The notes beneath the pieces are model-generated. The model had not been told where the DNA came from. It searched no databases and saw only the letters and a program-made list of their open reading frames with translations. Below are positions 1 to 64,000 of a DNA stretch of 64,000 nt, one piece after another. A program made the translations under genes and the position numbers. Every line of letters starts with the position of its first letter. The stretch's first letter is position 1. Origin of the DNA: Fomitopsis serialis (Eukaryota; Basidiomycota; Agaricomycetes; Polyporales; Fomitopsidaceae); the NCBI RefSeq assembly GCF_022376445.1, contig NW_025955044.1, forward strand, positions 62,001 through 126,000. Reading direction: 5' to 3'.

Positions 1-1016
1 TCTGCGCTCGCTGTGTTGATACAGGCTCATAGGTCGCTTGCACAGACGTCCGCCGCCGCATGCGGCGTACGCGTTTCGGCACACAAATTGACCAGCGGGT
101 GTCACGAAGAATAAAGAAGGGTGTAGGCACATTATGGTAGCAGCAAGACGACTGTACGACGTGTCCGCCGTCGCCGACTCCTCTCCTTCACTCTGCTCCT
201 CCCATTCCACCACTGGTCCCTCCTCCCCTTCAAGCTCGCTTGCGTCGCCATCTCGCTCAGGTGAGTTCCAATGACCCGAAATTGACGTCGATGACCTTGT
301 CCGAGACGCGGCCAACCACTGAGGATGCAGAGGTGTTTGGCCGACAGCGATGATCTGACTTCCAATAAACCAGCGAGGCCGTACAGACACGGCCTCAAGT
401 TCGTGTTTGCTCATCTCGACAGTCTTACTCTGCCTTCGCAGACGAAGACACCCACATCGTCGAAGAAGGACAGCTCCGTCACGCCCGGCTCTGGCGCACC
501 CGCGCACGATGAGCCGCAGGAAGGTCGACCTCATCAGGATCAGGACCAAGCGCGGCAAGCTCGTCTAGCTCGGGCGGCTGCACGTGGAGCCGGGCGAGAA
601 GACAGGCCAGTGTGCATGAGGGCATATGGATAGACAGGTGTGCGAGTGGGCAGATGAACAGGTAGCCTGAGCTGGAAGAGCGAGCAGGCGAGCGGAAAAG
701 CGAGAGGAAAGTCGGGCATGTAGGCAGGCATTTGGGGTGAGCATGCGGTAGAGTGACTGGGCAGGTGAGCGGTCGGGTAAGCGGGTGAGCGGGTCAGTGC
801 CTGTCAGTATCAGGTGGGCAGGTGGACAGGCATGCAGACGCAATATGTGTGCGAAAGCTCTCCGCGTTGGCGACGCACTACTTAGCTCAGTATGTTCATT
901 CTGGTTCTTGACAGTTCATGCTCGTCATGACTACCTCCACAATTCAATACATGTATCGACTATAGATTGCGTCAAGTCTTGACTTCAAGATCGATGTCGA
1001 AGTTCTGACTGAAAAA
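1..1016. other. Unassigned flank with G-rich low complexity
   Basis: No recognisable gene. Short ORFs on both strands are basic and low in complexity. About 590-840 is a purine-rich stretch of degenerate GCAGG, GAGCGG and GGGTGAGC words, resembling a decayed simple repeat. It lies just past the 3' end of the JmjC gene and may include its 3' UTR; I see no clear polyadenylation signal. Confidence 0.4.
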
Positions 1017-4000
1017 CTAGAATAATTGTACAGAGTTCTCGCCGTGTACAGAGTTCTCGCCGTGTACAGAGTTCTCGCCGTCGTCCTTCTCGTCCCTGCG
1101 ATGGGTATCTTCCCAAGATCCATGCGACTCAGATCCTACATATCAAAATTGATTCGCGCTGTATTGTCGAATGAGGGAGTGTACACATACCTTCTCGGCC
1201 ATCGTCGTGATCAGATCCCGAGGGTGCAGGGGCCGTGAACTGACGGCAGGGGAGTTCACTGGTCCCACAGGGAGGGAGAGAAACGGGTGGAGACACCGGA
1301 CGGCCCCTGTCGCTGGACTGCAAACGCTCGTGGAGCCGACGACTACTGCTGGACTGTCCTCCCTCATAGTCGGTAGCCCGTGAGTTCGCATTCGTAACCC
1401 ATTCCTTGGTGTGATCGCCTGAGGCGGGGTGTGGCTGTCGCAGATGAGGGCGGTTTGGGGATGTGTTCAGGTAAGTACCTCTGCCACGGTACTGGCCACG
1501 AGTTGGAAACCTAGGTCCGCGGCCTCCTTGTCCGTTGGGAGTGCCATACCATCCTTGGCGCATGCCAGTGGGTGGCTGACTGGGATCCTCAGGCTGTCCA
1601 CCGACCCATTCATTGCGCCCAACGTGAGCCTAAGTATGGTTCAGTTATAAGGACACACACTCGATGACATAGACGGACATACTCGTTGAGACTGGATCAC
1701 ACTGATCCCATGTTGGTTTCCAACCAGGGGTTCGCCGAAACTCCCTATGGGCAGTCGTTGCGTTGCTTTCGTTACGAGTTCGCCGATGAGGTCTGTGAAT
1801 TGTCGAAGCTGATGGTCCATGGGTTGTCTATGGTCGGGAACAGCGGAGGGATGTTGCAGTCCTCCGTGAGAACACAAGTAAGTTTCGAATTCAGCTGCCA
1901 GGTATTGCAATCCCTCCTTGTAATCCTCGATTTCCTTTCTCTGGTCCTCAATTTGTTGGTCCTTCGATTTCAAAGCGTCTTGCGCTGTCTCGAGCTCTAG
2001 CTCGACCTGTTCAGACATGGACTGGTAGCGTTCAACGAGCTTACTATAGTCCAAGTATCTGAGGCTCTCCTTGTCGCATTCTGAGCGCAGCTTGTCGCAT
2101 TCTGTGCGCAGTGTGTTGCAGTCTGAGCGAAGCATGTTGTATTCTGAGCGCAGTGTGTCACAGTCTGAGCGGGAGGTTGTGAGCTCGCGTACGGTTTCCG
2201 CCAATTTGTCCTCTATGTGGCTCTTGTCTTCTTCCAGTCTGATTCGCTTGGCCTCGGACTGCCGTAATTGGGCTTGTAATTCCGACAGAGGGTCGACCTT
2301 ATCCAAGTGGGTCTGATCGCGATCACGACCTGCGCGTGTCCTGAGATTAGGCTGATGCGCGTGGCTCGTCTGTGGAAAAGCATCGCAAACAGAGGCAGGC
2401 CTCCCGGGAGGTTTGCCCCGAGGTGCACGGATAAGCGCACGCTTGTTGGTAGTGATTGCGTTAGACGATTGCGCAGTAGAGTTGTCCCTCACATTGGTCA
2501 GTTGTTGTGATTCTGTGCCGATGGTTGGCTCGGGACATGGCTCGGGTCGTCGGGATTCACGGTTTGCCTTCTTGGAGGCTGACATCATCGTCTCGCGATT
2601 TGGCTCGACAAGAGCTCTACGAGAGTGTTGCTGAGGACGTGCTGACCGAACTCGAGATCCTCGTTGACCGTCACGTCTGCCTCGGGAAACCGGATCCTCG
2701 GATTCAGGATCTGGGGATTCGACTCGTCGTGTGACCCGTTTACGCTTGTTTGGCCCTACTCGTTGTGACTGATTATATGCACTCTGCATGACGCTGACAA
2801 GGGCTCCCCCGGCACAGTCATCGTCAACGAAGTCCTGGCGGAGGACAATGTCAACAAGATATCTCAGGAGACGATGACATCAGATCACCTCTTCCTGAGG
2901 CTCGGACACCTTCGTCCGTTTCCGCTTCAATGTCTGCTCGCTTGTGGCAACCACGTCCCTCGTTGTATTCTTTGAAGTAGATACTGCACCGGGAATAAGA
3001 ACATAAGCCCGATTATATCGCTGGGGAGGTTCAGCTAGGCTGCACGTCTCTGCAGGCGTGTCGGATCGAGCATCGTCGATAGGCATTTGCCCCCTCGACA
3101 TGACGCCGTCCGCGAGCGATAACTCTTCTAGTTGAGCGCGCGAGTGCTGGAATGTAACTTCGGGCGACTGCACACGTGGAGCCTCCAGGACTGGAGTTTG
3201 CGAACGGTTGACCATAGCAGTTTCACGTGTTGTGGCTTCCGGAGCGTCACAATCATGTGTTGGAGCATCGACAGGTTCTTTGGACGACACCTGGGACAGT
3301 GTTATGTCTCGCGTCTGCCTTACTCGAGTCGGGAGACGACTGCGCACCTCGTAATCATAGAAACCGGGGCTCGTGAACATGCTGTTCACAGCTCTGCAGT
3401 ACCGGAATCTCTGCGCTGCTAGTACGAGTCTCGCACCAAGCCTCGCTGCTTGTGGTGCGAATACGCCGGTCTTCTCCACACCCATCAAGGCAGGCTTGAC
3501 ATTGCCGAAGTGCGTCTTGGCATTGAGATGCGCCTGGTGCAACTGACTATAATCTGTTTTGCCTAAATCCTTGTGGATCGCGAGGAACGCCTCCGACGCA
3601 TGCATACCCATGTCCAGGAGATGCGCCAGGCAATTCGAGTAGTGGCACCCGGGGCAGTATATCGTTGATAGGTACAGAACGTGATGCGGTGGCGAGATGT
3701 TGGAGCGACACGATCGCATCTCGTGCAGCTAGTGGGTATAGTATACCCGTCAGTAAAGATACTGAAGTACAGGAGAGAGGGAGAACCTTGCTTGAGGACG
3801 AGGACTCGGCTCGACGAACACGCAGGGCACACGCAGCCTGGAACACACAAACGTCGTCACTCTCCTTGAGCTCTCTATGGAATCATCTCAGTGACATTGC
3901 AGTGGTAGCTGTGCCACGGGACTCACTTCGGTGTAAGAACAAGCGTGTGCGAATCTTCGCCTGCGCCCAGTTGTCGGAGGATGCGAACAGCCCTATTCCG

Positions 4001-5807
4001 ATCGTTGATGAGATCTTGTGTCTTGCAGCGTTGTGTAGGGACCATGTTGGTACAACTGCAGGTGCGCCCCTCGACGTAGCAAGTGGGGCATATCACCAGG
4101 CAGCCACCTGGGTCCTGTTGCCCAACGACGTGTGGCGTATGTTGATAACACGAGTCGCACTTGAAGTAGCTCTGGAAGATATCGGCTCCACAGAAATCGC
4201 AGGCGAACGTACATGGTTGGTCGTCGGCTGTATGGGAGCGTGAAGACGGCGATGTTGGCGGTGGTTGAGAGCGGATGTTGTGAACTGCGCCTCCGTCGTC
4301 AACACTATCCACCGGTTCGCCATACTCTTCGCGAAGCACGCCATCAAAGAGCGACACCAGTAAGTCCAGCACAGCAGTGTCTCTGGTCATTCTGCGAGCT
4401 TCGGACGGAGAAACCTGGGCTACCGACTCAAGCTCCTCGGTGTAGTGGCGGAGCGAGTGGTGCAAGACTGACTTAGTGCGACAAATCTCTGGTCGGCAGA
4501 CCCTGTAAAGTCTAATGAACACGCATACAACCACAACATGGAAGAACACTCACCGCCGATAGTTGGGCAATTCATACAACAAAGCTGTCATCAGTCCCTT
4601 GACCGTTATTCTCGACCACGACAGCTTCATCGTTAGACCGCCATGGTTGACCACCTGATGGCAGCTTCTAGGCTGAATAATGAACAGATCACCAAGCCTT
4701 TGCTCCGCGACGTATACGGGGAATGGAGCGTCCCTCAGCTCCTCGATGGTCATAGCATGGTTCTCCCAGTCCAACTCTTGCCCCAGCGTCTCCTGAAAAT
4801 ACTTCGCAACCTCCGGGGCGGCATCGGAGGCGGTCATGAACCAGAACGAACTGCCGTTCTCTGTGTGGCACATGAGATTATGTCCCGTGGATCCACACAG
4901 GTCTTTATGGAGAGGTGTGAAGATCCCGCCGATCTCGTAATAACACATGATAGTCTCAAGTCGTTCCTGAACGTATGCGGAGTCAGACAACTATAGTGGA
5001 CGAGGACATATTACTCACAGAATGAGGAAGATGTGCCAATAGGTCTTTGGATCCACCTGGTTGTAGTTCTGGCGGGATTACATCAGAGTGAAGCCAGTCC
5101 CTCCAATCCTGAGGGCAATCGACATCCTTGGCATAGAGAGGCGGGTCTAAATCAAAGCGTGTCAGTATATAAGACCAGCGAATCTCACATTATATGTGGC
5201 GACGCGTAACGACGTTGACTCACCTCCTGTCGTGAAGCGCGAAGTCGTACGGGAGTGTTCGACGAAATCGGAGAGTGTCATGTCTATGTCTTTGTAGTTC
5301 TGAACGTTACGCGCCGAGAGCACTTCACGATACATGTTCGGACTGAGCGACTAGCGGGCACTCAGATAGGATTATAAGTTGCTTACCAGTATCTCCATCT
5401 TTTGCTACGAGCCGGTCCGCGTCGAAGGCCCCGCACCATCTCGGGTCTGTATGCCAACCCTCAACGATGAGTGGTATTCCCTGGCGCTCGGCTTCGTCGG
5501 CTTTTGTGGGCCATAACTCGTCGTGTATGGAGACCCGATGAACCTGCTGAAAGTTGCTATTCTCCAGCAATCCAGAGAGCGTCCAGTCTTTCGTAGTGAT
5601 CGAGGTGGTCGATGTGATGGGAGCAGGCATGGGGACTGGAGGGGCAACTACCTCAGTACTAGCGCTACTTGCATTCGCCGCGGGATGTTCAGCTGCAGAT
5701 CGGACGCCTAAAGAACGGTGAGTCCCCGATGGGGCGCTCGGTGCAGGTTCTGCGGGAGGGGATCGCGCCTCTCTGAGAAAGCGTGGACGCGTGGACGGGG
5801 CAGCCAT
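1017..5807 (-). CDS. JmjC-domain histone demethylase-like protein with 4-Cys zinc fingers and C-terminal coiled coil
   Basis: Ten exons: complement of 5387-5807, 5224-5322, 5019-5146, 4554-4990, 3927-4502, 3787-3874, 2889-3728, 1683-2834, 1191-1629, 1017-1135. They sum to 4299 nt, exactly 1432 codons plus a stop. The JmjC core is in exons 3-4: iron ligands H244-x-D246 (FTPLHKDLCGS) and H327 (SCHQVVN), with GSSFWFMT between. A cysteine-rich region follows: C463/C466, C477/C480, C500/C503, C510/C512, then C590, C608/C611 and C616, resembling the 4CXXC_R1 type of fungal JmjC proteins. Residues about 1046-1183 form a strong coiled coil; the tail is RGG/Q-rich with three GENSVH repeats. The likely role is Fe(II)/2-oxoglutarate lysine demethylation in the nucleus; the substrate is unknown. 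A TATAAG-like box lies about 88 nt upstream of the ATG. The exon 1/2 junction is the least certain. There is no stop or frameshift, in contrast to its neighbours. Confidence 0.85.
1027..1080 (-). repeat. 18-bp x 3 perfect tandem repeat in the last JmjC exon
   Basis: Three identical copies of an 18-bp unit (plus strand tgtacagagttctcgccg), encoding GENSVH three times just before the stop codon. The exact identity suggests recent expansion. The length is a multiple of three, so copy changes keep the frame. Confidence 0.9.
2066..2172 (-). repeat. 21-bp (heptad-encoding) minisatellite in the JmjC coiled coil
   Basis: Five tandem 21-bp units encode consecutive heptads: RSDCDTL, RSEYNML, RSDCNTL, RTECDKL, RSECDKE (residues about 1085-1119). 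Units differ by a few bases, so the array is diverged but still phased to the coiled-coil register. Slippage here would lengthen or shorten the coil by whole heptads without a frameshift. Confidence 0.85.
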
Positions 5808-5984
5808 TTCGCTTTGAGCCCAAAGCTCTCCGTGGCGGCTGGAAGAGGAAGAGGAAGTGGGAGTCGGTTATTGCAGTCCAGAGAGCGATAGCTTATAGTG
5901 AGGCTTCCCACCCTTTCCCACCTGATCAAAAACACGAGGTCGGCGTACGTGTGCAACGGATCTCAATGAAGCGCGTACTGTTAA

Positions 5985-6980
5985 GCGGGTTCCAATCATA
6001 CTTTACGTCATTTTTACCTTTACAGAGAGCTCACGCAGGAACTCGTAGTCGGGGGTTTCCTCCAAGCCCAATTTCCGAACGTAGTTGAGATAGATACCAA
6101 ACTCCTCTAGACAGACGATTAGCTGGGCCGATGTGGTAGGCGAATACGACGCACCTGGGAACCCACCACGGAGCTCCTTAATTTGTGTCGTCTACCTTCC
6201 CTCTGATCTTCTCGTACTTCTGCTTGTTTGGTGGCGGCTTTGAGACCCTGCCATGGCAGACCCCCTCAGGAAGTACATGAAAGCATGACCTCATGACTCG
6301 AGGTCGTCCCGACAGGACTGCTGTGCAGAGACGCATAGTAACTTAGGTCGCACCGGTCAGGAAGCGGAGTGAAAGGACATACCTTAACCTCATGTACCGT
6401 GCCGTACTACTCATACTCTCCCGTTCACGATACGGAATGTGCTGCTTCGGCTTGGGGTCCCGGTACTGCTTAGCGATACCGAAGTCCACAACGTGAATGG
6501 TAATGTACTCAGAATGGCGGAGACCCTCAAAGACTACGTAGCCATACCATTAACAGTCTTGGTGCCCGGCCGATGGGGAAGTTGTCGCGCTTGATGTCAC
6601 GGTAGATGACATTCGTCTCGTGTATTGTCTCGACGGTAGTGATAGGCTGGGGCGGCGCATGAGAGACGCAGTACCACCGCTGAAAGCGTCGCCCATACCA
6701 TTTGCCGCGGGACCATGCAGACCGTCTTGATCAAGAACTTCCTCCCGCACATGTCGAACAGATCCTCAGACTCGAGAGAGGGCCCGAGGAGGTCGATGAC
6801 CAGGATGTTGTGGCGACGCTCCTGGCCTAAGTGGTATGTTTGCGGGATCCCCGCTGCATCGCGCCCAGAATCAGCGGGGGCCGGTAAGGGGCAGAGCACG
6901 AGCACGACTTACTGCATCCTGCCAATATCCGGTACGACCGACACTCGTCTCGAAGCTGCGGCGCCTCCGCTTTCCTTGGT
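5985..6980 (-). pseudogene. Casein kinase I fragment, 5'-truncated and disabled
   Basis: Successive frames give casein kinase I signatures in order: PRKAEAPQLRDE, YRILAGC, an intron (gtaagt...gcag), GIPQTYHLGQE, HNILVIDLLGPSLE, LFDMCGRKFLIKTV, IHETNVIYRDIKRDNF (catalytic loop HRD/DxxxN equivalent), [14 protein letters not shown] (DFG), [37 protein letters not shown] and YDWNPLN. The glycine-loop lobe is absent. Lesions include an in-frame TGA at 6291-6293 between DDLES and GHAF, a two-residue insertion inside GPSLE/DLF, and shifted frames after the catalytic loop and at FLRG. Retained introns show that this is a segmental copy, not a retrocopy. The functional gene would be a cytosolic or nuclear Ser/Thr kinase; this copy cannot encode one. 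Confidence 0.8.
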
Positions 6981-7649
6981 CAGCTGAGCTCTCCGCTGGC
7001 GCGTCTCATCCTCGCTTGGTACACCCTGAGTCTCGTGCCAGCACTATCGAGCTTCTCGCGGTCGCAGTAGCACATCGGCCCGCCTGTCAAGATGCGCGTA
7101 CTGTACGAGTCCCAAGTCCCCGCTATGCATGCATGGCGTCCCTCAGCGTCGCGCGCCATCGCCGATGGGCCGAGCGTGCGGGACGCGCGCAGCTGCAGGC
7201 GCGAGGAGCCCATGGGTGTGCCGAGGAAGACGAGCCGCTCCGGACGCAGAGTGAGCGTGGAGGTCTGGATAGATTCGAAGTACTTCCCTGAGAGGACGGT
7301 GGCGTTGAAGCTGGGGCTGGGGTAGAGTCGAGGAAGGTGTAGTGGTTCCAGGCGGTGTCCTTGAGGAGAAATGCATCGTTGCGTGAGCCAGGCATGGGAC
7401 CAGCGCGGCAGAAGGTGCTGCTCTTGTTTGATCTCAGACAAGTCGACGAGCCACTGCCAAGGTGCGTATGTAAAATCGTGGTAGTCCATGCACTCCGGCG
7501 GGATTTCCTACCGTCCAGATGGAGTTCCTTGCAATGCGCAAGACCGGCATTCGTGGAGGGGACCTCGCGCAGCTGGTCGAACGGTAGTTAGTACACCAAG
7601 GGGGACAGATGGGCAAGCAGAGTACGATTGAGCAGATGGGACAGCAGTG

Positions 7650-7712
7650 CGTCGGCAGATGCGTCGGCGGGTGCGTCGGCAAACGCATCGGCGAGTGCGT
7701 CTGCACACGATG
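7650..7712 (+). repeat. Degenerate 12-bp GCGTCGGCNNNT-type repeat
   Basis: About five imperfect units of the form gcgtcggc(a/g)(g/a)(a/g)tgc in tandem. They create alternating Ala-Asp/Gly/Asn-Ala-Ser peptides in one frame and Arg-rich ones in another, explaining several short shadow ORFs. This lies just downstream of the FAD monooxygenase relic. Confidence 0.6.
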
Positions 7713-7789
7713 GCTTGCGCGTCGGCGTAGGAGGCCTGGACATCCTTCTGCTGCTGGAGGCCCCGCGCGGGGTGGTCGGGGCTCTCATC

Positions 7790-8760
7790 GGGTGGGGGCT
7801 GGAGGGCTTTGCTGAGGGGGCTGTACGGCAGACGAATGGTCTTGTGAATGCGCAGGTTCTCCGGAATTCGCTCCATGGCGAACAGTGGGTGTCTGAGCAG
7901 CCGTCCGAGTATGACTGCGATTGTTTCAACACATAGGCAAGGTGACCACCTCAGCATGACTTACCTCGATACTCTGGCCTGCGCCCTCGCCAAGGTGCGG
8001 TTCCATGCTGTGCATCTGTCGAATCGCTGTTAGATATTTGAGTCCATTGGACGTTGAGTTTCAAACCTACCGAGTCACCCAGGAGTGCAACATGCTCCGT
8101 CACACAGAACGGCAAACCATCAACCACGTTGAGTACCCAACGTGTCGGAGGCTCCATGCACTGGATAGAGGACAACTGGAATCTAAGCTCTGCTTACGTC
8201 TTGTGAAGGCGACCCACCTCGAACGACTGGTGAACTTCATGTTCCCACCCTTCGTATACCTCGCTATCTCCTCCGTGGGCACGGTCTGGGCCCAGCGTTC
8301 TTCATATTGAGTGCACATACAAGAATAAGTATCATATCCGACAAGATTGATGAACCTGCCGTGGGATATGGGGTTAGAGACGTCATGCTAAATGCGGTAG
8401 TGAGTGAGGCCCCCTTTGCTTGCCGCAGCTCAGCTACTCACCTTCAACTTTCCGGCGAACTGGAAAGGATGTGCATGAGCATCTCCAGCACTTGCCGTTC
8501 CTTGATGGTATGCATCGGAGACCAAGCATCTCCATCCAACCCTCGATATAGCACGCCCCGCGACCACCCCGTCTGCAGGCGTCGCCGCTGAGCAGCGCGG
8601 TCAGTGCAAAGTCCAGTCAACACCATCGGAACAGTCGCGCTGATGTGCTATGCATGTGCGCACGGTGAACCTGACCCGTCTGCGCCAATGAGAATATCAG
8701 TTGAAGGGGTGTTCGGGATGTGACGCGTTTTCCTGGTCATCCAGAATCTCGTCGTAACGG
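7790..8760 (-). pseudogene. FAD-dependent monooxygenase (salicylate hydroxylase-like) relic
   Basis: Reading 5' to 3' on the minus strand: TPSTDILIGADG (flavin-monooxygenase GADG motif, about 8675-8725), then VPTEEIA, then in another frame VYEGWEHEVH, an intron, CMEPPTRWVLNVVDGLPF, HVALLGDS (GD motif of FAD ribityl binding, 8071-8090), an intron with gtaggt donor (8070), MHSMEPHLGEGAGQSIE, a gtaagt intron, then VILGRLLRHPL and RIHKTIRLPYS. The order matches the family. A one-base loss near 8260 breaks EEIA from VYEGW, and the N-terminal GxGxxG region is not recognisable. Active relatives hydroxylate aromatic acids using NAD(P)H. Introns are kept, so this is a decayed DNA-level copy. Confidence 0.75.
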
Positions 8761-8764
8761 AAGA

Positions 8765-9925
8765 GTAGTCCCTGCACTGGGATGTTTGCTTGAACAAATC
8801 TTCCCCCGACGCCGTCCTTGCAGTCACTGAGCTCGCGGGCTGGTGTCTACTAGCCGGGCCTTCATGAACGTCTCAAGATCAAGCTAGCTGTCTTTCTGTC
8901 CTTGCTGTCATGCTGACATTAGAACTTATCCATCTGCAGATGAGTTAAGAGGGAGTACGCACCCCGTCTCACCGAAGTGAGCGACAATCCCCACAATGCA
9001 CTGCACAACGCGGTAGTGGACATTGATCTCACTAGAGCCACCGCTCTCCACGCATTCTGCACCCTGTTCAAGCCAGACCTGCCCGCCGCAAAATTAAAGC
9101 GACAAAGCCGTGATCAGCCAGAACGACGCCTTTTTAACAGCGTTTTGATGCGAAAACAAGTGAAGCACGGCGCAAAGTATGAGATGACATGACCGCATTG
9201 AACTCAATAGGTAGCACGTTCGAACGTTGACGTTGAAACGTTGAACGCTGAGAATTACAGAAAGGCCGGTCCACAGGGACGGGCCCAAGGGGCACGCCTG
9301 AGTCCTTACTTATGTAAGATTGGTCCTGACTCCTTCCTCCGCGACAACACACGTGAGCCGCTCCATTTACTGCCTTGAAGTTGAAGCTATTGCCCGGCGA
9401 TGCCGTCTTGAAGCGGGTAGCTCGGCGCGGCTCCTGTTTTGTAAGTACCGGAATGCCACTCGTAACCCTCGCTGGCAACGCATCCCGAAGCACTCGACTA
9501 CAGCCTTCGCGGACCTACAGCCGCTTGCAGCAGCACCGCGCGGCCCACCCGCGAAGACTCTTCGCATCTTCTCCATGGACCACAGCCCTTTGGGTGCTCT
9601 TCGCCTTCGAGCACAGAATCGCGGTCGCTCGCAGAACGGCGAATGCCTTCCTCTCGGTCGAGTCGTACGTTGGTGTCCTGCCGCTCTGGGCCTCGCTGAC
9701 CCTCTATAATCCCCATATTGACTCGTACCTATTTTCGGGGTGTGAAGTCACAATTGACGCACTGGGCCTCAACACGCGAACAGTACCCTAGTGAGCGCTG
9801 TCACACATCGAAAACACGGATGCGCCTAGACGTCATGGCTAAAAGGAATACCCTCCTTTTCGTCGTCGACATGGCGACGTGCTCACTCGGCTTCAAGGAG
9901 GGTGTGTCGAGCGGGCCACTCTCCG
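8765..9925. other. Unassigned stretch
   Basis: No gene recognised. The part next to 8760 may hold the eroded N-terminal half of the monooxygenase. From about 9590 to 9715 a plus-strand frame with LFAFEHRIAV and VGVLPLWASLTLYNP has a membrane-protein flavour and may be an eroded upstream piece of the glycosyltransferase that follows, but I cannot place it. Confidence 0.3.
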
Positions 9926-9929
9926 ACGT

Positions 9930-10610
9930 GCGCCGACGAGCTGTTGTTCAATCCGATCGCGAAGGAGACCCACTCGTTCCTCTGACCGTCCCCACCGCTG
10001 CACCTCAAGTTCCCCATGATGCCGTACATGTTCTCGTAGTATTCGATCACGATCGGTGTCATCAAGTACATCCTCCTCGGCTTCGAGCTTCCCGCCGACG
10101 GCTACTACACGCACTCGTTCAAGATTTGGCTGGCGACGGCCATCGTCTTCATCAACTCCGGCAACATCGGCTACACTCTGCTTCAGGACTGTCCCGGGGA
10201 GGAGCCGCTGATCAGGCTTTCCTCAATGTGGAATCCATACTTGCCAGTCAATCACGGATGGTCGTGTCGTGGCTGGCAACTGACGTATCGCGTAGCTTTT
10301 TTTCAATTTGGCGGTCTGTCCATCCCCGTCAGCCAGGCAGTTTGCGCCCATCTGTTCTCATCCAGCATGACGTGGGGTGCGACGAAGGAGGTCGAGCGGT
10401 CGAACGTCTTCGAGGAGATCCCGAAGATGCTCAAATTTGGGTGCCGTGGACGATTTGCATCCTACTCAGTGGACATCGTCATTCTGTCGATGCCATGAGT
10501 GCCCGTGCAGTGGCGCATCGACGGCCGTCATGGGCCGTCATTTGCCCGTTCAAGATCCAGGTCGGATAGCTACCTGCTGTACCCTGTGGGTCGCTGCTGC
10601 CCTGACCGTC
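9930..10610 (+). pseudogene. Family-2 glycosyltransferase C-terminal membrane part, decayed
   Basis: Frames in order give ELLFNPIAKETHSFL, LHLKFPMMPYMFS, GVIKYILLGFELPADGYYTH, SFKIWLATAIVFINSGNIGY, TLLQ, then GGLSIPVSQAVCAHLFSSS, MTWGATKEVERSNVFEEIPK, and PVQWRIDG with WAVICPF. This hydrophobic series followed by TWGATKKEVERSNFF resembles the C-terminal transmembrane block of basidiomycete GT2 (cellulose/chitin-synthase-like) proteins. Stops interrupt it (TGA at 9983-9985, TAG at 10037-10039) and the frame changes repeatedly. The catalytic DxD and QxxRW part is not visible upstream. The family assignment is from remembered motifs and should be tested by profile search. Confidence 0.6.
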
Positions 10611-10614
10611 ATCA

Positions 10615-11150
10615 GCAGCCGCCTGTGCCTTGGCTGCCTCAGGAACGACTGTGTAGTGATCTCCAGTTTGCTCTGCCAACGTGCGAATTTCATTGATCGT
10701 CAGTCTCCATTCTTTGAGGTGCGCCCAACTGTCGATCCCCTTGATGTCCCTGATTGTGTAACAAATTTTGTCAGCTCATTCGAACGCGAGACAGAGATTC
10801 TAGTAGCACACACATAACATAATGTAGAAGCCGCGCGGTCAACGAACGCCGTACTAGGGCTTTTGCGGCGGCGTAGTTGGGTTTGGATACATCCCACATG
10901 CGACGTAACGGCCCTTCTGAGCAACAAACGACGTATGATCCAGAGTCGAGTTGCCGAAGTGGACGGGCACGAGCATATGGGTCGCCTGAAGAGCAGAGTG
11001 CCACAAAGCACTTGTCTCATGCGCACCCAGCTTGCTAATGATAGCTTATAAACTCAGTCCGCATGTCGCACCGTTCAGCTGGCGTCTAGAAACACCGTTC
11101 GTATTTTTGTCAGGATTGCTGTTTTATAACAACTCACATGTCTTTCTCGC
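10615..11150. other. Unassigned stretch
   Basis: Only short unrelated ORFs. An intron-like acceptor tract (tctttctcgcag) closes this stretch and feeds into the TPR exon. The 5' exon of that gene should lie here but I could not identify it. Confidence 0.3.
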
Positions 11151-11152
11151 AG

Positions 11153-11710
11153 TGAGGAGGTGGAAGGACTTGGTTCGAGCGTGCACGACCTCAACGCCAA
11201 GGGTGTCGCAAAGGCGACCAAGTGCGCCGAGGAGGGGAAACAACTCGGTAACGAGGCCATCACCGTACCGCTGCCGTCAAGCACTACTCCGAAGCGTACG
11301 AGTTTCTCGCGGATGCGATAGCACAGAATTCGACAGACGAGAAGACTCGAGACATCAAGCGGGTGATGGCCATCTGCCTTGCGAACCGAGCGGCAGTGTG
11401 TTTGATGGAGGGCGAGGGCCAGGATGCGAAGAATGCTTTGACGGACGCCGAGAGGGTGACGTTTGACGAGAACTACGGAAAGGCATATGCTAGCAGATTA
11501 CCCAGTTCGGTGTGGTGGGCCCATTGGTATACAGGTATTATTGTCAAGCGAAAGCTTACCGGCTTCTGGACGCGCGCGAGTCGTCGGTCGACGTTCTCAC
11601 TACGGCCCTCAAGAGGCCAAGCTCCAAGTCTTGCAGCTGACAAGGGCTTGGACGATGCGCTTGTAGACGCATATGGGGGGGGGGGGGGGGGGGGGGGGTT
11701 CCCTGAAGCA
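11153..11710 (+). pseudogene. TPR-repeat protein fragment
   Basis: After an acceptor at 11151-11152 the frame reads EEVEGLGSSVHDLNAKG, CAEEGKQLGNEAI, then (shifted) AVKHYSEAYEFLADAI, KRVMAICLANRAAVCLMEG, DAKNALTDAERV and ENYGKAY. After a short AG-bounded tract come YYCQAKAYRLLDARESSVDV and LTTALKRP, then ADKGLDDALVDAY and a gtaagt donor after FPEA (11711). The helix pairs GNEAI..Y..A, CLANRAAV..L and AYRLLDAR are classic tetratricopeptide signatures. Frameshifts occur near 11270 and before ADKG. A run of 24 G interrupts the expected Tyr-Gly-Gly-Phe-Pro segment. TPR proteins are co-chaperone or scaffold proteins; which one is unclear. Confidence 0.65.
11675..11698 (+). repeat. Homopolymer of 24 G inside a TPR exon
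   Basis: Twenty-four consecutive G follow gacgcatat and precede ttccctgaa. In the reading frame it adds glycines between DAY and FPEA. It is the longest homopolymer I see in the window and a likely G-quadruplex and slippage or sequencing hotspot; its exact length should not be trusted. Confidence 0.9.
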
Positions 11711-11714
11711 GTAA

Positions 11715-12239
11715 GTCATTAAATTATTGAGAACGGACTACCGCCCCAACCGATATCGCTAGCCCAACGAGTTGCGGGTGCTACATATGCCGCCGAGTTT
11801 GTGCAAAGAGCAGACGCGCACATAAAGAAAACTTAGGTCCGACGTTCTCCGCCGCAACAGTCTAGATGTTGGCCATCTCCCCATTCTCGACGCGACGTTC
11901 GCACTGTATGGATGCCAACAATCCTGCTGTCTCTACGTCTGCCAATGTTGCTGTATTCGAAAGAAGAATTGATTGGACTTTACATACCGCGCGTTTACGC
12001 AGTGTCGGCGGTGATGCATGCACAACTGCTCACCGAAGTAAGTTCAGACCCGATGGGCCTACTGACGGACAACGTCATAAGAGGTTTTGGATGCCGATAG
12101 ATGAATGAGAAGCCATGATTCAATAGCTAGTGGGCGGACTGCACCCGCAACGTCGTGTTCATTACTCTCACAAATGCATGGTTACACATTCTCCGCAGCA
12201 CCTTCGTCTCGTTCCTGCTCCTTGACGATCTTCGCCTCC
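11715..12239. other. Unassigned stretch
   Basis: An intron-like start (gtaagtcatt) is followed by short plus-strand ORFs with no recognisable motif. Downstream TPR exons may be here but are too short or too eroded to support. Confidence 0.3.
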
Positions 12240-12718
12240 TTCGGTGCACCAACATCGATTCCCACATCCGCCACTGACCTTGCTGCACCCCGTCCCTCTT
12301 CCTCTTCCTTACGATCACCGCCTCCTTCTCCCTCGCCTGCCTCGCCAATATCACCTTCCCCGCCCAGCTCTCGTTCCGCCGACCGAGCACGCCCGAGATC
12401 GAGCCGCCCACCGCCGCGAGCGCGCCAAGGTTCACGGGAGTCTTGTACTCGCTCCCCTGCAGAGCGCAGAGGACGTCTTCCGTAGCGACGTTGCCCATCG
12501 CCAGGCGAGTAGGGGCACCCGCCCAAACCGGCGACGGACGCATCGAAGGTCCGTGGACCTAACTCAAGTTCTGCGAGGATGTCGACACCAGTGCCATACA
12601 TATCATGGAAATAACCCTGATCCTGTGTTCAGCGAGGCCGGGTTGTGTGCAGCGGACCACTTACCGCTATCTGTGGAGCAGGAAGAGCACCGGCTCCGGA
12701 CATGACCGTCTCGAGCAT
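12240..12718 (-). pseudogene. HMG-CoA lyase 3' fragment
   Basis: The minus strand gives MLETVMSGAGALPAPQIA, a 42-nt intron (12623-12664, gtaagt...acag), then FHDMYGTGVDILAELELG and TFDASVAGLGGCPYSPG. After a frameshift near 12495 come MGNVATEDVLCALQG, KTPVNLGALAAVG and SGVLGRRNESWAGKVILARQ. The block HxHD-type histidine, SVAGLGGCPYSPGA and GNVATEDV is diagnostic of hydroxymethylglutaryl-CoA lyase, a mitochondrial or peroxisomal enzyme cleaving HMG-CoA to acetoacetate and acetyl-CoA. The N-terminal two thirds of the barrel are missing. The 5' break abuts the RING-type gene, so neither gene is complete. Confidence 0.85.
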
Positions 12719-12744
12719 GGCTCACACGCATTCACAGACAGGTG

Positions 12745-15190
12745 AACACTGACAAATGTTGGCACAAGGTCGCCAGCACCTCTAGCTCTTCGTCCCTAAA
12801 CTGGGATAGACAGATCCCGCACTCGTCCACGACGACGCCCAGCAGGGTCAGCTTGAGCTTCTCCCGCTCGTCCTTGGTGATGCGCCTGCGCTCGACCTCG
12901 CGGACGGACGCGAGCGGGGACGACGCCGAGGGAACGGGTGCAGGTGTGAGGAATGGACAACTGCAAGAGATCCTACGCCATGGTTGAATAAACGCGATGA
13001 AAACGGGCGCGATGATGGCCCGCACTCACCTTGTTACTTCGCCCGCCATCCGGCTGCTCGCCCACTCCCAGCCGCGCCACGAACACGTCGAGGTCCATGT
13101 AGTTTGACCACCCATGAGGCGGTCCTGAGTTGGTCGTGACGCCGCCCACGAAGGGCACACGGTCAGAAGGACGCTGTGCATTGCTATCCTCGACAGAGGG
13201 CGGCGGCTGGCTGGGCGTCATCGGTCTCACACCGAGCGATGGTGAGTTGGAGATTGAGCTCGTCGGGGGACGGGGCAGTGGCCGGGCGGGATAGTGGCAT
13301 CCCGTAGGCGTCGTCGGTATCGTCGGTGTCGCTGGTAAAACCGGGCTAGTTCGCTGGACAGTTGATGGCATAGATGCGCAAGGCGCAGCCGCTGCCTCAC
13401 CGTTCGATGATACAGATGCGTGTGACGTCTGAAGAAGCGGGGGAGCCAAGGGTGATGTGGGACGCACCGCGGTCGAAGTAGATGGAGGGCCTCCATCCAC
13501 GCCTTCGTGCGTGTCCCATGTGAGTGATGAAGTTCTGGAATCGAGGGAAAGCCCAAGCCATCGTCACCCGCATGAGGGCCCTCGGCACAGTGACGAACCC
13601 GAACTGCTGTCGTTTGATCCCGTCACGAACGTGGCCGGCTTCATCGACATCCTCGTCGCCGGATAACGCGCATCGATGTCTGGATGCCTGAAGCGTCCGA
13701 TGAGCGGGCTGCGGTCGCGTAGCGGATGCGGCCTCGATATCGGAGACGAGGTGCAGAGGGGTGTCGGTGAGGACAGGTGGGTCTCTCTGACCAAGCGCGA
13801 GGGCGGATGAGGTCGTAGCAGAGATGGGGAGTGCAGTAGGCATACATGTGTTGCACTAGGTACCTTCTCCGGAGAGAAGACGATGTCGGAGAGAGACGGT
13901 GGGGGAGGACGTACGGTGAGACATGTCGGTTGCGGCGCGCTGGTCACAGTAGGGGCGCTAGGACTGGTGTGGTGAGTGGCTGAGGCGGCCTCTCTGGCGT
14001 CCGGGGCTGCTTGTCCCTCTTCGGCGACGCAGGCGACGTCGGTACACCGTCTCCCTCAGCTTCGGAGGGCATGATCTCCTCCCAGGAGTGCAGGTCATCG
14101 TTCGACGACGGAGAGGGCTGCTCACCATACTCGTCTCTGGTTTTCTCCTTCTCCCACCTTCTCCTTGCCCTTCATGAACAGCTTCCGCAGCCCGACGCTC
14201 TCCTTCCGCTTGACGTTGTTGCCAGGCGAGGCCGGGGCCGGCTTGTTGATCGAGAACACGCTGCTGAGCAGCATTGCGGTGCTGGCCCACGGACTGAACC
14301 CAGGCGCGTCGACGGTCGACGTGAGCGAGGGCAGTGGCGATGTATCGCGCACGCGCAAGTCGAGCGAACGTGCATCTTCTCGCGGTTGCGCCGCCGGATA
14401 GAGCACTCCCGGTTACTAACGCCCTCCCTCCCATCGCTGTCATCGTCGTCGCCGCCACTCTGCACGTCTCCGTCCACCCGGCAGGCCGCAATGACTCGCA
14501 ACGTGAGCAACGCGGCGGTCGCGTTCCGTGTGTCGATGAGATTGAGGCGCTCGCGTCGTGGGATGTCCGGGCATCGGGTGTACGCCGGAGGAGATTGACG
14601 GTCATGCTGGACTCGGCGGCGTGCTGGCGGATGAACTCACGCTGGACGCGTTGGTGGAGGCTGAAGCCGGTATGCGATCGGCCTCCCAGTGTTGTTCGGA
14701 CTCGAGTTCGACGCTGGAGTCGTCTGAGTCTGGACCTGGGTCGTCGGGCACACCGGCCATGGCGGATGACGGCGGGTCGGGAGAATGTGGTGAGCGGCGC
14801 ATGGGAGTGAGAGCGGGAGAATGGCGAGACGGCAAGACGTCACGCATGAAGGAGAGGGAATCCGCGGCTGGAGATACGGGCGGGCTTGTCTGCGGTGTCG
14901 CGGAATAGGAGGAGTTTGCGTGGGGCGACGAGGGGAGAGTGTAGACGGATGGCGAAGAGAGAATGGCCTCCTGGAAGGAGGGCGGAGGGTAGTCCGGTAC
15001 AGCGTGTCCATGCCTGTGATCGTAGCTTGAGCACACTGCGATTGAGGACAAGGGGAGTGCTAGTGTGATTCTCGGAACGTTCCAAGGCCACAGAGCCCAA
15101 TGGGTGGGCCTGTGGATCGAATGCACGCGATACGCACTCCGAGAACGACACCCGCACCCGGGGCACAGAGCGAGGGAGAACTCACCACCG
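12745..15190 (-). pseudogene. Ser/Pro-rich RING-type protein gene, frameshifted and 3'-truncated
   Basis: Pieces in order on the minus strand: a Ser/Pro-rich segment with PDYPPPSFQEAI (about 14970-15010), HWEADR, then (shifted) GFSLHQRVQREF, VRDTSPLPSLTS, NNVKRKESVGLRKLFMKGKE, ARYPATRMSMKPATFV, a long Ser/Pro/Thr tract, NYMDLDVFVARLGVGEQPDG, an intron, LASVREVERRRITKDEREKL, KLTLLGVVVDECGICLSQF and TLCQH. CGIC followed by CQH fits the first half of a RING finger; the second half is lost at the junction with the HMG-CoA lyase fragment. At least two frameshifts are needed (about 14655 and 12960). PPSFQEAI is a PY-like motif. The family role (ubiquitin ligase) is an inference from the partial RING. 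Confidence 0.5.
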
Positions 15191-15657
15191 GGCAGCGGAT
15201 CGCCGGGTTGCCTCGCTTTCTGCGGAGCAGACTGCCTGCGTGGGCGAGCCTATGAGGGTGGGTGCGCTTAGAATGGGAGGGCGGGACGGCGGTGGTGAAG
15301 CGAGGCTCGTCGTCTAGGCGTCTCGCGGCTGGATCGACCTGCCGCTCCTTCTTGGTCTTTGCTGCGAAAGCGGCCCGTATTCTGACGCGGAATGAGGGTG
15401 AGCTGGCCGTGGTGGGTACCGATGTGGGTGAGATAGAGGGCGGGGCGGGTCGGGCGAGGGAACCTCGGGGGTGTGCGGAGGGGCCATGGACGACATCGAC
15501 GGCTGTGAAGAGCGCGGCGGGCTGACGGCGATCGAGTGCATGCTGGGGGTGACGTCAGCGTGGGCGTGGGAGGCGAGGGAAAGGGAGCGTGCCCGTCGCA
15601 TGCCTGCAGTCGTCCTCGCCGTCGACCGCAGCGCCCACGTCGCACGAGTCGCCACCC
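15191..15657 (-). other. Ser/Pro-rich ORF, possible upstream exon of the RING-type gene
   Basis: A minus-strand open stretch of about 129 codons (15268-15655) is rich in Ser, Pro and Arg (SQPSMSSMAPPHTPEVPSP) and matches the composition of the next gene downstream on the same strand. No domain is seen. It may be a first exon or chance low-complexity coding potential between two divergent genes. Confidence 0.3.
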
Positions 15658-15698
15658 ACGCGTCTCGTCACGTGCGCAATACGACGCGTTCGACGCGT
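15658..15698 (+). promoter_or_regulatory. Three ACGCGT (MCB-like) boxes upstream of the condensin start codon
   Basis: ACGCGT occurs at 15658-15663, 15684-15689 and 15693-15698, 54-94 nt before the ATG at 15752. ACGCGT is the MluI cell-cycle box bound by MBF/DSC1 in yeasts to drive G1/S genes. Its clustering before a condensin subunit fits cell-cycle control of the parent gene. The second condensin fragment keeps one box (25241-25246). Function in this organism is inferred. Confidence 0.55.
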
Positions 15699-15751
15699 TC
15701 GACTAAGTTGGCGCGTCCTGTCCTCCCCTCCCGCTGCGATCCCTCCCCGCT

Positions 15752-16667
15752 ATGCCTGCACGCACAACGGCCCCCGCAGACATCGAGACAATCGCGGGCT
15801 TCATCCCCAAAGTCTTCGAGCAGGTCCAATATACGGTCGCAAATCACCAGAAGAATCACATTGCGCTCTACAAGCTCCATCTCGACGCCGCGACGCACAC
15901 CCAGTCCGTGCAGAATGGCAAGAGCATCAAACTCATTGGCGAGCGCGCCTTTGAGTACAATCTAATTGGCATGCTCTACGTATTACCCGTGAAGAAGGGC
16001 ATCAGCGTCGCCGACAGGGTGATCAAGTTCGTAGGGGGCTACACAAAATTCATAAACGAGAAAAGTGCGTCTCGCGGCCCTATGACCGACCTCTAAGGCT
16101 CATGCAACGCCAGCTACGGAGGCTGCAGAAGAGAAGGGAGAGGAGGAGGAAACAACCGCGTCCAGATTCGTCTCCCGCGTCCTTCGCTTCCTCCTCTCCG
16201 GATGTGCCAAAGACAAGACCGTTCGCTACCGAGTCGTGCAGTGCATCGCGGAGATGATCGCGCATTTGGACGAGATCGAGTGTGTCCTCCCTCTCCCTCC
16301 ATCCGCGTATCAGTATTGATGGTCGACCCCTCGGCAAGTGAGGACCTCTACTCCTCACTGCGCTCCTCCCTCATGGAACGCGCGCGTGACACAGAGTCCA
16401 CCATCGGCTTCCAAGCTGTTGTTGCGCTCTCCAAACTCGCAGGCTCCGAGGATGTGTCGAACTCGAAGAGGGCGAGCAGACCATCATGGACATGCTCATC
16501 GACTGCCTCACCTACGACGCCGCTCCGTAAGTTGCTGATATTCCCTGCAACAACTCGTGTCTCACTCAACCATCGCAGCGATGTGCGCCGCTCTGCCCTG
16601 CTCAACCTTCCCCTTACCCCTGCGATACTCCCGCCGATGCTGGCCCGCACGCGCGACACAGACCCAC
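15752..16667 (+). pseudogene. Condensin subunit Cnd3/Ycg1 (CAP-G) 5' fragment, copy 1
   Basis: Starts at ATG 15752 with PARTTAPADIETIAGFIPKV. Exons: 15752-16064, 16114-16279, 16339-16526, 16579-about 16667. Signatures: NHQKNHIALYKLH, SVQNGKSIKLIGERAFE, RVIKFVGGYTKFI, ETTASRFVSRVLRFLL, KTVRYRVVQCIAEMIAHLD, EDLYSSLRSSLMERARD, VVALSKLAGSEDV, TIMDMLIDCLTYDAAP, DVRRSALLNLPLTP, ILPPMLARTRDTDP. This is the HEAT-repeat N-terminus of the non-SMC condensin subunit 3, which acts in mitotic chromosome compaction. A one-base deletion near 16457 (compare copy 2, which keeps the frame) shifts frame, and homology ends after RTRDTDP, where unrelated sequence begins. Only about the first quarter of a normal subunit is present. 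Confidence 0.85.
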
Positions 16668-16739
16668 CCCCGCCTTCTCCGACGCCGTCGTCGTTCACCG
16701 AAGATTCCGCTGATGCGCTGGACCTCAGAAAGGACGCGT

Positions 16740-17190
16740 AACCGCTGGAGTTCCTCGAGCTGCATGACATCGACCTGACCCCGGAGGCGTTCGCGGTGGT
16801 CTTCGCACGCTCCCCCATATCCGCGAGCTCCGGCTACACGAGAGCTCAGTCTCTGCCAACGGGACGCTCCGTCTGCTGCATGGCCCGCATGGGCTCTGTC
16901 CGCGGCTCACCAAGGTCGATTTCCGGTGGTGCGGCTCGTCGAGCTCGTGCGAAGTCGGCTTCCCGGCGCAGCGGGTGCGGTAACGGAGCGGTCTCAGCCT
17001 GCGTCGGCGGCCTAGATCGAGGTCCTCAACCCGGAAACCGCAAGCGCTAGTATGACGGGTCCGGCCGCAGACCCTGTCGAAGAGGTCGCTGTGATCAACT
17101 GCTGCTTCGTCGAAGAACAAGACGAGCTCGAACTCGCGCGGCTCACGACATGCCGTGTCATGATGCGTGAGACAGAAGAAGAGGGAGCCA
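16740..17190 (+). pseudogene. F-box/LRR-like protein fragment fused after the condensin piece
   Basis: Frames give LEFLELHDIDLTPEAFAVVF, HIRELRLHESSVSANGTLRL, LHGPHGLCPRLTKVDFRW and, further on, EEVAVINCCFVEEQDELELA with TTCRVMMRETEEE. Leucine spacing and the LRELRL / CPRLTKVDF pattern resemble leucine-rich-repeat F-box proteins common in polypores; I infer the family without seeing an F-box. Its start coincides with loss of condensin homology, so it is a captured 3' piece. Frame changes make it non-functional. Confidence 0.45.
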
Positions 17191-17199
17191 TCTCGCGGG

Positions 17200-19850
17200 A
17201 TAGAGGGATAGGGACTGGCGTCGACAGCACATCCGCCTGCTCTGCGTGTGTACATCGTAAGTCACGTTGCCCTTACTCGCCGTCCGTCCTTTCTCGCGCA
17301 CATATATACATTCATGCCTGTTTCCACACGCTGAACCATGCCCATTCGCTTTGGTATCGCCCTAAATACAACACATCCCTCTACCTGACGGTGTAGCGGC
17401 CTATCACACCCCAGTACGTTTCGACCCGGTTCGCCGTCGCCGCCAACCTCGTCATTGGGTGTCGTCATACTGTAAGCGACACCTCTCGTCCGCACGACGA
17501 CTCCGCGAACCAAGCCGACGAACAGATATCACTCACACCATACGAGCTACATGTCTTGCGGAAGGCTGCAGAATCTGCCCCGCGTCGACGATGGCATCGA
17601 GTTCCCTCGTCAGCAAGGCTAGAGGGTCCCGATATGCTTGACAGCCACAGAATATTGAACAATATTACGCCGATCGAGTTTGCTGGATGGCTAACTCACC
17701 GCTGTTCAGTCTTCCGAGCTTGGAACAACAAGCGACGCCGTCAACGACGGGCCGCATCAAACCTCACTGAACCTCCTTCACTTAGCGGGGGAGTACGGCG
17801 GCGTAGGTTATTGAGTGGCCTATACGTCGTGATGACAGGACCTAGTAACAGGGATAATGGGGACATAGAAGCGCAGGAACAGAGCGAGAGAATGCACGAG
17901 CGGGCTGGTAGCGGCGGGCCTAGTATACAACGTATATTCGATACTCTAGTCCATTCAGACAGGTATACGTTTATGTTGTGCGTTCTGCGTGCGACTTTCT
18001 CCTCGTTCAAGTCGAGGGGTAGTTCAAAATCGAGTCGCCGACGTCGAGCCGCACGGTCAGGTCACGCAAGGAGCGGAACAGTGTAGTAATGCACAGCACT
18101 TGCTGAAGACATTCGGGTCGATCGTACGAAGGCATGCGCAGATCGATACTGCGGATGCCAGCGAATGAGCCTTCCTACTATGGGCGTACAGAGACCCGCA
18201 TCGACGTGACACTCACCTCACGCCATGCTCTGTAGAATGGGACCGTGGTCACCCAGTCAACTTCGCTAAATCATGCTTCTCGGCGCGCGGCCGCACTCGC
18301 ACCCCGCTTGAATAATCTTGGGCGCTTTGCGGATGCTAAATCTAATAGTTCCGCGGCTGGACCGCATGACCGACCACCTCCTTCCCTTCATGATGCAAGT
18401 CCCTGGACGCTGCCTCCCACGCAGCAGCGTCGACTCCGCCAGCGGACGACAACTGGGCCGGGCTCCCCGTATTGGCAGGCCAGCAACGCGAGGACGGACG
18501 CGCACGGACAGTTGGCGGGAAAATACGCGTGGCACCGTATTCGCTGGGTAAGCATATTGAATGCTCAAGCGCTCAAGCTCAAGCACAACGCCGACTGATC
18601 CATAAGTTAGCTGCAGCCCGTCGCGACTCCCACTTTGTATTGCACCTATCGACCCCTGTCGATAATCGTCCTTGGGTCACTCTCCCCTTTCGCTCTCCCC
18701 TCTCGCTCTCCCAATCTCGCCACCTCTACGCGCTGCCCACGTCGATGCGGGTCAGTTGGAGCACCCGTCGCCAGCGAAGACCGCAACCCACGGGACACGC
18801 ATACACCGCCGCCTGGTCCTCTCCCGAGTACGCCCCGCGCTACCGGCGCAACACTCTCCTGCAAGGTTTTCTCGGGAGGACACTCCGGGACTGCAGTCGC
18901 ACGCACGAAGCGGAGAATGCAGAACACGTACCGCAGTCCATGCAATCACCGGCGCTGCACATACAGCAGTACATTAACGAGCTACATCAGCATGGTCAAG
19001 TTAGGCTCAGAAGGCGACGTGAACTCGGGCAGGACGACGCGACGCGAGACGCGGAGGCAAGAACATGTACAAGACCCGGCTACGTTAGGCAGCATGCGCG
19101 TCAGTCCATGCACGGACGCACCTCGCTAGCCTTCGCTGAAGAGTGCATGCGCAGGGATCAACTCGCCGTACCGCAATCCCGGTCGAGAAGTCGGCACGAA
19201 AGCTCAGAGGATCGAACAGCGAAAGGATGTAGCCAGAGCGGAAGGCTGGGTGCGCGCTGCGCGGAAGACGAGGATGCGATGCAAGAGGAAGACGGCAGTA
19301 CCGAGCAGAGGAAGGTGCGAACGTAGATCGTCTCCTTGTCCACTGCGCGCTCACGAACGGCAGAAACGCGGACGACGAACGTCTTGAACACTCATCCACA
19401 CGCACCGCGATCGGGTCCTGCTGGCAGGTGGACGAGGCGGCTGCTATCACTCGGTTACCGACGCTCCGACGCGTAGCGGGGACCGACCCGCGCTGGGCAG
19501 TACGGTGAGCACTGAGCGGTCTTTGCCCGTGAGTGCACCGAGGCTGAAGAGCTATCACATCTGCGCTCTGAGCTATAGCCTGTCGCACGCAGCGAGGCCC
19601 GCCGCGTACCGGGACACGCGCTATCACCTTATGGTCTGCAGGTTCTTCGTCAAATCGTATGCTGCCCAAAAGGCGTCCGCCTCCTTGACAAGCATCGAGG
19701 TGCAGGACGCCACGACGTCCACGCCTAGGTTGGCCGGCCGCCGCTCGCACCGAAACGGCACCCTGGGCTCGCTCGACCAAGCGATCAATACAGCGAGCGG
19801 CGTCGTCGCCAAGTGCGAATTAGTGCAGCTGATCCGTTGTTCCCTCTCAC
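17200..19850. other. Unassigned 2.6 kb
   Basis: No family recognised. Open stretches worth a profile search are a minus-strand frame with DFELPLDLNEEKVARRTHNI (about 17975-18040), a minus-strand splice-like peptide EVDWVTTVPFYRAWRE ending at gtgagt (about 18215-18260), and a minus-strand frame with ANLGVDVVASCTSMLVKEAD (about 19640-19735). Each looks more protein-like than its surroundings, but none is long enough to name. Confidence 0.3.
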
Positions 19851-19854
19851 ACAG

Positions 19855-21030
19855 TGGGATCTGAAGTACCGCATCCAGTCTTCGTCATCTGCTCGCGGGC
19901 TTATCACGCTCTGTTCATGGCAAGTTGGTCTTGTGTCTCGTCACGCCTAGCAGAACAACATGCTCATCCGCCCTACGGAGGAAGAGCTGAAGGATTCCGG
20001 CGAGCTGGACTACATCGCGGGCCAGCTCCCGGCGAATCGTTTCACGAAGGGCGTGAGCAGCACCACGTCTGTCGAGATCGATTTCAAGCATATGGAGAGG
20101 ATCATCCTCGGCGGTGAGATGAGGAGGAGTGTCTTCTCTGTCATACTGTGCGTCTTCTTCCCGTCCCGTTGACTGTGACTAACGCTCTTGTGTAGCACTA
20201 CCTCCACTGACCGGTCAAGCTCGGCCAGCTCTCGCTGCATTCGTCTACCAACGTCGGCATCGAGAACAACGATGTGACCATCTTCTTTGGGTTGCCGGGC
20301 ACGGGCAAGACCAGACGCTCTCCGCCGACCCGCGCCGGAAGCTGATTGGCGATGACGAGCGCGTCTGGTCGGACGACGGTGTGTTCAATATCGAGGGCGG
20401 GTGCTACGCAAAGTGCGTCAACCTCTCCGCAGAGAAGGAGCCCGAGATCTACGACACGGTCCGTTCCGGGAGCATCCTCGGAAAGTCGTGTACAACCCGA
20501 TCTCGTGCGTGCCCCACTGCGACGACATCAGCATCACGGAGAACACGCGCTCCGCGTACCCGATCGTGTTCATCGCGAACGCGCAAATCCCGTGCATGGT
20601 CAACCGCCAGCCGAGCAACATCGTCATGCTCATCTGCGATGCGCTCGGTGCCTGCCGCCCGTGAGCAAACTCTCACCTGAGCAGGCGAGCTACCACTTCC
20701 TCGCGAGATACATCTCGTGAGTCTCCTTAGGCTTCATGACGGAGAAAACATCACTGATATTGGCTTAGGAAACCCCCTAGTACGGAGGATGACGTCCTCG
20801 AGCCCACCCTGACGTGCTACTTCGCGCCGTTCATCGTCCTCACCCCGGGCGCTACGTCGAGATGCTCGCGGAGCGCATGCCGAAGAACAACATCGACTGC
20901 TGGCTAATCAACGCGGGCTCGACGGGGGGCAAGTACGGGACGGGTCAGCGCTGCCCGCTGAAGTACACATGCATGCACGCTCTTCTCGCTGTCCCTGGCC
21001 CTCTCGTATGCCCTGTTCGACGGCTCTCGA
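19855..21030 (+). pseudogene. PEP carboxykinase (ATP) pseudogene, 5'-truncated
   Basis: After an acceptor at 19854: WDLKYRIQ, (shift) FVICSRAYHALFM, an intron, NNMLIRPTEEEL, QLPANRFTKGVSSTTSVEID, an intron, [32 protein letters not shown] (kinase P-loop, 20290-20313), (shift) [48 protein letters not shown], (shift) [63 protein letters not shown], then STEDDVLEPTLTCYF, and VEMLAERMPKNN, DCWLINAGSTGGKYGTGQR, CPLKYT. The residue series is unmistakably gluconeogenic Pck1, which makes PEP from oxaloacetate in the cytosol. At least four frameshifts, one immediately after the P-loop, abolish function. The first about 40 percent of the enzyme is missing. Confidence 0.9.
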
Positions 21031-21034
21031 GAGT

Positions 21035-23300
21035 ACGTGTCTGACTGCACGTACGAGGACGCGCGACGTATTGTACGTTGCCCAAGTCGTGTCGTACGCT
21101 TGCTGTGCCCAGGACCGATAACATCGCATGACGGCATATGCCGTCGACGGAGATCTACTCGACCCCGAAACGCAGAAGGTCGAGGTCCGCGCGGCGCAAT
21201 GACGTGAGTCACCTTTGAGTGTGAACATTGCAACTTGGCTGCGACTCGACCGCAACGTCAGGCCCTCGGCCGGTGCTATCGCCCTGTTGCGTGTATGGAT
21301 TAGGAACTCAGCACTCAGTACTCCGCTCACAAACCCGGCCCACCTCCTCTACTTGCCACAACCGCTTGTCAAGCTTTCTGTGATTGGTCCTCGCCCAATT
21401 GACTTACATCGTCTTCATCCCTCGCTGGCAACTTCGGGCGTTTCAAGTTCCTACCACTGCCTCGCCTTGTTCTCCGGCTGGCTCGTGCTCCTCCGTATCT
21501 GCTTCGTATAGGCTCCGTTTTCAGGAGAGACAGCTACAACGGCGACAGCGACCTCGAGCACATTTCTTGCGCACAATAGCCAGGCATGTCGAACCCGGAG
21601 CTACCATGTCATCTGGTACTTAGCAAGGTACGTCTGTATGCAGACTTCACGTCGAAATTGCATGAGCTAATCATCGGTGGCGGCAATAGTATAAGGCGTT
21701 TGTTATGGACGAGTAGCGCGGATTTGACTACCATCACAACTTCGAGCGAAGTCTTCGACCTGCGGTACGTCTCCTCATTCCCGCCTACTCTCGACACTCA
21801 GTATTCCTTCAAGCACCTCCCATGTACGTACTGCACGCGCCATATCCCTGTGCCCTTGACTTGATAGACATCACCACCCCCTACCTGGCCCTCTCCTGAC
21901 CCGTCCACGTCGTCCACGTCCAGTAAGGCCAAGACCAAGGGGAATCGACTGGTCCGTTTTCAAGAACGTCTCATACTTTCGCCGGCCATGCATGCGCGGA
22001 CGTTGAAGGATGCAAGTAGGAATATGGAGTCAGAGGACGGCGTGGAGAGGCGGTAGACGGGAATACGAGAGCGGAAGGAACAGACGGTCCCCGAGCGCGG
22101 TGCGTGGTACCTGCTTTCGTGACGTTGATCTGTACTGACGAATGTTTTTCCCTGGGCGTCGCTCGCATAGGAGGGAAGAGGGGGTGTCCCGTCGCGACAC
22201 ATGGAACACGCGTGTCTAGTTTCATGGACGCGTCCGGAGACTGCGGCGGACGGTTCTCCGTCGTATGTCACTTTCACTTTTACGACCGACTTCGAGACTG
22301 GTTTGACTCGTGGTCGGCCCATTCTCGCTCACTCGCAGTAATCCAGTATACACCGACGGACGCAAAGATTTCAAGAGGCGCCACCCCTTCCACGGCCACC
22401 TCCTTGATGTTCGGGACGCGAAGAGCAAGTATGTACCGGGGATTCTTTCACGTAGCAATGGCTCGTACAACACAGCACGCGAAACGGCTCGACCAAGCAC
22501 GAGTGCATTCGACACCAAGGTGAAAGACTTGGCACCTTCCCCCAAACACATCCGTAGGCCTTCCCGCTCCGCAATGTCTCACTACCAGTGCCCGTTTCGG
22601 AGCCGTCATTATGTATGCTGGTCTCAACGTTCGTTGAAACAAACACATACCAGTACTTGTTTTCTATTTAGAGACCCGTTCAAGTTGTTCCTCGCGTCTC
22701 GTCAGCGAGGACAGGGATCTCGGTTCTTGTTCCCTGTCTGGCCTCCGACGACAACGCCTCCCTGCTCGTCGACGACCAAGGGGGGTCCTTCCTCGACCAC
22801 GTCCCCTGATCTCTCCGGTTCATGTGATATGCTCTGCACAACGTTGTCCTCATTGCGCGCGCAGCGGGATAGGGGATATATTCGATGGAACTTGTCGGTG
22901 ATCTTTGCGGGTGCGCGGTACGCGCGTCGTATAGGAGCCCAGGTACGTTCTTCTCGCTCGCTGTCAGCAATAGTGATCTCAGGGCCATCCAGCCTCCCGT
23001 AGAAGTCGACCACCGTCAGCCCCTGCAGCATGAGTCAATGACCCAGAAGACCCCTACGGCAGCCCAACTGTCAAGCTTCCCAGACAATGGCGAAAACGGA
23101 GCTTGACAGTGGTCGTCGTCGCTACCCTCATGTTCCATCTCGTTAGCTGAACCAGCACCGGTGGACTTCTAAAGTCGACCCATTGTCCAAGATCGAATTC
23201 TCCTTTGCTACGATGGTCGACACACAGTACGCGTCACGGCTGTCGAAGGCTTCCCAAGACCGCTTCGCCGTCATCCGTACTGAACTGTGCTTATCGTCCT
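21035..23300. other. Unassigned 2.3 kb
   Basis: Just after 21030 some bases still echo the PEP carboxykinase 3' end (SYALFDGS, then LPKSC). A plus-strand exon-like piece at about 21690-21765 reads YKAFVMDE, a stop, then RGFDYHHNFERSLRPA before a gtacgt donor, which looks like another eroded gene I cannot name. A 110-codon minus-strand ORF at 22702-23031 has no motif. Nothing else is supported. Confidence 0.3.
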
Positions 23301-23304
23301 CCAC

Positions 23305-23640
23305 CTTCAGCCCGAGGTATCTCAGCACGACGCCCGTCTTCTCGCCCTTCTTAATCGATCCCCTCTCGACGGCGCGGACGAAGTCATCCTCGCTGCCGAA
23401 GGCATGCGCCTTGCCTGTGAAACCTAGGCCTTCCGGGCGCGAGGCTACCGCGAAGGATACTACGATAGGTGGATCAGTGGACGTCCGTCATTTGGGGTGA
23501 CATAAATTGACTGACCACAAGTCACCAGTCTCCTTGATCGGATCCTCGAGTGGCCGGATCACGTCCTGGCTAGTCAGGTCCAGCTTACCGTGTTCGTGCA
23601 CCCAGCGCTGCCAGGTTCTCCGCTTATCGGGTGTATGGCT
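23305..23640 (-). pseudogene. Dihydroxy-acid dehydratase (Ilv3-like) internal fragment
   Basis: The minus strand reads HGKLDLTSQDVIRPLEDPIK, ETG, a likely intron ending in cctatcgtag, then SFAVASRPEGLGFTGKAHAF, GSEDDFVRAVERGSIKKGEK and TGVVLRYLG. The series ..DVIRPL.(D/N)PIK.TG..., GL.F.G.A..F..ED.F..A...G.IKKGEK..VVLRY.G is typical of the C-terminal half of dihydroxy-acid dehydratase, the mitochondrial [Fe-S] enzyme of valine/isoleucine synthesis. Right after RYLG the expected PKGGPGMPEM is absent and unrelated sequence follows, marking a breakpoint near 23310. Confidence 0.65.
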
Positions 23641-23644
23641 AGAG

Positions 23645-24080
23645 CTGCCCCAGAGCCTGTTAAAGCTGCGTAGCGCGCTTCAGCTGTGGGTAATCCCGGC
23701 ATGTGGCCTCGCGATTGTAATCATCCAGTCTCGTACGTCCATGAGGACGTGTACTGTGCACAACCCGCTGATGCATTTCCTAGCAGCTCTTTTAAGTTCG
23801 TGACCTCGCTATAGGGATTACCGAGTCAAACGGACGGCGGTCGTTGATCGAGAGACTGGCCTTCGACCTGACATACCCAGCACGATGGGTGAAGTGTGAA
23901 CGCGGTGGTTAACATCTGGTATGTCATGTTGTGTAGTACCTCGCCCCGAAATCGCGCTCAAGCTCAGTCTACTGCTCGTCACGCAGGGAAGGACGCATTT
24001 TCATGAGTATTCCATTCAAAGTCTACACATCCCCGCTCAGTGGGCCTTGTCCCGCCAGGCTCGCGACATGTCGAACCTGC
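23645..24080. other. Unassigned stretch
   Basis: No gene recognised. It may hold upstream remnants of the Ilv3-like piece (minus) or of the reductase that follows (plus). Confidence 0.3.
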
Positions 24081-24084
24081 CCAA

Positions 24085-24346
24085 TATATCCCTCGAAGGA
24101 GCACTCCTCCGCGACATCCTCGTTGGCTCGCGCACGCAGTACGTCCCACTTTCCGTCTCCCCCTCCGCGCCTCGCAGCTCACGCGTTCGTTGTATAGGTT
24201 CGAGGCGCTCGTATGGCTCTTCAACACGAGGGCTTCAAGCCCGTCGTGGACAAGGTGTACCCCTTCGAGGGGACGCGCGCGGAGTACGAGTATCTTGAGA
24301 ACCAGCAGCATGTCGGGAAGGTGTGCGTGCAGGTCGCGAGGGACTG
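24085..24346 (+). pseudogene. Medium-chain dehydrogenase/reductase C-terminal fragment
   Basis: The plus strand shows ISLEGALLRDILVGSRTQ, an intron (tacgtcc...gtatag), FEAL, then in a shifted frame RMALQHEGFKPVVDKVYPFE, GTRAEYEYLENQQHVGKVCV and QVARD followed by TGA (24344-24346). The ending PVVDKV(F/Y)PF...A.EYL....HVGKVV is the usual C-terminus of zinc-type alcohol dehydrogenase and quinone-oxidoreductase relatives. The catalytic and Rossmann parts are absent, and one frameshift separates FEAL from the rest. Confidence 0.7.
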
Positions 24347-24349
24347 AGC

Positions 24350-24783
24350 GGTGGCTGGGCGGATGCGGTGATCTACGCAGGGCATGGAGAAAACGGTGGC
24401 CAACGAGAGAGACGAACGGGAGCTTATGTCTTACACTATGCACCCGTATGTACGCTGTCGGAGAGAATGTGTACGCTGCGGCGAAACTTCACAATTCGTC
24501 CTCGATGCAGGCGGTCAATGAGTCGTAGTGGGCGAAGAGGCTTGTGCGACTCGCGAAGGCGGCGTATGCAAATGACAAGTGATCACGCCGCCTAGACAGC
24601 AAAATGCGAAACGAGCCTCAGTACGCTTGTCTCGTCGCGCAGATGTGCAGGGTGCAAAAAGCACACGAGGGGAGAGGTGTTCCTCTCTGAATTTTGAGCT
24701 GCCGCCGTTTGTGCGCGGCGGCTGCGCTGAACGATATGGCACTGAGAGCAGGTGAGACTGCGCTGCGCGCAGGCACATTCTAA
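24350..24783. other. Unassigned stretch
   Basis: Short ORFs only. A plus-strand frame carries VGENVYAAAKLHNSSSMQAV (about 24455-24515); the GENVYAA portion recurs at about 53490-53515. No family recognised. Confidence 0.3.
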
Positions 24784-25010
24784 GGGCTTATAGCGCTCGT
24801 GCGGTGCAGACCGGCGTCTGCGCCAGGCAGACGCCCGTCCTGCCAGTATATTGACCTAGTATATTTACTTGCACCGTGTGCCGGCTGCAAATTTGCATGG
24901 ACACTGATGGTATGTACACCGTTCGACCTAAGTACTTATCTGTGCTTAGAATATGACCCCCCAGTTGCAGGGCCCAATGCGCTGCGAGCCACATGCAGGT
25001 TGGGTAGGGT
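24784..25010 (+). repeat. Interspersed repeat, copy A
   Basis: A block starting near tagcgctcgtgcggtgcaga and passing through cctgccagtatattgacct, ttacttgcaccgtgtgccgg, atggtatgtacaccgttcga and ccccccagttgcagggccca to about gagccacatgc. Nearly the same sequence recurs at 28088-28345 in a rotated order. It contains a perfect 9-bp stem (ggcgtctgc / gcagacgcc, 24813-24821 and 24827-24835). Short length and position next to a Gypsy relic in copy B suggest a solo-LTR or satellite-like element. Confidence 0.75.
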
Positions 25011-25229
25011 GATTCCCAAATGCGGCAAGACCTGCGTACCGCGCGATCACTGAAGCTGAAGTTCCCCGACTTGAGCATTATTGGACGCAACCGCGGGCTC
25101 CGATTTGGGCTCTCGAACACGTCCACATCCCGTGGTCTGGCACGTCGCATCCGCCGTCCGCCTCCATCTCCCTCGGGCCAGCATAACCACTTGACGCTGA
25201 AGGCCCGCCGACATGTCGAGCAGGCTGCG

Positions 25230-26030
25230 AAGCTCGTTCGACGCGTTCGACTTTGGCGCGTCCCGTTCCCGCAGCGATCCCTTCCCACCTCCATCCCCAA
25301 GGTATTCGAGCAGGTCTGGCAGTCCACACCCGCAAACCACTAGAAGAATTGCATTGCGCTCTACAAGTTCCATCTCGCCGGCAGGGCCATCAAGTTCGTA
25401 GGAGGCTGCACAAGGTGCAGAGGAAAAAGGAGACAAGGAGGAAACAACCGCGTCCAGATTCGTCTCTCGCGTCCTTCGATTTCCCTCTCCGGATGGGTCG
25501 CGAAAGACAAGAACGTCCGCTACCGCGTCATACAGTGCATCGCGGAGACGATCGCCCACTTGGGCAAGATCGAATGCGTTCTCCCTCTGATTTCCTTCGT
25601 GTACGAGCATTGATGGCCAACCCCACGGCAAGTGAGGACCTCTACTCCTCACTTCGCTCCTCCCTCATGGAACGCGCGCGCGACAAAGAGTCCACCATCA
25701 GTAACCGAGCCATTGTCGCGCTCTCAAAACTCGCTGGCTCCGAGGATGTGATCAAACTCGAAGAGGGCGAGCAGACCATCATGGACATGCTCATTGACTG
25801 CCTCACCTACGATGCTGCTCCGTAAGTTGCTAGCTTACCCTCTTGCACCTCGTCTCTCATTCAACCATCCCAGCGACGTGCGTCGCTCAGCGCTGCTCAC
25901 CTTCCCCTTACCGCTCACCTTCCCCTTAACCCCCGCGACACTCCCGCCGATCTTGGCCCGCACGCGCGACACAGACCCCGTCGTCCGCAAGCTCGTCTAA
26001 ACGCGCATCCTCGAACCCCGCACGCTCACT
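25230..26030 (+). pseudogene. Condensin subunit Cnd3/Ycg1 fragment, copy 2
   Basis: Parallel to copy 1 but with its own lesions. The start codon and the first coding stretch are deleted (sequence jumps from the promoter-like gatcccttccc to IPKVFEQV). An in-frame TAG sits in the NHQKN motif. A second deletion removes the part between KFHL and IKFVGG. After that come TASRFVSRVL-type residues, RYRVIQCIAETIAHLG, a short intron, EDLYSSLRSSLMERARD, AIVALSKLAGSEDVIKLEEG, TIMDMLIDCLTYDAAP, an intron, DVRRSALL, a local duplication of the LTFPLPLTFPLTP kind, ILARTRDTDPVVRKLV, TAA, and LEPRTLTESGEIGL. It keeps the frame where copy 1 is shifted and runs farther 3'. Both are dead copies of an absent parent gene. 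Confidence 0.85.
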
Positions 26031-26034
26031 GAGT

Positions 26035-28085
26035 CTGGCGAGATCGGCCTGACGACTAGCGCAGAACTTGCTGCCCAGGCTCATGTAGCCTCCCATAGAC
26101 AACCTGAGCCAAATTTCAGCTCCTGCGCCAGTGGCTCCTACTTAGAGCCACGTCCGTCGCGGCCTGTCTCGGATCTGGAGGCCCCGCATCGTGGCGTGTC
26201 TTGTCCAATCATGTTGAGGATTATAGACGCGACTGAACGCCCTCGCTCCATCTCAAGTCCAAGTATGCTCAGTGCCGAAGCTCGACATCCGAGATTCTGG
26301 GGCCGTGCAGCGTGTCGATGACTCACAGACGGCTGGGGGGTACTCATACTTCTGTGTTTGGCTGCGTCTCAGCGAGCATTCCCACCGGCAGGGTGCGTAG
26401 GTCCGACGCCACGCGCTAACCTTCGCCTTCGCAGATGAGAACGTGTGGGTCTCGACACGGCGTCGGCGGACAACGAGAGGCAGCCACGCGGGCGAGCCGC
26501 GACGGACGGCAAGTCGAGTGCTCAGTGCACCGAGACTGTCCCTCCTCCATCCCTCCTCGGTTCGGTCCATGTCCTCGGTCCATGGGCCGCAGGTATCTGG
26601 GGGCCGCCCGAGCCACACAATGGTTCGCCCTCGCATAAGCGGGACCCTGAGGAGTATACGCGGCGCGCTCGCTCGAGCGCCGCGTTATAACTTGGCTCAC
26701 TATCACCACCTGCTCGCCGCCGGCGACAAATACTAGGTCTCGACTGATCCCTAAGCCGTCTACGCCGTGCATCGACCCTCTCTCACTCCCATTTCTACTC
26801 TACCAGTCGACAGGATCAACACAACACACGCAACAGCCATGTCCGGGGGCCGGGCTCCAGACCTCGCCCTCCTCCTCCTCCGCCCTTTGGCAAGTGCCTA
26901 CGCGCCGCGCAGAACTACGAGGATGCTCACCGACGGAACCTTCCTTCAGTCAACATGATCTGTGAATCTGCGGCCGCGCTACCCGGGTCAACCCTCTCGC
27001 TCAACTTACGTCCGACAACGAGCGACTCACCCACAGACGCGCTGGGACCTTCAAGGGGACACGACTACGGCGGGTCCACGCCGTCGCGTAACGCGGGAGA
27101 CATGCGCACATTGTACCATCTCATGGGCGAGTCCCGACCGCGACACCGTCAAAGAACCGCACATACCGACAGAGTCCGACGCACTCATAGAGCAGACTAA
27201 CGCGATCTTCACGTCCATCCTTCACACAGATATCACGCCGTCGTCATCCTTGTGTTCTTCCTCCCCTACACTGCCGGCCACAAACGCGCCTCTGCCGTCT
27301 ACGACTGTCTTGTTGCTACAACTCACATTTCCGTTCGAACCCGGTTACCCCGACCGGACGACCATATGGTTGTATAACTTCCCGCACTGACTACGTGTTA
27401 ATGCTATAGAGAATCGCAAAATACGTGCCCGATACCTATTGTTACGTCTGTAGATATTGCGCACATGTGTTTGTAGGCCTCACATAGGCCGGCATACCGC
27501 ACCGAGCGTAAGCGACAACCTGGAAGTGAGGGGAGTTTTGCCAACCGCGTAGAGAAACCGCCGGGCGGATTCCTAGTGACGGGTCACTGTCCTGCTGCAG
27601 TCTGCGGCCAGGGTTGTCATGAACGATCCGCCTTGGTGGCTGATGCATGCCTACTAGTAGCTGGTTTACTGTACATACCAATTACGAGTCACAAACAGAA
27701 AAACGACCGAATCAGCCAGTGCGAGCCCCTAGGCCTCGGGACACCGGAAGACTGAAGAAGTATGCTTGTGAGAGACTGGGCCAGACAGCCATGTACGACA
27801 GTACGAGTTCGGGAAGGGGGTAAGTAAGGCGAAGGCTGAGCAGCACCACAATGTGTCGAAGCTCTGATGCAGAGCCGAGCGATCCGGGCGGGTAGCCGCA
27901 GCCCTTGCTGGGCCGCAGGGTGGGCGCTTTGAGCCAATGAAGACAATTTTGTTGGTGAGGCGCTCGCTGCGTGAAAAGGGAGTGGAGCGTCGGAGAAACG
28001 AGAGCGGTACGAAGGCCGGTAGACTCTACTGGGCTTTCGAGAGCAGCGAGGAGGAGAGCGCGCGCAGAGAAAGCGATGCGCGCCT
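26035..28085. other. Unassigned 2 kb
   Basis: No domain recognised. The longest open stretch (26962-27390, plus, about 142 codons) is Ser/Thr/Arg-rich with no motif. Possible eroded 3' exons of condensin copy 2 lie in the first part. 27400-28085 shows only short ORFs. Confidence 0.3.
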
Positions 28086-28087
28086 AA

Positions 28088-28345
28088 ATCTCCGTGTCCT
28101 GCCAGTATAATTACCTAGTATATTTACTTGCACCGTGTGCCGGCTGCAAATGTGCATGGACACTGATGGTATGTACACCGTTCGACCTAAGTACTTATCT
28201 GTGCTTAGAATTTGACCCCCCAGTTGCAGGGCCCAACACACTGCTAGCCACATGCCAAAGGGAGGGCTTGTAGCGCTCGTGCGGTGCAGACCGGCGTCTG
28301 CGCCAGGCAGACGCCCGTCCTGCCAGTATATTGACCTAGTATATC
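28088..28345 (+). repeat. Interspersed repeat, copy B (rotated order)
   Basis: It begins with cctgccagtataattacct, runs through the same body as copy A (ttacttgcaccg... to ccacatgc), continues with agcgctcgtgcggtgcag... and ends with cctgccagtatattgacct. The two ends are therefore near-identical 26-bp direct repeats about 230 bp apart, and the order of the two halves is rotated relative to copy A, as expected of a tandem array or a circular or LTR-type intermediate. Confidence 0.75.
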
Positions 28346-28865
28346 ATAGAACAGGTTTCATGTGACATGCGAACGGCCAGGGGAAGCATGCTTGGTACGG
28401 CTGCCTTGGACCACCCGGTGAGTTCCTTGTCCGTCGGCTCGGAGATGTGAGCGGACGGCTTACTGAGGCGACATCGACTTCCTGCCTGCGACAAAGGTAC
28501 GAAGATGCGGATGTTAGATCCAGTGACAGCAGCCATGTTGGTGTATCTGAGCGACAACTGTGGGACGAAAACACCGTTCGACACATTCCGACGGTCCTCG
28601 CGTCGTCATCAGACAGCAGAACTGAGAGGAACAGAGATCTAGTGAGTCCAACGTGCTCCAGAGGTCAAATTTTAGCTGATTAGCGAGACGTGAGGACATG
28701 AAGTCAGCGAGAGAGACAGTATCCAGCAACGCACGTGCGGGGTGACCGTTCACGTCCACAACGACTACGATGGGCTCGGGAATCCGCCGCTTGAAGTCGT
28801 GCGGCGTGCCAGTGTTCCGTTGTATAGCAGCTATACGAGAAGAGGAACCCGCGTCAGACGGTAGG
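28346..28865 (-). mobile_element. Gypsy-type retroelement relic (protease region)
   Basis: The minus strand reads AAIQRNTGTPHDFKRRIPEP, IVVVVDVNGHPARALLDT, VSLADFMSSRLANQLK. An LLDTGS-type aspartic protease site (here LLDTVS, Gly replaced by Val) after a short spacer is typical of the Gag-Pol protease of basidiomycete Ty3/Gypsy elements. The following frame is broken and the relic ends exactly at repeat copy B. No reverse transcriptase or integrase is visible, so it is a short dead remnant. Confidence 0.7.
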
Positions 28866-28917
28866 GCACTGGCATACAGATCGATCCCGTAGAATGACTA
28901 TCTACTTATGTCCCGAG

Positions 28918-29035
28918 CTCGACCTGCACCCGTACCCGCCCCGGGAACTGACCCGTGCGAACGGGTACGGGTTATGAGCGGGTCACGGCAGGTCAGGGGC
29001 GGGTCCGCGGGCAGGTAAACGGGCAAGCGGGTGTG
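28918..29035 (+). repeat. ACCCG-rich imperfect repeat with 11-bp inverted pair
   Basis: Cytosine-rich words (acccgtacccg, 28928-28938) pair perfectly with cgggtacgggt (28962-28972), followed by G-rich words (gagcgggtcacgg, ggggcgggtccgcggg, aacgggcaagcgggt). This is a strand-switching simple repeat capable of a hairpin. It lies 5' of the Gypsy relic. Confidence 0.7.
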
Positions 29036-29064
29036 TCGAGCCTATCCGCTCCAGCTACGTGAAC

Positions 29065-29650
29065 AATGCACGCCGAACCACGCTGCTGCCCTCGTCACGC
29101 GTGGTGGTCTGCTAAGCCTTTGGTTTGACCGCCCACCACCGCTGCTGCGCGAGTGATGTCTGGCGTCCACATCAGCTTGCGCGGACCATCGTCCTGCGCG
29201 TCCAACTCACCTGAGCATGTCGCACGTTCGTATGCTTTGTCGCTGCCTCGACCTGTCCATGCGTGTCCAATGTTCAAATCCAGCCCGGTTTGAGAACCAC
29301 TCACCGTGCGAGAAACTGAGCTTGTTTGCCGAACGACACATCCAAATGGCAGTCTTGCGTAGAGTCATTGGCATTACACTTGCCTGGGCTGTGGTCGTCT
29401 GGATGCTGTCCGGATGGACGGCTATCACAGGGCGCGACACAATGTACGTCCCGCAGAGGGCTGAGGTGGAGGTATAGGCAGGTAAGACTGGGATTCAGTG
29501 ACGAGTGTCGGACCACACTGCTGCCCTCATCGCGCTTAGCTGCCTGGTCGATCTCTGACATGACTCGGAGGGCCGTCTGCAGCTGTTGCACAAGGTGTTC
29601 ACATCAGCTCGCAGCCCCCACTGTCTTCAGGCTGCGCATCTGACTCACCT
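29065..29650 (-). repeat. Diverged direct duplication (about 29065-29220 and 29505-29650)
   Basis: Both segments contain cgaaccacgctgctgccctc / cggaccacactgctgccctc followed by similarly ordered words to a shared tcacct end, in the same orientation. On the minus strand one copy encodes VQQLQTALRVMSEIDQAAKR followed by EGSS, and the other has a degraded equivalent. This is a decayed tandem gene-segment duplication of unknown family. Confidence 0.45.
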
Positions 29651-29894
29651 GTAAGTCTTACGCGTTCGAGAACGGGCGAATGGGCATGCAAGACCGAGCG
29701 AGCTGGGCGCGGTGAGAAGGGCGACGAGAGTAGGTGAGCAGCAAGAGCTAGAGAACAGGGAGGCAGGAACGAGGGGGCCGGTGCACGGGTCACAGACGCA
29801 GATCATGAAGAACAGTGAGCAGCACTGAGCTGAACCGCGCAAGTTGCGCTGACCAAGCCTTCCATAATTGGAAGGTCAAGCCAGGAATGGTACC

Positions 29895-29975
29895 TGAAGA
29901 GAGATGAAGTGAAGTGGAATGACGTGACGTGAAGCGGAGCGAAGTGGAATATTGGCATGAAGTGAAGTGAAACAA
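29895..29975 (+). repeat. Simple repeat, degenerate (GAAGT)n / (GTGAC)n
   Basis: Pentamer-like words gaagt, gaagtg, gacgt and gaagc follow one another for about 80 bp. They create Ser/Thr/His-rich shadow ORFs on the minus strand. No gene. Confidence 0.65.
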
Positions 29976-29979
29976 CACG

Positions 29980-30507
29980 ACTCCACGAGAGAGCGTAGGG
30001 CAGCGTATGTAGCGCTACGAGGAGAATCCTCGCGGAAATGTGACTTCCGGATGCTATGCGCTACGGCGCTGCGCGCCACATAGCTGTTGGGCCTGAGGTT
30101 CGTACTTTCTCGTACTTTCTGCTTGTAGAGTTGCTCCAATTCGCATTAGGAACAATCCTACTCAGATTTTCCCAACACTCGAAATTGACGAAGTTGGGTG
30201 ACGGGGATTTGGCCAGGTCACGTGTAGATACCCAGCATAGCAAGTCCCGCCCAAGGTAGCGTTGACTTAGTGGCCCGCACCATACATGTCCCAAGGCCAT
30301 GGAACGGCTTTCCTGGCCTGGGTTAATGGTCCGCAATTATCTTGGAAACTCGAAGCATATCGGAACCTTTCTGGTGAGAACGTGGTTCATATCGCTGTCG
30401 CAGGACAGGTGGAAGCTCACAGATACTCCTTTGGGCATCCAGAGCCTGGGCGCGTCACTTGACTCATTTCGCCCATAATAACTCAGTGTCAAGGCTTACG
30501 GCGACAG
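29980..30507. other. Unassigned stretch; possible promoter of the next gene
   Basis: No ORF with a motif. It precedes the plus-strand gene starting at 30508; no clear TATA box or known site. Confidence 0.3.
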
Positions 30508-32603
30508 ATGGTTCTATGGGCATTGCCCTGCGCGTTGCCTCCCAGCATGCATCCCACTCGAGGCACGCTTCGCTCCGAGTCCTATCGCCCTGGTCCTCCT
30601 CTCCTCCCGGACTCACTCACCCCGCGCAACAGCGAGTGGTCCGATAGTCATTACGACGATTCCGGCTACTTCTCACTCAAGCGTCCGTCATTGGATTCCG
30701 ACAACGGGGAAGAAGATTTGTTCAGCAACAGTAAGTGCACAATTCTACATCTGTTATATGACCTGACAAGTCACCTAGGGGCGAAGTCGCTGTCACCCAC
30801 AGTTGCCGACCATACCACAGAGGAGGAGCTAGACAGTGACGAGGACATCCCTCCTTTCTAGAGGGCTTCCAGCACGCTGGTCTGGTCTTCGGGGACTGGC
30901 TGAGTGACATCAATTTCCCGTACATTCAGGCCAAGCGAACGGTGAGTGGTCGGTTCACAGTTCCATGCACCGCTGTTCAAGTTGTCTGACCGCGATTATG
31001 TGCATACCAGGTTCCCAACTTTCCCCGCGATCTGTGGGAGGAGCTTGCAGAATTCTTGGGTGATAATCACCCAATATTGCGTGCAATCTCGTACGTTGTC
31101 ACGGCCATACTGATTTAATTGGTACTGACCCATGCTCGAACACGTTGGAACTTGAAGGTTTGAGTATGACACAGTCGATGCGGTTCTGACAATGACAGGC
31201 GCATCAGACCTTCACCAGGATGCCGTTCATGGAATGCAGACAGAGATCGATGTGGCGGCACAGCCTGCTCTGGTTTTGGGCTCACATCAGAATGTGGCAA
31301 ATGGAGGGCGAACACTTCTTGTCAACACAGAAGACGGTAAGATACGATTCAAAATACCCGACATGACAACATCATTACGCATCAACCCACCGCAAGATGG
31401 GTCAGGCTCTGACTCCGAGACCCTTGAGGACCTGGAGTCCACAAACGTGGATGCCATCGAGTTCGAGGCTAGTGTGTCTCAAACGAGGGATAATGTGTTC
31501 GCGAAGGTAGTAAGCTTATATCAGACATTTGAACCATGGGGCTCATACCGCACAGATTGTAGATGGGTGCACTACGCAGGGGCCAGATGGCCGGGTGTAC
31601 AAACACCTGACCTGGATTGTCATCAACATCGATGAGAGTGCGCGCACAGCGTCAGCCATTCCGAGCTTCAACACGATGGATCACAACATATCGGACTACA
31701 GGTCTATCCCCAGGCGAACAGACGAGCCACATATTCTCATCGGTGGGATTGCTCACGGGCTTGACATCCTGCTTGGCAAAATCTCTGCCGAGGTATACGT
31801 ATTCCGTGGGGCTCATGACCTTGACCTCCTCGCTGAGGGAGTGCGCAACCACTGGGGCCCGCAAGCTTACTTCGATGCCGGCCTTGGGGTGGTGAGTCAC
31901 AATCATCTTCATGTGTTTCTCGCGGCTGAAGTGACTCCAGCGGGTCCTTCCCCACTACAGCGGACACGATGGGATCATCCTACGCAATTTTCTGGCCAAG
32001 TGGGACGAAGCGATGGTAGCCCTTCGGAGGCTCGCCATCACCACTGGGACATATGCGGCACGCCGCTTCTACAACATGTCCCTCGCCGAGTGGAAGCAAA
32101 AGTGTCCCCACCTCGAATCCCTTCCCCCGGTTCGCAATCCGATGCCAGGCATCATCGAGAGCTTGCGTCAAGGGTCCTGGCTCACAGCGGACACTCGACG
32201 CAAGAATCAGCTGCGTGATGACCAGCCGCGGAGCATAGAGTTCCACAACGCAGACCCCGATAAGGCGTGGAAGTGGGCAGAGGAAGACATCGCAGCCAAG
32301 AAAAGGCGTAAGAGCAACAGTGGAGGCGGCTCGGCAGGACCCTCAGTCAGAGACAACGCAAAGAAGCGCCGTCTCGACATGTTGAGGTGTTCTCAACGCC
32401 CAGAAGTGCCTGCGCAGCCTGGCAAGGCGTCCTCGTCTGAGGACATCAAAGACTCGTTCGAGGAGAAGTCCGAGGCAGCGGACTTGGACTTCGAGGAGCC
32501 AGCCACCCAAGCGCCGTCCCTGGCAACGGCTAAGGCATTGGGAAAGAGACCCCAGAAGCCGATTCCGAAGGGAAGGACAAGGGCGAAAGGCACACAGGGC
32601 TAG
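30508..32603 (+). CDS. Hypothetical protein, about 578 aa, Lys/Arg-rich C-terminus
   Basis: Proposed exons: 30508-30730, 30862-30941, 31011-31090, 31158-31509, 31556-31914, 31961-32603, summing to 1737 nt (579 codons with stop). All joins keep frame. Two are debatable: intron 1 could instead end at 30778, which leads to a stop; and the fifth donor could be the better-looking gtgagt at 31892, which would put the last exon out of frame by one base. Features: acidic N-terminus, GLVFGDWLSDINFPY, LPRDLWEELAEFL-like, long middle with HGLDILLGKISAEVYVFRGA and GIILRNFLAKWDEAMVALRR, and a nuclear-localisation-like KKRRKSNSG / KKRRLDML tail. I do not recognise the family. Composition fits a nuclear protein. 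It is one of the few intact-looking genes here. Confidence 0.6.
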
Positions 32604-32820
32604 TCTGTGTCTGTTCTTTGTTTTTGTTGTTCCTACCTGCCGTTCTGTTCACCGTCCCTGGTCTCTACTGTCAGTACTGTCTTCAATAGCGTTACAACTA
32701 TCTATTTATCTATCCACGCTTCTATCACGCATCACACTCGGGTTGTACAATACAGTTGGTTTTTCAGTTGAATAAGAGATTTCATACGGAAGTCCTCCGC
32801 TGGGCATTCATTTGCGTTTT
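32604..32820. other. AT-rich 3' flank
   Basis: Pyrimidine-rich, low-ORF sequence following the stop at 32603, consistent with a 3' UTR and convergent gene end. No motif. Confidence 0.3.
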
Positions 32821-33420
32821 CCTTCCTCCGCGGCACGACCCGCGTCCGTATCGACCTGCTGCAGCAACTGCGTGCGATTCGGTGGAACGCCAACCTTCGT
32901 CTTCTTGACCTCCAAGAAAGCGACCTCGAAGTCCCATTGCGGCCACTTTCCGCGGGTCATTCTATCGTGCTGAAGCTCATAACGACCTTCTCATCCGTGT
33001 AGCTCCCTTCGTATTTCGTGTCGCGCTTCTTGAATTACGCCGGGAAGACGCTATGTTTGGGCTGCCGGTTGCCCTTCGCGCTGTATATTTGATTCAGCAG
33101 CCTGTCAGCTATCTTCGCCAGCGGCTCGTGACACTTCCTCTCACTCCGCTCCCGTATGTAACGACGCCAGGACGCCATGTCCAAGGAGGGCGGCGTCAAG
33201 CTTTTGCTAGGCTTGCCCGCAATGGTAAACTGTCTCGGCGGTACGTCCTCGCGTCCGAAGCTCTAGCCTACAGCCTGGATGAACTTCGCTGGGTCGAAGT
33301 TCCACACTATATTGTCACGGAAATGCTTCTTGACCCAGTCTTCGTGCCTCTGCCACTTGATATCATCTTCCCCCCTGCTGAGCACACTGTGCGCACTCGG
33401 CCGGGCAGGCGTCGGGTTAG
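32821..33420 (-). pseudogene. Decayed multicopy-type gene (possible fungal FunK1 kinase N-terminal region)
   Basis: One minus-strand frame reads DDIKWQRHEDWVKKHFRDNI, VWNFDPAKFIQAVG, stop, SFGREDVPPRQFTIAGKPSK, SLDMASWRRYIRERSERK, PLAKIADRLLNQIYSAKGNR, SVFPA, stop, FKKRDTKYEGSYTDEKVV, then after a stop and shift KWPQWDFEVAFLEVKKTK. Three stops in an otherwise continuous frame mark a pseudogene. The arrangement (a D-P-A-x-F segment, a disordered middle, then W..FEV.FLEVK) recalls the N-terminal half of basidiomycete FunK1 proteins, but I see no kinase motif, so the family is a guess. Confidence 0.4.
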
Positions 33421-33544
33421 GCATGCAGAGCACTGATCTTGGGTGTCAGCGTGCATCCGCCATGGCTTACTATGTGTGATCAACGTACCATTGTCTCGGA
33501 ATTCGCACGCAGGAGTCTTGTCGGGTGATGACCAGAGCAGTCAC

Positions 33545-33650
33545 AGTAAAAGTCGTCAGTTCTACTGAGACAACGTATCTCAGTAGAATTCGGTCCGTCT
33601 CAGTAGAAGTCGAGCTTACCTAGTAGAAGTCGGTCGTGTCTGCCAGTAAG
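33545..33650 (+). repeat. Cluster of CTCAGTAGAA-type words with an 11-bp hairpin
   Basis: The word (c)tcagtagaa(g/t)tcg occurs about four times, once inverted: ttctactgaga (33560-33570) pairs with tctcagtagaa (33578-33588) around a 7-nt loop. It looks like a short repeat-derived or terminal structure rather than coding sequence. Confidence 0.6.
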
Positions 33651-33769
33651 ACTCGGAGTCCCTCTGGGACGCTTAATCGCGCCAGTACTTCCCAATTTGG
33701 CTCGCGCCCCTGTTCAAATATTCAGGACTGGCTGCTGTAAGGCGGTTTGTTGGTGCTACATGACTTGTA

Positions 33770-34848
33770 GTATCTATCCCACAAGGCGATGTGTGACAGA
33801 CAGTGACACAATGACCGGTTGCTTCGATGGGCGTAGTGGTACGGCGGACCGCGCAAGCGCCTGAGGGTGGCCTGTTGCTCGCTGATTATCCTCCTTCCCA
33901 GTAAGTGTCACTGCTCCCAATACATTATTTGTCGACAGTTGATGCTCGTACCTGCTTGAGAAAACTGTGGAGGCAGCAGACAAGGCCCCACTGGTCCTGC
34001 TACAACACACTTTGCGACACATTGAGCGCGCGTCTCCGAGTCATGATTGTGGCATGACTGCCCCATTATGCTAGCCGGTGGTTTCGTGACGCATTGGGCA
34101 ATGGACCCACGACTCAAACGAGGCGATGGACTCGGAGTATCATCATCATCAGAGATTTTAATGACTTCGCTGGAAGCACGCTTAGAGGTACAAGATGCAC
34201 GAATCGTTGTGCCGAGGCTGTTTGTCCGCAAAGCAGTACCAGTGTGCTGCTTTCGACCAGGCAGCCTCGGGACAGAGTCGTGCAGAGACGTGCGAGTATC
34301 CCCAAAAAGGTCCTCTGAGGATGCGTCAGAACTCCAGCACGGCGACGATGGCGGTAGGCTGGTTGTATCGTGGATATTGTACCTGAGAGATGTCGTTTGA
34401 AATTTCCGAATTAGTGTGTACTCGCCGGAAATGAAAAGAGAAGGTACGTACAAAACTGGTGTTGTGATCGATTAAGATGGGAGGCAACTTGCTGGTGCGT
34501 ATATCAGAGCCTTGGAATGCCGAGCTATGGTACAGACTCGAGATCAGTGTGTGCCATGAGCCTGGTCTAAGACGTACGGTCTGCAAGCATGCCCAGCAAA
34601 GAGTGCACGACGTCATCCTGGATACTCTTCAAATACCAGGTTTTGAAGCTCTCCAGGTTCAGCCAACTTACCCGCATTCGCGGCTGTGTACGACTCAATT
34701 GGATCAAAGAGTGTGTTTCCAGCGAAAATCTGTGAAAGGTTTGGCTAAATCCGGGCCACACGAGCACAAAACTCACATAATCGCGATATTCTAGTATTTT
34801 GGCTTCTGGCACATTGCGTACAGCATTAATTGTGGACCTTGGCAGCAT
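33770..34848 (-). CDS. Small hypothetical protein with a SUMO-interaction-like motif
   Basis: ATG at 34848. Exon 1 34777-34848 (LPRSTINAVRNVPEAKILEY), exon 2 34672-34729 (IFAGNTLFDPIESYTAANA), exon 3 from 34624 (SRMTSCTLCWACLQT). The joins 1-2 and 2-3 keep phase. A later exon carries YNIHDTTSLPPSSPCWSSDA, EDLFGD, and EVIKISDDDDTPSPSP. VIKISDDDD is a textbook SUMO-interacting motif (hydrophobic core V-I-x-I followed by acids). The splice that connects exon 3 to this exon is unresolved, so the protein may be intact or broken. No enzymatic domain. It may be a small nuclear partner protein; this is inference. Confidence 0.45.
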
Positions 34849-34849
34849 T

Positions 34850-36760
34850 CTCGAGGTCCGCCTTATTGGCGCTGGGCGCACCGAGACGGCAATGCTCTGC
34901 CATTGAGCAATGAGGGCAGTCAGAACGAGGAGATGAAAGAAACACAACAGACCTTTCTAGAGGCCTTTTATACACAGGTCGTTTCCATGCAACGGCGTGC
35001 CTGAAAGGCCACCCGGTGAGCCATAGGTCAATGATCAAAGCGTTCAGATGTGGCCGTGTGGCGCGCCGGGACGAGGCGCTGATTGGACACGTGACAACGC
35101 GAGCGCGACTCACTTCGAGTCGTCGCACTTGCGAACGCACTCGCCGACGCACCTGCCGACGTAAACCGCGTTTATGGCGGACGTGCGGTGGAGGGAGGTA
35201 TCATGGGTTTGATTCTGTGCAGAGGGGAGAGCGGGCTGCAGGGGATCATGGTGCGTCGTCAGATGCGTGTGTGTGCTTCGTGGCTACAACGGGGCTTTCC
35301 AGGATCGGATGTAGGCAGGGGTCTCGTTTATAAATTATGCGCTGTAGCTCGGCAGTCATGGAGTTCGAGAGTACGTCGGCGCGAGGTCTGGCTGCCCAAC
35401 CGCCTCTTGCTCCCTCTTGGCCAGCGCGATTCGCTGACGTGAAGGTCACTCGGCCTTGGCAGATGCGCTTTGCATGTCCTGAAGCGAGCGGCCACCTTTG
35501 CTCGGGCTCATCGTGGAAGTCCTCACCCGTGGTTCTGAGTTTCATGACATGGTGATAGTGAACTGTCCGTCGTCTGCGAACGGCGACGAATATGACGACC
35601 TACGCTCACAGGGCTCGAAGCCTGAAACAATACCGAGCGCAGCCATGCTCCCCCGTGCGTTTCATCCCATCCGTCTCTCTCGAAGATCAACAAAGATGCA
35701 GGCGAAGCCGACCGGGGTCACCCCAGCGGTGCCCAGGGCCAATGGGGCTTCGCTTCCTTCATCCCTGTCGCCCGGTCGCAAGTGCGCGCACACCTTGCCC
35801 TCTGCAGACTCACGTTGATGTCTGCGTTGGGGATCGGCCCGGGTGATGTTCACGGACTCCCGGACGATGCCCACGCTAGCTCGGATGACGCTCCTTCTGA
35901 GGCGTATCAGCCTGGCTTGCGCAGACCAATCAAGCCCATCCATACCAGCAAGACTTCGAGGGGGAAGGTTTCGCGTATGGGATCAGTCCAAGCGACACAA
36001 GTTGGATGGTCAAGGCGTTGCGGTGAGTCTCGCTGGATATTTAGGTCTCTGCGCAGAGGGCCGTAGTTGCGCAGCGCCAGCGTGTTACCCAATCCCGACA
36101 CTACCTCGCGCAGGACGATTTCGCAGCGCGCTATTCACACGGACCGATCCCTGACGTCCACGGGGACGTCAGAGGTGCGGTTGCTGGTGGCACAATCGCC
36201 TCCACTATGCAGACGGAGAAGCTGAACGGGGAAGACTAGCCTGGACACAATCAGCAGCCGCAGACATTGCATGCGTACGATCAGTAAGGCGTTTCAGGAT
36301 TGGGACAACACATTATTTGAAGCAGACTTAGAGCAACGGGAACAGGTGCGTGACGCAGCGTCGTGGCAGGTGTGGCTGCAATCGGCTCGCACTTACAGGG
36401 CATTTCGACCACCTGCTTAAGTGCCTTCTCGCCTTCCTGTCTTCCCGCCCGTCTGCTCCTGTTCGCCCATCTGCTTTCTCGTCCGGCGTCCGCTCTCTCG
36501 TCTGTCCGCTCAGTCATCTTCCTGACCACCCGCGCAGCCGTCCGACTACCTGCTGTCGTCTACCAGCCGATTCCGAGTCACCGAACATCAAGACGCTTGC
36601 GTCGGGCGAGACGACTGCGTGAACCGCAAGGAACGCAGGGGGAGGACGACGAGAGGAGAACACAGAGAGAAAGGAGAGTGAAGGGCGCAGTGTGAGTGGA
36701 CAGAATGAGCGTGAAAGCTCGAAATTCGAAGGTACGCCCCCACTGGATGCACCTCACTCG
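34850..36760. other. Unassigned 1.9 kb
   Basis: No family recognised. A plus-strand C-terminal-looking exon at about 36087-36239 reads SRHYLAQDDFAARYSHGPIP, DVHGDVRGAVAGGTIASTMQ and ends TEKLNGED with TAG (36237-36239), suggesting the tail of an unidentified gene. 36420-36545 is pyrimidine-rich low complexity. The rest holds short unrelated ORFs. Confidence 0.35.
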
Positions 36761-36764
36761 CGAT

Positions 36765-37460
36765 CGCGGCCGCCCTTACCAGTGCCCGCGTCAGCAGGCA
36801 ATCGATAAGAAGGAAGTCTGTCATGCGGGCAACATCGTCCCCAGCACGGACAAGCAGGCCCACCCTGGGCAGCTTCTCGCGGACATGAGCCGCTTCCAGG
36901 CTGAGCACGGACTCGAGTCACTCGACCGTACCGCCATGTTCTGGACCTCAAACACGGAGCGCTACAGCAACTGGCATCATCCCCGGCGTGAACGACACCG
37001 TCGGCGCGCTCCTCGCGGCCATCAAGGCGTCGCACTCTAAGGTGTAGTCCTCGATGCTCTTCGCCTGTCGCGTACATCTGCGAGGGTGAGCCCTTCGTGG
37101 AACGGCGCGCCCCAGAACACGTTCGTTTCGGGTGTCATAGAGCTCACGGAGCGCCACAGGATGTTCATTGGCGGTGGCGACCTCAAGGCGGGCCGACAAA
37201 GCATAAGTCCGTCTTCGCCCAGTTCCTCGTCAACACGGGCATCAAGCCGCTCTCGATTGCACCCTACAACCCGTCCGCAGAGCCGCAAGAGCAAGGATAT
37301 CAGCAAGTGCAGCGTCATCGTCGACATGGTCGACACGCACCACCTTTTCAGGCACCCCGAGCCGGGCGCGGTCAAGAGCACGAAGGCGAAGTGCGTCTGG
37401 AGGCGATGTTCATCACTCCCGACAGATGGAGTATCAGACTGACTGCGCCTTCGAGATGAG
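36765..37460 (+). pseudogene. myo-Inositol-1-phosphate synthase (Ino1-like) fragment
   Basis: Frames in order: GNIVPSTDKQAHPGQLLADM, SRFQAEHGLESLDRTAMFWT, SNTERYSN, (shift) GIIPGVNDTVGALLAAIKAS, then EPF(V)xxAPQNTFVSGVIELT, ERHRMFIGGGDLK, (shift) GPTKHKSVFAQFLVNTGIKP, LSIAPYN, (shift) RSKSKDISKCSVIVDMV. The strings (W/T)ANTERY, PQNTFVPG..EL, GGDD.K.GQTK.KSVLAQFLV.AGIKP.SI.SYNHLGNNDG and FRSKEISKS.VVDDMV are diagnostic of inositol-3-phosphate synthase. The NHLGNNDG loop is lost here. At least three frameshifts and missing N- and C-terminal parts make it a dead fragment. Confidence 0.85.
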
Positions 37461-37464
37461 CCGC

Positions 37465-38250
37465 TAATGACCTCTCGTCACGTTCGTTCCCATCTTCCAA
37501 TTTCGTTGGCCGTGACCGTTTCACAGATTATTGGGAACTCTGCATTCGTCGACGGGTCCCTGCTCCAGCCTTCTTCGCTGTACCAGGCCCACTCCATCCA
37601 GGCCGGCCGCATACTCACAAGTCTTCTCGCCTGCCGAGACCTCCTGGCTCAGTGCAGATCAACAGTGAGATGCGATGGACCGAAGGTGGGTCGGTCATTT
37701 GTAGGAATAGATGTTTGTACTAGCCACACACAATAGACACATATTTGACCACTGAGCATGGTATGCGGGAGCGAACGATCCCCAGACCCTACAGCTACAT
37801 AGATGTAGCGTAGCCATAGCATAGTGGTCCGCAATCGTGGCGAATTGAACTGTAGCATATAAGTTAGCAGTTTCTGTTCGTAGCACAGCAATTCTTAGCG
37901 CTGAACTATCGCCTCAGCGCCTCATCAGTCCCCTTGTCGATCTCCATCTCGCTCTGCACCTGCTCCTCTCGAACTTGACTTCGTGCGCGAACCTTGCATA
38001 GAGGCTGTCAGTGCACCCCAGCAACTGTTCGTGCTCAGTAGCTAAAGTTATTAAGATCCGGCATATGATGGCAATGGACCGAGCTCGAATATCTGGACCG
38101 GTATGCTCAAACACAATGTCTTCTTTAGCCTTCACATTAATTCTTTGGGTGCGTTGCAGATGACCCGCACAGTATATAACGCCGCAGGGGGGCGTATAGG
38201 CACCGTTACGGTCGATCAAAAAGGGTGCATTGTCGCAGCGGAAGTAAGCC
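37465..38250. other. Unassigned stretch and possible promoter of the SPT5-like gene
   Basis: A plus-strand ORF shows SAFVDGSLLQPSSLYQAHSI followed by QAGRILTSLLACRDLL, protein-like but unidentified (about 37540-37650). From 38103 the reading frame of the next gene is already open, so in-frame upstream starts at 38103 or 38160 are possible. Confidence 0.3.
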
Positions 38251-38252
38251 TC

Positions 38253-40876
38253 ATGTCGACCAATGCCGGGGCACCAAGCCACCGCCAATCCATGTCGACC
38301 CACAATCACGGCTTGCGTCGCGAGGTATCTCGCTTTCTGGACTTGGAGGCAGCATTGGATAGCGATGAAGGGGAAGGGGACGAAGATGTTCTGGAGGGTA
38401 TAGAGTTATACACTGACCATTTCCCCCCACTTACTGACGTGCTAGTAGATAACTTCCTTGACGATCAAGCACTTGACAATTGGCCATCAGCCAACCCCTG
38501 GCCGGAGCAGGAGATGGAAGACGCTCAGGAGGAGAACTCCAGGCTGTGTTCTTTGGCACAATCCTACGTGCATCGAGCCACTCTCGGGAGAACTCTTGCT
38601 TCGTTGTCCGAACTTGGCATCCCATTGGATGCTCGGGGAGGGCCTGCTGACGGCCAATGCATGATGAAGGTTCAAGTGCTCGTAAGTACTAGCCCATGGG
38701 GTTCCAGCAAAGCAGCTCACAAACAACGCTTAGACTGGCGACGCCATGTGCTTCCTCGTATGGCTTTACAATCTCGCTGTATTTGAGGATACTTGGGCTA
38801 TCCTATCAGCATCCGTGCTTGCTGGGAACGTCTGCTATGTGGAAGCCAATTCACCAACAGGCATACGTGAAGCTCTGGATCTCGCAAAAGGGGAAGGATA
38901 TCGGTTCCGGACTCAGCTCATTGAACCGGGTGATTGTGCCTCTATCTTCTCTCGGCCGCCCGTAAGCTTCACCTCACGTTCCTGGGCTTCATTGCGACGG
39001 GGACGTTACAGAGGTGATGCAGCATATATCGAATATGTGTCACGGGAGACGGCAAAGGCCACGATCTGGCTCATTCCTCGACTGGATCTTCGCCCGCAGT
39101 CTGAGCGTAGGGCAAGAAAGCTGCGCGGCAGGCCAGCTCAAATCGCATTACGGACCGAGATGGTGGAGCAGAGTTGGGGAGCGGCGGTTGTCAGAGATGC
39201 CCTAGACAAGGAAGCGTTTTTCTTCCAGAACAAAATGTTCAAGGCTGGTCTCATGCAAACAGAGGTAGAACTGGACTGGCTATCTCCCGGATACAGCTAC
39301 AACCACTTCACCTACTGCCACTTCAAGGCCGCTTCCCAGATACCGCGTCAACTCATTTCCGCATTTTACTCTCAGGCCGACACAATTGCTCTACAAATTG
39401 GTGATCGAGTCAAGATCACCCTAGGCGAGCAACAAGGCTTCACGGGTAGAGTCCTCGACGTTAACGGGGATACTATTCACATATGTGGAGACAATCCCAA
39501 GCTTCCTGTTGCCGCCTCTGCACTTTCAAAGTACGTTGGAAGGGATTTCCGCGTCGGAGATACTGTCAGAGCAGTAGACGGAGTGTTTGTGGGGAAGTGG
39601 GGGATGGTTACGGACGTTGGCAATGGTCATGGCCTGACCTTCATGCTGCCACATAGTACAACACATGTGCGAACATTCCATGCGCCTACGCAGAAACTTA
39701 AAGGCACTGATACTTATATTTTGAACTCAGGTTACCGAAGACAAGCGACACGTGGAGTTCTACGATCCACCTCCTGGTTCTGCTCTCCAGTTAGAGGGCG
39801 ATGTATCAAGCACCACGCCCGTCTAGCTTCAGCACCAAACATGACGGGATACCTTGTCAACGTATCAAAACTGCGTCGCCCGCGCGATCATTGTGTTGGC
39901 CGGCGCGTCCAGATCCTCCAGGGCTCCTTCAAGGGGTATCGTGGTCTCGTCAAATCAACGTCAAAAGAAGAGCACTATGTCGTAGAGATGGATGCTCCGC
40001 GGGGACGATACGAGACCTTCCATTATACACATCTCGCATACGTATGGTACGTGTGCCAGTCTACATATGTAGGAGCAATGTTCATTGAGCACAGGTTCAA
40101 TGGTGCCCTGGTGCCCCTGGATGATACCGCCCCCGTAATTGGAGATATTGAAGATCACGGTCATTGTCATACTGAGAAGGTACAAGAGGTACCATCAATC
40201 CCCCAAGATTCTCTGTGTGACGTGGACAAGGACTCGGGTATGTTTGATTCGCGCTTTTTTCTCATACTTACCTCATACCGTCAACATCAACGGGAAAATT
40301 GGCATTGCTTGCTCTAGTCAACACGCTCTCTGTGTCAAGGGATAGTCAAGCCAGTCCACCTGCCAACCTGTTCAGCATCAGTGCGTACAATGGGCCATCT
40401 CATCCGGAACCAGGTGAGCGCTGCAGTATACTGAGATGATGTTTTCCTCACTGGGTACTACAGAAGGACCATGTGCTTGGCTATTCGATGCCGAATTGCG
40501 GGGAGCGCTACAGCGCAATCCTGTGATGCTGCGTGTCGACAACCACAGCAAGGATACTGATCTCCCTGTTGGATGGAAGGCCAGAGTAGTCAAGACCGAC
40601 CCTACGGATCTCCTATCAACTTCCAACAATGTTTGCAGAGTGAAAGTGCTCGACCCAGTGCGCCCACGAATGGGATTTGGTCTGATACCGGTGCGGCATC
40701 TCATTGCAATGCCTGCGAAACCTTCTAAGTCTGTGCTGGTTTTCCGTGGTGAGTCTAAGGGGTTGATTGCGAAGGTCCGGAGGATGGATCACAACCGTAA
40801 TCTAGTCTATCTGTATTCGCCTCCTTCCACTGCAACCACCATCGAAACTTTGTCCCATGTTGTACCACTCGCGTAA
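38253..40876 (+). CDS. SPT5-like protein with NGN-type and KOW domains
   Basis: Seven exons: 38253-38681, 38734-39666, 39731-39776, 39833-40046, 40095-40237, 40318-40413, 40464-40876; sum 2274 nt, 757 codons plus stop, all joins in phase. The N-terminus has the SPT5-like EVSRFLDLEAALDSDEGEGD acidic patch. An NGN-like segment reads NVCYVEANSPTGIREALDLA. KOW-type segments follow: WASLRRGRYRGDAAYIEYVS with WLIPRLDL, DRVKITLGEQQGFTGRVLDV, FRVGDTVRAVDGVFVGKWGM, GRRVQILQGSFKGYRGLVKS and, at the C-terminus, KSVLVFRGESKGLIAKVRRM. Canonical SPT5 with SPT4 clamps RNA polymerase II and promotes elongation. This protein is shorter and lacks the C-terminal heptapeptide-like repeats, so it is probably a divergent paralogue. 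The intron at 39777-39832 uses a weak gttctg donor but is needed to skip an in-frame TAG. Confidence 0.8.
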
Positions 40877-40879
40877 TTT

Positions 40880-43021
40880 CATTGTATCAAAACTGGTGTA
40901 CACAGATCTCATCACATCTTCCTCGCACACATTCCATTATCAAGGCCGTCAATACGGGTAACAAAGGAATGGTACAATATTAATGTTTCCGGGCCAGTTA
41001 GACCGAGACGAAAGGGGATAAATGGTTGCAAGTTTCGGGCGCCTGTTACTGTGGTCGTGCCGCCACACATCAGATTATTACTCCTGTGTACCGTCATTGT
41101 CGCCACAGTCTCCCTCCAGACTGTCCGGTACATGCACAGTCAGCGGCAGTACATTGCTGTCCAATGCGATGAGTTCCGACGACGGGACCCCTTTCGCGCA
41201 TCGTGCAAGAGATGGGAATACATAGACGCCTTTTCAGTTCTTTCGGTCAATGGCGATAGAGTATCTACGGTTCATTACTTACCTTGCAGCACACGCCGCA
41301 GTTCCTCGCTCTCCACCTCCACTGCTCCACGTCCACTTTCCACGCTATACTGTCTCGTAGCGTATTTGACCAGCTTCTACCCGTCTCTGGCGTTCCAATG
41401 TACTACGACGACGGTGCATACATCAATATCTTCGGGGATGCCATTCAAGTCGCCACAATGCTTGCGATCAAGTCGAGCATGATCACTCTGTTCGCGCCGT
41501 GGCTAGATCGCGTAGTCGTACAGTTTGAATTCCATCCCGATCCTGTCGGTGAATGTGTGGTCACTTGTGATTCATCGTCAGTACACTTTTGAGTCGACCG
41601 GCGCTGAAATCGACCCACGCTGAAGTCGAGTCGGAAGAAGAGAGATTCTGTTCCAAATTTGGCGGTGTGACTAGCAGCGGGATTCGAAAGTCCCCAGGTT
41701 GAACGTTGAGTACTGAGTACTGAGTACTGAGTCCTCAGGCCTCAGGCCTCACGCGTGATATATCGTGACGACATCTCTATTCCTGCTCTCGCTCTCACTG
41801 GGTCCAGTCACCTCGACGACTTCTATGTAGGCTGCGCACGTCTCAGGTTTGAGGTTCCCGACGAGTAGGTCAATGTAGCTCCACTGGCAGACAGACGAGG
41901 TACTGATTTGAGTGACATCGGGGCCACGGGGTCCTAGCGACGGTGACGAGCGCATCCGCACAGGCAGGACGGGACAGCGAGACTTGCGGCTACGGCCGGA
42001 ACCCGGGACGCATCTCGTCGTATCAGCGGGCGGTGGGTCCACTGGCGACTGCGTACTAGGACGTCTCGCATAGCCAAGAGTCCGCCGAGCACAGTCTGAC
42101 TCGGAGGGCCGAGCTCACTACGTGGATACGATCTTGGCTGAGCGACCACTCGACACGGCGAGGTGAGGGCGGTCGACATGCCTGGGCGTGGGGTTGGCGT
42201 GGGGTGCTACGTCGTTGAAATTGGGGACGAGGCGTCGTGGACAAGGCTCCGCACTCGCCGGCTCAAGTTCCGTTGAGGCTGACGGAGGATGCGCAGTATA
42301 CGGACAGTACGCATTGCACCGGCATCACGGAACGTGCACGTAGTCTACGCATGAGGCATGGGTCATGACATCAAGATCCCGGGAATTTGAGCGACGCAGG
42401 TCCCAAGTGTCTGAGGAACTCGGAGGTTTGGTCGAGACGGGAGGGCGTGTCTGAGTCAAGCGTACTGCGTTCGCGTGGAGACCCAAGCGTCTCTCGAACA
42501 TGCACCCGTAACGAAGGGCATGGTGAGGTGATCCCTGGAAGTGAATCTCTGAGTTGGGTGTGCACAGGTGGGGCGCACGCTGTCAGGACGAATCCGGCTT
42601 GCATACCGGCATCCTAGCGCGCCACGCCTTGTTGGTCGTCCGTGAGCGAACCGCGATCGATATATATTCACGAGGTCATTGGATGGAAGGCGAGCTTAAC
42701 TCAACCCGAGCGTCGCGGCGCCGAAGACGGTCCAGAAATCGGATACAGCAACGATGACGTGCATACGCAACAGCGCGACCCAGCTGCGAGAAGCATACAC
42801 GACGGCGGGAACCCTCGCTCGACGAGAACTGGTCTCGTTCAGGCTGGCCGGGTAGCGCGCCGCCGATGGGCGGAGTAGTGTCAGCATTGATATTGAGCGC
42901 GGAGTAAGTACGGCCAGGGGAACGCTGGGTGACGGGATCTGACTGGAATTGGGCGTCGGGCATGGCGGCCCGGGCGAGTCCGAGGCGCGTGGCAAAATCG
43001 AACCTGGGACGTCTCGCCAAC
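40880..43021. other. Unassigned 2.1 kb
   Basis: The plus-strand frame at 41284-41592 (SVFDQLLPVSGVPMYYDDGA, YINIFGDAIQVATMLAIKSS) is protein-like but not recognised. 41707-41750 has a tandem heptamer (TGAGTAC, about 3.5 copies) followed by CTCAGGC copies. Sequence from 41750 to 43020 shows only short ORFs on both strands. Confidence 0.35.
41707..41750 (+). repeat. Tandem heptamers TGAGTAC then CTCAGGC
   Basis: tgagtac repeats about 3.5 times and is followed by about two and a half copies of ctcaggc. A short slippage-type microsatellite in non-coding sequence. Confidence 0.8.
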
Positions 43022-43780
43022 TTCCCCCAACTTCCCTCCTCCTCCCCCCTCTGTGGGCACTCGATACTCCGAGCCTCGCTAGAGTGCCGCCAGGCCCCTC
43101 CGCAGCCCTCCTCCGCAGCCCTCCGCCGCCGTCCTCGCGACCGCATACCCGAGATGACGATGCCCGCCTGCTCTGCTCGGCGGGCTGACGCATTGGAACG
43201 ATTCCAGGAGGCTTGCCTCCCTGGATGACGTCCGCCGGGTGCGAGCAACCGTGGGTTGGACGCCTATCGCCGCTCCCCCAACTTCCCTCCTCCTCCTCCC
43301 CCCTCTGTGGGCACTCGATACTCCGAGCCTCGCTAGAGTGCCGCCAGGCCCCTCCGCAGCCCTCCTCCGCAGCCCTCCGCCGCCGTCCTCGCGACCGCAT
43401 ACCCGAGATGACGATGCCCGCCTGCTCTGCTCGGCGGGCTGACGCATTGGAACGATTCCAGGAGGCTTGCCTCCCTGGATGACGTCCGCCGGGTGCGAGC
43501 AACCGTGGGTTGGACGCCTATCGCCGCTCCCCCAACTTCCCTCCTCCTCCTCCCCCCTCTGTGGGCACTCGATACTCCGAGCCTCGCTAGAGTGCCGCCA
43601 GGCCCCTCCGCAGCCCTCCTCCGCAGCCCTCCGCCGCCGTCCTCGCGACCGCATACCCGAGATGACGATGCCCGCCTGCTCTGCTCGGCGGGCTGACGCA
43701 TTGGAACGATTCCAGGAGGCTTGCCTCCCTGGATGACGTCCGCCGGGTGCGAGCAACCGTGGGTTGGACGCCTATCGCCG
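43022..43780 (+). repeat. 254-bp tandem repeat, three copies
   Basis: Units 43022-43272 (251 bp, lacking one tcc triplet), 43273-43526 and 43527-43780 (254 bp each). Units 2 and 3 appear identical. Each unit starts ctcccccaacttccctcctc and ends ggacgcctatcgccg, and contains an inner near-palindrome ccaggaggcttgcctccctgg. 254 is not a multiple of three, so the reading frame rotates between units; the long ORFs over this array (225-268 codons on the minus strand) are periodic artefacts. Near-identity means recent expansion. Confidence 0.92.
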
Positions 43781-43859
43781 CCTGGATTGCGGATTAAGTA
43801 CAGAAGAACGTGCGCCGCAGGTCGACAAGGACATCATCTCTCACCACACTCCACGGAGG

Positions 43860-44440
43860 TGCCCGGGATCGGCCTTGCGTGAGGTTGTCGACGACTGTGC
43901 GCAGGAGACTAGCTGTCTTCTAGAACTATATCGTCGATGTATGTTGAGATCGACCGGCTGCGCTTGTTCCTTCACTTACAGCCCGTTTAGGGCCAACAAC
44001 ATGTATGAGCTGGCGATTTTGTGGCTCTGCAGACGATGACCAGCGCCCTCACCTACCTCAAGATCGAGAAGATCGGCGCGCAGAAGGTAATCAGTCGTGC
44101 AGTTTTACCATCCGCATCCTGACAGTGTTTGCAGTCGACGAAGTCCACCTTCGATTGAGGGAAAGAGATGCCCAGCGAGATCATCAGCTCGTGCTTCGCG
44201 AAGGCCAAACAGCTGCAAGTAACCGGGGGTTTCGTCAAGCTGGAGCGTGGCTTTGCAACTGTCCCTCTTCCTGGCATCGATGCGCCTCGCTGCCTCTGGG
44301 CCGGCGTCATACTTCAGAACATGTACGCGGCACTTATTTTCGCGGCTGTGCTGCGCTGATTACTCTCCTAGACCTCTTGAAGAAGATCAACGCCGCGCAT
44401 CTCAAGAGTTTGCTACGTACCTCGGGCTCATAGTGAGTGC
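43860..44440 (+). pseudogene. Fungal fatty-acid synthase MPT-domain fragment
   Basis: Frames give ALREVVDDCAQETSCLLELY, an intron ending cttacag, PV-stop-GQQHV-stop-AGDFVALQ, TMTSALTYLKIEKIGAQK, an intron, PSEIISSCFAKAKQLQVTGG, FVKLERGFATVPLPGIDAP, LWAGVI, an intron, KKINAAHL. The series VEGQQYVCAGEL.ALQ...LTYLK.EKIDIQK...AKQLQ..GGF..LERGFATIPLPGIDVPFHS..LW.GV..FR..L.KKI is the malonyl/palmitoyl-transferase region of the fungal type I FAS. Two nonsense codons stand where Glu and Cys are expected (TAG 43988-43990, TGA 44006-44008), and the PFHS histidine motif is damaged. Only about 150 residues of a roughly 2000-residue subunit remain. Confidence 0.85.
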
Positions 44441-46405
44441 TTGATCAATGATTCTCGCCCCCACCACTCCCCCATCTCAGATCACATGCTGGTGCTGCGA
44501 TATTGCGATGCCGCCGCTTCTCTGCAGCGTCGCGGTCTCGTCGAGGCTCGTATTCGACTTCCGGGTCATCGATACTGATCAGTCCATCTGCTCTTATACT
44601 GTTGATTGTCACGTCTACACGTCTTGCGCTGATCACAACCACGAATACGCTCAGCCTGAATAACCTCCGTGGCCTCCGGTGCCCCGCAGTAGGAGCTGCG
44701 TGCGGTCGGGAGCTTCCGCGCTGTATCCTTGGAGCTTCTGAAGGCCGCACGTCGCGCGCGAAGCGGAATCCGTGACTCCAGCATGTCTTGTGCTGCGTTA
44801 ATATCTGCGGCTGGACGCCTCCCAGGATAGATCTCTTTAGATTCATCGAGGACGCGCGTTCGCTGCCTTCGGCAGGTGCAGCACAAGTGTCACATCGGGC
44901 TCCTTGGGCGTTCGTCTCTTTGGCCTCAGGCCTAACCATCCAACACGAACACAAACGGGCGACTTATCTCTTCATTCTGACCTGGCTGAACTGACCGCGA
45001 CGCTGCAGCGCGGACCTTGTGCGCTACCCAACTCTGCGCATATACCCAGCTTGTATGCGACGTGGGTCTCGCGAGGCCGCTGACGGTCCTCCGCTCAACA
45101 AGCCTCACTTTGTACGTCATGCCCGGCGAGATTCTCTTCTAGCCGAGCAGTGGACGCGTCGCTCCCTGTTTGCCGCGTTTGTACACGACCTACAGCCATC
45201 GTCCGACCCATATGCAGGACGACTGGATGGAACACGCTGTTCGTCGATTAGCAACGCTCGCCGACCGCTGGGGACCCATCGCTTGCGAAGGACGTTCTCG
45301 CTCTAGGTCGCCATTCCGCGGCTCTTGTCGAGCAGCATTGAACTTCGCTTCTGCGATCGGGCGTGTGAGTGTCTCCTCTCGATAAGTAGTGCGATAGACG
45401 GTCGAACAGACGGCAACGTCGTGCTTCCGAGATCGCGTCTTAGCCCTCCCTCCGCGCAGATGGTGATTGCGTGGGTAGGGGTCTCGCATGAGCGGACGAT
45501 GCGCTGGCCGTATCTCCATGCAGGAGAGGACGTTACTCCGCCAACCTCATCGTACTCTACACATATGGAGCCATATCTTTCATTTATACTCAGGCGAGCA
45601 GGTCCGCTGTTAGCCCGTTGTCTCCCATGTCCGATCAGACAGGCGCACTCTGTGCGCGTACGCATTGTATGCTCTCGCCGTCGCCTGATCTACTGGACTG
45701 TGGCATCCTTTGTTTCTGAGAAACCCGAACCGCTTGCTATTACATAGTATCCTCGGCGTCCTCTGGGCACTGCGATATCCCGCATGATCCCTTAGTTCCA
45801 TCAAGTTCAATGTCGAGGACAGCCGCACAAACGTTTCGACGAAGGTCTACGTTGTGTAGGTACGTGAGTAATTCCATTGAGTAAATAACGACATTTACTG
45901 GCCCTGAAGCTCAGCATGCCAAGCATCCGTCCATGACGAATACGACCAGCGGGCCCAGGAGGTTGAGTGAAGGGACGTTGGCCTTCGGTACCGACTTTGA
46001 GTGTGTTTGCATTCTGGTCTTCTGCGCTTCGAACACTCCCTCGCATATGAGATGCGTTCCGTCACTGCGAGCTGCTCACGACCATGTATGCCGCTCACGG
46101 CTTCCACAGCAGTACCGTATAGCGGTGTCTCTGGTATGGGGTTTTCGAAGTCCGCTCGGCGTCAGCCGTACCGCTATACCGGCTGGATCGAGACTACCAC
46201 TCGCCGCCTCCAGCTACTTATGTACTTACTGGGTCGCTCAAGCTCCTCCACCACCCACCGCAACGTGCGTCGCTCGACTGTCGGTATGTCCTCTTCCTCT
46301 CCACTGCCACACCCCACCCGTACTTAACGTCCTCTCCCACCGCCCGCCTCCCCGACGAACACCCTCTCCGCGCAACTTCGTGACCGCCGACTTTTCCGCT
46401 GTGCT
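44441..46405. other. Unassigned 2 kb
   Basis: Only short ORFs, Arg/Ser-rich on the minus strand. No recognisable family, RNA gene or repeat. Confidence 0.3.
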
Positions 46406-46410
46406 AGTCG

Positions 46411-47837
46411 CCATGCCCGTTTCCGAAAAAGAAAGAAAACAACATCAAGGGCGGGCTCGAGGACTACGAGCGCGAGGACGAGGGCCGCTACCCCTTCCTT
46501 CTCAATTCCAGGGAGTGCACGCTTCTCGGCATCGCCGGCGTGCGTCGTACCTCCTCGATACTTTCGTGGCCCTCGCTCACCAGTCTCTCGTCTTAGGTCG
46601 GCTTCTTCCTCGACGCCTCTGACCTCTTTATCATCAATGTGTGCGTCCTTGCCCGCGCTGACCACTCCGCGCCGCTCACGCGACCGCCCGCAGCCCGTGA
46701 CTCGTGCAGGCTTTTCCTCAGGGATCTACGGATCGCACTCGCACCACGTACAAGGGCATTTGAGCTGCCTGTCTGGATGCTAGTCATCTCTCGAGCGACC
46801 GTGAAGTGTCATGTTCGTTATTGAGGTCCTCTTGTTGGTAATCCGTCTGGCACACCGGAACGTCCGCCACACGCCCTTCTTTGTGCAGCGCCAGCCGATG
46901 CGTACACACCTATCGTCTAATCCGTGCTTACATCTTCCTCCAGGCGATCTCTCAGCAACCGGGAGTATTATCTGGCACTCTATCTGGCACATCATCCTCG
47001 GGATAGGAATTGGGGGTGACTGCCCCATGTCCGCGTCCGTCGCGACAGACCGTTCAAGCCTCCGCCGGCGCGACACGCTCCTCTCGTACATCTTCGCGAG
47101 CCAGGGCTGGGGTTCGCTCATCAGGAGCTTGATGGTGATCATCGTGGTCGCGTTCTTCCATCACATCATGGAGGTCAAGGGCGAGACGTCCAAGGTCGAC
47201 AGCGGTGCGTATCCGCGGTCCGGTCTAGTTTACGCCAGTCTGATCCTTTTCGTGCGCAGTGTGGCGGTCGCTCGTCCCCGCGTTCGGCACGTTGTATCAG
47301 CGGCTCACTCCCAGACTCGCGGCGGTTCAAGGCGTCGCGGAGGGGCGTCGAGGCTGAGATGGAGTCGATCGATGAACTGAAAAGAAGACCGACGCGGACC
47401 TGGGCGCGCAAGAGTCCGTGCGGCCCGCGCCCGCCTCCTCCGAGACACCCTCGCCCACCTCGCTCTCGCCCGCACCCAGCGCAAACGCAGCCGCAGCCGT
47501 GCACGCGCAGCCCGCCACGAAGCGGGACCACTGGGCGGAGTTCTTCCACCACTTCTCCGAGTGGCGACACCTGAAGGTGCTGCTCGGGACGTGCGCGTAC
47601 TGGTTCCTGTTCGACATCGCGTTCCACGGGATCAACCTGACTGAGCTAGAAGTCCTACGTACTGCCACCCCATCATCTCCGCACGTCCAACTCACTCACC
47701 GACTCGATGGCACGGCGAATGTGCTCTGGATCCTCGCGTGCTGCATCGTCGGCGCGGGCTTCACGCTCCTGCTACCGGAGGTGAAGGGATACGATTCGGA
47801 TCTGGTGTATGCGGAGGAGGTGACGGAGGAAGAGTGA
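46411..47837 (+). pseudogene. PHO84-type inorganic phosphate transporter, internally deleted
   Basis: An ATG at 46411 is followed, after a one-base shift, by NIKGGLEDYEREDEGRYPFL, LNSRECTLLGIAG, a 57-nt intron, then VGFFLDASDLFIIN, a gap, IILGIGIGGDCPMSASVATD (sugar/phosphate MFS motif), RSSLRRRDTLLSYIFASQGW, GSLIRSLMVIIVVAFFHHIM, then degraded LYQRLT, and an Ala/Pro-rich loop leading to WAEFFHHFSEWRHLKVLLGT, CAYWFLFDIAFHGINL, and the end ILACCIVGAGFTLLLPEVKG, YDSDLVYAEEVTEEE and TGA. The order is that of the 12-TM H+/phosphate symporter Pho84. Most of TM2-4 and TM8-11 are missing, and frames change at least three times. Confidence 0.85.
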
Positions 47838-47896
47838 TAGAGGAGGGATGTAATTGATAGTTACTGTCTTCGAATATCTACGCTCCAGGCTAATTA

Positions 47897-47989
47897 AGGC
47901 CCTGTCCTGGTGTGTTACAGCCTCGATATTCTTATTCAAGAACATCAAGGAGCTGAACAAGGATCTCGATTCCGCGCTCTCTCCCTGAC
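47897..47989 (+). other. Short C-terminal-looking exon
   Basis: After an acceptor-like tgttacag the frame reads LDILIQ in one phase and SIFLFKNIKELNKDLDSALS in another, then a stop. It may be a leftover tail of another gene. No identification. Confidence 0.25.
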
Positions 47990-48040
47990 CGAGCTTTGCT
48001 CGTCACCGGCGGATCAACACAGCAAACCTTAATCGTGGGA

Positions 48041-48050
48041 ACTGTACAGT
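48041..48050. other. Perfect 10-bp palindrome near the left edge of the AT-richer island
   Basis: ACTGTACAGT, flanked by aatcgtggga and gtcagcctgc. It lies about 250 bp upstream of the OrsD/recombinase-like gene, where base composition changes. It may be chance or an element end. Confidence 0.3.
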
Positions 48051-48298
48051 GTCAGCCTGCCCTAAACTTGAGATGTATATATGTGTTCTGAGATCAACCA
48101 TGCTTCTCTTTTCTTCCCTCACTACTAGCCATCAGCCCTATTGATAAAATCACTGCATGTGAGTTAGTGTGGCACAAGTAGCATATCTTAGATATTCAAT
48201 CACCTTCATTGCCTTGACAGAAACCGAGAAAATGGAGTACATTATGCACATTCACAAACTTGTGCAGCCTATGCTGATCATCCCTGGACAGTGCTGGC

Positions 48299-51200
48299 AT
48301 GTTCAAAACCTTCTTCAAGGCTACAGAGATCATCTTTGATCCAGCATGGTCTGCTGTGCTACTGTTGTACAATACAGCACCAGAAGGAGGATTGGAAATG
48401 TCCTCTTCTTTCCATGTGTACTTAGATCTGATGTTGACACTTCTGTGCAGTGTTGAGAAGCCAAGTACAGCCCTTTCAGAGAGCCAGAAGCTCAAGCTTC
48501 ATAAAATTTTCAATGGATCAGAAGCAAAAGTTGCCTCATCTGATCTGCAATGTATGATTTCCTCAAATGACATGATTGGCTAGCCATATACTGACAATGA
48601 TGATTCACTCTACAAGACTTCCAGGATGAAGAGGAGATTGAAGATGAAGATGAAGAGGAACACAAGAAGTTGGAAGAGAAGTTTGAAGAACAAATTGAAC
48701 AGGATATTGAAGCCTCTGGACCTAATGTTGTCATGCAGAGTTCCTCAGGGCTTCAAGAGCTAGACTTGGAGTTTGAGTCTGCAGAAGATGATGAGCCAAT
48801 CTTGACTGAAACAAGTAAGTGCAATGTGCTTTGTCAAGTATCCAACAGTTGAAACTTGTACTTTTCATTCTATCAGCATCCAAAGTGTTCAATCTACATG
48901 CATATGTGTATGTTCCATCACCTCCATATGACTTGTCTTCTGTGATGCTGTAAGTCATACATTGTCCACATAGTTTGAGAACTCAAAACACTTCAACCAC
49001 ACAGTTATACCAATGACATAGAGGCAGATGAACTGACCAGTCATTCAGATTCAGGGTCTAACCTCATCAGCACAGACATATTATCATTATGGGGCCTCTG
49101 CTACAACATCCAGTGTGGGCTCTTGATATGCAAGCCTTGCCAGCAAGGGATGCCTCTCTCTCTCATGCATACCCACCTCACTAGGCAGACTTTGACTATA
49201 TATGAGATGAATGAGGACAAGGGCTATCAAGAGCTTAAGGATCAAGAGCAAGGGCACAGGCTGAGCATTGGAAATCGAACTGCCTTCATTAAGACAGTGA
49301 AAGAGGAGTTGATGAAGTGCAATGTGAACCCAGACTCTATCAAGGACTCTGCAACAGCAGATAATTGGAGAAAACTGAAGCTGAAGCCAGATGCTGACTC
49401 ATCAGGGTTGTCTGAGCCTATTGAAGGTTTGAAGATCTACCCCAGGGCTTTTTGCTGCAACCTATGTTTAGGGCAGAACAAGCAACCTTTCTGTACCATG
49501 ACTTCCAAGACAATGAGGACTCATAGGCAACATCAACATCCAGGCTGGAAACAGATATCTGGAAATAGACCTAAAGTAGTTGATACAGTTGTCAGATGTT
49601 CAATCCAGGGCTTTACTGAGGCAAATGGATGGGTCTGTTGGTTTGCTGTAAAAGATCCAGTCCTCTCTGAGACCAATCATGTTGCCAACCAATTGACTTA
49701 CTCCAGTGCTGCAGAATACATCAAAGCACAGAAGAGACTTTTGTGGTCAGAAGATGACCCAACTGTCCTTAGAAAGACTTTGGATGACAGATTGTATTTG
49801 CCCTTCCTGACTTCATCAGGAATTTTGGAGTTTACTTCATCCTTTGATCATCAAAGGTTACTAAGCCTCTTTGTCCCTGAGAATGTAAAGGATGGACCAG
49901 TTCAACTCAAAAGACTAGCTAAGGTTGTCAGAGATACTTTCTGGAATGGCTGTAAGATCATCAATAAGCAACATGCTTCTGTGCGCAAGGGAATTATGGG
50001 AGACTCAGGGTAAGTGGCCTGACCATCACAATAACAATAATCATCAGGCTGACTGCTCTTGTCAACAGGGTAAGCAGTGGCAACAGTCAATTCACAGCTC
50101 CCATTTCTGAGGACACCTGGGGAAACTATGCTACTGTGCAGTTGCACTTCTTGTGGGCTAATTTGCAATACTTGAAGGATCCATTGCAAGCCCTTCAGCA
50201 ACCAGATAAGAAGCTCTTCATTTATAACCAAAAGCAACAGACTGCTTTGGAAAATTTGCAGGCTATCTTGGACCATAAGCAGTTTTCTGAGGAGAGAGCT
50301 ACACAGGCAGTCTATGCAACCCTCCAAGCTCTGTATTTCCCATCAAACAATGACCCTGCTGCAGTGAACATCTTCTGCAGCCCTGTCATGGTGTTCCTAG
50401 CTTGCAGAATGTTGAGTCCCACTGGTGGCCATGTTCCTCCAGCTCAAGTCCCTCCATTGCTGGCTAAAGTTCAGTTTGGTATGCGCCTGCAGGGCCTGTA
50501 CCACATTGCATCAAACCTGCCCATAAGCTCAAGTGAGGAGCACAATGGTGATAATCAGTGGTGGAATTGGGTCACAACATTCTTGTCAGAGAATTTAAGT
50601 GAGAACAATCTGTCACCATTTGCAAGTCTCAGAGATTGGATGCACAACTTTACTAGGATAGTGCACCAGATGCCAAGACCAGGCACAATCTCATGGCCTA
50701 CAGGGGATACATTGAGATTATCTGGGTACACTATCTCAATGGATCAGTATAAGATGGCTGTGTGCTCTGCCTTGGACTCTCTTGAGGAGTTCATACAAAA
50801 CAAGGTGCTCCTTGGAGTGGACCTGGAGGCTCATGGCATCCACTGCAACTTCTATGAAATGCCAGATGTTGATGTGGAGACAATTGGTTCTGGTCCTTTC
50901 TCAACCCCTGATGCTGTGTCCTTGGATAATGCTGCTTCTGATGCATTCATCAATGCTGTCATGGCAAAGTCTGATTTTCTGGGGAATTGCTCAGCAAATG
51001 GCATCACCTGGAACACTGAACATGTCATGGAATGGCTGTCAGAAATTTCCAATGCATGGCTAGAACTGCAGCCATTGATTCATATGACTCAAGGGCTCCC
51101 AGGAAGAGCAACAGAGGAAGAAAGGACTAAGATAGTTAACACTGAGGAAACAAGGAGGCATTTGTTTGTTGACAAAGACCTGGGTACCCTGGTATTCAGG

Positions 51201-51803
51201 CCCAACTATCACAAAGGTATGCAAAGATACTCATACTCTTCATTGCCACTCTGACTGATATCTCTCATAGGCATCCATAGGTCAGGAATTCATAAGAACA
51301 TCATCCGGGTCATACCTCACCGGATTGCCAAACTAATGTTCATCCTCCTGCATATTGTAAGGCCACTTGAGCTACTGCTCATAGTGAGATATCTCAGTGA
51401 TCCAGCCAAGAAAGATCAGGTCCTCCAGGTCTACAAGGAGAACCTCTATGTTTCTCTTGGAAAAGGCTGGGACCATGTGATGCTCTCCAAAGCCCTTCAT
51501 AGGTGGACAAAACATCATCTTGGCTTTGGGATGGGTGTTAGGGCATATAGGCACTTTATCACTGCTATTAGCAGGAAGCAGCTTAAACTCCCTCAGTCTG
51601 CACTTGATGTACAGAGCTTTTCACAAGCTGCAGATCTAATGGCTGGACATTCTGTGAAAGTTTCTGAACAGAATTATGCAGTGTCTCAAGATACGCCCAC
51701 CACTTCTGCTTCATCGGATCACTGGTTCATTGCAGTATGTCAAAGCCTCCATTCATTCTTAGGTCTAGAGACTTCACCTAGCAAGGGACAATCCAGTAGC
51801 TAG
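48299..51803 (+). CDS. OrsD-type Cys/His-finger protein with C-terminal tyrosine-recombinase-like domain
   Basis: Six exons: 48299-48551, 48617-48814, 48877-48949, 49005-50009, 50069-51216, 51271-51803; sum 3210 nt, exactly 1069 codons plus stop, all joins in phase. Residues 85-160 are an acidic coil (QDEEEIEDEDEEEHKK). OrsD/DUF3505-like fingers: C217-x2-C220 with H230/H232 (GLLICKPCQQGMP, HTHLTRQ), and C326-x2-C329 with H348/H351/H353 (CCNLC, MRTHRQHQH). A long helical middle has no named domain. The C-terminus resembles a tyrosine recombinase: R923 (IVRPLELL, box I-like), R986-H987 (GVRAYRHFITA), H1019 (LMAGHS) and Y1028 (SEQNYAVS), with the usual spacing GHS-x(8)-Y. Such finger proteins are linked with subtelomeric RecQ-type gene families in basidiomycetes (from memory). 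Codons are A/T-ending, unlike neighbours, suggesting separate origin. The start could lie farther upstream. Confidence 0.75.
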
Positions 51804-51990
51804 TCCTGCATGTAGGTTGAGCCTCCGTGATACAATCAGTCCAGTAGTTGTATATATAGTAATTTTGTGGAATAGATACAGATTGTGATACACTTGCTGC
51901 TTTGACAATATGAGATTGATATACTGCCATGCTGTCAATCTGTCAGACAAGCCTACCTCACATAGTCACCTTTCAACATAGACTGCTCTG
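51804..51990 (+). other. AT-rich 3' flank of the island
   Basis: Contains tatatatagtaattttgtgg and similar AT-rich sequence, plausibly 3' UTR. At 51983-52011 ctgctct pairs with agagcag around a short loop, near where GC-rich sequence resumes. Confidence 0.35.
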
Positions 51991-53685
51991 CTCTTAACAT
52001 GCGTAGAGCAGACGGATCACATCATGTGTCATCAGTACAAGGCCACATACTATTATATCAAGCAACTGACAGCACACCAGTATCCAGGGTGCTGAATGAT
52101 GCTGCAGCCACTCTCGCATGTCAGACTCGGCGGCGTTCAGCTGTCGACGACAGCCGAGACAGCCCTCAGACGACAACAGGTCGCGAGCAACGGTCTCGGA
52201 TCCCGCTCGTGCATTCTGGCCGCCGGATGGGGTGACAGCCGTGTTCGTGCTTGGGGCCTCAGCGAGTTCGAACACCATCAGCTGAGGGAATAACCATATG
52301 AGTGGGCTTCGCCACTGCCGAACATGGCGACTGACCATGACACTTGCAGCACTTCACGCGCGCACGGTCCCTACCAACGCGAACACGCGCAGGTGATCGC
52401 GAAGGGCCGGAAATTTGGCCGCCATTCGCTGCGGACCCGGACGACAAGCGACATTATTATCTGATAGGGACGACAAGTCCACGTTCCTTAACGGGCATCG
52501 TGGACAGGCAGGGTGACAACCACTCACCGAAACATCCCGCGGCACGCGTGGTGTTACCAAGGGTGCTGAGAGGCTGGACGCGAGTCGAAGACATAGTTTG
52601 CAGGGTCAGCATGCCTATACGTCCGATCCGCGCTATGCATACTCACCGGTCAGGGCAGTCTGATCAGTTGGGCTAGGCGTTGCCCAGTCAACCTCACACT
52701 GCGTCATGGCCACAAAGCATGACCCGCTGAGACATGGACGGACATTGAGTGTCGCGCGTGTACGGACGCTGGGTGGATGGTTCGCGTCGACACGCGCATG
52801 GGCTGGAAATACAGTGAGCACTCTGGAGGCGCTCGGGAGGTGCGATGTGCTCACGAGCACCTCGAGGATCATCATGCTCTGTTGGTCGCTATGCACACCT
52901 ACTCGCCGGATGCTGCGGACATGTCCCCGCAACTCAAGACGTCATGCAGGGCCGGTCAATCTGTGTCCAAGCGATGCGGACGGCGAGAGACTATCCACAG
53001 CATCGCATCACCAGGTAGGTGGACAGGCGTCGCAACTCTCTAGGCCGATTCTGCACACGATGCCACGGTCAGGGCAACAGACGAGGGCCCGCGCCGGATG
53101 ATACACTCACCGCAGGATCCTGTGGAGTCTCCAGGACAACACATGGATGGTGGAGGGTCGCAATATGGCAGACAGAGAAGGACAGTGTAGTCAGCGCGTG
53201 TCTGCGTCCGATCCATACTGTACGTGCTCACCGGTAAGTCGACTCATGCGGGGACTTGCCCAGGGCACGGATGGCGGCCGGGCGTGCTTGACGGTAAGGC
53301 GGCCTCAATGGGTGACGACTCAGACGAGTGGACAGAACCACCGGGACCCGGGCGCACGGGCACGCGGAATTCTGGACAAGAGGTTCAGTGCTCGCACGAT
53401 GCATGGTTGAGACATGGTCACGTACCATGACAGATCGTGGGCCCTCGATAATGGAGAGCGCAAGCGATGCACGCACGAACATTTTTGGAGAGAATGTGTA
53501 CGCGGCGACGACAAACCCAACACAAACATGCTCGTTTTGATGCAGGGTATGAAGGGCCTCACCGGACAAAAATAACCCGACGTACGTACGTTGATTTTGG
53601 TGTTGTTTTTCGAGCGTTGATGCTGACGTTGCACCATACGTACGTTGATGTTGGTGTTGTCGTTCATGAGTTGAGTTGTTTGCAG
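51991..53685. other. Unassigned 1.7 kb
   Basis: No family recognised. Several short motifs recur: cgtccgatcc-(g/a)-...-ctcaccggt at about 52620-52655 and 53205-53235, and a GENVYAA-coding stretch at about 53490-53515 shared with about 24460. The missing N-terminal CRAL-TRIO exons of the Sec14 gene should lie in the last part but are not recognisable. Confidence 0.3.
53580..53665 (+). repeat. Direct repeat, about 28 bp, two copies 55 bp apart
   Basis: acgtacgttgat(t/g)ttggtgttgt(t/c)(t/g)ttc occurs at about 53582-53609 and 53637-53664 with related spacer sequence (a roughly 55-bp tandem duplication). It sits just upstream of the Sec14 exon acceptor. Confidence 0.7.
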
Positions 53686-54356
53686 ATGTGGTTTCACAGG
53701 ACAGACAAGGAGGGTCGGCCGGTGAGCATCCAGCAGTACGGCGGGGTGAACATCCCGGAGCTCTACAAGCACATCACGCCGGAGCGGTTCTGGTGGTACA
53801 TCATCACGATGTCGGAGAGCATACCGCGCGAGATCATACCCACTGCGTCGCGGGCGGTGGGTCACCAGGTCGACGGGACGTTCCTCATCGTGGACTTGAA
53901 GGGATATTCGTAAGTCCATCATCTGAGTGCCGCGGGCGGGCGGGAGAGGGTATCTGATGCGATTCAACGTCAGGTTGGGTCAGTTCTGGCAGATGAAGGA
54001 CCTCGTACGCGCTTCGTTTCAAGTCATGCAAGACCACTATCCCGAGATGTACGTCTCGCCCCGCTCCTTCCACACCTGACCTGCTCGTCTCACCGCCCAT
54101 CGCCCCAACCCCGCACAGGTCCGCGAAGTTCTACATCATCAACGCGCCGTGGTCTTTCACCACGATCTGGTCGCTCCTCAAGCTCTGGCTCGCCCCGCGG
54201 ATGATCGAGAAGATGGACATCCTCGGCGCGGATTACCAGGCGGTGCTCCTGAAGTATATCGACGCGGAGAGCTTGCCGACGTTCTACGGGGGACGATGCG
54301 AGTGCAGCGAGGTCGGCGGGTGCAAGTGGAGCAAGCCGATGCGAGATGGGAGGTAG
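53686..54356 (+). CDS. Sec14-family CRAL-TRIO lipid-transfer protein, C-terminal half
   Basis: Exons 53686-53909, 53974-54048, 54119-54356, total 537 nt (178 codons plus stop), all in phase. It begins MWFHRTDKEGRPVSIQQYGG right after a tttgcag acceptor, so the ATG may be internal. Signatures: NIPELYKHITPERFWWYIIT, ASRAVGHQVDGTFLIVDLKG, LGQFWQMKDLVRASFQVMQD, YPEMSAKFYIINAPWSFTTI, WSLLKLWLAPRMIEKMDILG, LLKYIDAESLPTFYGG, CECSEVGGC. These are the lipid-binding CRAL-TRIO fold including the (D/K)G.G gate and the YP(E)..... NAP.(S/F)F motif. Sec14 exchanges phosphatidylinositol and phosphatidylcholine at Golgi membranes. The CRAL-TRIO-N helices are not found upstream, so the gene is probably 5'-truncated although this half is undamaged. 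Confidence 0.8.
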
Positions 54357-54359
54357 CAT

Positions 54360-54984
54360 ACATACTGTATTGTATGCGCGTCTTCTGGGAGTCATAATCT
54401 CGGGCTAGGACACCTATGCTAATGGTTCTGCGCATATGGAGGCATAGTAGGGCTACGCAACGGATGGACTCGAACGCAGTGTTCAATTGCTTCCGGCAGC
54501 CATCCATAGAGCGCCGTCGCGTCGCGCCTCTACGCCGAGATGCCTCTCCGGAGCCAGTGAATCGTGATGAACGCGGTTGTGAACTTCTGCGAGACAATGC
54601 CCGGCTGGTTATTGTTTTCCTCGCGTCCAAGCATCCTGAGGGCCCAGCACACTTCCAGTTGGTCTATCAGCCCGAGAGATTTGCGAAGTCGAGTCTTCTT
54701 GACACCATACAGTGCGAACGGAGAGCGGTTGCTCATAACGTTGAGAGGTGCCGGAAGGAATCACTGTTTAAAACCTCGAGTATACGCAGGCTCAGGCAGC
54801 GGGGCCGATGGAAGCAAGAGGCTGAAAGCGGTGATCGACGCTCGCGCCGGCCCTGGCGGAGCGTGACTGTGGCGGCGCCTCGCGTGTTGTTGAACTTGTT
54901 CTTCACAACCATCGTACACCTCCAGAACTGTGATACTTACCTCTACACGTCGAGCTGTACGTACGAGTGCGAGACTAGGTCTAA
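54360..54984. other. Unassigned stretch
   Basis: Plus-strand ORF without motif; likely spacer between the Sec14 gene and the convergent iminopeptidase pseudogene. Confidence 0.3.
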
Positions 54985-56100
54985 TCAGTTGAGTGTTATT
55001 TCGTCAGACTCGGAGTGCCAGCTTCTGTCAAATACTGACCGAGCTACATAATAATATGCAACAGGAGCGAACGCGACCTTACGCTCGAGTTCCCGGGCCC
55101 AACAGTTATCGAGTTCTGCTCCGGTCCCCAGAAATAGTTCACGAGTAACATTCTTATACATCATGAAGCCCTGCATCTTGGAGGCTGATCTCGACTCCAT
55201 ACCGAATGAACTTACGAGGGCGTTCAAGGACTGCGCAACAACTTGGAAGTACCGCTCCGGCTCCTCGAAGAACGCTAGGTGAGAACTCTTCGAGGACTGC
55301 GCCCACTTCGCCTTCGAGATCTGCCAGAACAGAGGGCCGACGACAAAGTTTCTCACCTCATCGTCTGCGCCATTTATCACCAGCGTCTCCTGGGAGATCT
55401 TGTGCAGGTCGTCGAGCATCGACCAGGCATCGACCAACTCTTGATGGTTCCGGTGATCTAGAACTCGGATGCACCGTTCCTGGACACAGTTAGCAGTGGA
55501 TGGTGAGTGCAGAGCATCACCCCACATGATCGAATACAACGTAGGGCCTTCCTCCTTCGCGCGGAGCGTTTCCTGTGCCAACTTGGGGACCGGGACGACT
55601 TGACTTTACAGCTCGCGAAAGTCCCATCCCCTTCCTTGACTGTCCGTCGTGCCCTCCCTTCAATCTCTCCGGCGTCTCTTGCACATCGTTCGGCACGCCC
55701 TTGAGCAGCTCCTAGGCTAGTCTATTGCCACAGCTCCATCGGCAACGGCGTCCCTACCAAGACCATCCGCTTCAGTCCCTCCTTCGCGAGCCCGTGAGCG
55801 TCATGCCCTACGAATGGCCACACAAGTCGAAGCTCTCTGCAATCCTAAGCCTCTCGACGAGGTTCGCAAGCGCCTCGGCAAACAGCTGTACTCTCCAGAA
55901 CTCCTTCGGCCTCTTGCGGAGGTGCGTGCTCTGCCCGATGCCGAGCTGGTCGTAGCATATGACGGGGCACGTTCTATATGTAGCTCATAGTGCGTCGTCA
56001 TAACTTGATGTCCGAGGCCAGGCCTGCCGGCGGCCGTGTAGAACGAGGGCTGTACCACGTCTGGTAGGTCTTGCAGCTGATCGTGAAGTCTTGTATTTTC
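54985..56100 (-). pseudogene. Proline iminopeptidase-like alpha/beta hydrolase, disabled
   Basis: The minus strand shows QLGIGQSTHLRKRPKEFWRV, QLFAEALANLVERLRIAESF, DLCGHS-stop-G (nucleophile elbow GHSWG with Trp replaced by TAG at 55808-55810), later LLKGVPNDVQETPERLK. Then a 198-codon open frame contains EEGPTLYSIMWGDALHSP, LVDAWSMLDDLHKISQETLV, INGADDEVRNFVVGPLFWQI, KWAQSSKSSHLAFFEEPERY and FQVVAQSLN. ADDE carries the catalytic Asp context and SSH.(P/A)FFEE the catalytic His. The stop at the nucleophile elbow plus frame changes upstream remove activity. Active relatives trim N-terminal proline from peptides. Confidence 0.75.
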
Positions 56101-56785
56101 AAAATCATTCACAGCGCGGATGTGCGCATTGCGTTGCTGGGCGGAATGCGCGAGTATTTATGTGCAGTACTTAAGACCTGGCAACGCTTTCTCTCAGCGA
56201 CGTTGCGCGAGGCAGATCTACGGTGCCATCATGTCCGTCTTACTCTGTCAGAAACCCGATCAGAGTACTGGTTGTCCCCGGAGAGTTCGGAGCTCTGTTG
56301 GGTACGCTTCTGCTTGTTCTTGCTGAATCATCGAAGCATCGCTCCCCTTGGAGTGTCCGAGAGCGCCCCGCAGCTTGAGCGCTATGAGACAGAAGAAGGG
56401 GGCCGATTCGGAGTTCTTGAGCACCGGTCGCGCGTAAGACCTTGCACCGCTCTCGTATAGAGACGCAGTTCGCTGTCAATGGCAGTGCTATGCAGAGACT
56501 TTGTGAGGGTAAATCGTTTTCAGCAGTGCACCGGCAATCGATCTCTCGGTACCAGTTAGGTGAGTAGTTCGGCCTCCCTCTAAATTCCGTCGGGCGCGCT
56601 GATGTACCAAGTTAGCTACGGTACTCAGACAGGGTGCGAGCGCGGGCCTGTCATTGTGATGCATCATCGGCCGGACGACGCATCACATATATTGGCCTCG
56701 ACATGATGTGCTGAGCAGCACCGGTGCCCGGTCAGTGATACTGTCAGAGTCGCTCTCATCGCACGACAGATCGATTCGCACCCCC
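56101..56785. other. Unassigned stretch
   Basis: A few short ORFs; no motif. It contains the likely promoter of the DUF6533 gene. Confidence 0.3.
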
Positions 56786-58540
56786 ATGTCTGCCATTGAC
56801 ACTGCGTTGACGGGATATGCCAGGTATGATCCCAGCCCAATCCAGCCTATCGCAAGCCACTCCTCAGTGACAATCGCCCCATTCCAGCTCCGTTCATGAT
56901 TACAACGCCCTCGCCACAACGGGTACGTTTCGAGTTCATGTTTCGGTACACGCCCTGATGACTTCATTACTCTCGCAGTGCTGCTCTGTTATGACTGTCT
57001 CCTGAATCTCGATAGAGAGATTCCGCTGATCTGGTCCCGGAGGCCGACAATCATCTCCGTGTCTTATGTTCTCTGCCGATATTCCATGGTGCTTTACGCA
57101 GTCCTAGGCTGGGTATCGTCTTCGTCTAATTTGGTACGATAGCTCCGGTGTCCACCTCACCGGAGGTCACTCCTAATACTACTTTGTAAACGTACGTTCG
57201 ACTCCATTCTACGTTCACCTCACTTGTGCTGAACAACATCGTAGATGTACAGCCGTATCGAACTCTCGGCATGTCCTTGGTGTGCTTTTCTCTCCCGTCG
57301 TAACAGGTGTGCTCTCAGATTCGTCTTGACCACCACGGATGCTGATCAATCTGACTAGTTTCTGCATATGTCAAAGTCTATGCTGTCAGTAGACGTGACT
57401 GGGGGTGGACGTCCATCGCTGTTATGCTGGGGATTGTCTCTCTCGCCACACATATCGTAAGCCTTCCCGGCATCATTAACTCGGCTTGCTTCATCTTCTC
57501 CTAGTTTCTCTATGCGATATCCACCTTCAAGATAGCCACACTTCCCGATTTCGTAGAGTCTTGCATCGAAACGAGAGGTATCTCCGATGTCGAATTAAAG
57601 AGGTGCGCGTCATTATCGATTGTTCAACCCTTTATATATGAACCGGGACAGATGTGAGCCTCTGTCAAGCTACAGTCTCAACTCTGACCTGATTGTCTGC
57701 ATAGTAATCATTGCGACACGCATATGCGCCATCACGTCCGACCTCACCGTAATTGCAGCGATAACATATCACACGAGAGGGCAAGGGATCCTCAGTCAAG
57801 GCCTGCCCCAGAGCAGACCGTCACTCGTACTCCTCATACAGAGAGACGGTGAGTGATGCTCGGCAGCTCAGGAGAACGAGCCTTCGCTGATTGTCCCAAT
57901 TAAGGATTTGTGATGTTTGTGTAGGTGCTAAAGGGAGCTTTCGATGGCTTTAGATCGACAATGATGATGTGTCTAGGTTCTTCGCTGTCCTCAATATATT
58001 CGCCGTTGCCCTCTACTTCACAGTAGTAAGCATCTACGCTCGTCCGTCACTTAATCATGCTGACAACAGCCGCCATAGCCGTACGGCTGGGCCTTGACGA
58101 TATTTGTTGACCCGTGAGCTTCGCTGCGCCGATACCGCTTGTCTATAGATCTGACATCCACTCATTGCGCCATCTCCATCATCATCTCACGCAGCGTCTT
58201 GCGACTCCTGGCAGCGACCAACAACAGCGTGCCAGAGGACAGCGATGACATCGAAACGCTCCACTTGTCCTTCGTCCAACCAGAACAGCTGCCCACGGAG
58301 CTGTCTAGTGTGGTCCACTACACCGCGAACGTGTTCAATGCAGTCGTCTCGCGAATTTTGGCAGAACCGGACGATGTGGAGGACACTACGCTTGCCCCGA
58401 CTGATAGTTCATGCGAACCCCCGGAAGTGAACGGAGATGGGTGCACAGCAGGTGAGTACAAGCAGCCTACGCTACCGATTGATCTGACTACTGTTATGGC
58501 GCATCTAGAGAGGGATGAGGTCGAAAGGTACTCGTCATAA
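56786..58540 (+). CDS. DUF6533 multi-pass membrane protein
   Basis: Exons 56786-56823, 56888-56922, 56979-57133, 57245-57299, 57359-57456, 57505-57602, 57652-57848 join in phase; the remaining exons to 58540 are less certain. The N-terminus reads HDYNALATTVLLCYDCLLNL, DREIPLIWSRRP, then SVSYVLCRYSMVLYAVLGWV: the D.LLT...E...IW.R....... L..RY signature of basidiomycete DUF6533. Further hydrophobic segments: SAYVKVYAVSRRDWGWTSIA, VMLGIVSLATHI, DLIVCIVIIATRICAITSDL, TVIAAITYHT, FFAVLNIFAVALYFTV. A TAG after AKGSFRWL (about 57950) needs either an unidentified intron or is a lesion. The C-terminal tail is acidic (SVPEDSDDIETLHL). About six or seven TM helices; the function of the family is not known. 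Confidence 0.65.
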
Positions 58541-58544
58541 GGCA

Positions 58545-59165
58545 AGTAATATATGCGCTATTCCGTCTCGGCGTCCATTCGGCAATGCTGACGTGGACTG
58601 TACGAAACTTAGCTGAATTGAATTCGGCGGGAGCTGTACGTTAGTATTCTCAATTGCATTGATATTGTATGTTTGAGGTACGCCGGTTAGGTTCTGCGAT
58701 GCACTGAGGGCGGCTCCTGGGCGGCTCAGCAGTTGAATATGATGCGCAGATGTGGTGTGGCATTGGTGACTCAGACGCCAGACCGAAAGGCTCACAGGGT
58801 TGCTCTGAAGCTTAAACAGCATATGGCACGCAGCCTAGAGCTATGTGGCAGCACGTTTACGTGCTGGACGGTTCTCGCCACTCGGACCTCCGAAATGATG
58901 TAATCGTTATGCGTGTTCACTATTACTGCATTGAACAAAGTCGTCCGGCTCAACGTCGACGTGTCCACTGTTGTACGCGTACGTGTCCGGAGCCTGCTGG
59001 TACCGATTAGGGACTAGTGACTGGTTGACCACTCGCTGTATCTGTGCCATGCAGGTTGGGAGGAGGCGGACGCGACCACGTGATACTTATGTAGTCGCGG
59101 TCGCTCAACCGAGCCAACGGTCGCCTGAACCACCACCAGCGCATCTGCATCCTTCAATGCAACTC
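58545..59165. other. Unassigned stretch
   Basis: Short ORFs only. It contains the promoter side of the kinase-like gene that starts at 59171. Confidence 0.3.
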
Positions 59166-59170
59166 TCACT

Positions 59171-61271
59171 ATGGCCGAAGAATATCGCGGGTTCAAATTT
59201 TCCATTATGTATGCCGATCCTCCCAACAAGTCCGCGACCTCCGTTCCCGGTTCCCTTGCCGGCAAGTATCGGTTCCTGACTATGGCTTACCACGAGTATC
59301 TGCCACCGGAACGCGCCTATGTATCCAACCTTGAAGACGTAGTCATCGAAAACAAAAATCGCAAACGTGCAAATCTGCTCGATGTTGACCTAGACGGTAC
59401 GATGGACGTCGAAATACACGAGGTACGATGGCGAGATTGTGGCTTGAGACATCTTACACTTAACCCCTTTCTTACAGTTGGTGGAATCACTTCGGCCTGA
59501 CGTGAAGACCGAGGCCAGATATGAGGAGGCATACGCGGCTGTAGATGGCCCCTTCCTTGTATAGAAGGCATCCCCGCTGGATCCTTGGGAACCGTTGACG
59601 ACATTGGAGGAATTGGTCGCCGTTCTTAGTGCATCTATGAGCCTTTCATACCTCTCGTCACTCACAGCGCCCATAACAGCTGTCGTGCCTCCTCATCGCC
59701 CAACGCGATCATTGGCCGCGTTGCGAATAGTGGGCGAGTTGGTTGCACAAATTCGTCAGTCTACTCCCTCTTCGACTACAGCATACTTTTAATGGCCCTT
59801 CATCCCTCAGATCGTGAAGGCATCGCCGCAGCCGCTCGGACAAGGGACTCACCTTCGACTGGCGCCACGGCCGTTCGCCGTACTGAGACTCAGGTCGAAC
59901 GTACGGACGCCGTGTACAACTACCGACCACTCAGTCTGGCCCCCCCACCCATCACGATCTATCATCCCGTGTTCGCCAAGTTCCTCTGAATGATGGCTGA
60001 GTCGCAAGTCTTCACGCACGAAGAGCTCGATGGCGCTCAGATACCGCCATCGACAAATTTTCTCAACCACGATCATCTCCAACGCATCTGGCGAATCTGA
60101 TGTAGACGGTGCTGTGTATTCAGCGGTTGTGAACAACAAATTCTGCACAGTCACCGCGTTGACCAAGGTTGCGCTCGAGGTGGGCGAAGGTGTCTGCGAC
60201 CCGCTCGCGCAGGTAGAGTGTGCGTACGTGGCTCTATACTCCTCTGACGAGGTGTGTGCGTGCTCCCAGAACTAATGTCCTTTCATACTGACATTCTACT
60301 GCACCCAGGCTCGGCCTGTACGACAAGCGTGTTGCTGTCCCGCATTCCTCATAGGGATGGCAGGGCCCAATATCATAGTCAGCGGTGCAGTGTTCGCCGA
60401 CCAGCTCATCGCACAGACGCTGACGGACTACATCTCCGTCGTCCCTCGCCCGGGGCAAAGGGGCCGCTCCCCGCTCGACGATGCCGGCCATCGCGTTGCG
60501 AGACTCTTCTGGGCACTCAAAGTGTGTATCGGAGATTTGAACAGATACTACAAACAAGTCGCACAAGAGGTCGCCCCGCCACCTCCGCCGCCTGTCGCTG
60601 GCGTCATGGGCGGTTGTGCCTCCGTGAGCGAGTCAGCCAGAGTCGCCCAGGCTAGGCGCGTGCCGTCGTACATCGGGCCTCATTTCACGGAATACCTGGA
60701 CAGCGCTGGGCAGCCGATCGAGCTCATGTACAAGGAGCGGCTCAGCCCCGACATCACAGTGAGAGGGGTGTTCGTCGCGGAGGCAAGAAACAAGGCCGAA
60801 ACGGAAACGACAACGACGAAGGTGGTCGTCAAGTTCGCACACACGTACAACCGTGAGGCACACGAACTCCTCGCGGCCGCAGAGCCCCCGCAGGCACCCC
60901 GGCTATGGCACTGTGCATACGAGGACAGTGTGGACATGTGGGTCGTCGTAATGGACTACGTGGAGGGCACTAAGCCCGGGGAGGTGCTGACCGAGCCCGC
61001 GCATGTCGCCTCCCTCCGGGCGGCGGTGAGGACGCTGCACGAGCGCGGGTTCGTGTTCGGCGACCTGCGTCACCCGAACGTACTCGTCGTGGGCGAGAGG
61101 ATGGTACTGATCGACTTCGACTGGTGCGGGAAGGCTGGCGAGGCGCGGTATCCGAGCGACATTCTTCTGGACGGCCAAATTCCGTGGCACCACAGTGTAC
61201 GGCGGGGCGGGCTTATTGAGAAGGTGCACGGCAGGCATCTTTTCCGCATGATTACGGGAGAGGAGCTGTGA
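59171..61271 (+). pseudogene. Basidiomycete protein-kinase-like gene with a few inactivating lesions
   Basis: ATG at 59171: AEEYRGFKFSIMYADPPNKS, GSLAGKYRFLTMAYHEYLPP, YVSNLEDVVIENKNRK. Later YEEAYAAVDGPFLV meets TAG (59562-59564) and resumes SPLDPWEPLTTLEELVAVL; a frameshift near 59790 precedes ALHPSDREG and YNYRPLSLAPPPITIYHPVF; TGA at 59987-59989; another shift; VECAYVALYSSDE, an intron, ACCCPAFLIGMAGPNIIVSG. The last exon (60354-61271) is fully open: KVVVKFAHTYNREAHELLAA (VVVK lysine), MWVVVMDYVEGTKPGE (hinge), GFVFGDLRHPNVLV (catalytic-loop equivalent with D and N), VLIDFDWCGKAGEARYPSDI (DFD for DFG). This is an atypical, polypore-type kinase-like family. The C-lobe is pristine while the N-terminal part has two stops and two shifts, so decay is recent. 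Confidence 0.7.
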
Positions 61272-61304
61272 CGGACTGTTCATGACATTCGTATATACAG
61301 TAAA

Positions 61305-61340
61305 TTGACAGGTTGTTTGACATGTCGTCTGACAGGTCGT
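61305..61340 (+). repeat. 12-bp tandem repeat, three copies
   Basis: ttgacaggttgt, ttgacatgtcgt, ctgacaggtcgt in tandem just after the kinase-like stop codon, followed by further degenerate gacaggt words to about 61372. Non-coding. Confidence 0.75.
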
Positions 61341-61374
61341 CGGACTCGGAGTCGACAGGTCACCTGACAGCCTG

Positions 61375-62095
61375 AGGACTATGCTGAACCACGTCCATCG
61401 AGTCTGGCCGCGCCGACCCATTTGACGAGCCCTCGGACAATGTGCATGCATGACCGCTCGCAAACAGCGGTACCGCGTTATCTTTGGTACGGGATGGGGC
61501 GGGTACGAGCTGCTTCGCGACGGTATCATCAATGCTGGCGTGACTCTTATGCGTGCGGTCTTCCAGTTACGTCTCGCTCACCTTTGTGTAGACGTCACCG
61601 TCATGTCGTCCCACATTGGATGAATACTACTGCCATGTCTGTGGTACTCAATTCTCCGAGGTGAGTGACCTGCTACTGCATACCATCGTTGACTTATGGG
61701 CAATGAGCCCATGCAATCCGGCACAGCCCTTTACTTCCTCGCCTTGCCTCGCCTTCACGCTCTCGTGCCATTTCCCCATCATCGCTGCTGGTGCCCCCAC
61801 ACCATATTCTCTTTCACCACTCCGTCACCTTACAACGCGTGCGTATGAGGTGCACGGTCCACAACGGATCACTTGGCCCACTCAAGGTCGGCTCGTCAGC
61901 CGGGGACACGTCGTCTCTTCGTGGGACACGCTTCTGCCGGGAGGAAGACGCAGGTCTGGGAGGTGGTCATGACACTGCACGGGTTGGCGGCATCGCAAGA
62001 AAATCCTAGTACTGGTGCGGGCTCAAATGTGCATGCGCATAGGTCGACCCACTCGAAGGAGCTATCTCACTGAGTGCCTAACGCTCCGAGCTTCG
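61375..62095. other. Unassigned stretch with a possible Cys-finger exon
   Basis: At about 61616-61660 a plus-strand exon-like piece reads DEYYCHVCGTQFSEV before a gtgagt donor, following a tgtgtag acceptor. A CxxC knuckle is visible but no partner His/Cys could be placed. Confidence 0.3.
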
Positions 62096-62099
62096 ACTC

Positions 62100-62440
62100 G
62101 AATCTTCATTTCCCTCGCCACCGTACGCAGGTCGTCATCGCGGATGTAAACAAGATCGCGAAACCCCACGACTGCACATACTGGAGAGGGATGTCTGTCC
62201 TCCTCGAATAACCCATCGTGGCGCTCAGCGTTGGGAAGACGTCGAACGACAGTGAGATGAACATGCTCGTGAGTACGAGCGCGAGCCACCACACGGTTCA
62301 GTCCTTGATCGCCATGCGCAGCCCGGCCACCTGGTTCGTCTATGCAGCGTCCGTGTTCTCGTCGGAGACGCCAACGTCCTCGACCATACGCTGCCCGATA
62401 TTGCTGAGAATGGTGGGGTGCCACCACTTCGTCTCGTCCA
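62100..62440 (-). pseudogene. MFS transporter fragment
   Basis: The minus strand reads PTILSNIGQRMVEDVGVSDE, NTDAA, stop, LRMAIKD, stop, VWWLALVLTSMFISLSFDVF, PTLSATMGYSRR, then WGFAILFTSAMTTC. The order matches the central loop and TM7-8 of fungal allantoate/anion-cation symporter type MFS proteins (..RLAEDVGE...DWKVW.L.L..T....SLSF..FFPTLTATMGY). Two stops and loss of both ends show a dead fragment. Confidence 0.65.
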
Positions 62441-62444
62441 TCCC

Positions 62445-64000
62445 CACCGTGCTTGCTGTGTGGCTCCGTGGCTCGCCTACCTCATCATGGCCGCTGTCTC
62501 TGGTCCCTCACCGCTCGCTATCCCTTGTCCTTCCGGAGAGCGACAAAGATCTCAAGACCGCCCACGGCGCCGTCGAGCGGTAGTCACAGTAGACACAGTT
62601 CGCACCATGGCATCGTGACTAAGTACCTCCTCTGATGTACCAACGACACAATTTGTTAAGCTAACTTTACTATCATCCATAGCACAGACGTACACGGGGG
62701 CCCTCAGCCGTACGTAGTGCGACGACTCCCGCGACGCACGCTATGGGCTGGCAAGACATGTTCAAGGGAGAGATCATGTGTCTGATGCTCACCTATTGCT
62801 GTTATTGGCCCGACGTACGAAGAACGGGTGGCGCACGAGTGGACACCACAATGTAATCTCAGGCTTGTGGCCCGTCATCACAGACTAGCGCGTATATACA
62901 GTCCGTAAGTACGTAGGCATAGTAGGCGGCATCTGTTGCAGCCCGCCGGACAAAGCTGTAGAGTTGACAACAGCTCTATAGAGTCGAGACAGTCTTGCGC
63001 GCGTTCATATCATAACAGGTATACTCGCGGTGCTCAACCACTTCGTATTCCGTCGCGAACGAGCACGCATTGACAAGACTAAGTTATGCATGAGCCGGCA
63101 ATCTTCCCGCTTGCGAAGTCTTTCGTGTGGTATCTGCGCCGCATGTTGGGTTGTCATAACATTGAGAGAACGTAAGGCACTGGCAGTTTAAGGCTGCGGG
63201 CGGCTGAGCTGGTCCGAAGAGCGAGCACTCTGCCAGCACTTACATCTCGAATTGGCCTCGCTCCTAGATTCCCGACCTTCACACAAGACTCGCCGGTGTG
63301 CAGCGAACCTGGTACTGCCAGAACATTGTTCCTTTGACCGCAATATCAATGTTCGCTATGATGGACACATCACTTACATAGCTACCAGTGCGACGGCCAG
63401 CTGGTCGTGCACGACATGCTGAACCTTTCGTTCTGCTTTGTCGTGGGCTTTGCGTCTGCTGACCCGTCTCTTGGCCCGTTCGCAATTGTCTTCGACGAGT
63501 TAAATAATGACTGTTCGTCCACGTCCATACTATTCCGTTACTGCAGGTAAGTCCGCCCCGGTGCCGAGCTACATCCTCACGACCTCTCCAGCAGTTACTG
63601 CATCACCTATATTTGTCCGTTGGGCACTCTACAGTCTACCCCGACACACCCCTCGTGTACGGCGCCCTCGTATGCGTCTTCTTACCGATGCTCTTGTCAC
63701 AAGAACACCTCTCCGACACTGACGTCATCCGCACTCGTACTACCGGTCGACTCTCGCGCACCGGTTGGCCGGAATGCGAGATTGTTTCGAACATCTTCAT
63801 TCCGAACGGGTATAGATGATTAACCTTCCCCTAACTGGGCAACAAGGCACCCTGCTGCGAGACGATCCGCGCCGGCAACGAGAACTTACCACAATGAGTG
63901 TTCATCGTTCACTGGACTACAACAGGCCTCGACATCTGTCCGTCTCGTTTTCGGCGCTGCCTTGGGACAACGCCAAATAATATGGTGCGCCAGCGCTGTC
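62445..64000. other. Unassigned right end
   Basis: No supported gene. A plus-strand frame at about 63400-63500 (VVHDMLNLSFCFVVGFASAD) and short basic ORFs to 63830 are not identifiable. The window ends inside this region. Confidence 0.3.

Follow-up and report, generated by a model that had tools for sequence, protein, structure and literature searches.

The gene and its OrsD-type fingers

The window analysed here, a stretch of 64,000 nucleotides of contig NW_025955044.1 of the wood-decay fungus Fomitopsis serialis, raises two questions: does the gene of its AT-richer island encode a tyrosine recombinase, and does this gene belong to a mobile element? Rebuilding the spliced frame bore out the 3.2-kb coding sequence proposed in an earlier note made from the DNA alone: six in-phase exons on the + strand (3210 nt) encode 1069 codons plus a stop, with no internal stop or frameshift. 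In this model, exon 1 (48299..48551) begins with the predicted start codon, exon 2 (48617..48814) encodes an acidic stretch and exon 3 (48877..48949) is followed by exon 4 (49005..50009), which carries both OrsD-type fingers. Exon 5 (50069..51216) encodes a possible core-binding region and then, according to the alignment, R856 (51105-51107) and K892 (51213-51215). Exon 6 (51271..51803) encodes R986 (51549-51551), H1019 (51648-51650) and Y1028 (51675-51677) before the stop at 51801-51803. The public gene model at this locus is 685 aa long and lacks the recombinase-like domain of the last exon. The gene lies at about 110-114 kb in the 168.7-kb contig, and a search with the full-length protein returned the gene itself as its sole match.

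The two OrsD-type knuckles that the earlier note had recognized were detected by Pfam as OrsD (PF12013) in two stretches of the frame, at a score just under the curated cut-off (26.4 versus 26.6 bits, E 1e-5). The first finger (49054..49179, +; putative ligands C217, C220, H230 and H232, assigned by eye) is matched in tblastn by the finger region of protein P0003 (E 0.001). The second one (49354..49542, +; putative ligands C326, C329 and H348-H353, also by eye) is the best OrsD stretch, at residues 126-188 of the frame that opens at 48979. OrsD was also found in P0003 and in three places of the genome, the genome relatives scoring 35.9 to 55 bits.

A C-terminal domain resembling tyrosine recombinases

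A tyrosine-recombinase-like catalytic domain (residues ~822-1044; 51003..51725, +), delimited by sequence similarity, tblastn and hhalign, spans the last intron. It shows 26% identity with the OrsD-RecQ protein of contig C762 (E 2e-12) and is also matched in tblastn (E 1e-6). Arg I, Arg II, the GH His and the Tyr of the tyrosine recombinase superfamily are all present and in order: R856, R986, H1019 and Y1028 are invariant in the eight aligned sequences, as is the His-x8-Tyr spacing. For R986, H1019 and Y1028, non-conservation in homologues had been set beforehand as grounds for refutation and was not observed. K892 is aligned in 7/8 sequences at the expected beta-hairpin Lys site, in a column that depends on the alignment, being found in one and missed in another. 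The earlier note had read AYRHF (R986-H987), AGHS (H1019) and NYAVS (Y1028) correctly, but not the box-I Arg, which is R856 (GLPGRATEE, with a Glu at +3). Its candidate, R923 (IVRPLELL), is conserved but pairs with a 'VRP' located C-terminal to box I and was rejected.

As that note had also observed, the first His of HxxR is replaced, here by Arg983. The gene consequently departs from the R-H-R-Y tetrad given for tyrosine recombinases in the excerpt of PMC3212892. The family often shows this replacement (R in 5/8, H in 2/8 and Q in 1/8), HxxR being intact in P0005 and L049 (LHDYRQ and LHYWRH). Some active tyrosine recombinases have other residues at this position. Furthermore, among 17 columns that are all-Arg in three relatives, the gene keeps Arg in 6/9 from residue 850 on and in 1/8 before.

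Since domesticated tyrosine recombinase domains are known, the domain could derive from such an enzyme and be an enzyme no more, its role being to offer a platform for DNA binding, as with Gcr1/Cbf2 or the DUF3504 genes derived from Cryptons. The lack of the first His of HxxR in 6/8 sequences, the single copy and the lack of observed mobility are in line with this proposal, as is the loss of most of the R-H-R-Y tetrad in DUF3504 proteins, at least in the excerpt of PMC3212892. However, the same excerpt reports that neither the catalytic Tyr nor the second conserved Arg survives in DUF3504 genes, whereas here divergent paralogues all retain the Tyr, both Arg and the GH His, and the family Arg positions are best kept in the catalytic part. 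We consider a non-catalytic platform rather unlikely, albeit the strongest competitor of a recombinase-type protein.

Comparison with recombinase profiles and folds

The profile used for comparison comprised 43 sequences, XerD and 42 integrase loci; the latter were obtained from 80 integrase loci, 44 of which were picked by eye as near-full-length and two of these dropped for stops. Using hhalign, the catalytic part aligned with this profile with a score of 31.4 and an E value of 7.4e-4, for a probability of only 26%. None of 300 column shuffles reached this score (best 23.5). For the whole domain (28.45, E 0.006), none of 300 shuffles within 60-column blocks did so either (best 25.04). The catalytic residues pair in order with those of XerD and phage integrases, and a low-threshold realignment pairs all five with XerD. 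Without its XerD row, the integrase profile still scored 29.5, versus 15.7 for bacterial RecQ and 18.3 for the column-reversed control.

The strength of the match varies with the sequences used. When the integrase set was halved at random, E values for four such halves were 0.1, 0.0075, 0.011 and 0.001. On the fungal side, where L039 was excluded from the later subsets, class A alone aligned only at box I (E 0.11) and this protein alone was misaligned (E 0.29); E values were 0.017 for class B alone, 0.0085 for this protein with class A, 0.063 for this protein with class B and 0.0014 for all seven. In addition, no integrase family was found in Pfam or PHROGs at E<=10 for the seven fungal sequences, the stray matches being the unnamed phrog_2079 (E 0.13, in 1/7) and a Pfam EspF repeat (0.022, in 2/7). 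A profile search of PDB sequences found no recombinase, PF00589 had no match across the genome, and no DUF3435 match was seen at E<=10. The AlphaFold model has a mean pLDDT of 39.8, which makes it unusable for fold assignment; none of the 50 fold matches listed for this low-confidence model is a recombinase by its title.

The missing family, PDB-sequence or usable fold match and a hhalign probability that stays at or below 26% and varies between subsets would fit a helical domain that binds DNA in OrsD-RecQ proteins and is unrelated to recombinases, with a coincidental pattern of R, R, H and Y. Two tests without a single hit in 300 shuffles each, together with catalytic residues that were paired in the right order unprompted, argue against such a coincidence. 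Moreover, HxxRH persists in the class-B frame L049, and both class-B frames have H-x8-Y. We thus hold a chance resemblance to be unlikely, and the domain may adopt a tyrosine-recombinase fold.

Relatives are OrsD-RecQ genes

The domain is shared with the RecQ genes of contigs C762, C643, C50, C612 (two genes) and C490/C590 and with P0003 and P0005; a gene of C312 that also carries it runs off the end of its contig. The usual order in these relatives is OrsD fingers, recombinase-like domain and then RecQ helicase. Eight loci of the genome carry the domain, seven of them with RecQ sequence and six near a contig end. A profile built without class B retrieves the class-B frames L049 (3.6e-16) and L048 (1.5e-11). 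These relatives of the telomere-linked helicase (TLH) type had not been foreseen by the earlier note. The named relatives found outside the F. serialis genome come from the polypore Rhodofomes roseus. The 64-kb window contains no RecQ helicase detectable by tblastn with the helicase parts of five relatives (E<=0.01). No telomere repeats were seen at the six contig ends examined, nor was (TTAGGG)2 in the first 6000 and last 8723 bases of the contig carrying the gene.

Search for an insertion footprint

Only one copy of the island exists in the assembly. Its left (48010..48016) and right (52013..52019) edges share a direct repeat of 7 bp, CGGATCA, which may be due to chance; it was rejected as proof of insertion, 549 of 2000 shuffles sharing at least 7 bases between the edge zones. 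Other repeats in 47400-52800 are short (14 two-copy direct families and 20 inverted pairs). One direct family lies near both edges (12 nt, 92%, at 48071 and 51846), and none of the 20 inverted pairs is placed at both. No empty site could be demonstrated: the left flank matches elsewhere only up to 47862 and, save for one 64-base match, right-flank matches start at about 53545 (short repeat) and 53682. Among the best candidates scored for 33000-42000, 44000-48000, 48000-52100, 52000-56000 and 57000-64000, no second contig reached 95%. Therefore, the locus is possibly hemizygous, a missing allele being also conceivable. With a single copy, an edge repeat within chance, no empty site and a position ~110 kb into a 168.7-kb contig, the mobile or subtelomeric element suggested by the earlier note is unproven.

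An intact gene nearly devoid of CpG

The lower GC content noticed earlier was confirmed, with 0.42-0.47 across the four 1-kb bins of 48001-52000 versus 0.61 and 0.59 in the adjoining bins, and results from a loss of CpG. The depleted domain (48035..52001), i.e. the gene and its short flanks, is bounded by CpGs at 48034 and 52002 and retains nine of them (48225, 49276, 49984, 50484, 51306, 51321, 51694, 51715 and 51826). The CpG observed/expected ratio is 0.07 for 48010-52080, versus 1.16 and 1.08 in the flanks, and TpG and CpA each reach 1.51 in the depleted stretch. The edges are sharp on both sides, in a CpG-normal neighbourhood. The coding sequence has 7 CpG versus ~160 expected, five of the 7 lying within CGN Arg codons. 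AGA/AGG account for 32 of its 37 Arg codons, versus 7/50 in the C762 helicase exon, 3/39 in L048 and 3/32 in L049.

The lack of a helicase in the window, the extreme CpG loss, the single copy, the mosaic surroundings and a public model of 685 aa without the last domain could denote a TLH-type relic, dead or nearly so, whose helicase has been lost and whose sequence is eroding by CpG deamination. Against this stand 1069 codons without stop or frameshift, the preferential retention of Arg in the catalytic part and an AGA/AGG share that lies beyond the reach of CpG deamination alone. Erosion of a relic thus appears improbable. Horizontal transfer from a CpG-poor genome, compatible with the sharp edges and with a full-length search returning only the gene itself, is equally improbable given the CpG-poor stretches elsewhere in the same genome (C805:118826-120298, with zero CpG, and the edges of class-B genes) and the R. 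roseus origin of the named outside relatives. The preferred explanation for the missing CpG is that the gene was long subject to methylation and deamination at these sites while selection preserved its protein; the 1069 open codons with 7 CpG and the Arg kept best from residue 850 on count for this selection.

Proposed function

Taken together, the gene probably (we would put it at about 0.6) encodes a divergent tyrosine-recombinase-type protein made, from N- to C-terminus, of OrsD fingers, a middle part and a catalytic domain that bears R856, K892, R986, H1019 and Y1028. It would be a member of a TLH-like family, its mobility being unproven. Judging from the sequences of the members found, the usual form of this family is OrsD fingers, recombinase-like domain and RecQ helicase, this copy being without helicase. 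The N-terminal Cys/His fingers may grip DNA and choose the site, and Y1028 would be the nucleophile cutting DNA via a 3'-phosphotyrosine, by analogy with XerD and Cre. In fused forms, RecQ may open the DNA. The family could consist of selfish or end-associated elements that recombine or insert DNA, and CpG would have been lost through methylation and deamination while selection kept the protein. More tentatively, and with some doubt, fungal OrsD-RecQ (TLH) genes might be mobile elements of the tyrosine-recombinase kind, guided by their fingers and equipped with a helicase of their own, whose action at chromosome ends is to insert DNA or exchange it; this gene might be a helicase-free member that shed nearly all of its CpG, thereby escaping CpG-methylation silencing, and kept its active site.

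Comparison with known systems

OrsD/DUF3505 proteins resemble this one by the near-threshold Pfam match, but the Pfam name comes from a secondary-metabolite cluster protein and is uninformative on the C-terminal domain. With XerC/XerD and phage integrases (PF00589), the domain shares the order R, K, (H/R)xxR, GH, x8, Y and a collinear profile alignment; it differs by the lack of a sequence-level family match, by the usual absence of the first His of HxxR and by its junction to OrsD fingers and often RecQ.

Starship captains (DUF3435) are fungal proteins with a tyrosine recombinase domain. So are Crypton proteins, according to the excerpt of PMC3212892. No match to a Starship captain, a Crypton or an integrase family was found (DUF3435 and integrases at E<=10). 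In Starships, large elements with cargo, a DUF3435 captain occupies one end, whereas the 4-kb single-copy island of this basidiomycete contains this gene alone and no cargo. Cryptons are mobile, multi-copy tyrosine recombinase elements with short direct repeats; the island has one copy, and its 7-bp repeat is within chance.

TLH genes (UTASa/UTASb in Ustilago) are likened to this gene by their OrsD fingers, and the domain loci described here are mostly with RecQ (7/8) and near a contig end (6/8). This gene differs by its lack of helicase and its position ~110 kb into a contig, and the six contig ends showed no telomere repeats. UTASb is described with an OrsD domain and/or a conserved core (PMC10532341) and TLH genes are located at chromosome ends of several fungi (PMC4522978, PMC12857005, PMC10532341). 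An intact gene nearly free of CpG would also be a natural case for testing the ways in which fungal genes endure within methylated DNA or escape it. To our knowledge, the role of TLH genes at chromosome ends is unsettled. Should these genes carry a tyrosine recombinase, this would supply a mechanism, open to testing, for their spread and their copy number, and an enzyme rather than a passive process could drive subtelomere exchange.

Gene model and catalytic residues

The six-exon, 1069-codon frame proposed in the earlier note for the gene of the island at about 48010-52080 proved exact on re-examination. The public model at this locus (one match among 7449 candidates in a protein search) is an uncharacterized protein of Fomitopsis serialis of 685 aa, which skips the finger regions and whose C-terminal end precedes the domain encoded by the last exon. 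Since conservation in relatives extends to the fingers as well as the C-terminal domain, the six-exon frame is better supported than this model. The gene is an intact, CpG-stripped and helicase-free relative of fungal OrsD-RecQ genes.

Eight sequences of the C-terminal domain were aligned, which are not independent since two loci of class B, the distant OrsD-RecQ class (L048/L049), and two others (L029/L039) form close pairs. R856 (with Glu at +3), R986, H1019 (the His of GH or NH) and Y1028 are each invariant (8/8), and the Tyr always stands eight residues after the GH/NH His. A Lys is aligned with K892, the putative beta-hairpin Lys, in 7/8 sequences, the frame of the eighth (the copy on contig C50) departing at this point; this column was absent from another alignment of 7 of the same 8 sequences. 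The first position of HxxR is His in the relative protein P0005 and in L049, Gln in L048 and Arg in the other five. The earlier note had proposed a tyrosine-recombinase-like domain with R923 as catalytic Arg: the kind of domain is probably right, although this residue was not, the box-I Arg being R856.

Comparison with tyrosine recombinases

Using hhalign, the domain was compared with a profile that combines XerD with 42 phage integrases. The catalytic part scored 31.4 (E 7.4e-4, probability 26%), equalled by 0/300 column shuffles (best 23.5); for the domain as a whole, the score was 28.45 (E 0.006, probability 6%), equalled by 0/300 block shuffles (best 25.04). When seven sequences were realigned at a low threshold, the score was 29.5 (E 0.0014, probability 17%), and R856 fell opposite TGLR, K892 opposite the GKG Lys, AYRH opposite HVLRH, and the GH and Tyr in AGHS..NY opposite their counterparts in LGHS..IY. 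Removal of the XerD row gave 29.5, and the negative controls gave 17.3 (helicase part of the fungal set), 15.7 (bacterial RecQ) and 18.3 (column-reversed). The score depends on the sequences included: four random halves of the integrase set gave 17.9, 25.3, 24.1 and 30.9; of the fungal subsets, class A and class B by themselves reached 17.2 (box I only) and 21.6 (HxxR region), and the window protein alone 13.4, in a wrong register. For none of 7 members did Pfam or PHROGs give an integrase match at E<=10, PDB sequences gave no match, and an AlphaFold model from 6 sequences (pLDDT 39.8) was too poor for a reading of the fold. We put at about three in four the probability that the domain descends from a tyrosine recombinase; the window gene probably carries such a domain, one that Pfam and PHROGs fail to recognise. 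That the family includes active enzymes is a prediction that could fall either way.

Architecture of the relatives

The last exon matches two further places in the genome, on C643 and C762 (30% identity, E 7.5e-4). In the C762 protein, OrsD-type fingers are followed by the shared domain (26% identity to residues 822-1044, E 2e-12) and, after it, by a RecQ helicase. Among proteins, P0003 from Rhodofomes roseus carries DEAD and Helicase_C with OrsD at 23.7 bits, below the cut-off, and P0005 carries DEAD and Helicase_C; P0002 and P0004, partial models from R. roseus, have OrsD at 16.5 and 14.4 bits. Among the 35 matches of a genome search, the C762 helicase exon hits C762, C50, C643 and C612, and C312 with its first 113 residues only, where that contig stops; C590/C490 and a second C612 gene are more distant, followed by a tail of weaker helicase matches. 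A domain profile whose four members are P0005, P0003 and the proteins of C762 and the window, none of them class B, also detects the domain in class B (L049 3.6e-16, L048 1.5e-11). Furthermore, OrsD exceeds the cut-off at 3 genome places among 6 candidates scored, each upstream of a domain-plus-RecQ gene. Thus, among the members found, the usual form is OrsD, recombinase-like domain and RecQ. No helicase match was obtained in the window at E<=0.01, the window gene being the form without helicase.

In the C643 copy (C643:4098-10776), about 6.7 kb of other sequence splits the helicase part, whereas the C762 copy is continuous. In class B (L049, C612 at about 53 kb; L048, C490 at about 248 kb), NH replaces GH.

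Loss of CpG from the island

The low GC of the island is a loss of CpG. The observed/expected ratio is 0.07 at 48010-52080, versus 1.16 at 44000-48000 and 1.08 at 52100-56000, and is at least 0.75 in 1-kb windows over the remainder of the 64 kb; TpG and CpA each reach 1.51 in the island. The coding sequence holds 7 CpG versus about 160 predicted from base composition, the five introns 0 versus about 11, and the codon junctions 0 versus 66. AGA/AGG make up 32/37 Arg codons, versus 7/50 in the C762 helicase exon, 3/39 in L048 and 3/32 in L049, and CGN Arg codons hold 5/7 of the remaining coding CpG.

Since deamination alone cannot make AGR from CGN and can make stops from CGA, either selection acted on the frame during CpG removal or the gene originated in a CpG-poor genome. 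The presence in this genome of further stretches with little or no CpG (C805:118826-120298 and the edges of class-B genes) speaks for a local cause, for example methylation of CpG, as occurs in the repeats of basidiomycetes. A search of the open-access literature gave no paper on CpG depletion in basidiomycetes.

The C805 stretch (L034 7826-9298; 1.47 kb, zero CpG) has tandem-repeat-like frames and does not meaningfully resemble the window gene (best tblastn E 1.8). The L049 and L048 loci are partly CpG-depleted (0.75 and 0.68 across the loci), more strongly at gene edges.

Surroundings and genomic position

The mobility suggested in the earlier note is unproven, nothing at the island demonstrating excision or insertion. 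The island is single-copy, its sole genome match being itself; no long terminal repeats were found at it, and chance attains its 7-bp edge direct repeat in 27% of shuffles. Paralogous pieces form a mosaic around it: the left flank matches C181/C50 (81-86%; allele-like to each other, 94%) and the right flank C472/C805 (86-94%; allele-like, 95%). An inverted copy of 44000-46196 (2.2 kb) lies on the same contig at 100% (99.97% for 43001-46196; C790:46137-48333 and beyond).

A 254-bp unit is repeated in tandem at 43023-43781 (three copies, 99%). A 137-bp repeat at 53546-53682, also found on C335, C46 and elsewhere on C790 (84-88%), stops where C472/C805 homology starts and is likely a mobile-element end. 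A 527-aa open frame at 38734-40314 (+) carries SPT5-type KOW motifs (KOW 47.5 bits, KOW5_SPT5 42.1 bits).

In the assembly (66.2 Mb, 806 contigs; the window is 62001-126000 of the 168,722 bases of C790), 6/8 domain-bearing loci lie near contig ends, the exceptions being the two internal C612 genes. Matches stop 2 bases (C312) and 2.5 kb (C50) short of the contig end, finger coding begins within about the first 100 bases of C762 and C643, OrsD stops 1.6 kb short of the end of C490, and the C590 locus, allele-like to C490 (99.7%), is about 13 kb from the contig start. This suggests a telomeric position, a suggestion only since repeats by themselves can break contigs. No (TTAGGG)2 was found at six contig ends (C762 start, C643 start, C50 end, C312 end and both C790 ends).

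Comparison with known systems

No open-access paper was found that combines OrsD, or a telomere-linked helicase, with a tyrosine recombinase. For RecQ and tyrosine recombinase, the same literature gave, with subtelomeres, only work on Trypanosoma cruzi, unrelated to the OrsD-RecQ domain, and, in Basidiomycota, only PMC10799480, on another subject. The papers found for Cryptons together with RecQ helicases were PMC4522978 and PMC3627910. A link between a tyrosine-recombinase domain and the OrsD-RecQ family is absent from the papers found, and its novelty is provisional since the literature covered is open-access. PMC10532341 deals with UTASa/UTASb and OrsD, PMC3212892 covers Cryptons, PMC12857005 treats telomere-linked helicases with FoTeRs (the words 'recombinase' and 'OrsD' occurring 0 times), and PMC4522978 describes a RecQ family of low GC in the subtelomeres of Mycosphaerella graminicola.
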